Source: Rhodopseudomonas pseudopalustris
Lineage (GTDB): Bacteria; Pseudomonadota; Alphaproteobacteria; Rhizobiales; Xanthobacteraceae
Assembly: GCF_900110435.1 (NCBI RefSeq)
Contig: NZ_FODT01000001.1
Location: 248,001 to 312,000, forward strand
Reading direction: 5' to 3'
DNA: 64,000 nt
Shown: piece after piece, positions 1 through 64,000 of the stretch
Numbering within the stretch: position 1 is the first letter of the stretch
Layout of the letters: each line of letters opens with the position of its first letter
Translations under genes and position numbers: made by a program
Notes under the pieces: model-generated
What the model was told of the DNA's origin: nothing
The model's input: only the letters and a program-made list of their open reading frames with translations
The model's database searches: none

Positions 1-773
1 TTTCCAGTGCGCAGCGCGACGGTCACGATCGCCGAAAACGCGACGACCGCGATGGCCAGCGGCAGCACGATGCCCGAGCGCAAAGTCCTATCCAGCGTGC
101 CGCGATCGACGGTCGCCGTCCACGCACCGATCACGAACAACAACTGCCATGCAAAAGGGTTGAAATACCACGACCCGGACGGGTACCCGGGCAGATTCCA
201 GCCGAACGACCGGGCCGCCGCGTAGAGGGCGATCGAGCCCGCCAAGGTGACGCCTGGCGCCTTGGTCAACGACCAGAGCACCGCGGGAAACGGAGCCATC
301 AGGGCGATGTATAGCGGCAGGACGTCGAGGTTGAGGGGACGGTACTCGAGCAGCAGACCGTGCTTCAGGAATTCGACCGGATCGGCGATCAGGCTGCGGA
401 TGTTGTATTCGTCGAGCAGATGGGCGTGGCCATAACGCTGCGCGACGTAGCCGACCGCGACCACATAGAATACGAAAAGGAGCACGTAGGCGACGTAGAT
501 CTGCCAGACACGGCCGAGAATTCCGGCGGCCGCCGCGAGAAGCCCCTTCGCACGCAGCATCTTCGAGTATACGAAAGCGACTGTGAACCCCGATACGAAG
601 ACGAACAGTTCCGCCGCATCGCTGAATCCGTAGTTCCGCATGGTGAGCCAGGCGACCACGTTGTTGGGCACGTGATCCAGGAAGATCGCCCAGTTCGCCA
701 TGCCACGGAACAGATCGAGACGCAGGTCCCGTCCCGTACCGCTTGATTTCGTTGCGTCGTTCATGATGTCCAT
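1..773 (-). CDS. OpgC-family membrane acyltransferase, 3' end cut by window
   Basis: Read on the minus strand from the ATG at 773 (a second ATG is at 764), the frame stays open to the window edge, giving about 257 residues of an incomplete protein. The N-terminus has the signature of OpgC-like proteins (succinyl transfer to osmoregulated periplasmic glucans): RDLRLDLFRGMANWAIFLDH, then NNVVAW, then DAAELFVFVSGF. Several hydrophobic segments follow, with a conserved-looking stretch that includes YRPLNLDVLPLY. The protein is expected in the inner membrane. It is divergent in content from the metal-efflux operon downstream on the same strand, so a functional link is not evident. Substrate specificity within the acyltransferase family is inferred. 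Confidence 0.8.
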   Translation of the reverse strand, partial: MDIMNDATKSSGTGRDLRLDLFRGMANWAIFLDHVPNNVVAWLTMRNYGFSDAAELFVFVSGFTVAFVYSKMLRAKGLLAAAAGILGRVWQIYVAYVLLFVFYVVAVGYVAQRYGHAHLLDEYNIRSLIADPVEFLKHGLLLEYRPLNLDVLPLYIALMAPFPAVLWSLTKAPGVTLAGSIALYAAARSFGWNLPGYPSGSWYFNPFAWQLLFVIGAWTATVDRGTLDRTLRSGIVLPLAIAVVAFSAIVTVALRTG

Positions 774-821
774 TCGGAGCGCCGCCGATACGGCGCTCCC
801 ATCGGTTGTCGAGTTTCCGGC

Positions 822-1189
822 CTAGTTCTTGAACTTCGCCTGACCCGACTTTCCGTCGGCGGCCTTGAGGGTGACCGTGACAGCAGATCCGGGGGCGATG
901 TCCTTCTTCGCTTCGGCCTTGAGCGCATTGCCTTCCGCAACAAGCGGCAGCACTTCTCGGTCGCTTCCGGAGGTCAGCAAAGCGGTACCCGAAAATCCCG
1001 TAGTGGCGACCGGCTTCTTAGCTTCGTCGAAGACGTTGAACGTGAGGGTCTTGCCCTTGGCGACCATCTCGACATCGACGCCGGCGACGTCCTCCATCGG
1101 GCCGCCATTCGGGCCTTTCTCATGCGCGTGCTGCGCGATGGCAGGTGCAGCGAACAAAAGCGCGGACACGACGAGCAGTATCTTCTTCA

Positions 1190-1190
<1 letters not shown>
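822..1190 (-). CDS. Small periplasmic protein of the metal-efflux operon
   Basis: A 122-residue protein with a clear Sec signal peptide (MKKILLVVSALLFAAPAIA, then Q) and a mature N-terminus HAHEKGPNGG. His-rich segments followed by GPNGG also occur at the N-termini of some CzcB adaptors, so metal binding is plausible. The rest looks like a small beta-rich domain rich in Lys and Ala. The start codon overlaps the czcA stop (TAATG), which indicates translational coupling. It is the last gene of the czcCBA operon. I know no precise name for it. A periplasmic metal chaperone role, like that of CusF, is inference only. Confidence 0.7.
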
Positions 1191-4489
<3,299 letters not shown>

Positions 4490-4501
4490 CTAGGGCGGAA
4501 T

Positions 4502-5458
4502 TTAGTGCTCATGACCGGCACTGCCCTTCCCGAGTTCCGCCTTGACGATGAAGCTGTTCTTGGCGGCGTACTTGTCACCCTCCAGAACGCCGAACACGAT
4601 CTCCACGTTTTCAGGATCGCGCGCGCCGATCTCGACGTCCCGAGCCTCGAACTTCGTCCCGTTCCGGACGAACACGACGTTCCGGTTCTCGACCGACTGG
4701 ATCGCGGCCGCCTTCACGGCGACCTGGACCTTCTTTGCGGACAGGATCAGCCGAGCGGACACGAACAGTCCCGTGCGCAGGCGGAGGCCTTCGTTCTGGA
4801 CGACGGCGCGCACCAGCGCGCTCTGGGTGTCGCTGCTACCCACCGGCGAGACGTAGGAAATCTTGGCTTCGATCGGTTTTCCTCCGTCTCCGACGTCGAT
4901 GACGACGGTATCACCCACCTTCACGCGCGACAGGTCGCGCCGGTAGACGGACAGGTCGACCCAGACGGTCGAGATGTCGGCCACGATGAAGGAGGGCTTC
5001 TGCTCGGAAGCGTACTCGCCGAGCGAAATCTGGCGGTCGATCACCGTTCCGGAGATCGGAGCGCGCATTTCGTACGTGGTGAGGCTCTGGTTGCTCTCGA
5101 TCTTGGCAAGCAGTTCGCCCTTCTCGACGGGATCGCCGATGCGCTTCTTGATCTCGCGGACGACGCCCGGAAAGCGCGGCGTGACCTGCACCAGCATCTC
5201 CTGATTGGGCTGAATGATGCCGTTCAGGACGATCGAGTCGTTCAACGTCGCCTGCGAAGCGGAAAGGATTTCGATGTTCGAGGACGAGACCTTCGCGTCG
5301 GCCATTTCGACGACGCCCTCCTCCTCACGTCCCTTCTCCTCTTGCTTCGCTTCCTTCGAGGCCGGTTCGGACGACTTGCCGGGCGTTGCGGCATAGAGCG
5401 CGGCACCGGCCGCAAGAACGGCGAGTGCGCCGACGATCATTACGATAGGTTTCTTCAT
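4502..5458 (-). CDS. czcB: Periplasmic adaptor (membrane fusion) subunit, CzcB-like
   Basis: A 318-residue adaptor with an N-terminal membrane anchor or signal (MKKPIVMIVGALAVLAAGAALYA), a Lys/Glu-rich linker, then the barrel-sandwich/lipoyl halves (PRFPGVVREIKKRIGDPVEKGE and APISGTVIDRQISLGEY) and a beta-barrel region. It links the CzcA pump to the CzcC outer-membrane channel. The C-terminus ends GHEH, a possible metal ligand. The start overlaps the czcC stop by four bases, so the two are translationally coupled. It is shorter than the classical CzcB of Cupriavidus, which has a longer N-terminal metal-binding part; here that part may be supplied by the separate small protein at 822-1190. Confidence 0.9.
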   Translation of the reverse strand: MKKPIVMIVGALAVLAAGAALYAATPGKSSEPASKEAKQEEKGREEEGVVEMADAKVSSSNIEILSASQATLNDSIVLNGIIQPNQEMLVQVTPRFPGVVREIKKRIGDPVEKGELLAKIESNQSLTTYEMRAPISGTVIDRQISLGEYASEQKPSFIVADISTVWVDLSVYRRDLSRVKVGDTVVIDVGDGGKPIEAKISYVSPVGSSDTQSALVRAVVQNEGLRLRTGLFVSARLILSAKKVQVAVKAAAIQSVENRNVVFVRNGTKFEARDVEIGARDPENVEIVFGVLEGDKYAAKNSFIVKAELGKGSAGHEH

Positions 5459-6729
5459 CGTGCGCTCTCCCGCGCCAGTGCGAATGGATTGCCGACGAGC
5501 CCCTCGATGATCGCGACGGCGACGTGGAAGTTCTGCTGGGCCTCCTGCTCGCGCAGGCGCGCCTGAGCGACGCTGGCCTGGGCGTCGAGGACCTCGAGCA
5601 GCGTGAAGCGTCCCTGGCCATATCCCTCGAAGATCGCATCGGATGCCTGACGCGATTTCGGGATCGCCGAATCCCTGAGGATGGCCAACTCGCGCAGAGA
5701 TCCCTGCAGGGTGTCGTAGGCCCGCCCGGCCAGCACGATCAGAGAATTGCGGTTGGCCTCCCGCTCGGCTCGGGTCTTGGCGAGGCTTTCCTGCGCCGAA
5801 AGGATGTTCCCCTGGTTCTGGTCGAAAACGGGGATCGCGACGGTGACGCCCAGCCGGACGGCGTCGTCGCCGGTGTCGTTGAAGTGGCGCCAGCCTGCGT
5901 TGACCCGTACGTCCGGATAGGGACGCAGCCTGGCGATCAGCAGCTCCGCATTGCGCTGCGCGTATACGGCGGTCCAGCGCATCAATTGAGGGTTTGCATC
6001 GATCGCCGCGATCACGGCGTTGAACGACGGCGGGCGACCGGTGGCGTCCAGCCGTCCGGAAACCGCCGAAAACTTCGGCGCGGTGTCCCCCATAAGCACT
6101 GCCAGTTCCCGTCTCGAAGTGGCAAGCAGCGATCGGACGCGCTCACGGTCGGCCTTCACAAGAGCCGAAGCCACTTCCGCGCGTCCTATCTCGGCGACCG
6201 AAGAGGCGCCGGCATCCACGCGCCGCTGCAGCAGCGGCGTGATGCGGTCGATCTCGGCGATCTGTTCGTCGAGTATCTGAATGCGGCGCTGTCCTCCGAG
6301 CACATTGAGGAACGCGCCTGCGGTCTCGGCCAGTACCTCCAGGCGGATCGCCTTGCGCTGGATCGCGGCGGTCTCGACGCCCGCTTGGCCTGCCGCGATG
6401 CGGGCGTCGCGTTTGCCGAAAAGCTCGAAAAGCTGACTGATCTGCAGCGTGGTCTCCGCCGAACGGGTCCCGCGATAGTTACGTGAGCCGAACGAGTTGT
6501 CCTGCTCATAGGACAGTTCCGGATTGATCAGCGCGCCGGCCTGGATGCGCTGGCCGGAGGCGATCCCGATATCGCGTTCCGCCGCCGTCAGACGCGGGCT
6601 GGTGGTCAGCGCGCGTTGCAAGGCGGTCTGCAGAGTGATGGTCTGCGAGTAGGACACACCGGTCAGCACTGGACTGACAAGCAATGTCGTCGCGCACGCG
6701 ATGAGCGTGGCGGCGCTTCTGATGGACAT
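5455..6729 (-). CDS. czcC: Outer-membrane efflux protein, CzcC/TolC family
   Basis: A 424-residue outer-membrane factor with an N-terminal signal peptide ending near SYSQ and two OEP repeats. The first starts LQTALQRALTTSPRLTAAERDI; the second includes FNAVIAAIDANPQLMRWTAVYAQRNAE. Long helical segments match the periplasmic tunnel of TolC-like trimers. It is the first czc gene on the minus strand, directly after the small Cys-motif protein gene (58 bp gap) and overlapping czcB by four bases. The predicted role is the outer-membrane exit duct of the tripartite metal pump. Confidence 0.9.
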   Translation of the reverse strand: MSIRSAATLIACATTLLVSPVLTGVSYSQTITLQTALQRALTTSPRLTAAERDIGIASGQRIQAGALINPELSYEQDNSFGSRNYRGTRSAETTLQISQLFELFGKRDARIAAGQAGVETAAIQRKAIRLEVLAETAGAFLNVLGGQRRIQILDEQIAEIDRITPLLQRRVDAGASSVAEIGRAEVASALVKADRERVRSLLATSRRELAVLMGDTAPKFSAVSGRLDATGRPPSFNAVIAAIDANPQLMRWTAVYAQRNAELLIARLRPYPDVRVNAGWRHFNDTGDDAVRLGVTVAIPVFDQNQGNILSAQESLAKTRAEREANRNSLIVLAGRAYDTLQGSLRELAILRDSAIPKSRQASDAIFEGYGQGRFTLLEVLDAQASVAQARLREQEAQQNFHVAVAIIEGLVGNPFALARESAR

Positions 6730-6787
6730 GAATCTAGAAACCTGAAGAACGACCGAGTCTAGGCGCTCGCGCGCCCGGCGAATGCGT

Positions 6788-7159
6788 TCAGGTCAGGAAT
6801 TTGGGTGGAGGGGTGTCGAGCCGCGAAAGACCGGCGATGATCACTGAAGCTGCTGTCACGACTGGCGCGGCAGGAACGGCGGTTGGGGCATACGCAACCG
6901 AAGCCGCCGGCATCATGGCGGGAGCGCAGGTCGGGCAATGATCGCAGATGGCAATACCGGTCTTGGTGCCGTCATCGCTGGCATCGGACATCTGCTCGAA
7001 AGCAATGCCCGAAGCGACCACCTGGTCGAGGCATGAAATATTGTGGGCAATGCCCACGAACAGATAGACGAAGGCAAGGAACATTAGCATCGAACGGCGG
7101 AAACCGCTCGACTGCTTTACCGGCGAACCATGATAGGCTGTACGATCCATTCCACCCAC
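6788..7159 (-). CDS. Small membrane protein with CDHCPTC motif
   Basis: About 123 residues. A single hydrophobic segment (SMLMFLAFVYLFVGIAHNISC) is followed by a short polar part, the cysteine motif CDHCPTC, a second weakly hydrophobic Ala/Val stretch and the tail DTPPPKFLT. It is clearly paralogous to the protein at 8136-8498, which shares the membrane segment FAxVxFVGIxH, the CDxCPxC motif and the PPPKxLT tail. It is the first gene of the run leading into czcCBA, so a metal-sensing or metal-binding role is an inference. The start is uncertain: GTG at 7159, or ATG at 7150 or 7090. No named family recognised. Confidence 0.6.
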   Translation of the reverse strand: MGGMDRTAYHGSPVKQSSGFRRSMLMFLAFVYLFVGIAHNISCLDQVVASGIAFEQMSDASDDGTKTGIAICDHCPTCAPAMMPAASVAYAPTAVPAAPVVTAASVIIAGLSRLDTPPPKFLT

Positions 7160-7374
7160 ATACCAAACTTTGTTGGCGAATACTATTACAGCGGCAAAGA
7201 AATCCCCTCTTTATTGTCGTTCCGCGTGACCTACCGCCTAACACGCCGTTCCTCGGATCGACAGTCGGATAGTCCGAGCAGCCCACATCCGAAGGCTTCA
7301 CGATCGTCGCATCTATGCGCCGATTTCCAAAGATTCCGACCAGATTACGCACCATGCGACCGGTTGCGAGTGGT

Positions 7375-7899
7375 CTATTCGCCTGCGGCAACTAGAAGCA
7401 CCGCCCGTCTCAAGCGGCGGCGCATAGTGACCAGCGCTTCGGAGAGTTCCTCGATCGAGCGCTCTTCCAGCCCGCCGCACATGTGATCCTCAAGGGTGTA
7501 TTTGGACCGGTCAAGTTCCTCCAAGTTCGGAACTGCATATTCGGTCAGAGACAGGAGGACAATCCGTCGATCCGCCGCGGATTGGGTTCGGAGTACGATC
7601 CCCTTCTTTTCCAAAATCTTCGATTGCGCAGAAACGAACGACGTGTCGAGGTTCAGGATCGAAGCGACGTCACTGACAGACACGCCATCGCCTTGGTCGA
7701 GCCCGTCGATCGTCATGATCGTGAGCCACTGCGACCCCGTGACGCCTATTCTGTTTCCGAGGAGATCGGCAATGCGAGCCATGCAGGCGCTGATGGCCGA
7801 GATGTCCCACACCAGCCTTCGGCCGACGTGCGCCTGCTTCGCCGGCCCGTCGCGCGCCGGCACGGACATCCCGGTCAGCATTGGTCTGCCGCTCGTCAT
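7375..7899 (-). CDS. MarR-family transcriptional regulator
   Basis: A 174-residue winged-helix protein. The central part (about residues 50-135) has the MarR pattern: TGSQWLTIMTID, VSVSDVASILNLDTSFVSAQSKILEKKGIV, then RTQSAADRRIVLLSLTEYA, where the DRR wing is diagnostic. The ATG at 7899 has an AGGGTG Shine-Dalgarno-like sequence five bases upstream. It lies between the two paralogous CDxCPxC membrane-protein genes, all on the minus strand, and upstream of czcCBA. It is therefore the likely local regulator of the metal-resistance genes, but the ligand is unknown. One Cys is present near the C-terminal helix (HMCGG). Confidence 0.88.
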   Translation of the reverse strand: MTSGRPMLTGMSVPARDGPAKQAHVGRRLVWDISAISACMARIADLLGNRIGVTGSQWLTIMTIDGLDQGDGVSVSDVASILNLDTSFVSAQSKILEKKGIVLRTQSAADRRIVLLSLTEYAVPNLEELDRSKYTLEDHMCGGLEERSIEELSEALVTMRRRLRRAVLLVAAGE

Positions 7900-8135
7900 C
7901 GTAGCACCCTAAGAGGTCCACGATGGCCGACAGGCTGCATTTTGGGCTGCCATCGCTTGCGGAAAGGGATGGCTATCCTCGCACCGTCCGGCGAAACACA
8001 ATGAGACGACCTCGTGATTTCCTCACGCACGCGCATAGCCGGCCGGCACGCGATACGCGTGATACCGTTTGAATTGAACATAATATCCTACCTGAAACCG
8101 AACGATCGAGACGCAGAGCGCCTGGCGAAACTTGT

Positions 8136-8498
8136 TCAGGTCAACATTTTAGGTGGGGGACTATCCGGCCTTTTGCCCGGAAGGGCCGGCATTTTGAAAC
8201 CGATATTCGTTCTCTCGGAAATCGCCTTGATCCTGGCGCCGGTTTCGCAGGCGGGGAGAAGGGCGCCGGAACAGGACGGACAATCGTCGCAAAGCGAGCC
8301 AACGAAGCTGCGGCTGGCGCCTTCTGAGTCAGCAGTCGCATAATCGATGCCGCTTCCACCCGCCGGGGGAAAGTGATAACATTCCCAATGATGGAGTATG
8401 CCGACGAAAACATAGGCGAAAGCGATCAGCAAGAGTACCGCTCGGCGGATCTTAAGCCGCGGTTGGAAAGGCGGAAAATGTTGGATCGAGCCTGTCAT
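8136..8498 (-). CDS. Small membrane protein with CDDCPSC motif
   Basis: A 120-residue protein starting at the ATG at 8498, which has a GGAGG ribosome-binding site four bases upstream. It has one N-terminal membrane segment (RRAVLLLIAFAYVFVGILHHWEC), then the Cys motif CDDCPSC, a further Cys, and the C-terminal tail DSPPPKMLT. The layout matches the 6788-7159 protein segment by segment although overall identity is modest, so the two look like old duplicates. The Cys pairs suggest metal or redox chemistry on the periplasmic side. Function unknown. Confidence 0.62.
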   Translation of the reverse strand: MTGSIQHFPPFQPRLKIRRAVLLLIAFAYVFVGILHHWECYHFPPAGGSGIDYATADSEGASRSFVGSLCDDCPSCSGALLPACETGARIKAISERTNIGFKMPALPGKRPDSPPPKMLT

Positions 8499-9082
8499 TT
8501 GCCTCCGTAGCAAATCGTCCTACTTATGCATAGCCAAAACGAAGTGATCACCATTCCCTGGAGCGCGCGACTGCCGCTAACGTGAAGCGCTCATCAACCA
8601 ATTTCGCGGCCGCAACGAGAGCGCCGCGAGCTTCCCGCCCTAGACTGGCTCGACTCACAGGTCGTCCCCGGAACTCCTCCGGTCGAAACGATCATCTTCC
8701 AAGATTTTCTTCGCAATCACGCTCTCGTCCCCCCGGAAGATGGGCTACGGCACCATCAGCCATCCGTACAAGGGCGCCTTGGATTCAAGTACGTTGCGCA
8801 TCATTCCAGGAGAGACGTCGAGAATCTTCCGGCGTTCGCTGATATGCGGCAGCACGTTCCTTAAGGGTGCAACCTCCGTACATCGGGCTTTGCCTTTCTA
8901 ATTGATCTTCAAATCTCATCGACGAAGTGCGCCGCCATCAAGCTAGTGCTCCGAGAGGAGCGGTCGTCGGCACCTTGGTGATGCGAATGCGATAGAGGAA
9001 GCGTCTCAGGCGTCGCTTCGTGAGATTCAGGAACTCATTCGGCGCGAAGCGCAAGATCTCCGCATCGCCTGCACGTAGTCTC
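8499..9082. other. Gene-poor stretch with decayed coding-like fragment
   Basis: No intact gene is convincing here. On the plus strand, from about 8650 to 8863, one frame reads a protein-like stretch (DWLDSQVVPGTPPVETIIFQ, later RLGFKYVAHHS) ending in TAA. It has no start, and a frame break precedes it near 8640. I did not recognise the family. The rest contains no clear promoter, RNA or repeat. It fits the decayed character of this part of the island. Confidence 0.35.
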
Positions 9083-10596
9083 TCACAGCTGAAGAAGCGG
9101 CGTGCTCCCGTCCTTCTCGAGCTCCCAGCGCACGGTCCATTCACCGGACCAGCGTTCGAGCACCAAGTAGTTGCGCTGCGAGATGTAAATCGAGGTCTTC
9201 CCCGGCAGCGGATGCAAGCGGATCGGCTTGCCCGGCAGCGGGGTCTCTCCGAAGCGAGCCAGGACATCGAGCGCCAGTGCGTAGGCGACGGTCGGGGCTG
9301 GGTGCGAGATGCCCGAAGCGACCAATTGGTGCATGGGCGCAGGCGCCGTGTCGAACGTCGCGCGGGTCGCCAGATGGATTTCGCCCGACAGCAGCGTGAC
9401 GGGCGTCGCCGGGTTGCGGTGTATCTCCGCCAGCCTTTCTAGGAAGCGTCGCCATTCGGTGCGATGCGCGCGGCTTTGCCATTGGTCCCGCAGATCGTCT
9501 TCGTACTTGTGCATGTTCGGCAGCAGATTCAGCGCCGCTTCGACCCACGATAGGCGGGGACCGAGACCGGGTACGCTCGAGAGAAGCAGCACCCGTCCGG
9601 CGTCTACTTGCGCCATGGCCACTTCGAAGGCGTGCCAGCCCTCTTCGCCCATCACTCTGTCCCAGCGCCGTTCCGAACGCAGGTCAGGAGCGATCACATG
9701 GAGACCAGGCAACTTCACGTGCCAGGTCAGGCTAGTACCGGTCTGATCGATGACGCTTTCGGGTAGACCGTCCGGGTCGCTTCCGAACTGGAAGACGAGA
9801 TAGAATTCGCGCGCAATCTTGAACATTGCCCGACCGGGGCGTCGAGCTTCGCCGCGTTCATCGATCCCCATCCGTCACAGATGTCATGGTCGTCCCAGAC
9901 GGCAAGCGATGGAATGCGAGCCATCAACCAAGCGGTCTCCGGCTCCGCGAGGACTCCGAGATATCGAGTGAAGAACGTGACGCGGAGCACCTCGGCGAGT
10001 TTTTCGAGTTCCGATGCCGAAGTCTGCGATGCTCCGGCCTCGGCATCGTCCGCCCATCTCCGGATCAGCGGATGCGCGTCGAGGACCTCGTCGGCATAGA
10101 TCTGATCGCCGCCGTGAAGGAGAAGCTTGAACGGGCTTGCGGCGTGCTCGTCGGCCAACCGTCGCCACATCGTGTTGCGTTCGCTGCGGTCTCGCCCCCG
10201 ATCGCCGGCCTCTTGGCCGTTGCAAGACACGAAGGCGATGCGAAGGTCACGGTCGAACGCAGTGTCCAAAGCATAGCTTCGGCCGTCGATCTCGTAGGAC
10301 AGGTCCGAGGACGGCGCGACATCGAAGGCGTACCGCAGAACGCGCCGGCCGTCGCATTCGAGAATGGAGGCCGCAGTGACTAAGCGGTCGTCGATACGAA
10401 GGATCGGAAAGGCTGCCGCGAGCGGCATCACCATCAGGCTGACGAGATAGATGCGTCCCTCACGCTGCCCTTGAAGGTAGAGCAGGGGGCCGACGACTTC
10501 GGTTTGGGAGCGCGTCGACGGTTCGTCGCCGCCGTCGGGCGCGATCCGTCCTGACGAATCGGTGCTGTGATGGTTGAGTGCTGCTAATCGTTGCAT
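9083..10596 (-). pseudogene. PhoD-like metallophosphatase, frameshifted
   Basis: Two minus-strand frames together form one PhoD-like phosphatase. The N-terminal part (start at 10596) has the family metal-site pieces LRIAFVSCNG, LLLHGGDQIYADE and LAVWDDHDICDGWGS. It then runs out of frame after DAPVGQ. The next frame resumes at once with AMFKIAREFYLVFQFG and later VTLLSGEIHLATRA, the conserved C-terminal metal ligands. The break lies near 9830 at a run of three Gs. One missing G (GTCGGGGCAATG expected) would restore a single protein. It is either a recent inactivating mutation or a sequence error. Metal-site residues are otherwise intact. Confidence 0.8.
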
Positions 10597-10745
10597 GCGA
10601 CGCAGATAGCAACGTTGCGCGGGTGATGCCAGTGATTCCGAGAATTGTCTGAAAGGATGATATTCGACAAAGTGATGCCCAAAGGGGGGGCCTGTTTCCT
10701 ACTGCAGGTCATTCCCAAGAGCCGACCTGCAGTAGCGCTGGGTGA

Positions 10746-11190
10746 TTTAACGCGCGGCGGTCGAGCTTCAAAGCGTACCCAGTTCCGCTGGCACTGGCCC
10801 CGGTGCCCGATCTGGCGCGGGGCAAAGCGCCCTATTCCGAGCAATGCGTGGCTTGTCATGGCGCGAGCGGGCGCGGCGACGGAGCCAAAGCGGCCGGGGT
10901 CGAGCTCCGGCCGATCGCCTTCACGGACGAAGCCCGGCACGCGAACGAATCGTTCTCGCGCTTTAATAGGTGATCGAGCAGGGAATCGACGGCATCAGCA
11001 TGACCAGCTTCGCGGATCTGCCTGCTGCGGATCGATGGGCGCTTGCCTTTTACATCAGAACACTCGCCTATTCCGCGGACAAGGCAGTCGATAGCAAGGC
11101 GCAGTGGGAGGCGGACGCCCTGCCTCGGACCGAATTCGATCTGCAGAAACTCGTCCGCCTTCGAGCCGCAGTCCGCGCATCGCAACTCGG
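10746..11190 (+). pseudogene. Cytochrome c/FTR1 iron permease remnant
   Basis: In one plus-strand frame the sequence reads KAYPVPLALAPVPDLARGKA, then a c-type haem site CVACHGASGRGDG and IAFTDEARH, stopping at TGA 10971. In the next frame it continues VIEQGIDGISMTSFADLPAA and DRWALAFYIRTLAYS. This order is that of the cytochrome c domain that precedes the FTR1 domain in fused high-affinity iron permeases. There is no proper start, a frame break sits near 10968, and no membrane REGLE-type motif of FTR1 follows. Only the haem-domain piece therefore remains. Recognition rests on recalled family sequence. Confidence 0.65.
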
Positions 11191-11471
11191 CGAACCTAAG
11201 CCCCCCCTCGGCGACCTCCAGCTTCCACGCATCCTTCACCACCCATACGACGATGTATATGATGGCCATCGTCGCGCAATTTACCACACTTCGCGTTTAG
11301 GCAAACCGGTACTGAGGCGTTTGTTGAACTTAAAGGCGGATAACGCATCGCGGTCGGAATCGCACGCTCTGTGAGAGCGGCCTGTTTTGTTCTGTGGTGA
11401 AGACGCTCGCTCTGTTGCACAAGAAATAGGACGAGATGACGCTCCTGTTGGCTTGTGATCCTTCTGTCAGC

Positions 11472-12605
11472 CTAAGCTTCATTCCGTCTTGTATCGCGCC
11501 GCAGACCGGCTGAAAGAAATGCCGTGCGCAAAATTGCGACAAGTCGGCGCCCGTTGATCGAGAATACAGCCAGAGCGATGACCAGATACACCCAAGCCAA
11601 CCATGTCAGGGTCAAGATCGTGCGAGCCTCATCATTCCGGTAATAAAATGCCAGAACGACCTGCACGGAGAACATTGCGGCGAGCAACGCCGCCGAGGCG
11701 ATACTGAGCCGCAGGCGCAACAGCAGGGCGATGCCTAACAAGGACTGCGCGGCAGTTAAAAAGAACTCTTCACTTTGCCGGGCGTCAAGCGGAAGCGATG
11801 AGATCGTGCCGGCGCCGACGCTCATGGCGAGCGGCAGCATTCCGACGAGCAATGTCCATTGATTGATCTTGTCGCTAATCATAGCCGTCAAACCATTGCC
11901 CGAGCGATTTGCCAGCACGAACAGAATGGCTATCGAGACCGCAGGAGCTTCGCTTGCCAGCGGTGCCAGCCACTGGATCAAAAGGAATTCGTTAATGCCG
12001 AGCACACGCCCGCTGCTCACCATGGCTTCGGCGAAGGGTTCGGCTGCTGCGAGGATAACGCCGCAGGCGACGATGACGAGACCGATCATGATGGCCCATT
12101 GGGTGGCAATGGGCAGGGTCGTGAGAGCAGCAGCCGGTCCGGCCTCTTCGGCCTCGTCGGGATTGTCCGTCTTTGGTGTGTTGCGGACTCTCCAGACATA
12201 GGCAAAAAAGATGGCAGCGAGTACGGCGAAATCGACAAGAGTGATTCGGCCCATATATAAAATGACAAAGGCGTAAACGCTCGCCAGCAGAAGAAAACCG
12301 ATTTCTATCGCGTTGGATGGGGATAGTTCGATCGCACGATGCCGATCTTTCATCCAATGTAGTAGCACAATCACGGGCCAAGCGAGCCCGACGAGCAATC
12401 GATTTGCACCCGTCATATTGGCCGCTGCGTAATGGACGTATTGTGAGTCCGGTCCGGCCTTGCCGGCTTGATAGGCGTAATAAAGATCGACCGCATATTC
12501 CGGCAGAACCGTAACAAGCGCGACGACGGCGAGGATGAGGCCTTGTGAGATATATTGCTCGGCGGCCTCAGCACCCCTGCGAAACTGGGAATGATAACGT
12601 GCGAG
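11472..12605 (-). pseudogene. Ca2+/cation antiporter (CaCA family), 5' truncated
   Basis: The minus-strand frame is open from a stop at 12606-12608 to the end at 11472, but no ATG occurs before 12416. Residues coded upstream of that ATG are clearly part of the protein: ISQGLILAVVALVTVLPEYA is the first alpha-repeat of a sodium/calcium exchanger-type antiporter. The second repeat is at EFLLIQWLAPLASEAPA. About ten hydrophobic segments are visible. The N-terminal membrane helix that normally precedes the first repeat is missing, so the 5' end has been cut, probably with the rearrangement that placed the recombinase gene upstream. A 314-residue product from 12416 would lack half of the ion site. 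Confidence 0.65.
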
Positions 12606-12749
12606 TTAAACAGTGACCTTAGCACTGCCCTTTCATTTTGTTGCGACTAGTCTAGAGTTTCGCTGGTGTCTGCTTGGGGCCTGAATTCGGTACGCATCCG
12701 CAAATCGCAGGAATCTCCCAATCAGCCTATTTCTGCGGTCCATCGCGAC

Positions 12750-14756
12750 TTACCGTGCCGTTCTTTCTCGCTTGGCTCGATTAGGGTGTGAGAATGGTGG
12801 CGCATGCTTTTCGCGAACCCACTGGAAAATATTGGTCGGATGTGCGACTAAATTTTCGGTCACGACGGGCATTTTGCAGACTAGCTCGTACATGGTTGAG
12901 ATTTCGGTTGCCTCGCAGTACCGCTCGGAAGTTTCCGTTTTCCCGCGATGTCCCAACAGATCGGCCCGAAGTTCATCTCGAACATTGCGTTTTTTCAAGA
13001 TGGCTCCAAACGCATGCCTGATTGCGTGCGACCCCAAGCCGTCTTCGGTGATACCTGCCGATAGTAGAACAGGTTTGAACAATTTGTAGAATCTACTTCC
13101 CAGTAAGGACTTCGTCGTTGGTGAAAACAAGTCTGGGAAGACGAGTTCATAGTCAAGCGATCTGATTAAAGCGACGTATCGCAGAAATCCAAGTCGAATT
13201 AGCTCAGGGTGAATCACGATATTACGTTTGGATGCCGCGTTCTTAATTCGCCGATACTTATTCTTCGCGATATGAAGATAAGGGTGCGCGCCGTTGGTTT
13301 CGATGACGTCATCCATTATCAAACCGCAGTATTCTTCCAGCCGCCCCCCACCATAGAATATCAACATCGGAATAAAATACAGAGCACCATGATAGACAAG
13401 GGAGTGTCCATCGGCGCCAAATTGGGAGAGTTTGTCCCAGCGGGCGCAGTTCACAAAAGGCGCCTGTTCAAAAAGCTTTTCGATTTGGCCGAGTGAAAAT
13501 TTTGTCCGCTCTTCCCGAGCGCGTGTCTCGGAGCTGTCGATAGCACGAAGCTTCGACAAACTGAGCCTAGGATCCATCTCGACCCCCTCGGCTACGGCGC
13601 AATCGAAGAGTTGATCGATGAAAGTCAAATGGCGGTTTAAAGTGCCAGCTTCGACACCGCGCATATTTTCCGGCTTCGACATCGCGATGACTCTCATCTC
13701 AGCGATGGACCGAAATTCGTCTTTGCTGCTTTTACCATGATGTTTATAGATTTCGGCTTCTAGAAAGCTCGTAAATGCGGCTAAGTCCTTTTGACGCACT
13801 AGGCTCATCTTCTCAACCGAGCGCTCTTCCAGCATAAACTTTTCCATTAGGGAGAAGATTTGCTCGGCTTGTTTCTTGCTTTTTATAGTCCACCGTCTCG
13901 CCTTCAGTCGTTTCTTGACCAGAATATCTGCAATCGATTCGAAGCGGTCGTCGACGTCATCAGGCTGGTTTCGCTCGACAACAGTTTCGAACGGCTGTTG
14001 TTGTTCAGATTCCGCCATTGCGGCGTGGGCAAACATCTCACGCTCGTCTTGGACGCGCTGAACCGGTTGGACTCGATCACGAAATATCTGCGCAACGAAA
14101 TCGTCCGCCTCGACGATATTTCCGCCGTACCGACGATCGGATTGCGCGAGCGCCATCCACATGCCGCGAAAATAGATATCTTGCGCTGTTGCCATATTCA
14201 TCGCGGTGGCTGGCGCTCCATGGGCGCCGACCAGATCTTGCAAAATATCAGGCCGCGTCGGCACCAAATTGTTCTTACGAAGCAGGGACAAGTGGTTGCG
14301 AATTGCCGCGATGTCCTGAAGGGTCATACCCTCGGCAGACATCTGCTGCTCATCTAGCGAACCCACGATTGCCGCCGAACCCTGCGAATGCAGCAGACGA
14401 TAGGTCCACGCGGCGCGACGATCGTCGCGCTTCGCCTGGTCTGCATCGAAGCTAGAACAAGATTTTCCGGCTGCAGCCAAGCGTTCCAGTTTGTCCAGAT
14501 GCGTCCTAACGACGTCGCGGAGCAATCCGTCAACCTGCTGGGAGGTGAGATGCAAGTCTGCCTGCTCGAACGCCGTCACGATCTCCTCCAGCTTCGCATC
14601 GAGAAGGACAGCAAGACGCCGGGCAAAGACCGTGTCCGCAGTCCCCAAACCTAGGAATAGGTGCCGTTTATGAAACCAGCTCTTTAGCGGGCGGGGAAGT
14701 CGGCGCCGCCAGTAGTACATGGCTTTTCTGCGAAGGAGGTGAGTTGCAGCTGACAC
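12750..14756 (-). CDS. Large tyrosine recombinase/integrase
   Basis: A 668-residue site-specific recombinase. The N-terminal part starts with a short basic module (LLRRKAMYYWRRRLPRPL) common in phage-like integrases of alphaproteobacteria, followed by a long helical region. A SAM-like core-binding domain spans roughly residues 280-400 and the catalytic domain follows. Catalytic residues are visible: Arg in GGGRLEEYCGL, the HxxR box HAIRHAFGAIL, and LLGHRGKTETSERY with the nucleophilic Tyr. It starts with GTG at 14756; an ATG 12 codons further in is an alternative. It lies about 100 bp from the 3' end of tRNA-Gln, the likely attachment site. Confidence 0.88.
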   Translation of the reverse strand: MSAATHLLRRKAMYYWRRRLPRPLKSWFHKRHLFLGLGTADTVFARRLAVLLDAKLEEIVTAFEQADLHLTSQQVDGLLRDVVRTHLDKLERLAAAGKSCSSFDADQAKRDDRRAAWTYRLLHSQGSAAIVGSLDEQQMSAEGMTLQDIAAIRNHLSLLRKNNLVPTRPDILQDLVGAHGAPATAMNMATAQDIYFRGMWMALAQSDRRYGGNIVEADDFVAQIFRDRVQPVQRVQDEREMFAHAAMAESEQQQPFETVVERNQPDDVDDRFESIADILVKKRLKARRWTIKSKKQAEQIFSLMEKFMLEERSVEKMSLVRQKDLAAFTSFLEAEIYKHHGKSSKDEFRSIAEMRVIAMSKPENMRGVEAGTLNRHLTFIDQLFDCAVAEGVEMDPRLSLSKLRAIDSSETRAREERTKFSLGQIEKLFEQAPFVNCARWDKLSQFGADGHSLVYHGALYFIPMLIFYGGGRLEEYCGLIMDDVIETNGAHPYLHIAKNKYRRIKNAASKRNIVIHPELIRLGFLRYVALIRSLDYELVFPDLFSPTTKSLLGSRFYKLFKPVLLSAGITEDGLGSHAIRHAFGAILKKRNVRDELRADLLGHRGKTETSERYCEATEISTMYELVCKMPVVTENLVAHPTNIFQWVREKHAPPFSHPNRAKRERTAR

Positions 14757-14854
14757 GTTTGCCCCACTGTGAAGCAGTCATGTGTCGCAGCGCTGTGAAC
14801 CAGCGCCCCAGCTTGGAACGATATGCAAGCGTTTTCAGCGGCTTGCGGACTGCC

Positions 14855-14929
14855 TGGCTGGGGCGGGAGGGATCGAACCTCCGCATGGGGGAATCAAAAT
14901 CCCCTGCCTTACCGCTTGGCTACGCCCCA
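14855..14929 (-). tRNA. tRNA-Gln (UUG)
   Basis: On the minus strand the sequence folds as a cloverleaf: acceptor 5' arm TGGGGCG pairs with CGCCCCA near the 3' end. The D-loop contains AGCCAAGCGGTAAGGC, the anticodon loop ATTTTGATT gives anticodon UUG, and the T-arm contains GGTTCGATCCC. The 3' CCA is encoded (14855-14857). The 3' end faces the recombinase gene, so it is the presumed integration target. Confidence 0.95.
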
Positions 14930-15137
14930 TCGGCAGGACCGGCCACGCAAAGGCGGCCGCTCGGCGGAATCGCTGTCGACCCCGTCGGTCTATAGAGACG
15001 GCGGCCGGTTTTCAACCGCTGAAGGCCCTCGCGGAGGCGCGAAAGTCCGGGCAAGGGGGCGGCCGTGACGAAAGGTTGAGGGCGGCGGGTTTTCATGGAA
15101 GAAGGCTGGCCAATTCTCCGTCAGCCGGGATCATGCC

Positions 15138-16919
15138 ATGACTTATCGCGCTCCGATCGAAGATATCCTGCTCTCCCTCAATCACGGCGCCGGCCTGCAG
15201 GCTGCCGTGGCGGCCGGGCATCTGGGCGACTATGACAGCGAGATCACCGCTCAGGTGCTCGAAGAGGCCGGCAAGTTCGCCAGCGATATTCTGGCGCCGC
15301 TGAACCGGATCGGCGACAAGCACGGCATCAAGCTCGAGCACAACAAGGTCACCACCGCGCCGGGCTGGCCGGACGCCTATCAGCGCTGGATCGCGGCGGG
15401 CTGGAACGCCGTGTCGGGACCGGAGCAATTCGGCGGCCAGGGTCTGCCGAGCGCGGTCAACGCGGTGTGCACCGAAATCTGGGCGTCGTCGAACATGGCG
15501 TTCGGGCTGTGCCCGCTGCTGACGCTCTCGGCCATCGACGCGCTGCATGCGCACGGCAGCGACGCGCTGAAGAACATCTATCTCGGCAAGCTGGTGTCGG
15601 GCGAATGGACCGGCACGATGCAACTGACCGAGCCGCAGGCCGGCTCCGACGTCGGCGCGCTGCGGACCCGCGCCGAGCGCGCCGCCGACGGCAGCTACAA
15701 GATCTTCGGCAGCAAGATCTTCATTACTTACGGCGACCACGACATGACCGACAACATCGTGCATTTCGTGCTCGCGCGATTGCCCGATGCGCCCGCTGGC
15801 ACCAAGGGCATTTCGCTGTTTCTGATTCCGAAATTCCTGGTGAACGCCGACGGCTCGCTGGGCGCGCGCAACGACATCTTCCCGAGCGGCGTCGAGCACA
15901 AGCTCGGCATCCACGCCTCGCCGACCTGCACGATGACAATGGGCGATCACGGCGGCGCGATCGGCTATCTGATCGGCGAAGAAAATCGCGGCATGCAGTG
16001 CATGTTCACTATGATGAATCAGGCCCGTCTCGGCGTCGCTCTCGAAGGCGTCGGCATCGCCGATCGCGCCTATCAGCAGGCTCTGGCCTACGCGCAGGAG
16101 CGCAAGCAGGGCCGCGCCATCGGCAGCACCAGCACAGGCTCCGATCCGATCCTCAAGCATCCCGACGTCAAGCGGACGCTGCTGCTGATGCGCGCGCTGA
16201 CCGGCGCGGCGCGGACGATCTGCTATTCGACGGCGGTCGCGCTCGATGTCGCCGCGCGCAGCGACGATCCGAAGATCAAGGCCGACGCCGCCGCGCGCGC
16301 CGCGCTGCTGACGCCGATCGCGAAGGCGTTCTCCACCGACATCGGCACCGAGGTCGCCTCGTTCGGCGTGCAGATCCACGGCGGCATGGGCTTCATCGAG
16401 GAAACCGGCGCAGCGCAGCATTATCGCGACGCCCGCATCGCGCCGATCTACGAAGGCACCAACGGCATCCAGTCGATCGACCTCGTCACCCGCAAGCTCG
16501 GCGTCAATGGCGGCGCGTCGGTGTGGGCGCTGCTCGACGAATTGTCGGTGATCGTCAAGAACGTCGAAGCCTGCAACGATCCGGCGTTCGGCGCGACCGG
16601 GCCGCGTCTGCGCGATGCGCTCGAGGCGCTGACCCGCGCCAGCAAGTACTTGCTGGAGAAGCTCGGCTCCTCGACCAATGAGGCTCTGGCGGGCGCGACG
16701 CCGTATCTGCGGCTGTTCGGATCGACGCTCGGCGGCTGTGCGCTGGCGGCGGAAGCCTTGGCGGCGCGCGATCTCGACAATGTCGGCGATCCGGCGCGCT
16801 ATGTGACGCTGGCGCGATTCTTCGCCGAGAACGTCGCGGTGCAGGCGGGAGCGCTGGAGCGCAGCGTGGTCGACAGCGCCGGGGCGCTGGCCTCCGCCGA
16901 TGCGGTGCTGACCGCCTGA
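15138..16919 (+). CDS. Acyl-CoA dehydrogenase, long DmdC-like subfamily
   Basis: A 593-residue FAD-dependent acyl-CoA dehydrogenase. It has the N-terminal extension ILLSLNHGAG, the FAD-binding signature MQLTEPQAGSDVGALRTRA (about residues 160-180), and the second signature ending in YEGTNGIQSIDL, where Glu is the likely catalytic base. The C-terminal helical extra domain is typical of the ~590-residue subgroup that includes methylthiopropionyl-CoA dehydrogenase DmdC and related enzymes. The start at 15138 follows the tRNA by 200 bp. The next gene is an enoyl-CoA hydratase on the same strand, which suggests joint use in fatty-acid or short branched acyl-CoA oxidation. Substrate not determinable. 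Confidence 0.9.
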   Translation: MTYRAPIEDILLSLNHGAGLQAAVAAGHLGDYDSEITAQVLEEAGKFASDILAPLNRIGDKHGIKLEHNKVTTAPGWPDAYQRWIAAGWNAVSGPEQFGGQGLPSAVNAVCTEIWASSNMAFGLCPLLTLSAIDALHAHGSDALKNIYLGKLVSGEWTGTMQLTEPQAGSDVGALRTRAERAADGSYKIFGSKIFITYGDHDMTDNIVHFVLARLPDAPAGTKGISLFLIPKFLVNADGSLGARNDIFPSGVEHKLGIHASPTCTMTMGDHGGAIGYLIGEENRGMQCMFTMMNQARLGVALEGVGIADRAYQQALAYAQERKQGRAIGSTSTGSDPILKHPDVKRTLLLMRALTGAARTICYSTAVALDVAARSDDPKIKADAAARAALLTPIAKAFSTDIGTEVASFGVQIHGGMGFIEETGAAQHYRDARIAPIYEGTNGIQSIDLVTRKLGVNGGASVWALLDELSVIVKNVEACNDPAFGATGPRLRDALEALTRASKYLLEKLGSSTNEALAGATPYLRLFGSTLGGCALAAEALAARDLDNVGDPARYVTLARFFAENVAVQAGALERSVVDSAGALASADAVLTA

Positions 16920-17114
16920 CGGCCCGCCAAAGCCCTGCGGCCAACCCGAGGCGCCGACGGCAGGATTGTGGCGGCGTTTCGCCGCTGCCCGCAACCGGTT
17001 GAAAAACAGCCTGTTTTACGGAAGTCGGAGTCTGACCTCGCGGCGCCTCATGGTAGAGTGCCGCGAGGACGTCACGGCCGCAACGGTCGCGCGCCGGGTT
17101 TCGGGGGGAATGCC

Positions 17115-17876
17115 ATGTCGGAGCACTTGATCGTCACCGATGAAGACGCCACGCGCGTGATCACGATGCGGCGGCCGGAGAAGAAGAACGCGCTGACGCA
17201 GGAGATGTATCGCGACATGAGCGCGGCGATCGACACCGCGCAGAACAATCCCGACATCCGCTGCCTGATCATCACCGGCAGCTCCGGCGTGTTCACCGCC
17301 GGCAACGACCTCGACGATTTCCTGAAAGCCGGCACCGACACCAGCGGCGCGGCGCGCGCCAGCAACGCCACCAAGTTTCTGTACTCGCTGGCGCACAATG
17401 TGAAGCCGATCATCGCCGCGGTCGACGGCATCGCGATCGGCATCGGCACCACGCTGCTGTTTCACTGCGACTACGTGCTGGCCTCGACCACGGCGACGTT
17501 CTCGACGCCGTTCATTCAGCTCGGGCTGGTGCCGGAGGGCGCGTCCAGCCTGCTGGCGCCGCGCACGATGGGCACCCACCGCGCCTTCAGCATGCTGGTG
17601 ATGGGCCACAAGGTCTCGGCCGAACAGGCCCGCGAAGCCGGTTTCGTCAATGTCGTGGTCGCGCCCGGCCACACCGAGGCCGAAGCCAGGAAAGCCGCCC
17701 GCGAAATCTGCGCGCTGCCGGCCGAAGCCGTCGCGATCTCCCGCAAGCTGATCAGGCCCGCGCCCGAAGACCTCACCCGAAGGATCGATCAGGAAAGCCA
17801 TTTGTTCGGCGAGCGGATGAAATCGCAGGAAGCGATCAGCGCCTTCATGCGGTTCTTCCAGCGGAAGAAGGCGTAG
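17115..17876 (+). CDS. Enoyl-CoA hydratase/isomerase family protein
   Basis: A 253-residue crotonase-fold protein. The chosen ATG at 17115 is preceded by a GGGGGG run and gives the canonical N-terminus ([21 protein letters not shown]). The oxyanion-hole segments are [12 protein letters not shown] and [18 protein letters not shown]. The Glu expected in the classical hydratase active site appears in [11 protein letters not shown]. It probably acts with the acyl-CoA dehydrogenase 195 bp upstream in beta-oxidation. Hydratase and isomerase activity cannot be separated here. Confidence 0.88.
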
Positions 17877-17915
17877 CCGAATTATCGCTTAGCGCCGACA
17901 GCGAAAGGCGGGACG

Positions 17916-20900
17916 TCACCACGCGTATCGCACCACGCCCTTGCCGGCGTAGCTCTGCGTGACGTTGGAGAACTCGCCTTCGAAGGCGCCGGCGACGGAC
18001 CAGCCGTTCAGCCATTTGGTTTCCGCGGATGCGGTGACGCGTGCGGCGTCGCGGGCCTGCGCGGCGCCGTTGACCAGGAAGGATGCGCCCGGCAGCACCT
18101 GGAAGGTCGCCAGCGCCGAGCGATCGGTGTTGAAGTCGTGCGCCCAGGCGGCGCGACCGCGTAGCGTCAGGGTCGCATCGGTCAGCGCGAAGGAAATGTC
18201 GGAGCGCAGCCCCAGCTCGCTGCGCGTAGCGGTGGCGACCTTGGCGCCGTAGCTCAACGCAAAGGTGTCGACGCCGGCCAGGACCTGCTCCGCATAGGCC
18301 GGCAGCTCGAACGCCGTGACCTGGATGGCGGCGTAGGGCGTCAACCCGACGCCGCCGAACAGCGGCGCGACGATGCGATTGCCGCCCTCGATCCGTCCGG
18401 AAAATGCATTGGCGTTGAAATGCGCGCGGAACTGATTCAATCCGGCGATGCCGACCATGCGATCGGTGGTGATGTCCTGCCAGCCATAGGCTGCGGCCGC
18501 CGTCAGATAGGTCGCGCCCACGGTGTGACGAACAAAGCCGCCGGCCTGAAACAGATCCGAGTTGCCCGCGCCCAGCGCATTGGCGAGACCGAAATTGGTG
18601 CCGCCGCCCGCCAGCGCGAAGCCGGCCACGGTGTACGGTGACAGCCAGTAATCAGCCCCCACCGCCGTTCCATAAATGCGGCTGGTCGCCGTGCTGCTCC
18701 CGAGCGTGGCGTTGCCGTCGGTGGTCTGCGAGCCGCCAAAGCCGGCGGCCCAGACGTTCCAGCGGGGTTCCGGCGGCGCGCGCCAACTCGCCTTGGTGAT
18801 CATCGCATAGGCATCGCGCGCGGGGCCTCGTCCGGCCGCGGCGTCGGCGAAGTGCGACGCGCCGCCCGGCATGTCGGGCGTACGTCCCGCCGAGAACGGA
18901 TCGGTCAGCAATCCCAAGAACAGGTCCATGGCGTCGAAGGTGGTTTGCTGCGTCGCCGTGGCAACCTCGCCCGCCACCATGCCGAGCCCGGTCGGCGTCA
19001 ACGCGCCGAACACGATCGGAATCCGTCCGACCCGGGCGAAGTAATCGCTCAGCGCGTTGGCGGTCCGGGTCTGGTTGACGTTGAGGCCGCTGTTGATCGG
19101 CAGCGGCGCCGGGGCGGGTGCGGGGGTGGGTGCAGGGCCAGGTGTAGGTGTAGGTGTAGGTGTAGGAGTGGGCGTTGGCGTGGGTGTCGGTGTCAGATCG
19201 AGCACCAAATTGAGATAGGCGTTGTGAAGGTCATAGCCGAGGCTGGACTTGAAGCCCGACGGCAGATTGCTCATCGCAAGCGTGCTGAAACTGCCGACGA
19301 TGCCGCCCGCGGCATTGACGATGGTGTACTGCCGCTCGACATAGCCTCCGCCCGTGAAGATCGCGTTCACCGTGGCGCCCCCGAGCGTCGCGGTGCCGGT
19401 GACGTTGGTGCGATCGGCGGCCGACGGCGAGACGTCGACGGCATAGAAGCCGCCGGCGCCGAAGGTCAGATTGCCCGAGACCGTGATGGTCCCGACCGAA
19501 TTGCCGGGGGCGAGCGTGCCGCCATTGGCCACGGTCACCGCGCCCACGGTCCCCACGCCGGCAAGGGTGCCGCCATTGTTCACGGTCATGGTCGCATTCG
19601 CCATCGCGGCGTTCACCGCGAGAGTGCCGGCATTCACCGCCCAGGGCATCGCCTCGCTGGTGTTGCCGGTCAGCGACCAGACGCTCACGCCGGTTTTCTC
19701 GAACACGCCGAAATTCTGATACTGAGCGGCGGCGCCGATCTGCGCGACGTCGAAGCTGGCATTGCCGGCGCCGCCGAGCCGCAGCGTGTCGGCGCCGCCG
19801 AAGGCCACGACGTTCCCGATGATGTGCGAGCCGGCCTGCAGCTCGAGGATATTGATCCCGCCGGCAAAGGTGATCGCGTTGGCGCGAGTTACGCCATCGC
19901 CGGAGAGGCCCCCGCTGATTGTGCCGGCATTGATAATTGTACTTCCGGCAGCAAGATAGACGCCAACACCTCCAGCACCGGAGGTGACGCCGCCATTGCC
20001 ACCGTTGCCGCCAGTGATGACCGCGTTTGCAGTGAATATGCCCGTACTTCCGGCCGCGATATAGATACCAGCGCCGCCAGCGCCGCCGTTCGCACCGGTG
20101 CCGCCTTGGCCACCACTTACGACCGCGTTTGCGGTGAATGAGGCGCCACCGGAGTGGTGCAGGCCGATGCCGCCCGTTCCGCCGTCTCCCCAGAGAAAGC
20201 CCAGTCCGCCGTTTCCGCCGTTTCCGCCGGTCACCGTAGAAGTCAGCGTGCCTCCGCCGCCGCCGGTGACAACGGCGCCATACCCGCCGGCGCCACCGCC
20301 GCCGCCATCGCCGTAGGAAGAAACGTTGGTCCCAACTCCCCCGTTGCCGCCATTTCCGCCGATTGAGAGGACTACCGGTAACGTCGCGCCCACGTACCCG
20401 TGAGCGCCGCCTCCGCCTCCGCCTCCGCCCGCCTGACCACCGGATGGGGTGCCATTGCCTCCGACCTGCCCAGCGGAGCCGGCCGCGACACCTCCCGCGC
20501 CTCCAAGACCCGCGACGCCTGTCCAGGCGTCGCCGTTACCGCCTGCTCCACCCGTAGCGCCCGCGCCACCACCGCCACCGCTGCCGCCTCCGGGGGCGAC
20601 TGGCGCATTGCCACCAAGACCGCCAATGCCCGGGGCGCTATCGCCCCCCCCAACACCGCCGTATGCATAGCCAGCGCTGCCAGCCCCACCATCGGCAAGC
20701 GCCGAGGTCGCGGCGAGTGAACTCAGGAGAATGATTCCGGGAAGCCCCGCCGCGACGGAGATCGAAAAGCCGACAAGCGCTGTTGTCCCGAGCACGACGC
20801 GGCGGATGCGCTTGCCGGAAGGAACGTCGGCATCCGATCCGCAAGGGGCCGCCAACCGCCTGATCGTCCGATCATCCGCTCTGAACGTCATTCCACCCCC

Positions 20901-20936
20901 CGCAACGCGGCTGCCGGAATCAGAACCGCCATTCAC
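17916..20936 (-). CDS. Gly-rich (PGRS-like) autotransporter
   Basis: A 1006-residue type Va secreted protein. The N-terminus has a long charged leader followed by a hydrophobic signal core and a cleavage region LAATSALA-DGG near residue 82. Residues about 83-340 are an extreme Gly-Ala repeat region (GGxGG units), resembling mycobacterial PE_PGRS passengers. A beta-helical, PATR-type segment follows (VNNGGTLAGVGTVGAVTVAN and ANGGTLAPGNSVGTI). Next come a (TP)n then AP-rich linker at about 580-620 and a C-terminal autotransporter beta-barrel (WNVWAAGFGG to GVVRYAW) ending in an aromatic residue, as the BAM complex requires. It stands alone and convergent with the enoyl-CoA hydratase gene. Function unknown; adhesion is typical. 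Confidence 0.87.
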   Translation of the reverse strand: MNGGSDSGSRVAGGGMTFRADDRTIRRLAAPCGSDADVPSGKRIRRVVLGTTALVGFSISVAAGLPGIILLSSLAATSALADGGAGSAGYAYGGVGGGDSAPGIGGLGGNAPVAPGGGSGGGGGAGATGGAGGNGDAWTGVAGLGGAGGVAAGSAGQVGGNGTPSGGQAGGGGGGGGAHGYVGATLPVVLSIGGNGGNGGVGTNVSSYGDGGGGGAGGYGAVVTGGGGGTLTSTVTGGNGGNGGLGFLWGDGGTGGIGLHHSGGASFTANAVVSGGQGGTGANGGAGGAGIYIAAGSTGIFTANAVITGGNGGNGGVTSGAGGVGVYLAAGSTIINAGTISGGLSGDGVTRANAITFAGGINILELQAGSHIIGNVVAFGGADTLRLGGAGNASFDVAQIGAAAQYQNFGVFEKTGVSVWSLTGNTSEAMPWAVNAGTLAVNAAMANATMTVNNGGTLAGVGTVGAVTVANGGTLAPGNSVGTITVSGNLTFGAGGFYAVDVSPSAADRTNVTGTATLGGATVNAIFTGGGYVERQYTIVNAAGGIVGSFSTLAMSNLPSGFKSSLGYDLHNAYLNLVLDLTPTPTPTPTPTPTPTPTPGPAPTPAPAPAPLPINSGLNVNQTRTANALSDYFARVGRIPIVFGALTPTGLGMVAGEVATATQQTTFDAMDLFLGLLTDPFSAGRTPDMPGGASHFADAAAGRGPARDAYAMITKASWRAPPEPRWNVWAAGFGGSQTTDGNATLGSSTATSRIYGTAVGADYWLSPYTVAGFALAGGGTNFGLANALGAGNSDLFQAGGFVRHTVGATYLTAAAAYGWQDITTDRMVGIAGLNQFRAHFNANAFSGRIEGGNRIVAPLFGGVGLTPYAAIQVTAFELPAYAEQVLAGVDTFALSYGAKVATATRSELGLRSDISFALTDATLTLRGRAAWAHDFNTDRSALATFQVLPGASFLVNGAAQARDAARVTASAETKWLNGWSVAGAFEGEFSNVTQSYAGKGVVRYAW
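19092..19196 (-). repeat. Low-complexity Thr-Pro/Ala-Pro coding repeat
   Basis: Short GGTGTA/GGTGTC-type hexamers (plus-strand view) repeat here and encode the TPTPTP then APAPAP linker of the autotransporter. Such hexameric runs are prone to slip-strand length change, always in units of two residues, so linker length may vary between strains without breaking the frame. Confidence 0.7.
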
Positions 20937-21598
20937 TGAAACGATTCATAGAGCATCGAGATGGCGAGAAAAATCGCCGCGTCGCGTGACTGGTAACCCT
21001 ACGTAGTCCGGCTTCTCTTCGTAGTGATTTGCAATTGCACGATGTGCTCTTTTGACGCCCGAAGGCATCGCGGCGGCGCGCTCATTCGAGCCGATCGGGC
21101 AAGCGGATTCGTCGTGCTACTTCATCTTCGCCGGCGCGAAGTTCTGATCACTGATCGGATTTGCCGTCGGCGTCTGCGTGAGCAGATCAGCCCGATCTCA
21201 GATTTCGACTCGAAACGCGACCTGTCGAAACAGCCGCCTTGGCACTGATCATCGGATGCGACTGTCGTATCGGCATTGCCCGGCGCTGTCTGAACACACA
21301 GCGTATATGACCGATACAGGCGTGCGGAGTAATTCCGAAGAGGACTTCATCTCGGTATTGACTAGTATAACGCCTAGTGAGTGCAGAAGATTGAAGAGAC
21401 ACGCCTCTCCTTAATCCCCCAGCAACATTCACACTTCAAACCGGATTCACAAAGCGCGAATATTCGGCTTGGAGAGTTGAAGCTCGCCACTTTCGTTCGC
21501 GGCCACTCCCACCAGCAGACTTACGCAAAACTCAAGCCAACCCACGTCCGACGATGTTCGGGCGATTGCGATCGTTCGCGCCCTGAGGAAAGAACATA
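20937..21598. other. Intergenic region between autotransporter and chemoreceptor
   Basis: A 662 bp region between two divergent genes. It holds a decayed copy of a cytochrome gene tail (21117-21186). No other gene is supported. Promoters of both flanking genes should lie here, but I could not place convincing -35/-10 boxes. The sequence near 21270-21600 is less GC-rich than its surroundings. Confidence 0.5.
21117..21186 (-). pseudogene. Fragment of a c-type cytochrome gene 3' end
   Basis: On the minus strand this reads TQTPTANPISDQNFAPAKMK then TAG. It is nearly identical to the last 20 residues of the cytochrome at 24087-24575 (LQTPTVNPISDQNFAPAKKK). DNA similarity is also strong and stops abruptly near 21186. 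Only the 3' end remains, so it is a leftover of a duplicate or of a rearranged allele about 3 kb from the intact gene. Confidence 0.75.
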
Positions 21599-23803
21599 AT
21601 GACAATTCCGGCGAGCTACTCTTTCAAAACAATCCGGTCGATGCAGTTGAAGATTGCGCTGATCTCAGGGCTCTGCCTCGCGGGCACCAGTGCCGCCCTG
21701 ATCGCCTACAGCGTGTTCTCCACCAGCAACACGATGCAATATGTCGGCAGCGAAGTGTCACAGCTGGTCGATCGGCAGACAAAAGAGCTCCTGCTCAACA
21801 GGGCCGCAAGCGAGGCCAGTGCGATCAAGGCGGAGCTCGAGCTCGGCCTGAATGCGGCGCGTGTGATGGCGGAATCGTTCGCCGAACTCGCTGGCAACAA
21901 GACAGCCGCCACACCGAACGAGCTGCGCCGGACCCAATTGAACGCCGTGCTCCGCAACGTCCTTCATCTCAATCCCGCATTCAACGGAACCTACTCGGCC
22001 TGGGAACCGGACAGCCTCGACGGCAAAGACGAGTCGTTCCAAGGACGGAAAGATCTCGGATCCGACGGCACCGGCCGCTTTCTGCCGTACTGGACCCGCG
22101 ACTCCAAAGGCTCGATCGCGCTTCAACCGTTGGTGGAATACGACAGCGCCGACCGGCATCCCAACGGCCTGGTGAAGGGCGCCTGGTACATCAATCCGCG
22201 CACGACCGGCAAAGAGAATATTCTGGGTCCTCTGCCCTACATCGTGCAGGGCCAGCAGGTCTTCCTTGCGACCATGTCGGTTCCGATCGTGATCAACGGC
22301 AGCTTCCACGGTGTCGCCGGCGCCGACTACAATCTGGATTTCGTTCAGAAATTGACCGAGCGGATCAACGGATCGATGTTCGAAGGCAAGGGGAAGGTCA
22401 CGATCGTCAACGATACAGGATTGACCGTCGCGAACAGCGTCGGCGCGGAGTTCATCGGGAAGAATGCGAGTAACGGGGATTCACGCTGGACCGAAGCCAT
22501 GGCCGGCGTCAACGCAGGCAAGACAATGGTGCAGGACGACCCGCAATCGTCCAACGTCGATGTCTATTCCCCGATCAAGATCGGACGCACAGGCGCTTCC
22601 TGGGTTGTGGTGATTTCAGTTCCGCGTGCGGTCGTCATGGCCAGCGTTCGGCAGCTCGACGCCTCACTCGCATCGCGCGCGGCGGCCACCACCTATTGGC
22701 AGCTCGGCGTTGGATTGATGATTGTCTCGATCGCCATCGTTCTGATCACTTTGTCGGCGGGCGGCATCGCTCGTCCCACCAAGCGATGCGCGGAATTCGC
22801 CCAGGGGATCTCGAAGGGCGACTTCGAGCAGAAGCTGGATATCGAGCAGGCGGATGAAGTGGGAATTCTCGCAAGCGCCCTGCGCGGCATGCAAGACGAC
22901 CTCAAGCGCAGTATCGCGCAGCGAATTGAGGATCAGGCCGCCGCGGACGCACAACGGCGGGATACGATGCATAAACTCGCCAATGCCTTCGAAGCGTCGG
23001 TCGGGGAGATCGTCGAGACGGTGTCGTCCTCTTCAACCGAACTGGAGGCCTCTGCTGCGACGCTGACCGGGACTGCGGATCGGTCTCAGAAAATGGCTAC
23101 CGCAGTCGCCGCCGCCTCGGAAGAGGCGTCCACGAATGTGCAGTCCGTGGCGTCGGCCACCGAGCAAATGGCGTCCTCGGTCGACGAGATCAGCCGCCAG
23201 GTGCAAGAGTCCGCCCGCATTGCCCGTGATGCAGTGGAGCAGGCGAAGACCACCAACGATCGCGTCGGAGAACTGTCGCAGGCAGCCAGCCGGATTGGTG
23301 CGGTCGTCGAACTCATCAACACCATCGCCGGCCAAACCAACCTGTTGGCGTTGAATGCGACGATCGAGGCTGCCCGTGCCGGCGACGCCGGTCGGGGCTT
23401 TGCGGTGGTCGCCTCGGAAGTGAAGGCGCTCGCGGAACAGACAGCAAAAGCCACCGGCGAAATCAGCCAACAGATCGGCGGCATCCAGGCAGCCACCGAA
23501 TCTTCGGTCGGCGCCATCAAGGAGATCAGCGCCACCATCAATGGGATTTCGGAGATTTCCTCGACCATCGCTTCGGCGGTGGAAGAGCAAGGCGCGGCGA
23601 CCCAGGAGATTTCCCGCAACGTGCAGCAGGCCGCACAAGGCACCCAAGAGGTGAGCGCCAACATCACCGAAGTGCAGCGCGGCGCCGCCGAGACCGGGGC
23701 GGCCTCCTCTCAGGTCCTGTCGGCGGCACAATCGTTGTCGCGCGACAGCAAGCGCCTGAGGCTGGAGGTCGGAAGATTCCTGGACTCGGTGCGCGCCGCC
23801 TGA
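21599..23803 (+). CDS. Methyl-accepting chemotaxis protein with Cache domain
   Basis: A 734-residue chemoreceptor. TM1 is near residues 15-40 ([21 protein letters not shown]). The periplasmic part, about 41-365, looks like a double Cache ligand domain ([14 protein letters not shown] and [20 protein letters not shown]). TM2 is near 370-395 and a HAMP domain follows ([21 protein letters not shown]). The cytoplasmic signalling domain (about 480-734) contains the hairpin tip [20 protein letters not shown]. It would signal to CheA/CheW. No che genes are adjacent. dCache domains of this type often bind amino or carboxylic acids; the ligand is unknown here. A terminator follows at 23847. Confidence 0.92.
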
Positions 23804-23846
23804 ATTGACGACGTCTCGGTCACGATCGGGTCACGCATACTGACAA

Positions 23847-23878
23847 CCCCCGCCGCCTTTCCGGCGGGGTTTGCTTTT
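23847..23878 (+). terminator. Rho-independent terminator after the chemoreceptor gene
   Basis: A perfect stem CCCCGCCG/CGGCGGGG (23847-23854 with 23862-23869), loop CCTTTCC, is followed by TTTGCTTTT. It lies 44 bases after the stop codon of the chemoreceptor gene, in the right orientation. Confidence 0.85.
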
Positions 23879-24086
23879 CAGCAATGACTTCGCTGGCGTC
23901 CGGCCCGGAAGCTGCTCGGCGGCGAAGATCCCAAGGTGAAGCCCCAGAACGCTGGTCGAGCCTGTCAGCGCCCTCTGGGGCCGGATTCCGCGATCCTGAC
24001 AGGATGCCGTCTTGACCGGCAGGACGAAGTCCAATTTGTCGTCGGATGACCCGTCACCTGTGTCGGTGTACGACGGTCGCAGCCTG

Positions 24087-24575
24087 CTACTTCTTCTTCG
24101 CCGGCGCGAAGTTCTGATCGCTGATTGGATTCACCGTCGGGGTCTGCAGAACGATGAATCCGAGCTTCACCGACTCGTGGCAGGAATTGCAGCCGGCGGT
24201 CAGCTCGCCATAGGCCTTGACGAAAGCCTTGCTGTCCTCGGCGGCGATCGCCGCCGCCACCGCGTCGAGCGGCTTCGCCATGGTGGTGACGTCGTTGACG
24301 GCGAGGCTCTGATACAGCGACGCCGCCTCCTGCAGCCGCGCCTTGATCTGCCGGGTCTGATAGCCGGCGAGTTTCCAGTTTGCCGCCTTGCCTGCGAACC
24401 ACAGCTTGATGTGGCGCAACTGCGCCGCCTCCATCAGATCGGCGAGCCGCGGGTTGCTGGCCCTGGCGGCGTCGCCGGCGAGCGGCTGGGTTGGAGGCTG
24501 CTGCGCGCCGGCCGGCGCAATCGCAGCGGCCAGCATCAGGCTGGCGAGGAGGAGTGTGATCGGCTTCGAGCGCAT
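24087..24575 (-). CDS. Periplasmic c-type cytochrome, small
   Basis: A 162-residue protein starting at the ATG at 24575, which gives a clean signal peptide (MRSKPITLLLASLMLAAAIA, then PAGAQ). One haem-binding CNSCH motif lies near residue 135 in AGCNSCHESVKLGFI. The rest is mostly helical and includes RHIKLWFAGKAANWKLAGYQ, a pattern found in small cytochromes of the c' or c-prime-like kind with the CXXCH near the C-terminus. Electron-transfer or ligand-binding role is unknown. A decayed copy of its 3' end lies at 21117-21186. Confidence 0.8.
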   Translation of the reverse strand: MRSKPITLLLASLMLAAAIAPAGAQQPPTQPLAGDAARASNPRLADLMEAAQLRHIKLWFAGKAANWKLAGYQTRQIKARLQEAASLYQSLAVNDVTTMAKPLDAVAAAIAAEDSKAFVKAYGELTAGCNSCHESVKLGFIVLQTPTVNPISDQNFAPAKKK

Positions 24576-24769
24576 ACGGCACCTGTGCGGGGAGCGCGCC
24601 CACCGGCGCGGCGCGACGGAATTCGTCTCCGTCAAGGAGTATCGCGGCAACCGCCGCATAAGCAATCACCCACCGCCGCGCGGCGGTAATCAGCGGCAGT
24701 CAGTCGCGGCGGGGCGGCGCGAGACCACTCTTGGCTGCGCAGGCTGGCGCGTTTGCCGGCTCTGATCAC

Positions 24770-24905
24770 ATCAGAACCGAAACTCTCGAATCTCGTCTTG
24801 ACGGGCTTTCTTCCTCCGGACCGGCGTCCACTTCGCGCGAAAACGCTTTTGAGCATGATTCCGAAAAGTGGACGCCGGTTTCCGGAAATGATCATGCTCG
24901 ACCAA
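24770..24905. repeat. Dispersed intergenic repeat, family A, copy 1
   Basis: It contains a perfect 13 bp inverted repeat (CCGGCGTCCACTT at 24821-24833, AAGTGGACGCCGG at 24866-24878) around CGCGCGAAAACGCTTTT. Related sequences with the core CGCTCGAAAACGC, GAACCGGT and TTCTTCACGCG occur at 26685, 32058, 33661, 44272 and 49231. Confidence 0.65.
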
Positions 24906-24992
24906 GAACCTGGAGCGGGACGGCGATTCGACGATCAGTCATCCGGCTCTGGAGAGCGATCCCCACCCCATGCGCTGCATCCCGGACCCTCG

Positions 24993-26681
24993 ATGACCCC
25001 TCGCCCGCTTCGCCTTGCCCTTCTCGCGCCCGTGGTGGCACTGACGCTCGCCTCGACCCCGCTGTTTGCCGACCACGCGGCGGCGCCCGTCGATCTGCGG
25101 ATTCTCGCGATCAACGACTTCCACGGCTATCTGCGGCCGCCGCAGAGCGGCATCGCGATCGACGACCCGGCCGATCCGGCGAAGAAGATCACTGTGCCGG
25201 CCGGCGGCGCCGAGCATATGGCGACGCTGATCCGGCAATTGCGCGACGGCCACCCCAACAGCATCTTCGTCGCCGCCGGCGATTTGATCGGCGCCAGCCC
25301 GTTTCTGTCGGCGATGTTTCACGACGAGCCGACAATCGAGTCGCTGTCGCTGATGGGGCTGGCGCTGTCCGCGGTCGGCAATCACGAATTCGACGAGGGC
25401 AAGACCGAACTGATGCGGATGCAGAACGGCGGCTGCCATCCGGTCGACAAATGCCTCGGGCCGCAGCCGTTCACCGGCGCGAAATTCCAGTATCTCGCCG
25501 CCTCCACCGTCGAGACCGCGACCGGCAACACCATCTTGCCCGCTTATGCGATCCGCGAATTCGGCGGCATCCCGGTCGCCTTCATCGGGCTGACGCTGAA
25601 GGCGACGCCAACCATGGTGTCGCCGCCCGGCGTCGCCGGACTGCAATTCAAGGACGAGGCCGACACCGTCAATGCGCTGGTGCCGGAGTTGAAGGCGCGC
25701 GGCGTCGAGGCGATCGTGGTGCTGATCCACGAAGGCGGATTTCCGAGCGGCGGACTCAACGAGTGTCCGGGAATCTCCGGGCCGATCGTCGATATTGTCA
25801 GGAAGTTCGACAAGGCCGTCGACGTGGTGATCAGCGGCCACACCCATCGCGCCTATCGCTGCACGATCGACGGACGACTCGTCACCAGCGGCGACAAATA
25901 CGGCACGCTCGTCACCGCGATCGATCTCGTGCTCGATCCGAAGACGCGCGACATCGTCCGCGCCAAGGCGGACAATGTCATTGTGCACACCGCGACGCTG
26001 GCGAAGGACCCGGCCCAGACCGCGCTGATCGAGACCTATGACAGGCTCGCCGGACCGATCGCGGCGCGGCCGGCGGGCGCGATCACCGCGGCGCTGTCGC
26101 GCGTTCCGAATGCGGCCGGCGAAAGCCCGCTCGGCGATCTCGTCGCCGACGCCCATCTCGCGGCGACCAGCGACCGGGAAACCGGCGGCGCCGCAATCGC
26201 GATCACCAATCCGGGCGGTCTGCGCGCGGATATCAACCCCGCCTCCGGCGGCCAGGCGCCGTTCCGGGTGACGTTCGGTGACGTGTTCGCGGCGCAGCCG
26301 TTCCGCAATCAGCTGGTGACGATGACGCTGACCGGCGCGCAGCTGAAAGCGGCGCTGGAGCTGCAATGGCAGGATCCGGCGCGGCCGCGCATCCTGCCGG
26401 TGTCGAAGGGATTCAGCTATGCGTGGGACAATTCCGGCGCGCCGGGCGCGCGCATCATCGCCGAGCGGATGACGCTCAACGGCCAGCCGATCGCGGCCGA
26501 TCGAAGCTACCGCGTCACGGTCAACGCCTATCTGGCCGCCGGCGGCGACGGCTTCAGCCCATTCACGCAGGGGACGGATCGGCTGACCGGCGTCTACGAC
26601 GTCGACGCCTTGTTCGGCTATTTCAAGGCGCACAGTCCGATCGCGCCCGCTCCGCTGGACCGCATCATGCGATTGAACTGA
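24993..26681 (+). CDS. Periplasmic 5'-nucleotidase/cyclic phosphodiesterase family
   Basis: A 562-residue UshA-type enzyme that hydrolyses nucleotides (and possibly 2',3'-cyclic nucleotides) in the periplasm. The ATG at 24993 gives a signal peptide ending at TPLFA-DHAA. The metallophosphatase site is complete: LAINDFHGYL, the Asp of AAGDLIGASPF, VGNHEFDEG and ISGHTHRAYRC. The C-terminal substrate domain (from about residue 355) has PLGDLVADAHL, ITNPGGLRADI and VTVNAYLAAGGDGFSPF, the stacking and base-binding region. It appears monocistronic, flanked by family A repeats on both sides. Confidence 0.9.
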   Translation: MTPRPLRLALLAPVVALTLASTPLFADHAAAPVDLRILAINDFHGYLRPPQSGIAIDDPADPAKKITVPAGGAEHMATLIRQLRDGHPNSIFVAAGDLIGASPFLSAMFHDEPTIESLSLMGLALSAVGNHEFDEGKTELMRMQNGGCHPVDKCLGPQPFTGAKFQYLAASTVETATGNTILPAYAIREFGGIPVAFIGLTLKATPTMVSPPGVAGLQFKDEADTVNALVPELKARGVEAIVVLIHEGGFPSGGLNECPGISGPIVDIVRKFDKAVDVVISGHTHRAYRCTIDGRLVTSGDKYGTLVTAIDLVLDPKTRDIVRAKADNVIVHTATLAKDPAQTALIETYDRLAGPIAARPAGAITAALSRVPNAAGESPLGDLVADAHLAATSDRETGGAAIAITNPGGLRADINPASGGQAPFRVTFGDVFAAQPFRNQLVTMTLTGAQLKAALELQWQDPARPRILPVSKGFSYAWDNSGAPGARIIAERMTLNGQPIAADRSYRVTVNAYLAAGGDGFSPFTQGTDRLTGVYDVDALFGYFKAHSPIAPAPLDRIMRLN

Positions 26682-26684
26682 GTG

Positions 26685-26797
26685 GGTCCACGTATCACCG
26701 AAACGTGGTTACCGGTTTTCGCGCCATGCTGCACTGCTGATCGCGCGCAACATTTTCTTTCGGCGAACCGGTTTCCACTTTGCTGAAAAATGCTCTA
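26685..26797. repeat. Dispersed intergenic repeat, family A, copy 2
   Basis: A degenerate copy: it contains ACCGAAACGTGGTTACCGGTT and, further on, TTTCTTTCGGCGAACCGG followed by TTTCCACTTTGCTG. It lies between the nucleotidase gene and the deacetylase-like gene. Confidence 0.5.
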
Positions 26798-26891
26798 AGC
26801 CTTAAGCTGCCCTTCCGCGAAACGCGGCGAATAACTAAGTTCATCTCATCTTGTTGTCGTCATCATTGATCGGACGTTCAGGCGCTCCCGA

Positions 26892-27821
26892 ATGACCACA
26901 CTGTTTCTGACCCATTCCGCGTGTCTCGAGCATCATACGCCGGAGGGCCATCCCGAACGCGCCGAGCGGCTGATCGCCGTCAACAAAACGCTGACCGCGG
27001 AGCGGTTCGCGACGCTGGCGCGCGGCGAGGCGCCGATCGGTTCGCTCGAGCACATCGCGCTGTGCCACACCGATCACCACATCGTCGAGATGCGCCACAT
27101 GTCGCCCTCGACCGGCATCGTCTATGTCGACGGCGACACCTCGATGTCGCCGGGCACGTTCGAAGCGGCGCTACGCGGCGTCGGCGGCGCGGTCTCCGCG
27201 GTCGACGCGGTGATGAAAGGCAGCGCCGCCAACGCCTTCGTTGCGACGCGGCCGCCCGGTCACCACGCCGAAGTGACCAAGCCGATGGGCTTCTGCTTCT
27301 TCGGCAACGCCGCGATCGCGGCGCGCTACGCCCAGCGCAAATACGGCATCGAACGCGCCGCGGTGGTGGATTTCGACGTCCATCACGGCAACGGCACGCA
27401 GGACATCTTCTGGGGCGACCGCACCGTGATGTATTGCTCGACCCACCAGATGCCGCTGTTTCCCGGCACCGGCTCGGCCGGCGAACGCGGCGAGCACGAC
27501 AACATCGTCAACGCCCCGCTCGCCTCGGAAGACGGCGGCAAGGAATTCCGCTTCGCGTTCGAGACCGCGATCCTGCCCCAGCTCAAGCGCTTCGCGCCGG
27601 AACTGATCGTGATCTCGGCCGGCTTCGACGCGCACTACCGCGACCCGCTGGCGAGCCTCAATCTGCACGCCGAGGATTTCGCCTGGGTGACGCAGCAGCT
27701 GATGGAGGTCGCCGACCAGACCGCAGGCGGCCGCATTGTTTCGGTGCTCGAGGGCGGTTATGATCTGCAGGGCCTGAGTGAATCAGTCGCCGCCCATGTC
27801 GGCGCGCTGATGGGCGCCTGA
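26892..27821 (+). CDS. Histone deacetylase-like amidohydrolase
   Basis: A 309-residue zinc-dependent hydrolase of the HDAC/acetoin-utilisation/acetylpolyamine amidohydrolase superfamily. Active-site pieces in order: RPPGHHAEVTKPMGFCFFGN (His-His pair), VVDFDVHHGNGTQDIFW (zinc-binding Asp and His), and VISAGFDAHYRDPL (second Asp). It would deacetylate a small acetylamine or protein lysine in the cytoplasm. It sits 68 bp upstream of xseB on the same strand, an arrangement common in alphaproteobacteria. Confidence 0.92.
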   Translation: MTTLFLTHSACLEHHTPEGHPERAERLIAVNKTLTAERFATLARGEAPIGSLEHIALCHTDHHIVEMRHMSPSTGIVYVDGDTSMSPGTFEAALRGVGGAVSAVDAVMKGSAANAFVATRPPGHHAEVTKPMGFCFFGNAAIAARYAQRKYGIERAAVVDFDVHHGNGTQDIFWGDRTVMYCSTHQMPLFPGTGSAGERGEHDNIVNAPLASEDGGKEFRFAFETAILPQLKRFAPELIVISAGFDAHYRDPLASLNLHAEDFAWVTQQLMEVADQTAGGRIVSVLEGGYDLQGLSESVAAHVGALMGA

Positions 27822-27889
27822 GCGGCGCCTCAGCCCCACAGTCCCCAACGCCAAGACCGCCGCGCCGCGGCGCATCCAGGAGCCCGCCG

Positions 27890-28141
27890 ATGGCCGACGC
27901 CGCCCCCGCCGATGTCAAGAAGCTCAGCTTCGAACGCGCGATGGAGGAACTCGAAACCATCGTCAAACGGCTCGAAGACGGCAAGGTGCCGCTGGAGGAG
28001 TCGGTGGCGATCTACGAGCGCGGCGAAGCGCTGAAGCGGCGCTGCGATGAATTGCTGCGTCAGGCCGAAGCCAGGGTCGACAAGATCACCACCGACGCCC
28101 AGGGCAAGCCGGTGGGAACCGAGCCGCTCGACGTTCAGTAA
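27890..28141 (+). CDS. xseB: Exodeoxyribonuclease VII small subunit
   Basis: An 83-residue protein with the family pattern SFERAMEELETIVKRLEDGK, then PLEESVAIYERGEALKRRCDELL and ARVDKI. XseB binds XseA in the ExoVII complex, which degrades single-stranded DNA. It is normal length. It lies between the deacetylase-like gene and dxs, a conserved neighbourhood in many proteobacteria. Confidence 0.95.
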   Translation: MADAAPADVKKLSFERAMEELETIVKRLEDGKVPLEESVAIYERGEALKRRCDELLRQAEARVDKITTDAQGKPVGTEPLDVQ

Positions 28142-28626
28142 TCCTGCAGCAGTCCTTGCAGCCCTGCAGGAACCCTGCAGCGGCCCGGGCGTTCAGCAAA
28201 CCGACAGCTTGCCGGTATTATCTGAAGGTCGATCGCCTTTGGCCGGTCGGCGTCGCAAGGCCGTGACCGGCATGCAACAGCCGGTTCCCATATTCGCGGA
28301 TCAACCCTATTGGCCGAAAGTTTGCGCAGACTGGCCAGGCCGTGGGCGGCCCACGGTTGGCTTTGAATTGAGCTTTGTGTAAAGGTATGACCTTATGCGC
28401 CGAGAGTGACACATTGCCGGGATGGCAGTGTCAGGTTCGGTGGACGTGTGCGGCCGCAATAAAGTGATCCAGATCACTTCAACTGAACGAGGCGCACCGT
28501 AACGCTTCGTTCGTTGATTTCTCCTGAGCAAGGAGGCGGAAGTCAGGTGGGCTTTCGCGGATTGGACAGTTCGGACCATTCGTCGCGGGCCCTCACCAGC
28601 CCCATAGTCAAGACTGGAATATCGCC
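28142..28626. other. Intergenic region before dxs
   Basis: A 485 bp region without a supported gene. Its first 50 bases carry several CCTGCAG repeats that could form small hairpins. Around 28462-28479 it has an 18 bp palindrome resembling a CRP/FNR-type operator. The rest probably contains the dxs promoter and a leader of about 150 bases; no known riboswitch was recognised. Confidence 0.5.
28462..28479. promoter_or_regulatory. CRP/FNR-superfamily-like palindrome upstream of dxs
   Basis: AAGTGATCCAGATCACTT is a perfect palindrome with 8-base arms. The core GTGA-N6-TCAC matches the CRP-type consensus, and TGAT-N4-ATCA resembles FNR/FixK boxes apart from the outer T. It lies about 150 bp before the dxs start, so it may place dxs under an energy- or oxygen-responsive regulator. 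Confidence 0.5.
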
Positions 28627-30552
28627 GTGACCGAATTGAGTAAAACTCCGCTTCTCGACACCATCCGCACGCCGGAAGATTTACGCAAGCTCCGGGTCGA
28701 TCAGGTCCAGCAGGTCGCCGACGAATTGCGTCAGGAAACCATCGACGCCGTTTCGGTCACGGGCGGCCATTTCGGCGCCGGTCTCGGCGTCGTCGAACTG
28801 ACCACCGCCATTCACTATGTCTTCGACACCCCGCGCGACCGCCTGATCTGGGACGTCGGCCACCAGGCCTATCCCCACAAGATCCTGACCGGCCGCCGCG
28901 ACCGCATCCGTACGCTGCGCACCGCTGGCGGCCTGTCCGGCTTCACCAAGCGCACCGAGAGCGACTACGATCCGTTCGGCGCTGCGCATTCCTCGACCTC
29001 GATCTCCGCCGGCCTCGGCATGGCGGTGGCGCGTGATCTCGCCGGCGGCAACAACAACGTCATCGCGGTGATCGGCGACGGTTCGATCTCGGCCGGCATG
29101 GCCTATGAGGCGATGAACAACGCCGGCGCGATGAACTCCCGTCTTATCGTCATTCTTAATGACAACAACATGTCGATCGCGCCGCCGGTCGGCGCGATGT
29201 CGGCGTATCTGTCGCGGCTGTACTCCGGCAAGACCTACCGCTCGCTGCGCGAGGCCGGCAAGCAGATCGGCAAGCACCTGCCGAAGCTGATCGCCGACCG
29301 CGCCGCCCGCGCCGAGGAATATTCCCGCGGCTTCATGATGGGCGGCGGCACGCTGTTCGAGGAGCTCGGCTTCTATTATGTCGGCCCGATCGACGGTCAC
29401 AACCTCGATCATCTGCTGCCGATCCTGCAGAACGTCCGCGACGCCGAGACCGGCCCGTTCCTGATCCATGTCGTGACCCAGAAGGGCAAGGGCTACGCCC
29501 CGGCGGAAGCCGCGTCCGACAAATATCACGCGGTGGTCAAGTTCGACATCGCCACCGGCACCCAGGCCAAGGCCAAGTCGAACGCGCCGTCGTATCAGAA
29601 CGTGTTCGGCCAGAGCCTGGTCAAGGAAGCCGCCAAGGACGACAAGATCGTCGGCATCACCGCGGCGATGCCGTCCGGCACCGGCATCGACATCTTCGAG
29701 AAGGCGTTCCCGGCCCGCACTTTCGACGTCGGCATCGCCGAGCAGCATGCGGTGACCTTCGCCGCCGGTCTGGCGACCGAAGGCTACAAGCCGTTCTGCG
29801 CGATCTATTCGACCTTCCTGCAGCGCGCCTATGACCAGGTGGTCCACGACGTCGCGCTGCAGAGCCTGCCGGTCCGCTTCGCGATCGATCGCGCCGGCCT
29901 GGTCGGCGCCGACGGCGCGACCCATGCGGGTTCGTTCGACAACGCCTATCTGGGCTGCCTGCCGAACATGGTGATCATGGCGGCCTCCGACGAAGCCGAG
30001 CTGGTGCACATGGTGGCGACGCAGGTCGCGATCAACGACCGGCCGAGCGCGCTGCGCTATCCGCGCGGCGAAGGCCGCGGCGTCGAGATGCCCGACGTCG
30101 GCGTGCCGCTGGAAGTCGGCAAGGGCCGCGTCGTCCGCCAGGGCAATAAGGTCGCGCTGCTGTCGTTCGGAACCCGGCTCGCCGAGTGCGAGAAGGCCGC
30201 CGAGGAACTGGCGGCGCTCGGCCTCTCCACCACCGTCGCCGACGCGCGCTTCATGAAGCCGCTCGACGTCGATCTGGTGCTGAAGCTCGCCAACGAGCAC
30301 GAGATCCTGATCACCATCGAGGAAGGCTCGATCGGCGGCTTCGGCACCCATGTGATGCAGACGCTGGCCGAACACGGCAAGCTCGACGGCGAGGTCAAGA
30401 TGCGGGCGATGGTGCTGCCCGACGTGTTCCTCGACCACGACACTCCGACGGCGATGTATGCCAATGCCGGCCTCGACGCCAAGGCGATCGTCAAGAAGGT
30501 GTTCGAGGCGCTCGGCAAGGAACACAAGGCCGAGACCGTCAAGCTGGCCTGA
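28627..30552 (+). CDS. dxs: 1-deoxy-D-xylulose-5-phosphate synthase
   Basis: A 641-residue thiamine-diphosphate enzyme catalysing the first step of the MEP isoprenoid pathway (pyruvate plus glyceraldehyde-3-phosphate). It starts with GTG at 28627. It shows the catalytic-core segments [18 protein letters not shown], the ThDP site [18 protein letters not shown], the second domain segment [18 protein letters not shown] and [15 protein letters not shown]. Its C-terminal transketolase domain is also complete. Length is typical. In a phototroph it would feed carotenoid, bacteriochlorophyll side-chain and quinone-tail synthesis, which links it to the quinone genes further on. Confidence 0.97.
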
Positions 30553-30581
30553 GCGCGTGAGCTGCATCAGCCTTTCCGCGA

Positions 30582-30735
30582 GTCATTCCAGCGCGCTCAC
30601 CAACGGGTCCGGCCTTCGGCCGGCCCGATGACAGGCTCCGTGAGCGAACCCGGAATCCATAACCCCTGCAGGGAGTATGGATTCCGGGCCTTCGCCACGA
30701 TCGGCTGACGCCGACCGTGACGAATCCCGGAATGA
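30582..30735. repeat. Palindromic intergenic repeat, family B, copy 1
   Basis: Starts GTCATTCCAGCGCG and ends GAATCCCGGAATGACG, with inner parts GAACCCGGAATCC and GGATTCCGGG. The ends are inverted repeats of each other. Copies at 34985 and 60777 have the same frame. This copy is imperfect and longer, and it overlaps the start of the next gene by a few bases. Confidence 0.6.
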
Positions 30736-31298
30736 CGAACATCTACCTCGCCGGTCCCGACGTTTTCCTGCCCGATGCTATCGAGGTCGGGCGGCGCAAG
30801 GCTGAGCTGTGCGCACGGTACGGCCTTGTCGGCCTGTTCCCGCTCGACAATGCGGTGGCGCTGGCGACGCATGATGCGTCGATGCAGATCTTCCGTGGCA
30901 ACGAGGCGATGATGGATCAGGCCGACGCGGTCATCGCCAATCTGACCCCGTTTCGCGGTCCCAGCGCCGACGCCGGCACCGTGTACGAACTCGGCTACAT
31001 GGCCGGACGCCGCAAGCTCGTGCTCGGCTACAGCAACGATCCCGCGACCTATGCGGAGCGCGTCGCGCGCCACCAACCGATCACGCCAAGCGACGGCCTG
31101 CTGATCGGCGCTGACGGCCTTGCGGTCGAGGATTTCGGCCTGCCGGACAATCTGATGCTGATCCATTCCCTTGAATTGCACGGCGCGCCGCTGGTGACGC
31201 CGCGCAAGGCGCCGGGCGATGTTTGGCGCGACCTCGCCGCGTTCGAAGCCTGTCTGCGCATCGCCGCCGAGCGGCTGACGCCGGACGCGGCGCGCTGA
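30732..31298 (+). CDS. Nucleoside 2-deoxyribosyltransferase-like protein
   Basis: A 188-residue protein beginning MTNIYLAGPDVFLPDA, the nucleotide-binding start typical of the nucleoside 2-deoxyribosyltransferase/DNPH1 fold. It continues with MDQADAVIANLTPFRGPSAD and GTVYELGYMAGRRK, where the Glu in the YELGYM segment corresponds to the catalytic nucleophile of this family. It would exchange or hydrolyse the glycosidic bond of deoxynucleosides or their monophosphates. The start ATG at 30732 is followed two bases after the stop by tlyA, so the two are likely co-transcribed. Confidence 0.85.
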   Translation: MTNIYLAGPDVFLPDAIEVGRRKAELCARYGLVGLFPLDNAVALATHDASMQIFRGNEAMMDQADAVIANLTPFRGPSADAGTVYELGYMAGRRKLVLGYSNDPATYAERVARHQPITPSDGLLIGADGLAVEDFGLPDNLMLIHSLELHGAPLVTPRKAPGDVWRDLAAFEACLRIAAERLTPDAAR

Positions 31299-31300
31299 TC

Positions 31301-32041
31301 ATGGCCGGGCCGGCCGATCCATCGCCCCGCAAACGCGCCGATGTGGTGCTGGTCGAGCGCGGCCTGTTCGAGAGCCGCGCCCGCGCGCAGGCGGCGATCG
31401 AAGCCGGGCTGGTGTTCGCGGACGGCAAGCCGGTGACCAAGGTCTCCGAGCCGATCGCGCTCGACGCCGCGCTCGACGCGCAGCCGGCGCATCCATGGGT
31501 GTCGCGCGGCGGCGTCAAGCTCGCCGGCGCGCTGGAGCGCTATCCGATCGAGATCGAGGATCATGTCTGCCTCGATGTCGGCGCCTCCACCGGCGGCTTC
31601 ACCGAGGTGCTGCTCGCCAACGGCGCGGCGCTGGTGTTCGCGGTCGATGTCGGCCGCGCGCAGTTGCACCCCTCGCTGCGCGGCCATCCGAAAATCGTGT
31701 CGATGGAAGCCACCGACATCCGCAGCCTCGACGGCAAGCGGCTGCCGCAGCGGCCCGATGTGGTGGTGATCGACGCCAGTTTCATCTCGCTGAAGCTGAT
31801 CCTTCCGACCGCGCTGACGCTCGCCGCCGCGCCGATGAGCCTGCTGGCGCTGATCAAGCCGCAATTCGAAGCGCCGTCGAAGCACGGCATCGTCCGCGAC
31901 GCCGCGGTGCATCGCGCGGTATGCCGCGACATCGAAGCGCTCGCCGCCTCGCACGGCTGCAACGACATCGCCGTATTCCCATCAAGCATCGCGGGCGGCG
32001 ACGGCAACAGCGAGTTCTTCCTCGGCGCCCGGCGCGGCTGA
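31301..32041 (+). CDS. tlyA: TlyA-family rRNA 2'-O-methyltransferase
   Basis: A 246-residue protein with an N-terminal S4 RNA-binding domain (RADVVLVERGLFESRARAQA) and a Rossmann methyltransferase domain (VCLDVGASTGGFTEVLL; VVIDASFISLKLILP). TlyA methylates cytidines in 16S and 23S rRNA and affects capreomycin susceptibility; the older name hemolysin is historical. The ATG at 31301 comes two bases after the upstream stop. Dxs-TlyA proximity is a conserved alphaproteobacterial arrangement. Confidence 0.92.
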   Translation: MAGPADPSPRKRADVVLVERGLFESRARAQAAIEAGLVFADGKPVTKVSEPIALDAALDAQPAHPWVSRGGVKLAGALERYPIEIEDHVCLDVGASTGGFTEVLLANGAALVFAVDVGRAQLHPSLRGHPKIVSMEATDIRSLDGKRLPQRPDVVVIDASFISLKLILPTALTLAAAPMSLLALIKPQFEAPSKHGIVRDAAVHRAVCRDIEALAASHGCNDIAVFPSSIAGGDGNSEFFLGARRG

Positions 32042-32057
32042 AGGCGCGACGACTAAT

Positions 32058-32151
32058 AGCGTTTTCGAGCGAAGTGGGGACCGGTTCGCGTGAAGAAAAC
32101 GCGTCAGAACAAAAAGCTGGAGCTCGGGTTCTGATTTGATCAGAACCCGAA
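32058..32151. repeat. Dispersed intergenic repeat, family A, copy 3
   Basis: Contains GCGTTTTCGAGCGAAGTGG, ACCGGTTCGCGTGAAGAAAA and CGCGTCAGAAC, the reverse complement of the 49231 copy. It is followed by an inverted repeat CTCGGGTTCTGAT/ATCAGAACCCGA that could act as a bidirectional terminator for tlyA. Confidence 0.7.
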
Positions 32152-32194
32152 CGCGAGCCAGAACCAAAGTCTTACTCCGGCCGCAAGTTCGGTT

Positions 32195-33619
32195 ATGGTG
32201 CGCGCCATGACCTCCTCGGATCTGGATCTTGCCGCCGGCGCGCCCGCGCCGGCGAAATCGTCTGCGTGGCGGACTGAAATCGTCGAGACGTTGTGGCTCG
32301 CGGTGCCGATGGCGCTGACGCAGCTCGGCCAGATCGCGATGATGACCACCGACCTCGCGCTGATCGGCCGGCTCGGCGACGCCGCCGTGGCCGCGGCGGC
32401 GCTTGCGCATACGGTGTGGCTGGTGGCTTTCATGCTCGGCATCGGCCTGGCGTCGGCGGTGGCGCCGCTGGCGGCGCAGGCCTATGGCGCGCGCTCGCCG
32501 CGGAAGGTCCGCGCCTCGTTGCGGGTCGGGCTGTGGGCGTCGCTGATCGCCGGCGTCCCGCTGACGCTGAGCCAGTTCTACGGCGAGGAACTGTTGCGGG
32601 CCGCCGGCCAGGACGCGCGCACCGCGCAGCTCGCGGGCCACTATCTGCACGGGCTCGCATGGTCGCTGGTGCCGGGCTGGATGTTCATCGCGTTCCGCAG
32701 CTTCATGGGCGCGGTCAACCGCCCGGAGCCGGCGCTGTGGATCATGTTCGCCGCGGTGCCGATCAACGCCGTGCTCGCTTACGCGCTGATCCATGGCGAG
32801 TTCGGCCTGCCGGCCCTCGGCATCCTCGGCGCCGGCCTCGCCACCGCGCTGGTGTCGATGGGGAACTGCGTCGCCGCAGCCGTGGTGTGCGTCAGCATGC
32901 AGCCGTTCCGCAAATATCGGGTGTTCGGCCAGTTGTGGCGGCTGGATGCGCCGCTGATGAAACGGCTGCTCGGCCTCGGCCTGCCGATCTCAGGCGCCTC
33001 GGTGCTCGAATATGGGCTGTTCGGCGCCGCCGCGTTGCTGATGGGCCAGATCAGCACCACTGCACTGGCCGCGCATCAGATCGCGCTGCAGGTGGCGGCG
33101 ATCATGTTCATGGTGCCGATGGGCATCTCGCTCGCCGCGACCGTGCGGGTCGGCCACGCGGTCGGCCGCCACGATCCGGCCGGCGCACGGCGGGCCGGCT
33201 TTGCCGCGATCGGGCTCGGCCTCGCCTTCATGGCCTTGATGACGCTGCTGGTGGCGCTGACGCGGTACGACATTCCGCAGCTGTTCCTCGGCGACACCGT
33301 CACCGCCGCCGAGACCGCGCAGCTCACCGCCTCGCTGCTGGTGGTGGGCGCCAGCTTCTTCATGGCGGACGGCCTGCAGGTGGTCGCCAACGGCGCGCTG
33401 CGCGGCCGCAACGACACCCGCATCCCGCTGCTGTTCGCGGCGCTCAGCTTCTGGGCGATCGGTTTTCCGTGCAGCTACCTGCTGGCTTTTCCCGCCGGCT
33501 TCGGACCGTTCGGCGTCTGGATCGGGCTGGCGATCGGGCTCACGGTCTATGCCGCGCTGCTGGTGTGGCGATTCCATCTGCTGACGCGCGAGCCGCTGCC
33601 GGGCCTGGCGCGCGGGTAA
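32195..33619 (+). CDS. MATE-family multidrug efflux pump
   Basis: A 474-residue transporter with twelve hydrophobic segments in two homologous halves. Typical pieces are [21 protein letters not shown] and [20 protein letters not shown] at the N-terminal half, and [20 protein letters not shown] with [21 protein letters not shown] in the second half. NorM-like exporters of this type expel cationic compounds using sodium or proton gradients. It starts at ATG 32195, with another ATG four codons later. No local regulator is visible. Confidence 0.92.
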
Positions 33620-33660
33620 GCCCTGCCGGCTTGCCGCCGCCGGGCGCGCCGGGGGATGTT

Positions 33661-33711
33661 CCGGCGCGATTTCTTCACGCGAAGCGGTATCCACTCCGCT
33701 CGAAAACGCCT
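33661..33711. repeat. Dispersed intergenic repeat, family A, copy 4
   Basis: Short copy with GCGATTTCTTCACGCGAAGC, GGTATCCACTCCGCTCGAAA and ACGCC, directly before the RNA methyltransferase start. Same orientation as the 49231 copy. Confidence 0.7.
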
Positions 33712-33722
33712 ATCGCATCACC

Positions 33723-34961
33723 ATGACTGAAATTCTTGCGATCGATCACGTCGGCCACCGCGGCGACGGCGTCAGCCTCGCTCAAGGCGGCGCCGTCTAT
33801 GTGCCCTACGCGCTCGGCGGCGAGACGGTCGAGGCCGCGCCGGTCGCCGGCCATCCCGACCGCCGCAAATTGCTGCGCGTCGATCGCGCGAGCCCGCAGC
33901 GGATCGCGCCGTTCTGCCCGCATTTCGGCATCTGCGGCGGCTGCGCGATCCAGCACTGGCAGCCCGACGCGTACCAGGCGTGGAAACGCGATCTGGTGAT
34001 CGAGACGCTGCGCCAGGCGAAGATCGATTGCGCCGTCGATCCGCTGATCGACGCGCATGGCACGGGCCGCCGCCGCATCACGCTGCACGCCCGCAAGGGC
34101 ACGCATGACGTGTTGAAGGTCGGCTTCAGCGCGGTCGCGAGCCACGACGTGATCGCGATCGATGCCTGCCCGATCCTCGATCCGGCGCTGGACGGCGCCA
34201 TCGAGGCGGCGTGGGCGCTGGCGGAAACGCTCACCTTCATCGGCAAGCCGCTCGATATCCAGGTCACCGCCGCCGAGAACGGTCTCGATGTCGACGTCCG
34301 CGGCTCCGGCCCGCTGCCGTCGAAAATGATCACGGCGCTGTCCAGAATCGCCGAGCAACACAACCTCGCGCGGCTGACGCGGCACGGCGAGCTGGTGCTG
34401 ATGCGGACGCCGCCGACGGTGATGATCGGCCAGGCGCGGGTGACGCTGCCGCCGGGCGCGTTCCTGCAGGCGACCGCGCTCGGCGAACAGACGCTGGCGG
34501 AGCTGGCGCTGGCGCAGATCCAGCGCGCCAAGCTGATCGCCGATCTGTTCTGCGGCGTCGGTCCGTTCGCGCTGCGGCTCGCCGCGAAGGCGCGGGTGTT
34601 CGCCTGTGACAGCGACGCGCCCGCGGTGAACGCGCTGCAGAAGGCCGCGCAGGCGTCGTCGGGACTGAAGCCGATCAAGGCCGAGCCGCGCGATCTGTTC
34701 CGCCGGCCGTTGGCGCCGCCGGAGTTGCTCGACTTCGACGTCGTGCTGTTCGATCCGCCGCGGCAGGGCGCGCAGGCGCAGGCCGCGCAACTCGCCGCCA
34801 GCCGCGTGCCGCTGATCATCGCGGTGTCGTGCAACGCGCAGACCTTCGCCCGCGACGCGCGGCTCCTGATCGACGGCGGCTATCGGCTGGAGAAGGTGAC
34901 GCCGGTCGATCAGTTCCGGCACACGCCGCATGTGGAATTGGTCGGGGTGTTGCGGAAGTAG
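33723..34961 (+). CDS. RNA m5U methyltransferase, RlmD/RumA-like
   Basis: A 412-residue SAM-dependent enzyme of the TrmA/RlmCD family that makes 5-methyluridine in rRNA or tRNA. It has a short TRAM-like N-terminus ([16 protein letters not shown]), an iron-sulfur motif in [16 protein letters not shown], the SAM loop [17 protein letters not shown], the DPPRQGA motif, and the catalytic Cys in [11 protein letters not shown]. The presence of CxxC-type cysteines favours RlmD-like over TrmA. It appears monocistronic. Specific target base cannot be assigned. Confidence 0.88.
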
Positions 34962-34984
34962 TCGGCTCCAGACGACCTGCCCCC

Positions 34985-35086
34985 GTCATTCCGGGGCGCG
35001 AGCGGAGCTCGCGAACCCGGAATCTCGATGTGCCCTGAACCTCGGGATTCCGGGTTCACGCGCTGCGCGCGTGCCCCGGAATGACG
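34985..35086. repeat. Palindromic intergenic repeat, family B, copy 2
   Basis: Begins GTCATTCCGGGGCGCGAGC and ends GCGCGTGCCCCGGAATGACG. Inner segments CGCGAACCCGGAATC and GATTCCGGGTTCACGCG form a second inverted repeat. It lies in the convergent gap between the methyltransferase gene and zapA, where its hairpin could serve as a terminator. Confidence 0.8.
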
Positions 35087-35113
35087 TAGTTGAGTGTCGA
35101 GTCGAGAACGCGA

Positions 35114-35524
35114 CTACCCGATCGCGATGCCGCCGCCGATGGTGCGGTTGAGCACTTGGGTGGTGCGTTCGATCCGCTCGGCGGCGGAGTTCAGCGCGGC
35201 GGCGACGGCGCGGTTGGTCGTCACCGTGCGGTCGATCGACTGGCTGCGATCGTCGCGCAGCGTGTCGACTTCCTGCTGAAGCGCCGCGAGGCGGCTGTGG
35301 GCGTCGAGCAGTTCGTCGGCCATCATCAGCGCGGCCATCACCGTCAGCCGCGCGTCGCCGATCTCGCCGAAGCGGCCGCGCAGGCTCTGGATCCGGCTTT
35401 CGAGATTATCCGCAAGCCCAAGTAACTGCGGCTCCTGGCCCGGCTCGCAGGCCATCCGGTATTGCCGGCCGTTGATGGTGACGCTGACATGGTTGGCGGA
35501 GGCGGCCGCATCTTTCGGATTCAT
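35114..35524 (-). CDS. zapA: Cell division protein ZapA
   Basis: A 136-residue protein with the ZapA pattern VSVTINGRQYRMACEPGQE, LADNLESRIQSLRGRFG and LTVMAALMMADEL, followed by a long C-terminal coiled coil. ZapA cross-links FtsZ filaments and stabilises the Z ring. Its start overlaps the stop of the DUF4164 gene by four bases, so the two are translationally coupled. Both are divergent from tkt. Confidence 0.92.
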   Translation of the reverse strand: MNPKDAAASANHVSVTINGRQYRMACEPGQEPQLLGLADNLESRIQSLRGRFGEIGDARLTVMAALMMADELLDAHSRLAALQQEVDTLRDDRSQSIDRTVTTNRAVAAALNSAAERIERTTQVLNRTIGGGIAIG

Positions 35525-35853
35525 GACGGCTCCTCGTCGGCCTGCTCGGTCTCGAGCACGGCGCGGATGGTCCCGATCGCGGCGTCGAGCCGTTGCGCGA
35601 TCTCGCGATTGGCGCGCTCGAGCTTGCGGGTGCGTACCAGCGAACCGTCGAGCTCGTCGGCGAGCCGCGAGCGATCGGCGCCGAGCGCCTGGATCCGCGA
35701 GGCCAGCTCGTCCTCGTCGCGATCGGCCTCGGCGCGGCGCTCCACCGCGCTCTCCAGCGCCTCGAGCGCAGCGGCCAGCCGACGCGTCGCCGCGACGATC
35801 TCGGTCGGAGCCTGATCGGCGCTGATGGAACCGGAGACGGGACGATCGGTCAT
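35521..35853 (-). CDS. DUF4164-type coiled-coil protein
   Basis: A 110-residue, highly charged protein (ATG at 35853) that is almost entirely predicted coiled coil: IVAATRRLAAALEALESAVE, then SRIQALGADRSRLADELDGS. It is always next to zapA in rhizobial-type genomes and has been classed as DUF4164; a ZapB-like partner role is inference. It is the first gene of the zapA unit. Confidence 0.8.
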   Translation of the reverse strand: MTDRPVSGSISADQAPTEIVAATRRLAAALEALESAVERRAEADRDEDELASRIQALGADRSRLADELDGSLVRTRKLERANREIAQRLDAAIGTIRAVLETEQADEEPS

Positions 35854-35919
35854 GGTGTGTTGCGCGACCCTCGCAGCTTCAGGCGTCCAAATAAAACCTA
35901 CGATCACACAAGCCTTTAG

Positions 35920-36065
35920 AGCACGAAATTTACGTGGCAAGGCAGCGAAGCGCAACGCTGCTGCTCAACTATGCACCGCAAAGCGCAGGGCTCGGGTTTA
36001 CCGCAGGTCGGCTGCCTTGGACTCGCCTGATCAGGGTGCTATGCCACCGTAGCACCCCGGTTTTT
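35920..36065 (+). ncRNA. Candidate structured RNA upstream of tkt
   Basis: The 300 bp between the zapA unit and tkt has no gene but has strong secondary structure. CAAGGCAGC (35938-35946) is exactly complementary to GCTGCCTTG about 72 bases on, with GC-rich pairs between. A terminator-like hairpin follows at 36034-36065. A small RNA ending at that terminator is plausible. 6S RNA genes are often beside zapA in proteobacteria, so ssrS is one possibility, but I could not confirm its bulge signature. It could also be the leader of tkt. Confidence 0.35.
36034..36065 (+). terminator. Rho-independent-like terminator ahead of tkt
   Basis: Perfect 8 bp stem GGGTGCTA/TAGCACCC with loop TGCCACCG, then CGG and TTTTT. 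It lies 88 bases before the tkt start and not after any gene, so it ends either a small RNA or an attenuated leader. Confidence 0.6.
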
Positions 36066-36152
36066 GGCCTTCTCACGTGTCTGGCTGTGCCGGAGCGACA
36101 GCGCGTTCCGACCCCCGGAGCGCCGGCAAACACGATTTCAGGTGGTTACATC

Positions 36153-38141
36153 ATGGCGAAGGTCGATCATTCCCGTATGGCGAACGCAATCCGGGCGCTG
36201 GCGATGGACGCGGTCGAGAAGGCCAAATCCGGCCACCCCGGCCTGCCGATGGGCGCCGCCGACGTCGCCACCGTACTGTTCACCGACTTCCTGAAATTTG
36301 ATGCCGCCGATCCGCACTGGCCGGATCGCGACCGCTTCATCCTGTCCGCCGGCCACGGCTCGATGCTGCTCTACGCACTGCTGTACCTCACCGGCAATTC
36401 GGAGCTGACGCTCGACCAGATCAAGGCATTCCGCCAGCTCGACTCCCGGACGCCGGGACATCCGGAAAACTGCATTACCGATTCGGTCGAAACTACCACC
36501 GGCCCGCTCGGCCAGGGCGTCGCGTCGTCGGTGGGCACCGCGCTGGCGGAGCGGCTGCTGGCTGCGGAGTTCGGCGAGATCGTCGATCACTACACCTATG
36601 TGCTGTGCTCGGACGGCGATCTGATGGAAGGCGTCAGCCACGAAGCGCTGGCGCTGGCCGGCCATCTCAGGCTGTCGAAGCTGATCTTCCTCTACGACGA
36701 CAACGGCATCTCGATCGACGGCCCGCTGACGCTGACCGACAATGTCGACCAGGTCGCGCGCTTTCAGGCGCATGGCTGGAATGCGATGCGGATCGACGGC
36801 CACGATCACACCGCGATCGCCGCAGCGATCAAGGCGGCGCAGGCGTCCGACCGGCCGACCATGATCGCCTGCAAGACCACGATCGGCTTCGGCGCCCCGA
36901 CCCGGGCGGGCACCTCCAAGGCGCATGGCGAGCCGCTCGGCGCAGAAGAACTGGCCGGCGCCAAGAAGGCGCTGGGCTGGGATTACGGCCCGTTCGAAAT
37001 CCCGGACGACGTGCTGTCGGCGTGGCGCGCGGTCGGCAGCAAGGGCGCCAAGGCCCATGCCGCGTGGCAGACGAAACTCGACGCGATGGACAAGGATCTC
37101 CGCGCGGAATTCCAGCGCCGGGTGATCGACCGCAAGCGCCCGGCCGCGCTCGACGGCGCGATCCGCAAACTCAAGGACAGGCTGGTCGACGAGCCGCAGA
37201 CCATCGCCACCCGCAAGGCCAGCGAACTGGCGCTGGAGGCGATCGTCGAGGTGGTGCCGGAAATGCTGCTCGGCTCGGCCGATCTCACGCCCTCCAACAA
37301 TACCCGCACCAAACACGCCAAGGACGTCACGCCAGAGGATTTCTCGGGCCGTTACATCCATTACGGCATCCGCGAAATGGGCATGGCGGCGGCGATGAAC
37401 GGCATCGCAATGCATGGCGGCTTCGCGCCGGCCGGCGGCACCTTCCTGTGCTTCGCCGACTACGCCCGCCCCTCGATGCGGATCGCGGCGCTGTCACACG
37501 TGCCGGTGGTCTACATCATGACCCACGACTCGATCGGCCTCGGCGAAGACGGCCCGACCCATCAGCCGGTCGAGCACCTCGCCTCGTTGCGCGCGATGCC
37601 GAACATGCGGGTATTCCGCCCGGCCGATCCGGTCGAGACCGCGGAGTGCTGGCAGCTCGCGCTCGAGAACACCGGCGGCCCGACGGTGCTGGCGCTGTCG
37701 CGGCAGAATCTCACGCCGGTGCGTACCAGCAAGTCGGACGACAACCGCTGCGCCAAGGGCGGCTATGAGCTGATCGCCGCCAAGGGCAACGCCAGCGTGT
37801 CGATCTTCGCCACCGGCTCCGAGGTCGAGATCGCGGTCGCCGCGCACAAATTGCTGGCCGACAAGGGCATTGCGGTGCGCGTGGTGTCGGTGCCGTCGCT
37901 CGATCTGCTGCTGCAGCAGGACGACGCGACCCGAAAGGGGATCATCGGCGATGCGCCGGTCAAGGTCGCGGTCGAGGCCGCGGTGCGGTTCGGCTGGGAC
38001 GCGGTGATCGGCCCGGACGGCGGCTTCATCGGGATGTCGGGCTTCGGCGCCAGCGCTCCGGCGAAAGACCTCTACAAGCATTTCGGCATCACCGCCGAAG
38101 CTGTCGCGGAGGCTGCGTCAAGCCGCCTCGGGGGCAAGTAA
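36153..38141 (+). CDS. tkt: Transketolase
   Basis: A 662-residue ThDP-dependent enzyme of the Calvin and pentose-phosphate cycles. The ATG at 36153 gives the usual N-terminus ([20 protein letters not shown]). Segments include the ThDP site GDGDLMEG-like [38 protein letters not shown] and [20 protein letters not shown]. The length is canonical. It heads a run tkt-gap-(small ORF)-pgk-(mazEF)-fba, that is, the central triose and Calvin-cycle enzymes. Confidence 0.97.
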
Positions 38142-38264
38142 GGCTTTGATCTGAATCATGAACGAGCGGATTGCAACCGCTCGGTATTCAGGGCATGAAA
38201 CCGCGCAAGTACGGGGTCGCCCCGTCGCAACAATTGAAAATCACTAGCAGCGAGGAGAAATTGG

Positions 38265-39272
<1,008 letters not shown>

Positions 39273-39282
39273 TCGGACACCC

Positions 39283-39429
39283 ATGAAGCAATGGATCGGT
39301 CTTGCTGGTCTGTTCGTCCTGATTGGCGGTGTGGCGTGGGCTTATTTGCGCCACGGCACCCGCATCAAATCCGACGACAGCCGCAAGACCGAAGATTGGC
39401 CACGTATCACTCAAGGCGGCAGTAGTTAG
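39283..39429 (+). CDS. 48-residue membrane microprotein between gap and pgk
   Basis: An ATG at 39283 opens a 48-codon frame ending TAG at 39429, two bases before the pgk ATG. The product starts [20 protein letters not shown], a single transmembrane helix, and continues with a charged tail that includes [16 protein letters not shown]. Tight placement in the gap-pgk interval, 10 bp after gap, argues that it is translated. Too short for default gene finders. Function unknown; a membrane tether or assembly aid for the glycolytic/Calvin enzymes is only a guess. Confidence 0.55.
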
Positions 39430-39431
39430 CG

Positions 39432-40628
39432 ATGACCAAATCATTCCGTACCCTCGACGACGTCGATGTCAAAGGCAAACGCGTGCTGCTGCGCGTCGAT
39501 CTCAACGTGCCGATGGACGCCGGCAAGGTGACCGACGCCACGCGGCTCGAGCGCGTCGTGCCGACCATCACCGAGATCGCCGGCAAGGGCGGCAAAGTGA
39601 TCCTGCTGGCGCATTTCGGCCGGCCGAAGGGCCGTGACGAGAAGAATTCGCTGAAGCCGGTCGCGGCCGCGCTCGCCGAGGTCATCAAGAAGCCGGTCGC
39701 TTTCGCCGAGGACTGCATCGGCGAGCCCGCCGCCAAGGCGATCGCCGCGATGCAGGACGGCGACGTGCTCTGCCTCGAGAACACCCGCTTCCACCCGGAA
39801 GAGGAAAAGAACGATCCGGCCTTCGTGGCCAAGCTCGCCGAGCTCGGCGACATCTGGGTCAACGACGCCTTCTCGGCCGCGCATCGCGCCCACGCCTCGA
39901 CCGAAGGCCTCGGCCACAAGCTGCCGGCCTATGCGGGCCGCACCATGCAGGCCGAGATTGTCGCGCTGAACAAGGCGCTGGAAGCGCCCACCAGACCGGT
40001 GATCGCCATCGTCGGCGGCGCCAAGGTCTCGAGCAAGATCGACCTTCTGGAAAACCTCGTCACCAAGGTGCAGGCGCTGGTGATCGGCGGCGGCATGGCC
40101 AACACCTTCCTGCACGCCCAGGGCGTCAAGGTCGGCAAGTCGCTGTGCGAGAAGGATCTGGCGGAGACCGCGCTGCGGATCCTGAACAAGGCCGAGGCCG
40201 CCAATTGCGCCATCATCCTGCCGGTCGACGCGACGGTGGCCTATCATTTCGAGGCCAACGCGCCGTCCTTCGCCTATGGGCTCGACGCGATCCCGCCGGA
40301 CGCCATGATCCTCGACGTCGGCCCGCGCTCGATCGAGCGTATCCACGCCGCGATCGACGACGCCGCGACGCTGGTCTGGAACGGCCCGGTCGGCGCCTTC
40401 GAGCTGACGCCGTTCGACAAGGGGACGGTTGAAGCCGCCAAACACGCGGCCCGCCGCACCAAGGCCGGCAGCCTGGTCTCGGTCGCCGGCGGCGGCGACA
40501 CTGTCGCGGCGTTGAACCACGCCGGCGTGGCCGACGACTTCACCTACATCTCGACCGCCGGCGGCGCCTTCCTCGAATGGATGGAAGGCAAGCCGCTGCC
40601 GGGCGTCGAGGTGCTGCGGGTGAAGTGA
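39432..40628 (+). CDS. pgk: Phosphoglycerate kinase
   Basis: A 398-residue kinase that interconverts 1,3-bisphosphoglycerate and 3-phosphoglycerate. Family pieces: [68 protein letters not shown] and the nucleotide loop [15 protein letters not shown]. It follows the small ORF by two bases, so it is in the gap operon. A hairpin after the stop (40634-40655) may terminate the transcript. Confidence 0.97.
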
Positions 40629-40633
40629 CCCTG

Positions 40634-40655
40634 AGCCGGTGCGCCAGCACCGGCT
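40634..40655 (+). terminator. Hairpin downstream of pgk
   Basis: Perfect 9 bp stem AGCCGGTGC/GCACCGGCT with loop GCCA, five bases after the pgk stop. There is no good T-run (TGCGACCTTGTCC follows), so it may act only as an RNA-stabilising or weak terminator element. Confidence 0.5.
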
Positions 40656-40684
40656 TGCGACCTTGTCCTCCCCGGGCTTATGTT

Positions 40685-40700
40685 GCGTTACATGTAACGC
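40685..40700. promoter_or_regulatory. Palindromic operator before the MazEF-type pair
   Basis: GCGTTACATGTAACGC is a perfect 16 bp palindrome 13 bases before the antitoxin start. Toxin-antitoxin operons of the MazEF kind are autorepressed by the antitoxin through such palindromes, so it is the likely operator overlapping the promoter. Confidence 0.65.
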
Positions 40701-40713
40701 TCCGGAGGCCGCG

Positions 40714-40995
40714 ATGGACAAGAAGGTCGACAAGCCCGCCGAGGGCAAGCGCCCCGCCGCTGCGAACGCGCCCGCCAAGCCACGCAGCGCGAGCGCCGAG
40801 CGGGTGCGTCGCCATCGCGAGAAGATGAAGGCGATGGGGCTGAAGCCGGTGACGATCTGGGTTCCCGAAAACTACAAGTCGCCCGAATGGAAGGCCGAGA
40901 TGAGGCGGCAGTGCCAGCTGATCGCGAACGATCCTCATGAACAGCAGATTCTGGCGGAAATTGAAGACTGGTTCGATCCAGAAGGCTGGAAGTGA
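40714..40995 (+). CDS. MazE-type antitoxin (DUF3018 family)
   Basis: A 93-residue protein starting at ATG 40714 with a GGAGG ribosome-binding site. The N-terminus is a Lys/Ala/Pro-rich tail; the core ASAERVRRHREKMKAMGLKP is the RHH/AbrB-like antitoxin DNA-binding region typical of DUF3018 proteins, with ending EIEDWFDPEGW as the toxin-wrapping part. The stop overlaps the toxin start (GTGA). Predicted to neutralise and co-repress the MazF-like protein. Confidence 0.85.
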   Translation: MDKKVDKPAEGKRPAAANAPAKPRSASAERVRRHREKMKAMGLKPVTIWVPENYKSPEWKAEMRRQCQLIANDPHEQQILAEIEDWFDPEGWK

Positions 40996-41315
40996 CACGA
41001 GGCGACGTCGTTCTGGTCGCGATGCTAGGCGACGATGGCAAGCCCAGGCCTGCCGTCGTCGTCCAGCACGAGGATTTCGATCAGATCCCCTCGGTCGTGG
41101 TTCTCCCGCTGACCACGGAATTACGCGATATTGACGTTGTCCGCATCGCAGTCGAGCCGACTTCGGATAACGGCTTGCGGCACCTGTCTCAGATCATGGT
41201 GGACAAGATCACGGCTGTCGCGCCTCGCCGGATCGGTTCGCGGATCGGCCGCCTCTCCCCCGACGAAATGACCGCGGTCAATCGCGCCCTCGCCATTTTT
41301 CTGGGCATTGTCTAA
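40992..41315 (+). CDS. MazF/PemK-type endoribonuclease toxin
   Basis: A 107-residue toxin starting GTG at 40992, overlapping the antitoxin stop by four bases. Family features: RGDVVLVAMLGDDGKPRPAV at the N-terminus, VVVLPLTTEL in the middle and HLSQIMVDKITAVAPRRIG with the conserved Asp. MazF-like enzymes cleave mRNA at short sequence motifs. The pair stands in the pgk-fba interval, a site where such modules are tolerated. Confidence 0.9.
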   Translation: MTRGDVVLVAMLGDDGKPRPAVVVQHEDFDQIPSVVVLPLTTELRDIDVVRIAVEPTSDNGLRHLSQIMVDKITAVAPRRIGSRIGRLSPDEMTAVNRALAIFLGIV

Positions 41316-41385
41316 GACCTATCCCGAAGTCTAAGACCTGCCGAACCCATAAAACCAACCAAGAAAACACCCCATGGAGAAGCCG

Positions 41386-42582
41386 ATGAATCTCGCCGAC
41401 CTCAACAAGATCGCCCGCGCCATGGTCGCACCCGGCAAGGGCATTCTCGCCGCCGACGAATCCTCGGGAACCATCAAGAAGCGCTTCGACGTGATCGGCG
41501 TCGAATCCACCGAGACCAGCCGGCGCGACTATCGCGAGATGATGTTCAGCTCCAAGCAGGCGATGAGCGAGTACATCTCCGGCGTGATCCTGTACGACGA
41601 GACGATCTGGCAGAACGCCGCCGACGGCACGCCGCTGGTCAGGCTGATCGAGCAGGCCGGCGGCATTCCCGGCATCAAGGTCGACGAAGGCACCCAGCAA
41701 CTGCCGAATTGCCCCGGCGAACTGATCACGATCGGCCTCGACAAGCTGGCCGAGCGGCTGGCGAAGTATTACAAGCAGGGCGCCCGCTTCGCGAAATGGC
41801 GCGCGGTGATCGATATCGGCGCCGGAATCCCGAGCTACACCGCGGTCCGCACCAACGCCCACGCGCTGGCGCGCTATGCGGCGTTGTGCCAGCAGGCGCA
41901 GATCGTGCCGATCGTCGAGCCGGAAGTGCTGATGGACGGCGACCACGACATCGACCGCTGCACCGAGGTGACCGAATTCGTGCTCAAGGAAACCTTCCAG
42001 GAGCTGTATTACCAGAAGGTCGCGCTGGAAGGCATGATCCTGAAGCCGAACATGGCGGTCGCCGGCAAGAAGTCGGCCAACAAGGCCGGCGTGCAGGAAG
42101 TCGCGGAGAAGACCGTCAAGCTGCTGAAGGCCTGCGTGCCCTCGGCGGTGCCGGGCATCGCGTTCCTGTCGGGCGGCCAATCCGACGAGGAGGCCACCGC
42201 GCATCTCGACGCCATGAACAAGATCGGCGGCCTGCCCTGGGGCCTGACCTTCTCGTACGGCCGCGCTTTGCAGGCCGCGCCGCAGAAGGCGTGGTCCGGC
42301 AAGGCCGAGAACATCGCGGCCGGCCAGGCCGCCTTCACCCACCGGGCGCGGATGAACTCGCTCGCCAGCAAGGGCGAGTGGACGGCCGCGCTCGAAAGCA
42401 AGAAAGCCGCATATAAGCAATGGCCAAGCCTGCCCCGCCGCGCCCGGCGCCGCGTCTCTACCTCGCGACGCCGGCCGTGGACGATCCCTCCACGCTGCTC
42501 GCGGCGCTGCCGCAACTGCTCGCCGGCGCCGACGTGGCGGCGGTGCTGCTGCGGCTGGCGCCGTCCGATCCGCGGACCCTGA
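41386..42582 (+). CDS. fba: Fructose-bisphosphate aldolase class I with unusual tail
   Basis: A class I, Schiff-base aldolase. The ATG at 41386 has GGAG six bases upstream and gives MNLADLNKIARAMVAPGKGI; an ATG at 41374 is an alternative. The catalytic Lys lies in EGMILKPNMAV, and LSGGQSDEEATAHLDAMN is typical. The enzyme cleaves or forms fructose-1,6-bisphosphate and sedoheptulose-1,7-bisphosphate. After the normal end (ESKKAAYKQ) the frame lacks a stop and reads 54 extra Arg/Trp/Cys-rich residues across the next gene to 42582. The natural stop has probably been lost or a sequence change is present. Confidence 0.9.
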   Translation: MNLADLNKIARAMVAPGKGILAADESSGTIKKRFDVIGVESTETSRRDYREMMFSSKQAMSEYISGVILYDETIWQNAADGTPLVRLIEQAGGIPGIKVDEGTQQLPNCPGELITIGLDKLAERLAKYYKQGARFAKWRAVIDIGAGIPSYTAVRTNAHALARYAALCQQAQIVPIVEPEVLMDGDHDIDRCTEVTEFVLKETFQELYYQKVALEGMILKPNMAVAGKKSANKAGVQEVAEKTVKLLKACVPSAVPGIAFLSGGQSDEEATAHLDAMNKIGGLPWGLTFSYGRALQAAPQKAWSGKAENIAAGQAAFTHRARMNSLASKGEWTAALESKKAAYKQWPSLPRRARRRVSTSRRRPWTIPPRCSRRCRNCSPAPTWRRCCCGWRRPIRGP

Positions 42583-43091
42583 TCACGCGGATCAAGGCGC
42601 TGACGGGCGTGGTGCAGGCGGCCGGAGCGGCGCTGCTGCTGGACGGCCACGCCGAGCTGGTGGCCCGCGGCGGGGCCGACGGCGCGCATCTCTCCGGGCT
42701 CGCGGCCCTGCAGGAATGGCTGCCGCAATTGCAGCCGGCGCGCATCGCCGGGGTCGGGATGCTGGAGACGCGGCACGATTCGATGATCGCCGGCGAAGCC
42801 GGCGCCGACTATGTGCTGTTCGGCGAACCGGCCGGGGACGGAACCCGGCCCTCGGCGGAGGCGATCGCCGATCGGCTGAACTGGTGGGCGGAGCTGTTCG
42901 AGCCGCCCTGCGTCGGCTATGCGACGTCGCGCGACGAGGTCGAAGAGTTTGCCGCTGCCGGCGCGGATTTCGTACTGGTCGGCGAACATATCTGGGCCGA
43001 TGCGAGCGGCCCGGCGGCCGCGCTCGCGGAGGCCGAAGCAGCGTTGAAGCTGGGCTTTGCCGGCACAGCGTCGACGCCGGCGCGGGGATAG
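42420..43091 (+). CDS. Thiamine-phosphate synthase-like protein
   Basis: A 223-residue TIM-barrel protein similar to ThiE: LYLATPAVDDPSTLLAALPQ, AALLLDGHAELVARGGADGAHLSG, GEAGADYVLFGEPAGDGTRP and FAAAGADFVLVGEHIWAD. It lacks some canonical ThiE residues (the KxGHxG-type segment is not seen), so the true activity may differ. Its start codon overlaps the end of the extended aldolase frame in a different reading frame. It is separated from the next gene by three bases. Confidence 0.7.
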   Translation: MAKPAPPRPAPRLYLATPAVDDPSTLLAALPQLLAGADVAAVLLRLAPSDPRTLITRIKALTGVVQAAGAALLLDGHAELVARGGADGAHLSGLAALQEWLPQLQPARIAGVGMLETRHDSMIAGEAGADYVLFGEPAGDGTRPSAEAIADRLNWWAELFEPPCVGYATSRDEVEEFAAAGADFVLVGEHIWADASGPAAALAEAEAALKLGFAGTASTPARG

Positions 43092-43094
43092 TCC

Positions 43095-44198
43095 ATGAAG
43101 GCGCTGCGCCCGACCTCGATCCTAGCGGCGGCGCTGATGCTGCTCGCCACCAGCGCATCCGCGCAATTGTCTCTGACGCCGCCGCCGCCCAATCCTTTTC
43201 CGAAGCCGATCGAGCCGGAAAAGCCGAAGCCCAAACCGAAATCCGACCCGAAGCCGCCCGCGGCCGAGAAGGACAAGGCCAAAAAGCCTGCGGCCGACAA
43301 GGCCGGCGCGGCGAAGCCCGGCGGCGCGCCGACCGCGGAGGACGCCGCCAATCTCGACGATCCCAATGTCGACCTGGTGTATGGCGCGTATCAGCGCGGC
43401 TTCTACAAGACCGCGTTCGAGATCGCGATCAAGCGCGCGCAGGAGCAGAACGATCCCAAGGCGATGACCATGCTGGGCGAGCTCTACGCCAATGCGCTGG
43501 GGGTCAAGCGCGATTACAACAAGGCCGTGGAATGGTACAGGCGGGCGGCCGATCTCGGCGACCGCGAGGCGATGTTCTCGCTGGCGATGGCGCGAATGGC
43601 CGGGCGCGGCGGCGCCGCCAGCCGCGAGGAAGCCGCCAAATGGCTGGCGTCCTCGGCCAAGCTCGGCGAACCGAAGGCGGCGTATAATCTGGCGCTGCTG
43701 TATCTCGACGGCCAGACCTTCCCGCAGGATATCAAGCGCGCCGCAGAGTTGCTGCGGGTGGCGGCCGACGCCGGAAATTCCGAGGCGCAATATGCGCTGG
43801 CGACCTTTTACAAGGAGGGCACCGGCGTCGAGAAGAACCTCGACCAGGCGGTGCGGCTGCTGCAGTCGGCGGCGCTCGCCGGCAATGTCCCGGCCCAGGT
43901 CGAATACGCGATCGCGCTCTACAACGGCACCGGCACCGTGAAGAACGAGCCCGCCGCGGTGGCGATGCTGCGCAAGGCGGCGCGCGCCAACAACCCGATC
44001 GCGCAGAACCGGCTGGCGCATGTGCTGCTCAACGGCCAGGGCGCGCCGCGCGATCCGGTCGAGGCGATCAAATGGCACCTGGTCGCCAAGACCGCCGGCA
44101 AGGGCGATCTGACGCTCGACGAGGCGCAGGCGCAGCTCAGTGCCGAGGACCGCGCCAAGGCCCAGGACGCCGCGCGCAAATGGGTCGGCACCAAGTGA
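43095..44198 (+). CDS. Periplasmic Sel1-repeat (TPR-like) protein
   Basis: A 367-residue protein with a signal peptide (cleavage after ATSASAQ), a Pro/Lys-rich linker (about residues 25-85) and then at least six Sel1-like repeats with the pattern AxxxLGxLYxxGxGVxxDxxxAxxWYxxAAxxGDxxA. Examples are EWYRRAADLGDREAMFSLAM and EAQYALATFYKEGTGVEKNL. Sel1 repeats are protein-interaction scaffolds. The ORF follows the ThiE-like gene by three bases, so co-expression is likely. Partner unknown. Confidence 0.85.
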   Translation: MKALRPTSILAAALMLLATSASAQLSLTPPPPNPFPKPIEPEKPKPKPKSDPKPPAAEKDKAKKPAADKAGAAKPGGAPTAEDAANLDDPNVDLVYGAYQRGFYKTAFEIAIKRAQEQNDPKAMTMLGELYANALGVKRDYNKAVEWYRRAADLGDREAMFSLAMARMAGRGGAASREEAAKWLASSAKLGEPKAAYNLALLYLDGQTFPQDIKRAAELLRVAADAGNSEAQYALATFYKEGTGVEKNLDQAVRLLQSAALAGNVPAQVEYAIALYNGTGTVKNEPAAVAMLRKAARANNPIAQNRLAHVLLNGQGAPRDPVEAIKWHLVAKTAGKGDLTLDEAQAQLSAEDRAKAQDAARKWVGTK

Positions 44199-44271
44199 TC
44201 CAGATCCGGACCGGCATCCGGCTGATCGAGGCTTGACGCCGCCCCCTGCGCAGGGCACCCCTTCGGCCGCT

Positions 44272-44366
44272 TTCGGTTCCGATGGCGTCAGAACCGAAGC
44301 GTCCGATTCTGGCTTCGACGCGTTGCCTTTACACGCAGCGCGACGCCTTCGCTCGAAAACGCTATA
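44272..44366. repeat. Dispersed intergenic repeat, family A, copy 5
   Basis: Contains TCAGAACCGAAGCGTCCG, then GACGCGTTGCCTTTACACGC and CCTTCGCTCGAAAACGCTAT. It shares the CGCTCGAAAACGC end with the other copies but differs in the middle. Confidence 0.6.
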
Positions 44367-44424
44367 GAATCGCCCGGAACTTCCTCATTCAGACCTGCCG
44401 CAGGTCGCTTCGAGACCTCACACC

Positions 44425-45213
44425 ATGCTCCATTCCGCCCTCATCAACGTCATGGTCAAGGCCGCGCGTCGCGCCGGCCGCAGCCTCAAGCGCGACTTCG
44501 GCGAAGTCGAAAACCTGCAGGTGTCGATGAAGGGCCCGGCGAATTTCGTCACGCTCGCCGACAAGCGCGCCGAGGAGATGCTGTACGAGGATCTCACCAA
44601 GGCGCGGCCGGGTTATGGCTTCCTGGGCGAAGAAGGCGGCATCCGCGAAGGCGCCGACAAGAGCCATACCTGGATCGTCGATCCGCTCGACGGCACCACC
44701 AACTTCCTGCACGGCATTCCGCATTTCGCGATCTCGATCGGCCTGCAGCGCGACGACACGCTGATCGCCGGCCTGATCTACAATCCGGCGACCGAGGACC
44801 TCTACATCGCCGAACGCGGCAAGGGCGCCTTCGTCAACGACAAGCGGCTGCGCGTCGCCGGCCGCAACCAGTTGCATGACTGCGTGATCGCCTGCGGCCT
44901 GCCGCATCTCGGCCGCGGCGATTTCGCGCTGAATCAGCGCGAGATGGCGGCGCTGCAGCCGAAGGTCGCGGGGCTGCGCCGGTTCGGCACCGCCTCGCTC
45001 GACCTCGCCGCGGTCGCCGGCGGCCGGTTCGACGGCTTCTGGGAGCGCAATCTGTCGCCCTGGGACGTCGCCGCGGGCATCGTCATGGTCCGCGAAGCCG
45101 GCGGCACTGTCGGCGACATCCACGGCGGCGACGTGCTGAAAACCGGCAACATCGTCTGCGGCAACGAAACCATCCACGCCGAGCTGGCGAAGATCCTGAA
45201 GCCGCTGGGCTGA
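44425..45213 (+). CDS. suhB: Inositol monophosphatase family protein
   Basis: A 262-residue Mg2+-dependent phosphatase with the metal-site motif WIVDPLDGTTNFLHGIPHFA and the second motif SPWDVAAGIVMVREAGG; GFLGEEGG supplies the other carboxylates. It dephosphorylates myo-inositol-1-phosphate and related sugar phosphates. SuhB-type proteins in bacteria can also bind RNA polymerase and NusA. The gene is monocistronic with its own start at 44425. Confidence 0.9.
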   Translation: MLHSALINVMVKAARRAGRSLKRDFGEVENLQVSMKGPANFVTLADKRAEEMLYEDLTKARPGYGFLGEEGGIREGADKSHTWIVDPLDGTTNFLHGIPHFAISIGLQRDDTLIAGLIYNPATEDLYIAERGKGAFVNDKRLRVAGRNQLHDCVIACGLPHLGRGDFALNQREMAALQPKVAGLRRFGTASLDLAAVAGGRFDGFWERNLSPWDVAAGIVMVREAGGTVGDIHGGDVLKTGNIVCGNETIHAELAKILKPLG

Positions 45214-45586
45214 ACGACTGCACGCGTCAACTCCGCAGCGAGAGCCGACGCTGCGGCCGCGTCCGGGCTTGGCCTCGTTCCGAGCCCGTGACGCGGAACG
45301 CTGGATGCACCCCGCTATTCCGACGGCCGTGCCGCGCTGCAAAAATTCGCAGCTTTTGATTTGGATCAACGCACGAAATTGGCGGCGCTGGATTATTTCA
45401 ACGTCAAGTCGTTCTGGCACTGATTGAATCAGGCTCGGAAATTCGGAACTTGATACGCGATACTCTTTTTTGTGCGAAGTCGAATTACTTTTCTCGAAAT
45501 TGCTGATCTCGAAGCTTCTTTCGTTTTAGCTATCTACACCCCCTGATCCTGACTGCCGTGCACTGCTCGTTTCAGCGTGAGGCCTC
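45214..45586. other. Intergenic region with FixK/FNR box
   Basis: A 373 bp region between the phosphatase gene and the ABM-like gene. The only clear element is the perfect FNR/FixK-type box at 45356-45369. The rest shows no gene. The 185 bases between box and gene are AT-richer than the surroundings and could hold the promoter and a leader. Confidence 0.55.
45356..45369. promoter_or_regulatory. FNR/FixK-type box upstream of the radical SAM run
   Basis: TTGATTTGGATCAA matches the TTGAT-N4-ATCAA consensus in all ten positions. In bradyrhizobia and Rhodopseudomonas such boxes are bound by FixK or FnrL under low oxygen. If centred near -41, transcription would start about 45404 and read the ABM-like gene and the genes behind it. 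Confidence 0.75.
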
Positions 45587-45910
45587 ATGGAGACCCATCA
45601 AGCGCACGCCATTCATCTGAAACTGCGCTGCCGTGGCCCCGACGGCCAAGATCTGATCGATTACTTGCGGGAAGCCGCCCCGTTCTATCAAGAACTGCCC
45701 GGCGTGACTATTCGGCTCCTGCGGAACGTCGAACGACCCGGCGAATTCGTCGAAATCGTCGAATATGCTACCCGTGAGGCATTCGATGCCGACCAGATAC
45801 GGATCGCAGAAGATCAGCAAATGCTGAAGCTATTGGGCCGCTGGCGCGCGCTTCTGACCGAACCCCCGGTGGTCGAGCATTACGAGGATATCAGCACGTC
45901 GATCGGCTGA
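45587..45910 (+). CDS. Small ABM-like protein, head of the radical SAM run
   Basis: A 107-residue protein starting at ATG 45587 (GAGG ribosome-binding site). It resembles an antibiotic-biosynthesis-monooxygenase/Dabb ferredoxin-like domain: IHLKLRCRGPDGQDLIDYLR, PGVTIRLLRNVERPGEFVEI and VEYATREAFDADQIRIAEDQ. Such proteins may be cofactor-less oxygenases, stress dimers or binding proteins; no catalytic residues can be assigned. It is the first gene after the FixK-type box and is separated from the radical SAM gene by a repeat-rich gap of about 290 bp. Confidence 0.65.
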   Translation: METHQAHAIHLKLRCRGPDGQDLIDYLREAAPFYQELPGVTIRLLRNVERPGEFVEIVEYATREAFDADQIRIAEDQQMLKLLGRWRALLTEPPVVEHYEDISTSIG

Positions 45911-46072
45911 GACGGGGAGACTATCTGCGGAGCGATACCCGCCCGCGTTTTTGACCAGAGACGACCATTTCGGAAAACCGCGATCCATTTTCCGGATCGC
46001 TCCAGGGGAGCAATTCCGTCGACAAGTCCTTCTCCGTCGACAAGCCTTTCATTCGCAACTCTCTTCGCACGA

Positions 46073-46136
46073 TAGTTCTCTCTCGCTAGTTGCCTCTCGA
46101 TAGTTGCCTCTCGATAGTTGCCTCTCGCTAGTTGTC
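46073..46136. repeat. 14 bp tandem repeat before the first radical SAM gene
   Basis: The unit TAGTTGCCTCTCGA (or ...CGC) occurs three times head to tail at 46087-46128, with partial units on both sides. It lies upstream of the ribosome-binding site and has no obvious coding role. Copy number could vary between strains. Confidence 0.8.
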
Positions 46137-46166
46137 TTGGCTCAATAACATTTTCATTCGAAGTCG

Positions 46167-46204
46167 TTTTCAGGAGAGCGCCATGTTTTCAGGAGAGCGC
46201 CATG
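46167..46204 (+). repeat. Duplicated 19 bp ribosome-binding site and start codon
   Basis: TTTTCAGGAGAGCGCCATG occurs twice head to tail (46167-46185 and 46186-46204). The second copy supplies the start of the radical SAM gene. The first copy opens an 8-codon frame (MFSGERHG) that stops at 46209, overlapping that start, so it forms a coupled upstream ORF. Confidence 0.8.
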
Positions 46205-47281
46205 GATGAGGCCGGCAAAGGCTTCGTTGAGTTCACCGCGCCGCTTTACGTCGCATGGGAACTCACACATCGCTGCAACGCGCATTGTGTGCATTGCTAT
46301 TCCAATTCCGGACCGGACGCCGACCTCGGCGATCAGTTGTCGCTGCAGAGCGGCCTGTCCTTGATCGACCAGCTGGCCGACGCCGGCGTCCTCGTGCTGG
46401 CGTTCTCCGGCGGCGAACCGATGCTGCACCGGCACTGGCGCGAACTGGTCGCTCATGCGGTGCAGCGCGGGCTCAGCGTCAACATCGCCAGTAACGGCTC
46501 CTGCATTACGGACTCCAATGCAGACGACCTACGCGATCTCGGCGTGAAGAGCGTCACGATCAGCATCGACAGTCATCTGCCAGCCATTCACGACGAATTC
46601 CGCCAGCTCGACGGATTGTTCGAGAAGGCGGTGAAAGCGATACACCTGCTTGTCGAGCGCGGCGTCAGGGTCGTGGTGGGATTCACCCCGACAAAGCTGA
46701 ACTGGCATGATGGCCGAGCGGTCATCGATCTGGCTCATTCGCTCGGCGCAGACGCCGTCAACCTGTCGGAATACGTCCCGGCCGGACGCGGCACGATCGA
46801 TCTGGCACTGGCGCCCGAAGACCTGCACGCCACCCTCCAGGAATGGATCCAGGCGCGGGAAGACTACAAGGGCCGGATGCAGATCATCTGGCACGACTGC
46901 CGGGTCGCGCTGCTCGTGTCCGAAGAAGATCAGCGCAAATATGTCGGCTGCGGCGCTGGCCGGCTCGTCGCCCGGATCCTGCCGGATGGCGCGGTGACGC
47001 CATGCGTGTTTCTCCCGACCCGAATCGGCAGTCTCGCATCGACCCCGTTCAAGGAGATGTGGGCGGAATCGGCGCTGCTACGTCAATTCAGGGAGCGCGC
47101 CGGCCATGTCGGCGGCAATTGCGGCGCTTGCGAGCATCTTGCCACCTGCGGCGGGTGCCGTTCGGTCGCCTACGCATATAGCGGCGGCGATGCATTGGCC
47201 GGCGATCCGCATTGCTGGATCCTGCCCGCCGAACCGCATCTGCCCGCAAAACTCCTGGAAGGCGAAGGACTGCCGGTCTGA
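46202..47281 (+). CDS. SPASM-domain radical SAM protein 1
   Basis: A 359-residue radical SAM enzyme. The cluster motif is C25, C29, C32 (CNAHCVHC) in YVAWELTHRCNAHCVHCYSN. GGEP follows at FSGGEPMLHRH, and the rest of the barrel is typical. The C-terminal SPASM domain (about 275-345) has the pattern CX12GX4C, then CX2CX5CX2C and a last Cys (GDPHCW), enough for two auxiliary iron-sulfur clusters. The protein resembles peptide-modifying and haem-type SPASM enzymes such as PqqE, MftC and NirJ. It is followed by a PqqD-like gene and a second SPASM enzyme. Substrate unknown. Confidence 0.9.
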   Translation: MDEAGKGFVEFTAPLYVAWELTHRCNAHCVHCYSNSGPDADLGDQLSLQSGLSLIDQLADAGVLVLAFSGGEPMLHRHWRELVAHAVQRGLSVNIASNGSCITDSNADDLRDLGVKSVTISIDSHLPAIHDEFRQLDGLFEKAVKAIHLLVERGVRVVVGFTPTKLNWHDGRAVIDLAHSLGADAVNLSEYVPAGRGTIDLALAPEDLHATLQEWIQAREDYKGRMQIIWHDCRVALLVSEEDQRKYVGCGAGRLVARILPDGAVTPCVFLPTRIGSLASTPFKEMWAESALLRQFRERAGHVGGNCGACEHLATCGGCRSVAYAYSGGDALAGDPHCWILPAEPHLPAKLLEGEGLPV

Positions 47282-47292
47282 CGGAGAGGTCG

Positions 47293-47586
47293 ATGTCCAA
47301 AATCACAAGCGACACGCTGTTCGAGCACACGCCCTGGGTCGTCGTGCGTCCCCAGAAGGACAATTATCTCTTCTACAATTCACGCACCGACGAACTGCAC
47401 CTCATTCCGGCGACCGGACACGCGGCCTACACGCTATGCGATGGCCTGCGAACGATCGACGACATCACGTCGGAGCTTTCCGACGTGATCATCGTCGAGC
47501 CGGATGTGCTGCAGCAGCGCGTCACGGAGTTTCTCGCGGCCCTGGAGACGCGCGGCCTGCTTGCGCGAGCTGATCGCCATGATTAG
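47293..47586 (+). CDS. PqqD-like RiPP recognition element protein
   Basis: A 97-residue protein starting at ATG 47293 with GGAGAGG upstream. The sequence has the PqqD/RRE pattern: VVVRPQKDNYLFYNSRTDEL, IPATGHAAYTLCDGLRTIDD, then VEPDVLQQRVTEFLAALETR followed by GLL. PqqD-like winged helix proteins bind leader peptides and deliver them to a radical SAM partner. It lies between two SPASM radical SAM genes, overlapping the second by eight bases, so the three are translationally linked. No precursor peptide gene is visible nearby. Confidence 0.88.
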   Translation: MSKITSDTLFEHTPWVVVRPQKDNYLFYNSRTDELHLIPATGHAAYTLCDGLRTIDDITSELSDVIIVEPDVLQQRVTEFLAALETRGLLARADRHD

Positions 47587-48625
47587 CAGCCGCCATCCCA
47601 CCGCAGGGCTCGTGCCGGAGGCACCGTATCATGTCGTCTGGCTTGCGACCGACGCCTGCACCGCACGTTGCCAGCATTGCTCGTCAAACTCCGCCAAGCA
47701 GTCGCCCGACGAACTGACGACGTCCGAGGCCATGGCGATGATCGATGATCTCGCCGCCGCCGGCGTGGTCGACCTCGGCATCTCTGGCGGGGAGTCGCTG
47801 CTGCGCGGGGATATCCTGGACGTGCTCGCTCACGCCAAGAAGCGGGGACTGGCGGTCGGGATCGCGACCAATGGCGCCAAGCTGACACCGCACCGGGCCG
47901 CGGCGCTGGCGGGCCTCGGACTGGACCGGCTGCAGGTCAGCCTCGACGGCTTCGCAGAGCAGCACGACGAATTGCGTCGCTGGCCGGGATTGTTCGAGCG
48001 CGCCCTCGCCACCATCGCCACGGCGCAAGCCGCCGGGTTGCGCGTCAATGTGTGCTGCACAATCACCAGGCTCAACGCCAATACACTGGAGCCGTTCGTC
48101 GATTTCATCGCAGGGCTCGGCATTGGCCGCCTCAACCTGTCGCGTTTCATCCCGACCGGCCGCGGCGACGACGCCCTCGATCCGGGCGACGCCAGATGGC
48201 GAAGCATCATCGAGCTTTGCGGCGGACTTCAGCGCAAATATCACCGGCGGCTCGCGATCGTCACGCATCTGGCGCAGCATATTCTGGTCGACCCGGAAGC
48301 CGGCGATCTGCCGGCGTTCACCGGCTGCCAGGCCGGGCGCGGCCAGGGCTGCATCAGCGCCAACGGCACAATCTACCCCTGCGTGCTGTTGCCGGTCGCG
48401 ATCGGCAATATTCGCAGTCACCCGTTTCGGCAAATCTGGACCGGGTCGCCGCTGATCCAGGCCTTTCAGGCGCGTGACAAGCTCGAGGGAGCTTGCGGCG
48501 CATGTGCGGTGCGTGACCGCTGCGGCGGCTGCCGCGCGGTCGCCTTCGCGGCCTCGGGAAATCCCTTTTCGTCCGATCCACGCTGCTGGGTTCACGAACC
48601 GCAACTTGGAAGCTGCCTGCACTGA
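47579..48625 (+). CDS. SPASM-domain radical SAM protein 2
   Basis: A 348-residue radical SAM enzyme starting at ATG 47579 inside the end of the PqqD-like gene. The cluster motif is C27, C31, C34 (CTARCQHC); GISGGESLLRGDIL replaces GGEP with GGES. The SPASM domain repeats the same spacing as in the first enzyme: CX12GX4C, CX2CX5CX2C and the final Cys in SDPRCWVHE. The two enzymes are about equal in length and clearly related, so they are a duplicated pair that has diverged. Possibly each acts on a different site or step of one substrate. Confidence 0.9.
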   Translation: MISSRHPTAGLVPEAPYHVVWLATDACTARCQHCSSNSAKQSPDELTTSEAMAMIDDLAAAGVVDLGISGGESLLRGDILDVLAHAKKRGLAVGIATNGAKLTPHRAAALAGLGLDRLQVSLDGFAEQHDELRRWPGLFERALATIATAQAAGLRVNVCCTITRLNANTLEPFVDFIAGLGIGRLNLSRFIPTGRGDDALDPGDARWRSIIELCGGLQRKYHRRLAIVTHLAQHILVDPEAGDLPAFTGCQAGRGQGCISANGTIYPCVLLPVAIGNIRSHPFRQIWTGSPLIQAFQARDKLEGACGACAVRDRCGGCRAVAFAASGNPFSSDPRCWVHEPQLGSCLH

Positions 48626-48646
48626 CAACCGAGGAGGAGAACGGCG

Positions 48647-49204
48647 ATGACAGATGAAGCAACGCATCGGCAGACCGAACTGGTCGAACGCTATTTCGAC
48701 TATGTCCGCGAATTACGCGCGGGAAAGGAAGAGGCGGTCGATAAGCTCGTCGAGCTTTGGGATGAGGATGGCACGTTCGAGTTCGCCGGCGCCCCTCCGG
48801 TGGTCGGCACGTTCAAGGGACGCAATGCGATCCACGCCCTGTACAAGAACCGCGTGAACGCCTGCGATATGCCGCTTCACCTCAGCGGCGCCGAGAAAGC
48901 GGAGGACAAGACCGCGCGGGGTGTCGCCCTGGGTCTGGTCGATACGCGCATCAACCGCGTCCGCAGCCTCGAGAAAGAGAAGGACGACAAGGTTGTCGTC
49001 GGTTGGACCACGGTGATCGGCACGAATGACAAGCAGGGCTTTCAGGTCTCCGGCAACCACACATTCAAGTTCAAGAGCGGACGGATCGCCTCGCTCGAAG
49101 TTGCGGTTTCGCCGAAAGCCGAACTGTCCGAGGGATTCCGCCTTGAAGGCCTCGCGGTCGACGACATCGGGCGGCTGTCGCTCGCGGCTTGGTGCGTGGT
49201 CTGA
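48647..49204 (+). CDS. NTF2-like (SnoaL-type) protein
   Basis: A 185-residue protein with AGGAGGAG before ATG 48647. The fold pattern is that of NTF2/ketosteroid isomerase-like proteins: LVERYFDYVRELRAGKEEAV, ELWDEDGTFEFAGAPPVVGT, KGRNAIHALYKNR, and a C-terminal beta sheet GFQVSGNHTFKFKSGRIASL. Members are isomerases, cyclases, dehydratases or simple ligand binders. It ends the plus-strand run 21 bases after the second radical SAM gene and converges with ubiV. A role in handling the product or substrate of the radical SAM pair is inference. Confidence 0.75.
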   Translation: MTDEATHRQTELVERYFDYVRELRAGKEEAVDKLVELWDEDGTFEFAGAPPVVGTFKGRNAIHALYKNRVNACDMPLHLSGAEKAEDKTARGVALGLVDTRINRVRSLEKEKDDKVVVGWTTVIGTNDKQGFQVSGNHTFKFKSGRIASLEVAVSPKAELSEGFRLEGLAVDDIGRLSLAAWCVV

Positions 49205-49230
49205 CAGGCGGCTTCATCAGGCTGGCGTGC

Positions 49231-49304
49231 GGAGCTCTAACTTTCTGTTCTGACGCGTTTTCTTCACGCGAACCGGTTTCCACCTCGCTCGAAAACGCTC
49301 CAGC
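49231..49304. repeat. Dispersed intergenic repeat, family A, copy 6
   Basis: Best-preserved copy: TTCTGACGCGTTTTCTTCAC, GCGAACCGGTTTCCACCTCG, CTCGAAAACGCTC. It lies in the convergent gap between the NTF2-like gene and ubiV. Confidence 0.75.
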
Positions 49305-49379
49305 ATGGATGGCCGGGCCGCACGCCCGCGCCATCCATGACCGCTGCATCTGGAGCGCAAGCCGGTCGGCGGGCTTGTG

Positions 49380-50300
49380 CTATGCCGCCGGCACGATCCG
49401 GCGGACGTCGCCGTTGTCGGTGACGAAGGCCGAGCCCGGTTTGGCGTAGAGGAAGCCGTTGGACTGCTTCAGCGGGTAAATCGCCGACAGTTTTTCCGTG
49501 CCCTCGTTGCCGGCGACCTTGCCGTCGACCACGTCGCGGAACAGCTTCGCCACCGCCACCATGTCGCATTGCTGCGGCGACAGCCGCATCGCGCCGACGC
49601 CGGCGTCACGCAGCTTGTCGACGTCGCCGAGCAGGCTGGCGGAGGTGTAGGACAGCGTCTGCACGCCGTTCATCGCCAGGAACGGCTCGTCGTCGAGCGT
49701 CGTCACCGCGAGGCCGTCGGGGTCCTGATCGCAGACGAACTTGCAATTGTCCTTCGACAGCTTGTTGAGCCGGGCGTGGTAGCAGCGCGCCGAGATCGCC
49801 AGCGGCACCCGGCCGAACGAGAACACCTCGAACGTCACGTCGGGCTGCGCCTGGGCGATGGCGCGGATCGCCGACAGCGGCAATTCCGGCGGCAGGCAAA
49901 TCCGCGTCGCGCCGCGCGACGCGAAGTATGTCGCGGTGGCTTCGTTGTAGATGTTGACGAACGGACCGATCGCATGCGGCTTGCCGCCGAGCATCCCCAG
50001 ACAGGTGAGATCGTTCACCTCCATGGTGAACGTGTCGTCGGCCGCGAGTTCGAGCATCGCCTTGCGCTCGCGCGGGAGCGACATCAGCGTCAGCGAGCCC
50101 ATCAGGACGGTCTTGCCGGCGGCTGCGAGCCGCTCGACCACCGCCGGAATATGCGGATCGAGGAACGGCGAGCGCTTCGAGCACACCACCTCGCCGACCA
50201 CCACGGTGTCGACCGGCGCCTCATCGGCGATGCGGAAATAGAAATCGCGCCACAACTCCGGCTTCCAGTTGTAGAGCACCGGTCCAAGCGTGAGTTGCAT
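49380..50300 (-). CDS. ubiV: O2-independent ubiquinone hydroxylation protein UbiV
   Basis: A 306-residue peptidase-U32-family protein. UbiV is the iron-sulfur partner of UbiU, needed to hydroxylate the ubiquinone ring without oxygen. The four cluster cysteines can be placed: one in VVVGEVVCSKRSP (about residue 40) and a CX12CX3C set in RCYHARLNKLSKDNCKFVCD, matching the known UbiV spacing. The N-terminus LTLGPVLYNWKPELWRDFYF is typical. It is the last gene of the ubiT-ubiU-ubiV unit on the minus strand, 164 bp after ubiU, and it converges with the radical SAM run. Confidence 0.92.
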   Translation of the reverse strand: MQLTLGPVLYNWKPELWRDFYFRIADEAPVDTVVVGEVVCSKRSPFLDPHIPAVVERLAAAGKTVLMGSLTLMSLPRERKAMLELAADDTFTMEVNDLTCLGMLGGKPHAIGPFVNIYNEATATYFASRGATRICLPPELPLSAIRAIAQAQPDVTFEVFSFGRVPLAISARCYHARLNKLSKDNCKFVCDQDPDGLAVTTLDDEPFLAMNGVQTLSYTSASLLGDVDKLRDAGVGAMRLSPQQCDMVAVAKLFRDVVDGKVAGNEGTEKLSAIYPLKQSNGFLYAKPGSAFVTDNGDVRRIVPAA

Positions 50301-50391
50301 GGGGTTCGCCTCGCTGTGAGTTGGCGGCGGCGCAGTCGCGCGCTGCCTCGATCGTCATTGTCGCCGGCGCTGAACAGCGCCAGCTTTCGTG

Positions 50392-50481
50392 AGCGCCAGA
50401 CCTGTTAGCGCCGGGTCTGTTAGCGCCAAGTCTGTTAGCGCCAGGTCTGTTAGCGCCAGGTCTTCTAGCGCCAAGTCTTCT
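50392..50481. repeat. 15 bp tandem repeat at the ubiU stop
   Basis: Six head-to-tail units of AGCGCCARGTCTGTT (plus-strand view, one or two changes per unit). On the minus strand each unit reads (K/Q)-T/V-(W/R)-R-stop, that is, the last four codons and stop of ubiU. The repeat arose by expansion of the ubiU 3' end and fills half of the ubiU-ubiV gap. Confidence 0.9.
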
Positions 50482-51442
50482 TGTAAGCGCCCGTCGTGGT
50501 CGACTGGCCTTCGCTGAGGCCGCGCAACGCGTCGGGCGGCACCGGGCGGCCCTCGTCGAGCGCGGTCAGCACCTGGCGGAACGTCTTCACCACGCGCTCG
50601 ATATAGGCGCGGCCGCGCTGGCGGCCTTCGATCTTCAGCGCAGCGACGCCGGCGGCGCGCAGCTCCGGCAGCATCGTGGTGGCGTCGAGCGAGGCCGGGT
50701 CCTCGAACAGATAGCCGCAGCCCTCGTCGGTCTGGTAGCGGCCCTTGCACAGCGTCGGATAGGCCGCCGCCTCGCCCTTGGCGAATTTGTTGATGGTGAA
50801 GTCGCCGAGCCGCGACACCAGCGCGCCGTTCTCCTCGCGATACTGGATCGAGCCCGCCGGCGAGCAGACGCCGTCCATGTTCGGCGACTTGCCGGTGGCG
50901 TAGGACGACAGCGAACAGCGGCCCTCCTCCATCACGCACAGCCCGCCGAAGATGAACACTTCGGTCTCGCACTTCACTTCGCGGGTGATCGCCGCGATCT
51001 CCTGCACGCTGAGCACGCGCGGCAGCACCACGCGCTTGGCGTTGAAGGAGTCGACGTAGAACTTGATCGAGTCCGGGTTCGCGGCCGCGGCCTGCACCGA
51101 GACGTGCAGGCGCTGCTGCGGATGGGTCCGCGCGCAGTAATCCATCACGCCGACATCGGCGAGGATCAGCGCATCGGCTTCGGCCTCGACCGCATCGTCG
51201 ACCGCGCGCTGCCACAATTCGACATTGCCGGCGCGGGCGAAGGTGTTGATCGCCACCAGCACGGTGACGCCGTAGCGATGCGCGTGCGCGATCGACTCCC
51301 GCATTTCCTCGCGGCTGAAATTCAGCCCCGGGAAGTTGCGCGCATTGGTCTCGTCATTGAAGCCGCAATAGATCGCATCGGCGCCGGCGCCGACGGCATC
51401 GTGCAGCGCCGCGGGGGTCCCCGCCGGGCAAATCAGTTCCAT
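50465..51442 (-). CDS. ubiU: O2-independent ubiquinone hydroxylation protein UbiU
   Basis: A 325-residue peptidase-U32-family protein beginning ELICPAGTPAALHDAVGAGA. Four cysteines match the UbiU cluster ligands: CX6C in GGLCVMEEGRCSLSSYATG, then a Cys 16 residues on (DGVCSPAG) and one about 38 further (YPTLCKGRYQ). With UbiV it forms the heterodimer that adds hydroxyl groups to the ubiquinone ring anaerobically. It starts inside the ubiT end (10-base overlap). The C-terminal codons are part of a 15 bp tandem repeat. Confidence 0.93.
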   Translation of the reverse strand: MELICPAGTPAALHDAVGAGADAIYCGFNDETNARNFPGLNFSREEMRESIAHAHRYGVTVLVAINTFARAGNVELWQRAVDDAVEAEADALILADVGVMDYCARTHPQQRLHVSVQAAAANPDSIKFYVDSFNAKRVVLPRVLSVQEIAAITREVKCETEVFIFGGLCVMEEGRCSLSSYATGKSPNMDGVCSPAGSIQYREENGALVSRLGDFTINKFAKGEAAAYPTLCKGRYQTDEGCGYLFEDPASLDATTMLPELRAAGVAALKIEGRQRGRAYIERVVKTFRQVLTALDEGRPVPPDALRGLSEGQSTTTGAYKKTWR

Positions 51443-51990
51443 GATCGTCCTCCGCCTTCGACGCCCATCTCATCGCGATATTGCGGCGGCGCGGCAACGA
51501 TGCTGCGCAGGATTCGCTCGATCGGACCCGCCAGCGGGCCGAACCACGCGACCGACTCCTTGAGGAAATCGACGCGCGAATCGTCGATCGCATTGCGCAG
51601 CGCGACCACCGCTTCCATGTCGCCGTCGATCTCGATGTCGCGCGAGAAGAACAGCGCGTCGCCGTCATACGAACCGTCGGTCATGCCGATCAGCGCCGAC
51701 AGCGGGCCCGCGATGCGCGCGTCGATATTCGCCGGCAGCTTGCGCACCACCGTGACCCGCGGATTCATCCGCCGCGGCTCGAGCACGAACGCGATCGGCA
51801 GATCGGTCGGCACGAGGCCGTAACGCTTGCCGGTGTGCGAGCCGAGGCGATCGAAGATTCGGGGATGACGACTGCGGATCTCCCGCAGGCAAATGCCGAG
51901 CAACACCTGCAGGGGCAACAGCGGCAAGACCCGCGTCGCAAGGGCAAGCGGCGCGGGCATCCTGGAGACGGACGAATTGGATACCGACAT
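51433..51990 (-). CDS. ubiT: Ubiquinone biosynthesis accessory lipid carrier UbiT
   Basis: A 185-residue SCP2-domain protein. After a short N-terminal tail it reads PLLPLQVLLGICLREIRSRH, then the SCP2 sheet LPIAFVLEPRRMNPRVTVVR and ALIGMTDGSYDGDALFFSRD. UbiT is the anaerobic counterpart of UbiJ and is thought to bind isoprenoid quinone intermediates and present them to UbiU-UbiV. It is the first gene of its unit, just behind the FixK-type box at 52041. The genetic position beside ubiU and ubiV supports the name. Confidence 0.9.
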   Translation of the reverse strand: MSVSNSSVSRMPAPLALATRVLPLLPLQVLLGICLREIRSRHPRIFDRLGSHTGKRYGLVPTDLPIAFVLEPRRMNPRVTVVRKLPANIDARIAGPLSALIGMTDGSYDGDALFFSRDIEIDGDMEAVVALRNAIDDSRVDFLKESVAWFGPLAGPIERILRSIVAAPPQYRDEMGVEGGGRSWN

Positions 51991-52040
51991 GAGCCACCTT
52001 CTGAGAAACCATTCGTTTAACTGGTCCCACCGGTACTTCT

Positions 52041-52054
52041 TTGCGCCTGATCAA
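52041..52054. promoter_or_regulatory. FixK-type box between ubiT and ubiD
   Basis: TTGCGCCTGATCAA fits the Bradyrhizobium FixK2 pattern TTG(A/C)-N6-(T/G)CAA and has 8 of 10 positions of the FNR consensus. It lies in the 114 bp shared by divergent ubiT and ubiD, about 50 bp from each start, so it may activate one or both units at low oxygen. Confidence 0.65.
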
Positions 52055-52104
52055 AGACAGACACGATCGCAAATGCTGACCAGAACCGTCCGCACGGAGA
52101 GACC

Positions 52105-53643
52105 ATGCTGAACCGCGTTAAACCGCCTTTTCCGGACCTTCGCGCGTTCGCCGCCTATCTGGAATCCCGCGGACAGTTGCACCGCATCCGCAAGCCGGTC
52201 TCGGTGGTGCACGACCTCACCGAGATTCATCGCCGCGTGCTGCACGCCGGCGGCCCGGCGCTGATGATCGAACAGCCGATCAAGGCCGATGGCACGCCGT
52301 CCGAGATGCCGATGCTGGTCAATCTGTTCGGCACCGTCGAGCGGGTGGCGTGGGGCCTCGGCATCCTGCCCGAGAATCTGCCGCAGCTCGGCGAGGCACT
52401 CGCCGAAATGCGCGAGCCGGCGCCGCCGCAGAGCCTGACCGACGCGCTGAGCAAGCTGCCGATGGCGAGGGCCGCATTGTCGATGCGCCCGAAGATGGCC
52501 CGGACGGCGCCCGCGCAGGACGTGGTGCTGACCGGCGACGCTGTCGATCTCGGCCGGCTGCCGGTGCAGATCCCGTGGCCGGGCGAGCCGGCGCCGCTGA
52601 TCACCTGGCCGCTGGTGTTCACCAAGCCGCCGCCCGGCGTGGCAGGCACCGACAATGTCGGCGTCTACCGGATGCAGGTACTGGGCAAGGACCGCGTCAT
52701 CATGCGCTGGCTGGCGCATCGCGGCGGCGCCAAGCATCACCATCAATGGGCGGCGCAGAAGCGCGAGATGCCGGTCGCGGTGGTGATCGGCGCCGATCCG
52801 TCGATGATCCTGTCGGCGGTGCTGCCGCTGCCGGAGACGGTGTCCGAAATCAAGTTCTCGGGCCTGCTGCGCGGCGACCGGCCGAGCCTGACGCCCTGCG
52901 TCAGCATTCCGCTCAACGTGCCGGCCGATGCCGAGATCGTGCTGGAGGGCCTGGTGTCGCCGACCGAGACCGCGCCGGAGGGGCCGTATGGCGACCACAC
53001 CGGCTATTACAACGCGGTCGAGGAATTCCCGGTGATGCGGATCACCGCGATCACGATGCGGCGCAACCCGATCTATCTGTCGACCTACACCGGACGGCCG
53101 CCGGACGAGCCGTCGCGGCTCGGCGAAGCGCTCAACGACGTGTTTCTGCCGGTGGCGCGGCGGCAGTTTCCCGAGATCGTCGATCTGTGGTTGCCGCCGG
53201 AAGCGTGCTCCTACCGAATCGCGGTCGCCTCGATCAAGAAACGTTATCCCGGCCAGGCGCGGCGGCTGATGATGGGGCTGTGGTCGATGCTGCCGCAGTT
53301 CAGCTACACCAAGCTCCTGATCATCGTCGACGACGACGTCGACGTCCGCGAATGGGCCGATGTGATGTGGGCGGTGTCGACCCGCTGCGACACCTCGCGC
53401 GACATGGTGGCGATCAGCGACACCCCGATCGATTATCTCGACTTCGCCTCGCCGAAATCCGGACTCGGCGGCAAGCTCGGCATCGACGCCACCAACAAGA
53501 TCGGCACCGAGACCGAGCGCGAATGGGGCAAGGTGCTGGAGATGGACGACGATGTGATCGCGCGCGTCGACGCGATGTGGCCGGGCCTCGGGCTCGCACC
53601 CGCGTTGACGCCGGCGGCGGCGCAACGCAAGCTGTTGCGATGA
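52105..53643 (+). CDS. ubiD: UbiD-family prFMN-dependent decarboxylase
   Basis: A 512-residue member of the UbiD family, reversible decarboxylases using prenylated FMN. The N-terminus DLRAFAAYLESRGQLHRIRK and active-site parts GTDNVGVYRMQVLGKDRVIM, KHHHQWAAQKREMPVAVVIG and ETAPEGPYGDHTGYYNAVEE are typical. The Glu-x-Pro-Tyr-Gly-Asp part and the E-R-E motif equivalents are intact as far as visible. In ubiquinone synthesis UbiD removes the carboxyl of 3-polyprenyl-4-hydroxybenzoate. Adjacent to ubiX and divergent from ubiT, so this copy probably serves the low-oxygen quinone route. Confidence 0.92.
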   Translation: MLNRVKPPFPDLRAFAAYLESRGQLHRIRKPVSVVHDLTEIHRRVLHAGGPALMIEQPIKADGTPSEMPMLVNLFGTVERVAWGLGILPENLPQLGEALAEMREPAPPQSLTDALSKLPMARAALSMRPKMARTAPAQDVVLTGDAVDLGRLPVQIPWPGEPAPLITWPLVFTKPPPGVAGTDNVGVYRMQVLGKDRVIMRWLAHRGGAKHHHQWAAQKREMPVAVVIGADPSMILSAVLPLPETVSEIKFSGLLRGDRPSLTPCVSIPLNVPADAEIVLEGLVSPTETAPEGPYGDHTGYYNAVEEFPVMRITAITMRRNPIYLSTYTGRPPDEPSRLGEALNDVFLPVARRQFPEIVDLWLPPEACSYRIAVASIKKRYPGQARRLMMGLWSMLPQFSYTKLLIIVDDDVDVREWADVMWAVSTRCDTSRDMVAISDTPIDYLDFASPKSGLGGKLGIDATNKIGTETEREWGKVLEMDDDVIARVDAMWPGLGLAPALTPAAAQRKLLR

Positions 53644-54242
53644 GTACATCGCATCGAATCGTCGTCGGCATCAGCGGCGCATCGGGCGCGGCGGTCGGCC
53701 TGCGCATCGTCGAACTGCTGGCCACCGCGGATTGCGAGCTTCATCTCGTCGTCTCGGCGGCGGCGGAGCGCACCATCGCCTATGAGGTCGGCGCCAAGGC
53801 GCTCGAGCACACGATCGAGATCGTCCACCGCCATCACAGTTTCAACGACGTCGGCGCCAGCATCGCGTCGGGCTCGTTCCGCACCAGCGGCATGATCGTT
53901 GCGCCGTGCTCGATCCGCACGCTGTCGGCGATCGCCACCGGCAATCTCGACAATCTGCTGGTACGCGCCGCCGACGTGCAGCTCAAGGAGCGCCGCCGGC
54001 TGGTGCTGATGCTGCGCGAGACGCCGCTGCATCTCGGGCATATCCGCAACATGGCGCAGGTCACCGAAATCGGCGGCATCGTCGCGCCGATCTCGCCAGC
54101 GTTCTACCAGCGGCCGCGCTCGTTGAGCGAAATGATCGACCACATCGCCTTGCGCGCGATCGGCCTGCTCGGCCTCGACGATCTGCAACTATCAGCGCCG
54201 GAATGGTCCGACGACACCCCGCCGACCTGCCCGAAAATCTGA
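53640..54242 (+). CDS. ubiX: Flavin prenyltransferase UbiX
   Basis: A 200-residue protein whose ATG at 53640 overlaps the ubiD stop by four bases (ATGA). Features: VVGISGASGAAVGLRIVELL with the flavin-phosphate loop, SGSFRTSGMIVAPCSIRTLS, LLVRAADVQLKERRRLVLML and PISPAFYQRPRSLSEMIDHI. UbiX attaches dimethylallyl phosphate to FMN to make prenyl-FMN for UbiD. The pairing with ubiD gives a complete decarboxylation unit. Confidence 0.95.
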   Translation: MSTSHRIVVGISGASGAAVGLRIVELLATADCELHLVVSAAAERTIAYEVGAKALEHTIEIVHRHHSFNDVGASIASGSFRTSGMIVAPCSIRTLSAIATGNLDNLLVRAADVQLKERRRLVLMLRETPLHLGHIRNMAQVTEIGGIVAPISPAFYQRPRSLSEMIDHIALRAIGLLGLDDLQLSAPEWSDDTPPTCPKI

Positions 54243-54275
54243 TTTGAGAATTCTGGTTCGGGTCAAACCGGACCC

Positions 54276-54869
54276 TCACGGACACGGCGGAATCCGCTCC
54301 GGCGTCACCGCGCCGGGCAACTCCTTGCGCAGATCGACGTCGCGCACCAGCGGATAGAAGTCGCCGCCGCGCTCCGTCTTCAGATAGGTGGTGAGAAGCG
54401 GACTGGCCGGCAGCGGCCCGATCCGGCAGGCCTCGGCGCCGACGCCGAGCGACAACGAGCCGCGCTTTCCGCGCGCCTTGTGCGCCGCCATCTGCTCGCG
54501 CAACGCGGCGATCTGCGGCAGGTCGACGGGATCGATCCGAAACGCATAGATCGCCGTATTGCGGGTGAGTTCGCCGGACAGCGAAAGCAATTCGGCCGGA
54601 TCGTCGAGTTCGGTCAGCACCAGCGTCTGCTCCTGCTTGGTCTCGTCGACCGCAACCGCGATCTTCAGCGACACGCCGCGCGGGCGCGGGCGCAGGCCCT
54701 GCGGCAGCCGCACCGCGATCCGCAGCGCGGCCGGATCGGCGGCGGCGAAATCCGTGCGCGCCAGCTTGACCATCGACGATACAGGCATCGAACTGCAGGC
54801 CGGCAGACTTGCGAGCGCGGTCAGGGCGATGGCGAAGAGCGGGCGGCGGGAGTGGGGTTGGAGGCTCAT
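54276..54869 (-). CDS. Lipoprotein of unknown function
   Basis: A 197-residue protein. ATG 54869 has GAGGA upstream; ATG 54881 is an alternative. The signal has a lipobox LPAC (ASLPACSSMP), so it is probably a lipoprotein. The mature part begins SMVKLARTDFAAADPAALRI, with beta-rich segments and a conserved-looking ending PGAVTPERIPPCP. No recognised domain. It is convergent with ubiX. Confidence 0.7.
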   Translation of the reverse strand: MSLQPHSRRPLFAIALTALASLPACSSMPVSSMVKLARTDFAAADPAALRIAVRLPQGLRPRPRGVSLKIAVAVDETKQEQTLVLTELDDPAELLSLSGELTRNTAIYAFRIDPVDLPQIAALREQMAAHKARGKRGSLSLGVGAEACRIGPLPASPLLTTYLKTERGGDFYPLVRDVDLRKELPGAVTPERIPPCP

Positions 54870-54943
54870 GTCATTCCTCATTGACGATCATAATTTATTG
54901 TTTTACGATAATTTCATCTCGAAATACGCGATGGAGTTTTGAA

Positions 54944-55519
54944 ATGCAAGCGGGACCGTTGTCGATGCCGTCGCCGGGCTCACCCACCGGCGCGAACCGT
55001 CTGGTGCGGATGTCGCGGGCGATGGAATGGGTCACCACGGCGGGCATCGTGCTGATCATTGCGCTGATGGGCGCGGCCCTGGTGATCCCGCCATGGACCC
55101 GCAATCTGTTGCTGGCCAAGCTCGGCGAAGCCGGCGCCCGACTGCCGCTCGAACCGATCCATCAGGCGATGGCGACGCTGATCCTCGCGGTGCCGGTGAT
55201 CGTGATGATCTGGGGGCTGTGGCACGTCCGCCTGCTGTTTCGCGAATTCGCGCAGGGCCACGTCTTCACCGACTCCGCGGCGCGTCATCTGCAGCAGTTC
55301 GGGATTTCGGTGCTGGCGCAGGGGCCGCTCGGACCGCTGGTCGCAACCGCGATCGGCCTCGCGCTGTCGTTCGGCAATCCGCCCGGCCAGCGGATGCTGG
55401 TGCTGACCTTCTCGGTCAACGACTATCTCGCGGTGATCGTCGGCGGCGTGCTGGTCGCGGTCGCCGCGGCGATGCGCGAGGCCGCCCGGCTCGCCGACGA
55501 GAATGCGAGCTTCGTCTAA
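54944..55519 (+). CDS. DUF2975-family membrane protein
   Basis: A 191-residue protein with about four hydrophobic segments (AGIVLIIALMGAALVIP, LILAVPVIVMIWGLW, and two C-terminal ones) and the motif LLFREFAQGHVFTDSAARHL, which is typical of DUF2975 proteins. These usually occur as a pair with a small HTH regulator, as here: the next gene starts three bases after this stop. Function is unknown. Confidence 0.8.
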   Translation: MQAGPLSMPSPGSPTGANRLVRMSRAMEWVTTAGIVLIIALMGAALVIPPWTRNLLLAKLGEAGARLPLEPIHQAMATLILAVPVIVMIWGLWHVRLLFREFAQGHVFTDSAARHLQQFGISVLAQGPLGPLVATAIGLALSFGNPPGQRMLVLTFSVNDYLAVIVGGVLVAVAAAMREAARLADENASFV

Positions 55520-55522
55520 CCG

Positions 55523-55756
55523 ATGGCGATCGTGGTCAATCTCGACGTGATGCTGGCGCGCCGCAAGATGCGCTCGAAGGAACTCGCCGAACGCATCGGC
55601 ATCACCGAGCAGAACGTTTCGCTGCTGAAATCGGGAAAGGTGAAGGGCATCCGGTTCGATACGCTGGAACGGATCTGCGTCGCGCTGGATTGTCAGCCCG
55701 GCGACATTCTCGAATTCGTGCCCGACAGCCTGCAAACGAAACCGGCATCCGCCTGA
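55523..55756 (+). CDS. XRE-type HTH regulator paired with DUF2975 protein
   Basis: A 77-residue protein beginning MAIVVNLDVMLARRKMRSKE with a Cro/CI-like helix-turn-helix (LAERIGITEQNVSLLKSGKV then RFDTLERICVALDCQPGDIL), as in YozG-like regulators. It starts three bases after the DUF2975 stop. Such pairs resemble membrane-protein/regulator switch modules. Confidence 0.88.
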   Translation: MAIVVNLDVMLARRKMRSKELAERIGITEQNVSLLKSGKVKGIRFDTLERICVALDCQPGDILEFVPDSLQTKPASA

Positions 55757-55770
55757 GAGGCGGATGCCGG
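55742..55770 (+). terminator. Perfect hairpin over the HTH gene stop
   Basis: 13 bp stem CCGGCATCCGCCT/AGGCGGATGCCGG with loop GAG, overlapping the stop codon of the HTH gene. No T-run follows (GTGGTCGTTC), so it could be an unusual terminator or a structural 3' end. Confidence 0.6.
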
Positions 55771-55792
55771 GTGGTCGTTCAGATCATCTGTC

Positions 55793-55845
55793 CTGGATCG
55801 TTGGACTTGAAAAGCTGGACTTGAAAAGCTGGACTTGGATCGTTG
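55793..55845. repeat. 14 bp tandem repeat
   Basis: The unit CTGGACTTGAAAAG occurs in three head-to-tail copies with small changes (55801-55842), flanked by a partial CTGGATCG on each side. It has no coding frame that I can support. Confidence 0.75.
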
Positions 55846-55883
55846 GTGTCGAAACGTCGGTTTGGACGTGCTCGCGCCGCGCT

Positions 55884-56072
55884 TCAGCGCGCCTGCGCAA
55901 GCTGCTCGTGGGGGCGCCAGTCTTCCGCAGCGTCGTCCCAGTAATGCGCTTCGTCGAAACGCTTCCAGTGCGCTGTCTCGGACACCATCTCGCGCCCACC
56001 CAAAACCAACGCGACGACGCCGATCAGACCGACCAGCACGTAGATCGCAGCGATCAATGCAATAATGGTCAA
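55884..56072 (-). CDS. Small membrane protein
   Basis: A possible 62-residue protein starting at TTG 56072 with AGGA upstream. It has one hydrophobic segment (IIALIAAIYVLVGLIGVVALVLG) and a C-terminal acidic-aromatic part (HWKRFDEAHYWDDAAEDWRP). No family recognised. A TTG start and short length make it tentative. Confidence 0.45.
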   Translation of the reverse strand: MTIIALIAAIYVLVGLIGVVALVLGGREMVSETAHWKRFDEAHYWDDAAEDWRPHEQLAQAR

Positions 56073-56148
56073 GGCTTCATCCTCACTGTGGTTTCTGATG
56101 ATTTGCACCCGGATCCATCGCGGCGGGTGCGCCGCTATCGATGCATGA

Positions 56149-56406
56149 TCAGGAACTCGCCCAGGCAAACAGACCGAACCGCCGCGTGCTCACTGGCGCC
56201 GGTGTGGCCGCGACCGGCTCCGGTTTCCGCGGTTGCACCCGCCGGAACAGGCGCTGTCGAATGTCGTCCACGACAAGATACGCGATCAACGCCGGGCCGA
56301 CAACACACGTCAGGAACAACACAAGTGAACCAAGCGAATCAAGGTACACGCCAATTCTCCAGCTTTGGTGACATAAAAAGTAGACGCCGGTACCGTTGAC
56401 CGGCAT
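56149..56406 (-). CDS. Possible small membrane protein
   Basis: An 85-residue frame from ATG 56406. The middle has a hydrophobic span LVLFLTCVVGPALIAYLVVD followed by a basic tail with PRKPEPVAATPAPVSTRRFG. The first 20 residues look poorly conserved, and an internal GTG could be the true start. It lies just upstream of the other small membrane protein on the same strand. Tentative. Confidence 0.4.
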   Translation of the reverse strand: MPVNGTGVYFLCHQSWRIGVYLDSLGSLVLFLTCVVGPALIAYLVVDDIRQRLFRRVQPRKPEPVAATPAPVSTRRFGLFAWASS

Positions 56407-56612
56407 TGCGCCGGATCAATTTTGCACTGCCACAAGCCGCCGCAGAAGACCGATTAGTCCGGTGTAGTTAGTTGATCGTTAATCGGTTTTCGCCGCGGGA
56501 CGGCGGCACTTGTCGCGCAAACTCACCAACTCGTGAAGACGCCACGCGTGCAGGTGCGACGAATGCGCGCGGCACTCATCGCACCTGCGCGCCACACACG
56601 CGCGCGCGATGA

Positions 56613-57638
56613 TCACACCGGCTTCAGCCGGTAGTGACTGACGCCCCATTCGTCACCGCCTTCGTAGCCGAACAGGCCGGAGGTGGCGAGGAAGAACCAT
56701 CGCCATCGCCGCATCCACAGCGCGGTGTCGTCGCCATAGACCGGCCGCAAAATGGTTTCGATCTCGTCGCGATGCGCGTCGAAATTGACGAGCCAGTGCT
56801 CGGCGGTCCGCTGATAGTGCCGGCCGCTCCAGCGCCACTGCTCCTCGACCGTGAACAGATCGGCGTATTGCTTGATCAGCCTGTGGCTCGGCATCACGCC
56901 GCCGGTGAAGAAGTGCTGCGCAATCCAATCCTCGCGATCGGCGCGATCGAACAGATAGGCCCCGCATCGATGGGTGAAGATGTGCATGAAGAACAGACCG
57001 CCGGGCGCGAGCCAGCCGTGAATCCAGGTCAGCAGCTTGCGCCAGTTCATCATGTGCTCGAACATCTCCACCGAGACGATCCGGTCGAACCGCGCATGCG
57101 GCTCGAACACGTTCATGTCGCTGGTGACCACGCGCAGATTCGGCAGATCCCGCGCGATCGCCTGCGCTTCGATGTAATTGCGCTGCGACGCCGAATTCGA
57201 CACCGCGACGATGCGGGAATACGGAAACTGCCGCGCCATCGCCAGCGACAGCGAGCCCCAGCCGCAACCGAGTTCGAGAACAGACTGGCCGTCGCGCAGA
57301 TCGGCGTGCTCCATCGTCAGCCGCAGCGCATCCTCCTCAGCCTGCTGCAACGTCGCATTGTCGTCGCGGTAGAAGCACGACGAGTACTTCCGGTTCGGGC
57401 CGAGCACCTTGCCGAAGAACGCAGCCGGCACTTCGTAGTGCTGGGCGTTGGCGGCGTCGGTATGCTCGGCGACCGGGCGCGCGGCCATCTCGCGGGCGAA
57501 GGCGGCGTCGGCCGCCTCGTTGCCGTCCGCCATCTTGGCCGCGGTGCGCGCGCACAGCCGGCTGATCGCGGCGCGGATCACGGGATCGGGCAGCGGCACC
57601 CGCTCGGCGACGTCGATGATCGAGGAGACCAGACTCAT
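56613..57638 (-). CDS. Cyclopropane-fatty-acid-synthase-like methyltransferase
   Basis: A 341-residue SAM-dependent enzyme (ATG 57638) similar to CFA synthases and related sterol/lipid methyltransferases: QHYEVPAAFFGKVLGPNRKY, SAM motif SVLELGCGWGSLSLAMARQF, FDRIVSVEMFEHMMNWRKLL and GGLFFMHIFTHRCGAYLFDR. Its start overlaps the stop of the DUF1295 gene, so the two are translationally coupled. Possible role: methylation of an unsaturated lipid. CFA-like plus DUF1295 pairs occur in alphaproteobacteria. Confidence 0.85.
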   Translation of the reverse strand: MSLVSSIIDVAERVPLPDPVIRAAISRLCARTAAKMADGNEAADAAFAREMAARPVAEHTDAANAQHYEVPAAFFGKVLGPNRKYSSCFYRDDNATLQQAEEDALRLTMEHADLRDGQSVLELGCGWGSLSLAMARQFPYSRIVAVSNSASQRNYIEAQAIARDLPNLRVVTSDMNVFEPHARFDRIVSVEMFEHMMNWRKLLTWIHGWLAPGGLFFMHIFTHRCGAYLFDRADREDWIAQHFFTGGVMPSHRLIKQYADLFTVEEQWRWSGRHYQRTAEHWLVNFDAHRDEIETILRPVYGDDTALWMRRWRWFFLATSGLFGYEGGDEWGVSHYRLKPV

Positions 57639-58459
57639 GGCGTGGCGGCCCCCGCGGGCGGCAGAGGGAAGAACTTGCTGGTGCGCGCCTGATACGCCTT
57701 GTAGCGCTCGCCGCGCGACAGCAACATCTGCTCCTCCAGCGGCGGGATGCCGGTGAGGTGGACCAGAATCCAGTACATGAACATCGGGGCCAGCAGCGCG
57801 GCGAAGCCCCACGGATAGGACAGCGGATCGGCGAACGAAATCGCGATCACCGGATAGGCCAGCCAGCCGAACCACTCGAAGAAGTAGTTCGGATGCCGCG
57901 ACCAGCCCCACAGCCCGGCGTCGCAGACCTTGCCCTTGTTGGCGGGGTCGCTGCGGAACGACTTCAGCTGCGCGTCGGCCAGCCCCTCGCCGGCAATGCC
58001 GATGGCGAGGATCAGGATGCCGAGATAGTCCTGCAGCCGCAGCCCATCGACCGGCGCGCGCGCCGCGACGAAAATCGCGAACACCAGCGGGATCGAGCCG
58101 TAGGCCTGGTTCTGCAGGAAGAAGAACATCTTCTTCGGCGCATCGGCGCCCCAATCCTTGGCGTAGGCGGCGTAGCGCGGATCATCGGTGACGTGGCGGG
58201 TGCGCGCGGCGATGTGCGAACCGAGCCGCACCGACCACGCAACGACCAGCGCAGCGACCAGCCATTGCCGCGCATTCGGCGCAGCGCCGTCGACCGGCCA
58301 CAGCGCCGAAGCGGCGCCGGTGAGGCCGAGGGAGAACGTCCAGATGGTGTCGACCCAGCCGGAGTTGCCGGTCTTCTGCTGAACCGCCCATGCGCCCGCC
58401 ATCAAGGCCGCCAGCGAAAGCCCGATCGCAACCAGAGCCTCGAGATATAAAAACGTCAT
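57635..58459 (-). CDS. DUF1295/steroid 5-alpha-reductase-like membrane protein
   Basis: A 274-residue membrane protein starting at ATG 58459. About seven hydrophobic segments. The C-terminal motif GLWGWSRHPNYFFEWFGWLA and YWILVHLTGIPPLEEQMLLS is typical of the DUF1295 family, related to 3-oxo-5-alpha-steroid 4-dehydrogenases. It may saturate or reduce a lipid that the coupled CFA-like enzyme methylates. Substrate unknown. Confidence 0.85.
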   Translation of the reverse strand: MTFLYLEALVAIGLSLAALMAGAWAVQQKTGNSGWVDTIWTFSLGLTGAASALWPVDGAAPNARQWLVAALVVAWSVRLGSHIAARTRHVTDDPRYAAYAKDWGADAPKKMFFFLQNQAYGSIPLVFAIFVAARAPVDGLRLQDYLGILILAIGIAGEGLADAQLKSFRSDPANKGKVCDAGLWGWSRHPNYFFEWFGWLAYPVIAISFADPLSYPWGFAALLAPMFMYWILVHLTGIPPLEEQMLLSRGERYKAYQARTSKFFPLPPAGAATP

Positions 58460-58612
58460 CAATCCACCATCTGTCGCCGCACCACGTTCTCGAAATTACG
58501 TTCCCGTTCGAGTCCGGTTTCAGTGCCCGGTTCCTCGACGCGGGCCGTTGATGCAGGCAAATGCGGAAAACCGCTGCCCGGCCTTTCTTCCGCATCGCAC
58601 TGTGCCATATTG

Positions 58613-59656
58613 ATGGAAACAACCACACCCGGCAAACCGGAGAACGAACGCGCGATGGCATCTGGCCCCTCCCCCCGCTCGGCGATGGAGATCGAACTCA
58701 GCAAGCTGTCGTCGCCGCGGATCTTCCTGGTGCGGATGCTGGTGTTTCTGGTGCTGTGCGCGCTGATCACGGTGGTGCTGTACAAGCAGGTCATAACGGC
58801 GTTCCTCGCCAATCCCGGGCTCAACGCGCTGATCGGCATGGTGCTGCTGATCGGCATCGTGCTGGCGTTCCGGCAGGTGATTCGGCTTTATCCCGAAGTC
58901 GCCTGGGTCAATCATTTCCGCATCAGTGATCCCGGCCTCGCGCTCGACCGCCGGCCGACGCTGCTGGCGCCGATGGCGGCGATCCTCGGCGGCGAGCGCA
59001 GCGGACGAATCGCGATCTCGCCGCAGATCATGCGGCATCTGCTGGATTCGATCGCGACCCGGCTGGACGAAGCGCGCGACATCTCGCGTTACATGACCGG
59101 CCTGTTGGTGTTCCTCGGCCTGCTCGGCACCTTCTGGGGCCTTATCGAAACCGTCGGGTCGATCGGCCAGGTTGTCAGCGGGCTGAAGGTCGGCGGCGAC
59201 GCCGGCTCGCTGTTCGATACGTTGAAGGAAGGTCTCGCCGCGCCGCTCGGCGGCATGGGCATCTCGTTCTCGTCGTCGCTGTTCGGCCTCGCCGGCTCGC
59301 TGGTGCTGGGATTTCTCGATCTGCAATCCAGCCAGGCGCAGAACCGCTTCTACACCGACCTCGAGGACTGGCTCGCCTCCACCGTGCGCGGCGCTACCGC
59401 TGAAAACGGCGGCGGCGCCGGCAGCGGCGAACTGCAGAACGCGCTCGAACGGCTGCGGCTGACGCTCGAAGACGGCGGCGCCAATCGCGCCACCACCGCG
59501 GCGATGGCCAACCTCGCCGAGGCGATCCAGAATCTGGTGGCGCATATGCGCAACGAGCAGCAGATGATCCGCGAATGGGCCGACGCCCAGGGCGAGCAGA
59601 ACCGCGAGATCAAGGAGCTGCTGGCTCGGCTCGCGCGCCAGCCGGAGAAGCAGTGA
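58613..59656 (+). CDS. MotA/TolQ-like proton-channel protein
   Basis: A 347-residue protein (ATG 58613; ATG 58655 is an alternative) with several membrane segments: IFLVRMLVFLVLCALITVVL, ALIGMVLLIGIVLAF, MTGLLVFLGLLGTFWGLIET and SSSLFGLAGSLVLGFLDLQ. The C-terminal part is coiled coil. It belongs to the MotA/ExbB/TolQ group and forms a pair with the OmpA-domain gene 65 bp downstream, as in MotA-MotB-like pairs of unknown cell-envelope function in this group. Not linked to flagellar genes. Confidence 0.82.
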   Translation: METTTPGKPENERAMASGPSPRSAMEIELSKLSSPRIFLVRMLVFLVLCALITVVLYKQVITAFLANPGLNALIGMVLLIGIVLAFRQVIRLYPEVAWVNHFRISDPGLALDRRPTLLAPMAAILGGERSGRIAISPQIMRHLLDSIATRLDEARDISRYMTGLLVFLGLLGTFWGLIETVGSIGQVVSGLKVGGDAGSLFDTLKEGLAAPLGGMGISFSSSLFGLAGSLVLGFLDLQSSQAQNRFYTDLEDWLASTVRGATAENGGGAGSGELQNALERLRLTLEDGGANRATTAAMANLAEAIQNLVAHMRNEQQMIREWADAQGEQNREIKELLARLARQPEKQ

Positions 59657-59721
59657 TGGCGGTGTCCCGACGCGCGGCGGTCGTTCGCGGCCTTCCTCCT
59701 TGTCTTGGCGGAGACCGCTGA

Positions 59722-60747
59722 ATGGCGCTCGGGCGCGGACGCCGCCAGGACACCGGCTTCAACTACTGGCCGGGCTTCGTCGACGCGCTGTCGACGCTGA
59801 TCCTCGCCATCGTGTTTCTGCTGTCGGTGTTCCTGGTGGTGCAGTTCTTCCTGTCGCAGGAGGTCACCGGCAAGGACAAGGCGCTGCAGGAGCTGAACGC
59901 CAGGCTTGCGCAGCTCAGCGATCTGTTGTCGCTGGAGAAGCTCGGCAAGCTCAACCTCGAGGAGCAGCTCTCGCAGGTCCGCGCCGGGCTGTCCGCCGCG
60001 CAGAGCGAGCGCGATCGCGTCAAGGGGCTGTATGACGGCCTCGCCGGCGCCGGCAACGACGCCGCCGGCCGCGCCGGCGAACTCAACAAGGCGCTGGATT
60101 CCGAGAAGCAGCTCTCCGCCCGGGCGCTGGCGCAGGTCGAGGTGCTGAACCAACAGATCTCGGCGCTGCGCCGCCAGCTCGCAGCCCTGGAGGAGGCGCT
60201 CGACGCCTCGGAGAAACGCGACAAGGAATCGCAGGGCCGGATCGCCGATCTCGGCCAGCGGCTGAATCTGGCGCTGGCGCAGCGGGTGCAGGAATTGTCG
60301 CGCTATCGCTCGGAGTTCTTCGGGCGGCTGCGCGCGATCCTCGGCGACCGCCCCGATATCCGCATCGTCGGCGACCGCTTCGTGTTCCAGTCCGAGGTGT
60401 TCTTCGACACCGGACAGGCGCTGCTGCTGCCCGAAGGCCGCGCCGAGCTCGACAAGCTCGCCCCCGCGCTGACCGAACTCGACAAGAAGATCCCGCCGGA
60501 AATCGCCTGGGTGCTGCGGGTCGACGGCCACACCGACCGCCGCCCGATCACCGGCGCGTTCAAATCGAACTGGGAGCTGTCGAGCGCACGCGCGATCTCG
60601 GTGGTGCAATATCTGGTGTCGCTCGGCGTCCCGGCGCAGCGGCTGGTCGCGGCCGGCTTCGCCGAATTCCAGCCGCTCGACATCGCCAACACCGACGACG
60701 CCTACAAGCGCAACCGCCGCATCGAACTGAAGCTGACGGAGCGGTGA
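59722..60747 (+). CDS. MotB/OmpA-like peptidoglycan-binding protein
   Basis: A 341-residue protein: N-terminal membrane helix (FVDALSTLILAIVFLLSVFL), a long coiled coil (residues about 45-200), and a C-terminal OmpA-type domain (FVFQSEVFFDTGQALLLPEG, VDGHTDRRPITGAFKSNWEL, SSARAISVVQYLVS, NRRIELKLTER). The partner of the MotA-like gene upstream. It probably forms a stator-like complex that uses the proton gradient across the envelope. Confidence 0.88.
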   Translation: MALGRGRRQDTGFNYWPGFVDALSTLILAIVFLLSVFLVVQFFLSQEVTGKDKALQELNARLAQLSDLLSLEKLGKLNLEEQLSQVRAGLSAAQSERDRVKGLYDGLAGAGNDAAGRAGELNKALDSEKQLSARALAQVEVLNQQISALRRQLAALEEALDASEKRDKESQGRIADLGQRLNLALAQRVQELSRYRSEFFGRLRAILGDRPDIRIVGDRFVFQSEVFFDTGQALLLPEGRAELDKLAPALTELDKKIPPEIAWVLRVDGHTDRRPITGAFKSNWELSSARAISVVQYLVSLGVPAQRLVAAGFAEFQPLDIANTDDAYKRNRRIELKLTER

Positions 60748-60776
60748 GTTTGGCTTTGCGCACCAGGCTTTCGTTC

Positions 60777-60882
60777 GTCATTCCGGGGCGCTCGCGCAGC
60801 GAGCGAACCCGGAATCTCGATCGGTTCGCGTGTCAGATTCCGGGTTCGCGCGCAGCTTCGCTGCACGCGCCCCGGAATGACG
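60777..60882. repeat. Palindromic intergenic repeat, family B, copy 3
   Basis: Starts GTCATTCCGGGGCGCTCGC and ends CGCGCCCCGGAATGACG. Inner GAACCCGGAATC and GATTCCGGGTTCGCGC form the second inverted repeat. Same arrangement as the 34985 copy. Confidence 0.8.
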
Positions 60883-60906
60883 GCGTTTGGTGACGGGCTG
60901 CCGGCG

Positions 60907-61353
60907 ATGACCACCCCCTTCACCCTCCGCCCGTATCGCGACGCCGACGAAGACGCTGCCATCGATCTGTGGCATCGGACCTGGCAACTCGCTTATCCGG
61001 CGATCGACTTCACCAAACGGCTCGACTGGTGGCGCGAACGCTGGCGTACCGAACTGGCGCCGGTGGCCGCGATCATCGTCGCCGAGCAGGACGGCGCGAT
61101 CACCGGCTTCGTCACCATCGACGCGTCGGGCTATCTCGATCAGCTCGTGGTCGGACCGGAGCAATGGGGCTCGGGCCTCGCGGCCGCGCTTGTCGGCGAG
61201 GCCAAGCGGCTGTCGCCGCGCGAAGTCACCCTCAAGGTCAATGCCGACAATTATCGCGCGATCAAATTCTATGAGCGCAATGGCTTCGTCACCACCGGCG
61301 AGGAGGTCAACGCGTCGGGCCGGCCGGTGCTGAACCTGCGGTGGGCGCCGTGA
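60907..61353 (+). CDS. GNAT-family N-acetyltransferase
   Basis: A 148-residue protein starting at ATG 60907. The pattern AAIIVAEQDGAITGFVTIDA, YLDQLVVGPEQWGSGLAAAL (acetyl-CoA loop) and EVTLKVNADNYRAIKFYERN followed by GF matches GNAT enzymes. Substrate unknown. It follows a family B repeat and precedes the toxin-antitoxin pair. Confidence 0.88.
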   Translation: MTTPFTLRPYRDADEDAAIDLWHRTWQLAYPAIDFTKRLDWWRERWRTELAPVAAIIVAEQDGAITGFVTIDASGYLDQLVVGPEQWGSGLAAALVGEAKRLSPREVTLKVNADNYRAIKFYERNGFVTTGEEVNASGRPVLNLRWAP

Positions 61354-61390
61354 GCTTCCGCAGCTGGCCAGGACTTGCTACACTGCGACC

Positions 61391-61618
61391 ATGACCAAGC
61401 TGCTCGATCAGGCACTTGAAGTGGCCCGGGGCCTCCCCGCCGAGGCGCAGGACGACATTGCTCGCGTGGTGTTGCAACTGGCCGGCCACGAGGGGGCGAT
61501 CGTGGCGCTGTCGGGCGATGAACGCGCCGCGATTGCGCGATCGAAGGCGGCGGCAGCGCGCGGCGACTATGCAACCGAGGAGCAGGTCCGCGCAGTCTGG
61601 GCCAAGCACGGCTTGTGA
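61391..61618 (+). CDS. Antitoxin of a ParE-type pair
   Basis: A 75-residue protein beginning MTKLLDQALEVARGLPAEAQ, with a C-terminal helix (AAAARGDYATEEQVRAVWAK). Its stop overlaps the next start by four bases. Its size, acidic/helical nature and position before a ParE-like gene support the antitoxin role. Confidence 0.75.
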   Translation: MTKLLDQALEVARGLPAEAQDDIARVVLQLAGHEGAIVALSGDERAAIARSKAAAARGDYATEEQVRAVWAKHGL

Positions 61619-61908
61619 GGCTGCGCTACACCGGCCCTGCACTCGCCGAACTGATCTCCATTCTCGATTACATTGCAGAGCAATCGCCGCACGGCGCGCA
61701 GCGCGTACAGGCCCGCATCAAGGCGGCAATCAACCTGCTGCAAAGTCATCCGCAGATCGGCGGGCGGACCGACGATCCTACGATCCGACGTCTGTTGACG
61801 ACGCCATATCGATATCTTGTCTTCTACGAGATCCGCATGGACGAAATTATCATCCATGCCGTGCGGCATGCCTCACGCGATCCTGAGACGCCGACACGAT
61901 CGGAGTGA
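61615..61908 (+). CDS. ParE/RelE-family toxin
   Basis: A 97-residue protein (GTG 61615, overlapping the antitoxin stop). Pattern: LRYTGPALAELISILDYIAE, QRVQARIKAAINLLQSHPQI then GGRTDD and YRYLVFYEIRMDEIIIHAVR, followed by H and A. This is the RelE/ParE fold with the conserved C-terminal Arg/His region. ParE toxins inhibit gyrase; RelE toxins cleave mRNA. Confidence 0.88.
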   Translation: MRLRYTGPALAELISILDYIAEQSPHGAQRVQARIKAAINLLQSHPQIGGRTDDPTIRRLLTTPYRYLVFYEIRMDEIIIHAVRHASRDPETPTRSE

Positions 61909-61916
61909 TCCGTGCC

Positions 61917-63836
61917 TTACGCCGCCTCGAATTGCAGCTTCGCCAGCCGCGCATAGAGGCCGCCGCGGGCGACGAGTTGGGCGTGGGTGCCCTGGTCGAT
62001 GATGCGGCCGTTCTCCATGACGAGAATGCGATCGCAGGACAGCACGGTCGCCAGCCGATGCGCGATCACCAGCGTGGTGCGGTCGCGCATCAGGCCCTGC
62101 AGCGCGGTCTGCACCAGCGTTTCGCTTTCGGCGTCGAGCGACGAGGTGGCCTCGTCGAGCAGCAGCAGCGGCGCGTCGCGCAGGATGGCGCGGGCGATCG
62201 CGATGCGCTGGCGCTGGCCGCCGGACAGCGTGACGCCGCGCTCGCCGAGCGGCGCCTCGAAGCCGCCGGGCAGCCGGTCGATGAATTCGGTGGCATGGGC
62301 CTGCTGCGCGGCGCGCTCGACATCGGCGTCGCTCGCGTCGTCGCGGCCGAAACGGATATTGTCGCGGGCGGTGGCCGCGAACACCACGGAATCCTGCGGC
62401 ACCAGCGCGATGCGCTCGCGCACCGCCTGCGGATCGGCCGAGGCGATCGGCACGCCATCCAGCAAGATGGTGCCGGCGGCGGGATCGTAGAACCGCAGCA
62501 GCAGATGGAACAGCGTGCTCTTGCCGGCGCCCGAGGGGCCGACGATCGCGACCTTCTCGCCGGCCTTGATCGACAACGACAGGCCGTTCACCGCCAGATA
62601 GTCCGGCCGCGTCGGATAGGCGAAGGAGACATTGTCGAAGGTGACGTCGCCGCGCACCGGCACCGGCAATGCGCGCGGCTTGGCGGGCGCCGCGATCGCC
62701 GGCTTGACGCGCAGGATCTCGAACAACCGCTCGGCGGCGCCGGAGGCGGCCGAGACCTCGCCCCAGACTTCGCTGAGCTGGCCGAGGCTGGAGGCCGCGA
62801 ACGCCGCGTACAAAATAAACTGACCGAGCCGGCCCGGCGTGATCGTGCCGGAGGCGACGTCGTGCGAGCCGACCCACAGGATCGCCACCACGCTCGCGAA
62901 CACGATGAAGATGATGATCGCGGTGAGAATCGCGCGCGCCTGGGTCGAACTCCGCGCCGCCTCGTAGGACTGTTCGACCTCGGCGCCGAACCGCGCATTG
63001 GCGAGCCGCTCGTTGGTGTAGGCCTGCACCGTGCGCATCGCGCCGACCAGCTCGGAAGCGAAGGCGGAGGCGTTCGCCAGCGTGTCCTGCGCGTTGCGCG
63101 ACAGCCGCCGCACCCAACGACCGAACGCGACCAGCGGGATCACGATCAGCGGAATCGCCGCCAGCACGATGCCGCTCAATCGCGGGCTCGAGATCACCAT
63201 CATGGTGATCGCGCCCGCGAACAGCAGCATGTTGCGCAGCGCGATCGAGACCGAGGCGCCGACCGCGGACTTGATCTGCGTGGTGTCGGCGGTCAGCCGC
63301 GAGATCAACTCGCCGCTGCGCGCGGAGTCGAAGAACGACGGCGACAGCGCGGTGAGATGCTTGAAGACATCGCGGCGCAGATCGGCGACGATCCGCTCGC
63401 CGATCGTCATCACCAAGTAGTAACGCGCGGCGCTCGCGACCGCGAGCACGCCGACCACCGCGAGCATCACGCTGAAATAGCTGTTGATCAGCTCGATGCC
63501 TTCGCCGCTGAAGCCGAAATCGATCAGCCGCCGCACTGCGAGCGGCACCATCAGCGTCGTCATCGCGGCGACGATCAGCGCGATCAGCGCCATCAGGGCG
63601 CGGCCGCGGTAATGGTCGACATAGGGCGCCAGCGCCAGCAGCGGCCGCAGCCGGCTGCGCTTGGCGACCGCCTCGACTTCCTCGACCTGGCTGACATCGG
63701 CGTCGGCGCGGAGCGTGCCGGTGCGCGGCCCGACATTCTCGGTGGCCGCGATCGCGTCCAGCGACAATCCGATCGCCGAGGCCTTTGGTTCCAAGGCCTT
63801 GGATCCGGAGGTCTGTCGTTTGCTTGCTGTCGTCAT
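61917..63836 (-). CDS. ABC exporter, fused permease and ATPase
   Basis: A 639-residue half-transporter (ATG 63836; a GTG at 63890 gives a longer form). The N-terminal tail is rich in Ser/Thr/Glu. The transmembrane domain, about residues 75-370, includes ELISRLTADTTQIKSAVGAS and other six-helix pieces. The ATPase domain has Walker A IVGPSGAGKSTLFHLLLRFY, the Q-loop LVPQDSVVF, signature VTLSGGQRQRIAIARAI, Walker B LLLLDEATSSLDAES and the H-loop IAHRLATVLS. It works as a homodimer exporting lipid, peptide or drug. Substrate unknown. Direct repeats (CGGAACTGCCAAGT) occur at 63837 and 63879 upstream. Confidence 0.93.
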   Translation of the reverse strand: MTTASKRQTSGSKALEPKASAIGLSLDAIAATENVGPRTGTLRADADVSQVEEVEAVAKRSRLRPLLALAPYVDHYRGRALMALIALIVAAMTTLMVPLAVRRLIDFGFSGEGIELINSYFSVMLAVVGVLAVASAARYYLVMTIGERIVADLRRDVFKHLTALSPSFFDSARSGELISRLTADTTQIKSAVGASVSIALRNMLLFAGAITMMVISSPRLSGIVLAAIPLIVIPLVAFGRWVRRLSRNAQDTLANASAFASELVGAMRTVQAYTNERLANARFGAEVEQSYEAARSSTQARAILTAIIIFIVFASVVAILWVGSHDVASGTITPGRLGQFILYAAFAASSLGQLSEVWGEVSAASGAAERLFEILRVKPAIAAPAKPRALPVPVRGDVTFDNVSFAYPTRPDYLAVNGLSLSIKAGEKVAIVGPSGAGKSTLFHLLLRFYDPAAGTILLDGVPIASADPQAVRERIALVPQDSVVFAATARDNIRFGRDDASDADVERAAQQAHATEFIDRLPGGFEAPLGERGVTLSGGQRQRIAIARAILRDAPLLLLDEATSSLDAESETLVQTALQGLMRDRTTLVIAHRLATVLSCDRILVMENGRIIDQGTHAQLVARGGLYARLAKLQFEAA

Positions 63837-64000
63837 CGGAACTGCCAAGTCGGTGCTTCTACGTCGAAACTTCGAGGGCGGAACTGCCAAGTTTTTAGAG
63901 GCCTTCCAGCCGACCCCACATAGGCCTCAACCGCCGTGGCTGGCAAATCCGGGACATTGCGGTATCCGAAGCACCCCGGCCGCGCGACCTTGTCTTAATG

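Follow-up and report, generated by a model that had tools for sequence, protein, structure and literature searches.

An apparently acquired radical-SAM cassette with a candidate NTF2-fold precursor beside the ubiquinone genes of Rhodopseudomonas pseudopalustris

In the biosynthesis of PQQ, a SPASM radical SAM enzyme and the PqqD chaperone act on a ribosomal precursor, and the M16 peptidases of the pathway are PqqF/G. The mycofactocin system comprises a precursor with a conserved C-terminal tail (MftA), an RRE protein (MftB) and a SPASM radical SAM enzyme (MftC). The SynChlorMet and GeoRSP systems (NCBIfam TIGR04248-04251 and TIGR04302-04303) pair a SPASM radical SAM enzyme with a PqqD-like protein, and SynChlorMet also has two radical SAM enzymes. 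Proteusins carry a large folded leader, which is nitrile-hydratase-like, followed by a C-terminal core; in one case the C-terminal Trp is brominated, according to the excerpted text of PMC10858898. In triceptides (3-CyFE radical SAM enzymes) the modified motif is aromatic-x-x, and the crosslink partners named in the excerpt of PMC11002830 are Arg, Asn, Asp, Ser and Ala.

The locus compared here lies in a window of R. pseudopalustris DNA, by which we mean the whole stretch of 64,000 nucleotides (64 kb) that was analysed. A segment of about 4.17 kb (45214-49383) fills the gap between an inositol monophosphatase gene and ubiV; the corresponding gap in relatives contains no match to it. The segment contains an FNR/FixK-type box that is a perfect palindrome, TTGATTTGGATCAA (45356-45369), and five genes on the plus strand, which encode a small ABM-like protein of 107 amino acids (45587-45910), the radical SAM/SPASM protein rSAM1 (46202-47281), a PqqD-like RiPP recognition protein (47293-47586), a second radical SAM/SPASM protein, rSAM2 (47579-48625), and an NTF2/SnoaL-fold protein of 185 amino acids (48647-49204). 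The starts of the three middle genes are inferred, that of rSAM1 from homologues. A first-pass annotation had named these genes in this order, along with neighbouring ubiT-ubiU-ubiV and ubiD-ubiX, and all of them are present as claimed. Its label for the first protein is less secure: homologues occupy the same place in four related loci (L039, L040, L042 and L044) and the one in L044 comes near the Pfam cut-off (22.4 versus 23.1), but neither the window's protein nor that of L037 has a Pfam match.

Both radical SAM proteins, which share 39% identity, contain Radical_SAM and SPASM domains (Pfam) with the CxxxCxxC motif and auxiliary-cluster cysteines of SPASM enzymes, and 11 Cys of rSAM1 are invariant among 16 sequences. 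The PqqD-like protein exceeds the Pfam cut-off for the PqqD recognition element (32.8 versus 23.4 bits). Of the 21 strong related loci, 19 contain all three proteins; the other two, L048 and L057, are contigs of a single assembly that hold one part of the cassette each. PqqE and SkfB are the solved relatives nearest to rSAM1, PqqE being the best. Within the 25 best-scoring families of each enzyme (out of 67 and 60), scores stay far below the cut-offs for the PqqE equivalog (126.6 and 118.3 versus 381 bits) and the MftC equivalog (144 and 158 versus 265 bits), and we rejected PQQ and mycofactocin biosynthesis as identities of the cassette. SynChlorMet/GeoRSP was rejected as well (GeoRSP radical SAM, 202 versus 400; GeoRSP PqqD, 24.7 versus 100; ScmE, 108 versus 400), as was heme d1/heme b synthesis (NirJ, AhbC/D), for which the best score was that of AhbD at 204 versus 500 bits. 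PADLOC pVip matches (72 and 66 bits) are confined to the N-terminal radical SAM core, and rSAM1 reaches 64 against the NCBIfam viperin cut-off of 180. The cassette also differs from the PQQ pathway in having two SPASM radical SAM enzymes rather than one, an NTF2-fold candidate precursor in proteobacteria, a tail without the Glu-x3-Tyr of PqqA, and no recognised pqqB or pqqC; it differs from mycofactocin in its two radical SAM enzymes, and no other mft genes were recognised.

The NTF2/SnoaL-fold protein is the proposed precursor. It scores above the Pfam cut-off for SnoaL_2, and its AlphaFold model (mean pLDDT 83.9) retrieves NTF2-fold structures in Foldseek. Its C-terminus in the window, D-D-I-G-R-L-S-L-A-A-W-C-V-V-COOH, follows the pattern D-[ILM]-G-x-L-[SA]-x-x-A-W-x-V-[VIA], which matches this ORF alone among the 759 ORFs of the window. 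The pattern is found in 19/21 strong loci, in one ORF each (the exceptions, L043 and L057, are cut contigs), and in none of 11,270 ORFs from 57 weak loci. In an alignment of 16 NTF2 sequences the last 17 residues, L169 to V185 (49151-49201, plus strand), hold 7 of the 11 invariant columns, although rows are kin (four are Pseudovibrio), so that neither this conservation nor the box counts given below are made of independent observations. Between two NTF2 groups (63 pairs) identity is 50% in the tail and 21% in the body. A RiPP-type system comprises a linked ribosomal precursor with a conserved C-terminal core, and the cassette encodes a candidate for it, which we infer to be the substrate. A separate small precursor ORF was sought in the gap at 45911-46201, which contains only ORFs of 15-50 codons, none with the tail; a 49-aa hypothetical protein upstream of the Indioceanicola cassette was likewise rejected as it does not carry the tail.

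The same tail is encoded differently in Bacillota. In Fontibacillus, Paenibacillus vini, Paenibacillaceae UBA6304 and Saccharibacillus it ends a short ORF directly 3' of pqqD, which corresponds to a free peptide of 47 residues counted from its likely start; the two Bacillota ORFs that were submitted to Pfam had no match. The Paenibacillaceae peptide gene precedes genes for M16 peptidases, a peptidase type shared with the PQQ pathway, and in one locus (L047) the next two genes encode M16 peptidases and a downstream gene encodes an MFS transporter (Pfam), consistent with export of the product. In proteobacterial cassettes we recognised neither a peptidase nor an exporter. As judged from the encoded sequences, the tail switches its carrier context between an NTF2 protein and a free peptide.

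We conclude, with a probability of about 0.72, that the cassette is an acquired and probably FNR/FixK-controlled pathway of the radical-SAM RiPP type, whose precursor would have the NTF2 fold and end in the core. Modification of a peptide was one of several options offered by the first-pass annotation, and the tail shared by nearly all strong loci and its occurrence as a free peptide in Bacillota make it the best-supported one. The folded NTF2 domain would be the leader or carrier, unusually large for that role and in this respect like the leader of proteusins, although there the fold and the enzymes are different, and the last 13-17 residues would be the core. PqqD would present the tail to the two SPASM radical SAM enzymes, which would modify it. 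Plausible chemistry includes a triceptide-like C-C crosslink that joins Trp(i) to Val(i+2) in W182-x-V184, where an invariant W, a variable x and an invariant V suit an i,i+2 crosslink, although Val is not among the triceptide partners listed above; a second modification may be placed near D173-x-G175-x-L177. In Bacillota the free peptide would apparently be excised by the M16 peptidase pair and then exported. Since the cassette here encodes neither peptidase nor exporter, the tail, once modified, may remain attached to the NTF2 protein or may be freed by an unlinked peptidase. The sequences themselves establish which genes are there, that the tail is shared and changes carrier, that relatives lack the segment and that FNR boxes recur; we infer the acquisition by transfer, the modification of the tail, its chemistry and the role of the product.

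The box at 45356 is the sole perfect FNR box of the window. FNR/FixK boxes lie upstream of 10/19 related cassettes, compared with 81/5389 control segments (1.5%), when 450 bp anchored on the first aligned codon are searched. An earlier count over 400 bp above automatic start codons, allowing at most one mismatch, gave 8/19 versus 0.36 expected from shuffles, and 7/150 upstreams of ORFs of at least 250 aa, cassette genes among them, also had a box. The anchor was switched between the counts after a box appeared at the edge of a doubtful start. Both counts exclude L043, L046 and L057 (contig ends or a partial cassette), and the window stands outside the 19. No box precedes the remaining 9/19 cassettes, which include all four tested from Bacillota; ahead of these four, the best site resembling TGTGA-N6-TCACA, the Bacillus Fnr-type site, had 3 mismatches. 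The pattern of boxes suggests that the cassette is probably under FNR/FixK control and switched on at low oxygen. The first-pass annotation had proposed a low-oxygen quinone regulon bracketed by two such boxes, of which the first is perfect and belongs to the radical SAM run. The second, TTGCGCCTGATCAA (52041-52054, between ubiT and ubiD), is weak by itself because 2 of its 10 positions mismatch; it is kept in three same-genus loci examined (L118-L120), which says little because the region is 90-92% identical. The recurrent box of the run upholds the low-oxygen part of that proposal, and the tie to ubiquinone is unsupported.

That tie was suggested by the flanking genes, which are native and lie outside the cassette. 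They comprise ubiV (49380-50300, minus strand; NCBIfam equivalog, 366 versus 275 bits), ubiU (50465-51442, minus; 501 versus 440 bits), ubiT (51433-51990, minus; 63.7 versus 46.9 bits), ubiD (52105-53643, plus) and ubiX (53640-54242, plus), the last two passing their subfamily cut-offs. All three genes of the O2-independent pathway, ubiTUV, are thus present, and ubiU is followed by ubiV, which is the order given in the excerpted text of PMC11707229. That the radical SAM set belongs to this regulon, serving it by the synthesis or modification of a quinone or cofactor, is, in our judgement, very improbable. Adjacency in the window and a common type of box, though weak at the ubi genes, speak for it. 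So does the presence of ubiU over cut-off in 9/10 other carriers whose titles mark them as proteobacterial or say only 'Bacterium' (the window's genome excluded), and elsewhere in the genome in 5/5 named alphaproteobacterial carriers searched, versus 30/289 genomes of an even, broad class sample that is not matched for lifestyle. In one carrier (G814) the cassette and ubiXDTUV share a contig about 24-27 kb apart, with narGHJI near the cassette, and a looser association remains. However, the cassette is absent from all 15 same-genus genomes compared, which places it in 1/16 of the genus, and ubi genes occur in the fetched flanks of 0/21 related loci. UbiU over cut-off is also absent from 5/15 carrier genomes searched (Fontibacillus, Saccharibacillus, an Acidobacteriota, an Opitutaceae and one Proteobacteria MAG), where the gap in three may reflect incompleteness because those three are MAGs. 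The first-pass annotation had itself named adjacency in a single strain as evidence against its proposal, and in the genomes and loci compared this adjacency is restricted to one strain.

The cassette appears to be a small mobile gene set acquired horizontally. Its carriers include isolates of both Pseudomonadota and Bacillota, and it also occurs on contigs from MAGs assigned to Acidobacteriota and Verrucomicrobiota. It is rare in broad samples: besides the window's own genome, 2/396 genomes of an order sample carry it (rSAM2 at E 1e-50), and it was found in 0/384 genomes of a class sample and 0/397 of a phylum sample (rSAM1 profile at E 1e-90), the three samples overlapping partly. The contig scan is no census because it sought exact short peptide patterns and retained the best 80 of 120 relatives. 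Most likely, the cassette adjoins ubiquinone genes solely because it was inserted there.

Other readings concern the tail and its product. The tail could be an ordinary docking helix that recruits a SnoaL-type enzyme to the radical SAM/PqqD complex, the true substrate being encoded elsewhere. AlphaFold models residues 171-182 as a helix (pLDDT about 81, lower toward the end), and the NTF2 fold is often catalytic, with limonene epoxide hydrolase and PhzA/B among the Foldseek matches. We nevertheless consider this rather unlikely, given that the Bacillota tail sits on a short stand-alone peptide that lacks an NTF2 domain and is encoded next to two genes for M16 peptidases, and that only F17, G48, F140 and I147 are invariant in the NTF2 body (16 sequences), with no obvious catalytic set. 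Within the preferred RiPP-type reading, the product might be a released redox cofactor like PQQ or mycofactocin and not a peptide with a signalling or antimicrobial role, a tentative sub-case that we would not favour. The kinship of rSAM1 to PqqE, the recurrent boxes and the position of nar genes close to the cassette in L040 are in keeping with it; the MFS transporter of the tested Bacillota copy is not, nor does a redox user enzyme appear as a common cassette gene in the listed loci, in a comparison centred on the cassette itself. An oxygen-regulated, protein-borne cofactor is a comparably speculative thought: the two radical SAM enzymes would crosslink the DIGxLSxxAWxV tail, which while attached would fold back as a ligand or redox group of its own protein, and Bacillota would release and export the peptide.

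Among the matches listed from open-licence literature we found no description of the cassette, and neither 'NTF2-like' nor 'SnoaL' occurs; 'nuclear transport factor 2' appears in one match (PMC9716671), by its title a study of an Antarctic cyanobacterium. The cassette points to a class of radical-SAM RiPP that has apparently not been described, in which the core can be read from the sequence, the leader would be a folded NTF2 domain, two enzymes would take part and low oxygen is the likely switch; the tempting neighbourhood of ubiquinone genes is probably an accident of insertion. As the candidate substrate, enzymes and residues are all named, this reading is directly decidable. If the cofactor proved to be protein-borne, the NTF2 fold would be both the leader and the functional home of the product.

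The genes named by the first-pass annotation are present in the window as stated. UbiV, UbiU and UbiT exceed NCBIfam equivalog cut-offs, and UbiD and UbiX score above the subfamily cut-offs of the same resource. The neighboring plus-strand run is confirmed for two radical SAM/SPASM proteins (rSAM1 and rSAM2) that flank a PqqD protein, and for an NTF2/SnoaL protein, but the ABM-like call is weak. Of two proposed FNR/FixK boxes, that at 45356 is perfect and that at 52041 carries two mismatches. rSAM1 and rSAM2 are under the cut-off of every NCBIfam family among the best 25 of 67 and the best 25 of 60, respectively, and PqqD is below cut-off in 2 of 2 families. The region directly upstream of rSAM1 (46080-46204) contains short tandem repeats (GTTGCCTCTCG...), and a ribosome-site/ATG stretch is doubled there.

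A search of 60 relatives with rSAM2 gave no close copy, and across the order (397 genomes, counting the window's own) it identified two other carriers, Afifella pfennigii (G225) and a Bauldia MAG (G343). Scanning GTDB contigs with the rSAM1 alignment yielded 78 loci within the best 80 of 120 relatives; 21 of these (L039-L059) are strong, with 42-74% identity, followed by a gap down to 36% or less. Two of the strong loci, L048 and L057, are contigs from one assembly. The cassettes have three layouts, which separate in the rSAM1 tree. The first, (ABM)-rSAM1-PqqD-rSAM2-NTF2, is that of the window, Bauldia, Afifella, Hyphomonadaceae, Gallionella, an Acidobacteriota MAG and others; among these relatives the ABM gene is found only in L039, L040, L042 and L044, and NTF2 precedes rSAM2 in a Gammaproteobacteria MAG (L046). 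The second, NTF2-rSAM1-PqqD-third rSAM-rSAM2, occurs in Pseudovibrio, a second Bauldia, Rubrivivax, an Opitutaceae MAG and Indioceanicola profundi, where a plasmid encodes NTF2, rSAM, PqqD, the third rSAM and rSAM in that order. The third rSAM carries a Radical_SAM domain in both L038 (the Indioceanicola locus) and L054, with a B12-binding domain above cut-off in L054 and slightly below it in L038; it was called from similar ORFs in L050 and L056 and from spacing alone in L051-L053 and L059. The Opitutaceae contig pairs with Rubrivivax in the tree, which suggests, from sequence, either inter-phylum transfer or a misassigned contig in the MAG. The third layout, rSAM1-PqqD-short peptide-M16-M16-rSAM2-YCII-MFS-MOSC, belongs to Paenibacillaceae; the M16 and MFS calls come from tests in L047 and those of YCII and MOSC from tests in L055, the remaining Bacillota copies being assigned by resemblance. 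TIR-domain and SIR2 genes (L038, 16403-19500) come after the cassette on the plasmid of Indioceanicola, giving it defence-like surroundings. In the Pseudovibrio loci L050 and L051 a whole-genome search reported stops within the rSAM2-like match, perhaps only at its end.

Between the two groups of NTF2 proteins (63 pairs) identity is 21% over the body versus 50% over the last 17 residues. Of 11 columns that are invariant across 16 sequences, 7 lie in this C-terminal tail (L169, D173, G175, L177, A181, W182 and V184). In the AlphaFold model of the window protein (mean pLDDT 83.9) the body takes the NTF2 fold and residues 171-182 form a helix apart from it at the C-terminus; the best PDB match by Foldseek is an NTF2-like protein (E 1.8e-7; TM-score 0.55 by query, 0.69 by target). 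The tail pattern terminates one ORF in 19 of the 21 strong loci, the exceptions, L043 and L057, being cut contigs, and none of 11,270 ORFs in the 57 weak loci. Judged by eye, D-[ILM]-G-x-L-[SA]-x-x-A-W-x-V-[VIA] fits all 19 tail-bearing ORFs. In Paenibacillaceae the tail, ending in DLGELS[LV]IAWRVI, is carried not by an NTF2 protein but by the short peptide following pqqD, with no Pfam match in the two peptides tested. Of the two M16 proteins in L047, one has an HxxEH stretch and the other lacks it, which we take to resemble a heteromeric M16 pair. Proteases of this heteromeric M16 type are at work in lanthipeptide pathways, for example that of paenithopeptins (PMC10885120).

We read the tail as the substrate mainly because it occurs, fused or free, beside the same three enzymes. 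PqqD would bind the precursor, with both SPASM enzymes acting on its tail. A Trp-Val crosslink is our first guess for the chemistry, since the invariant W, variable x and invariant V resemble the i,i+2 motif described for triceptides (PMC11002830); another candidate site is D-x-G-x-L. In Proteobacteria the product may be kept on the NTF2 protein, and in Bacillota it may be exported.

Comparison does not support the tie between the cassette and the ubi genes that the first-pass annotation proposed. When positions 44400-54400 of the window were compared as a DNA query with 15 same-genus genomes, the ubi block and the inositol monophosphatase gene were each matched in 15/15, and among the matches listed none spanned the 4.17 kb between them, except for a dispersed 71-bp repeat. 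The rSAM2 protein search agrees, with nothing above ~34% identity in the same-genus genomes. Likewise, at E 1e-3 no ubi gene was matched in any of the 21 strong loci within the fetched sequence (flanks of up to 10 kb per side, less at contig ends). BLAST against four empty sites shows similarity ending at 45213-45216 and 49380-49384, the ends of the two flanking genes, so the inserted segment occupies the entire intergenic gap. GC is 58-61% in its 5' half versus 66-68% in the surroundings, and is not low in its 3' half. The monophosphatase-ubi distance is below 400 bp in 9/15 genomes and ~10 kb in G009 and G014; in G006 the genes lie on separate contigs. In G004, G011 and G015 the gap holds ~2.1-2.5 kb of other sequence: G004 has an alpha/beta hydrolase gene and a TetR gene there, G015 has similar ORFs (of these two, G004 was run against Pfam) and G011 a chemotaxis receptor. 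From these sequences the link looks like an insertion into a gap between the monophosphatase gene and ubiV (45213-49384) that seems insertion-prone, and the adjacency needs no functional reason; a role of the cassette in quinone synthesis is not supported. The 3' end of the segment (49230-49304) carries a 71-75-bp element, a REP-like intergenic repeat with at least 17 other copies in the genome and also found genus-wide.

An FNR box (up to one mismatch, in the 450 bp preceding the first aligned codon) lies before 10 of 19 cassettes versus 81 of 5389 random control segments from the same loci, a binomial P of 5e-14 that is overstated because the rows are related; the window cassette, with its perfect box, is an extra case. 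The box is absent from all four Bacillota cassettes tested. UbiU is above cut-off in 10 of 15 carrier genomes searched, the class base rate being 30/289, and is absent at that level from G815, G816, G820, G825 and G826; by title, three of these (G815, G816 and G825) are MAGs. In L040, narGHJI and a moeA-like gene (86-6979) lie ~3-10 kb upstream of the cassette. The same contig carries ubiXDTUV ~24-27 kb from the cassette. The alphaproteobacterium Hyphomicrobium denitrificans has an independent PqqE/PqqD-type set, pqqAED-puuD-serC-pyrD, close to ubiXDTUV (Hden_0548-0568), described as controlled by the two regulators that also act on its denitrification genes (PMC12423496). As described there, the set includes a pqqA-like precursor and would be distinct from the cassette; it may be a parallel example of anaerobic islands that contain rSAM peptide genes. 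Taken together, the FNR boxes, UbiU counts and nar neighbors of L040 argue for an association of the cassette with low-oxygen lifestyles in Proteobacteria.
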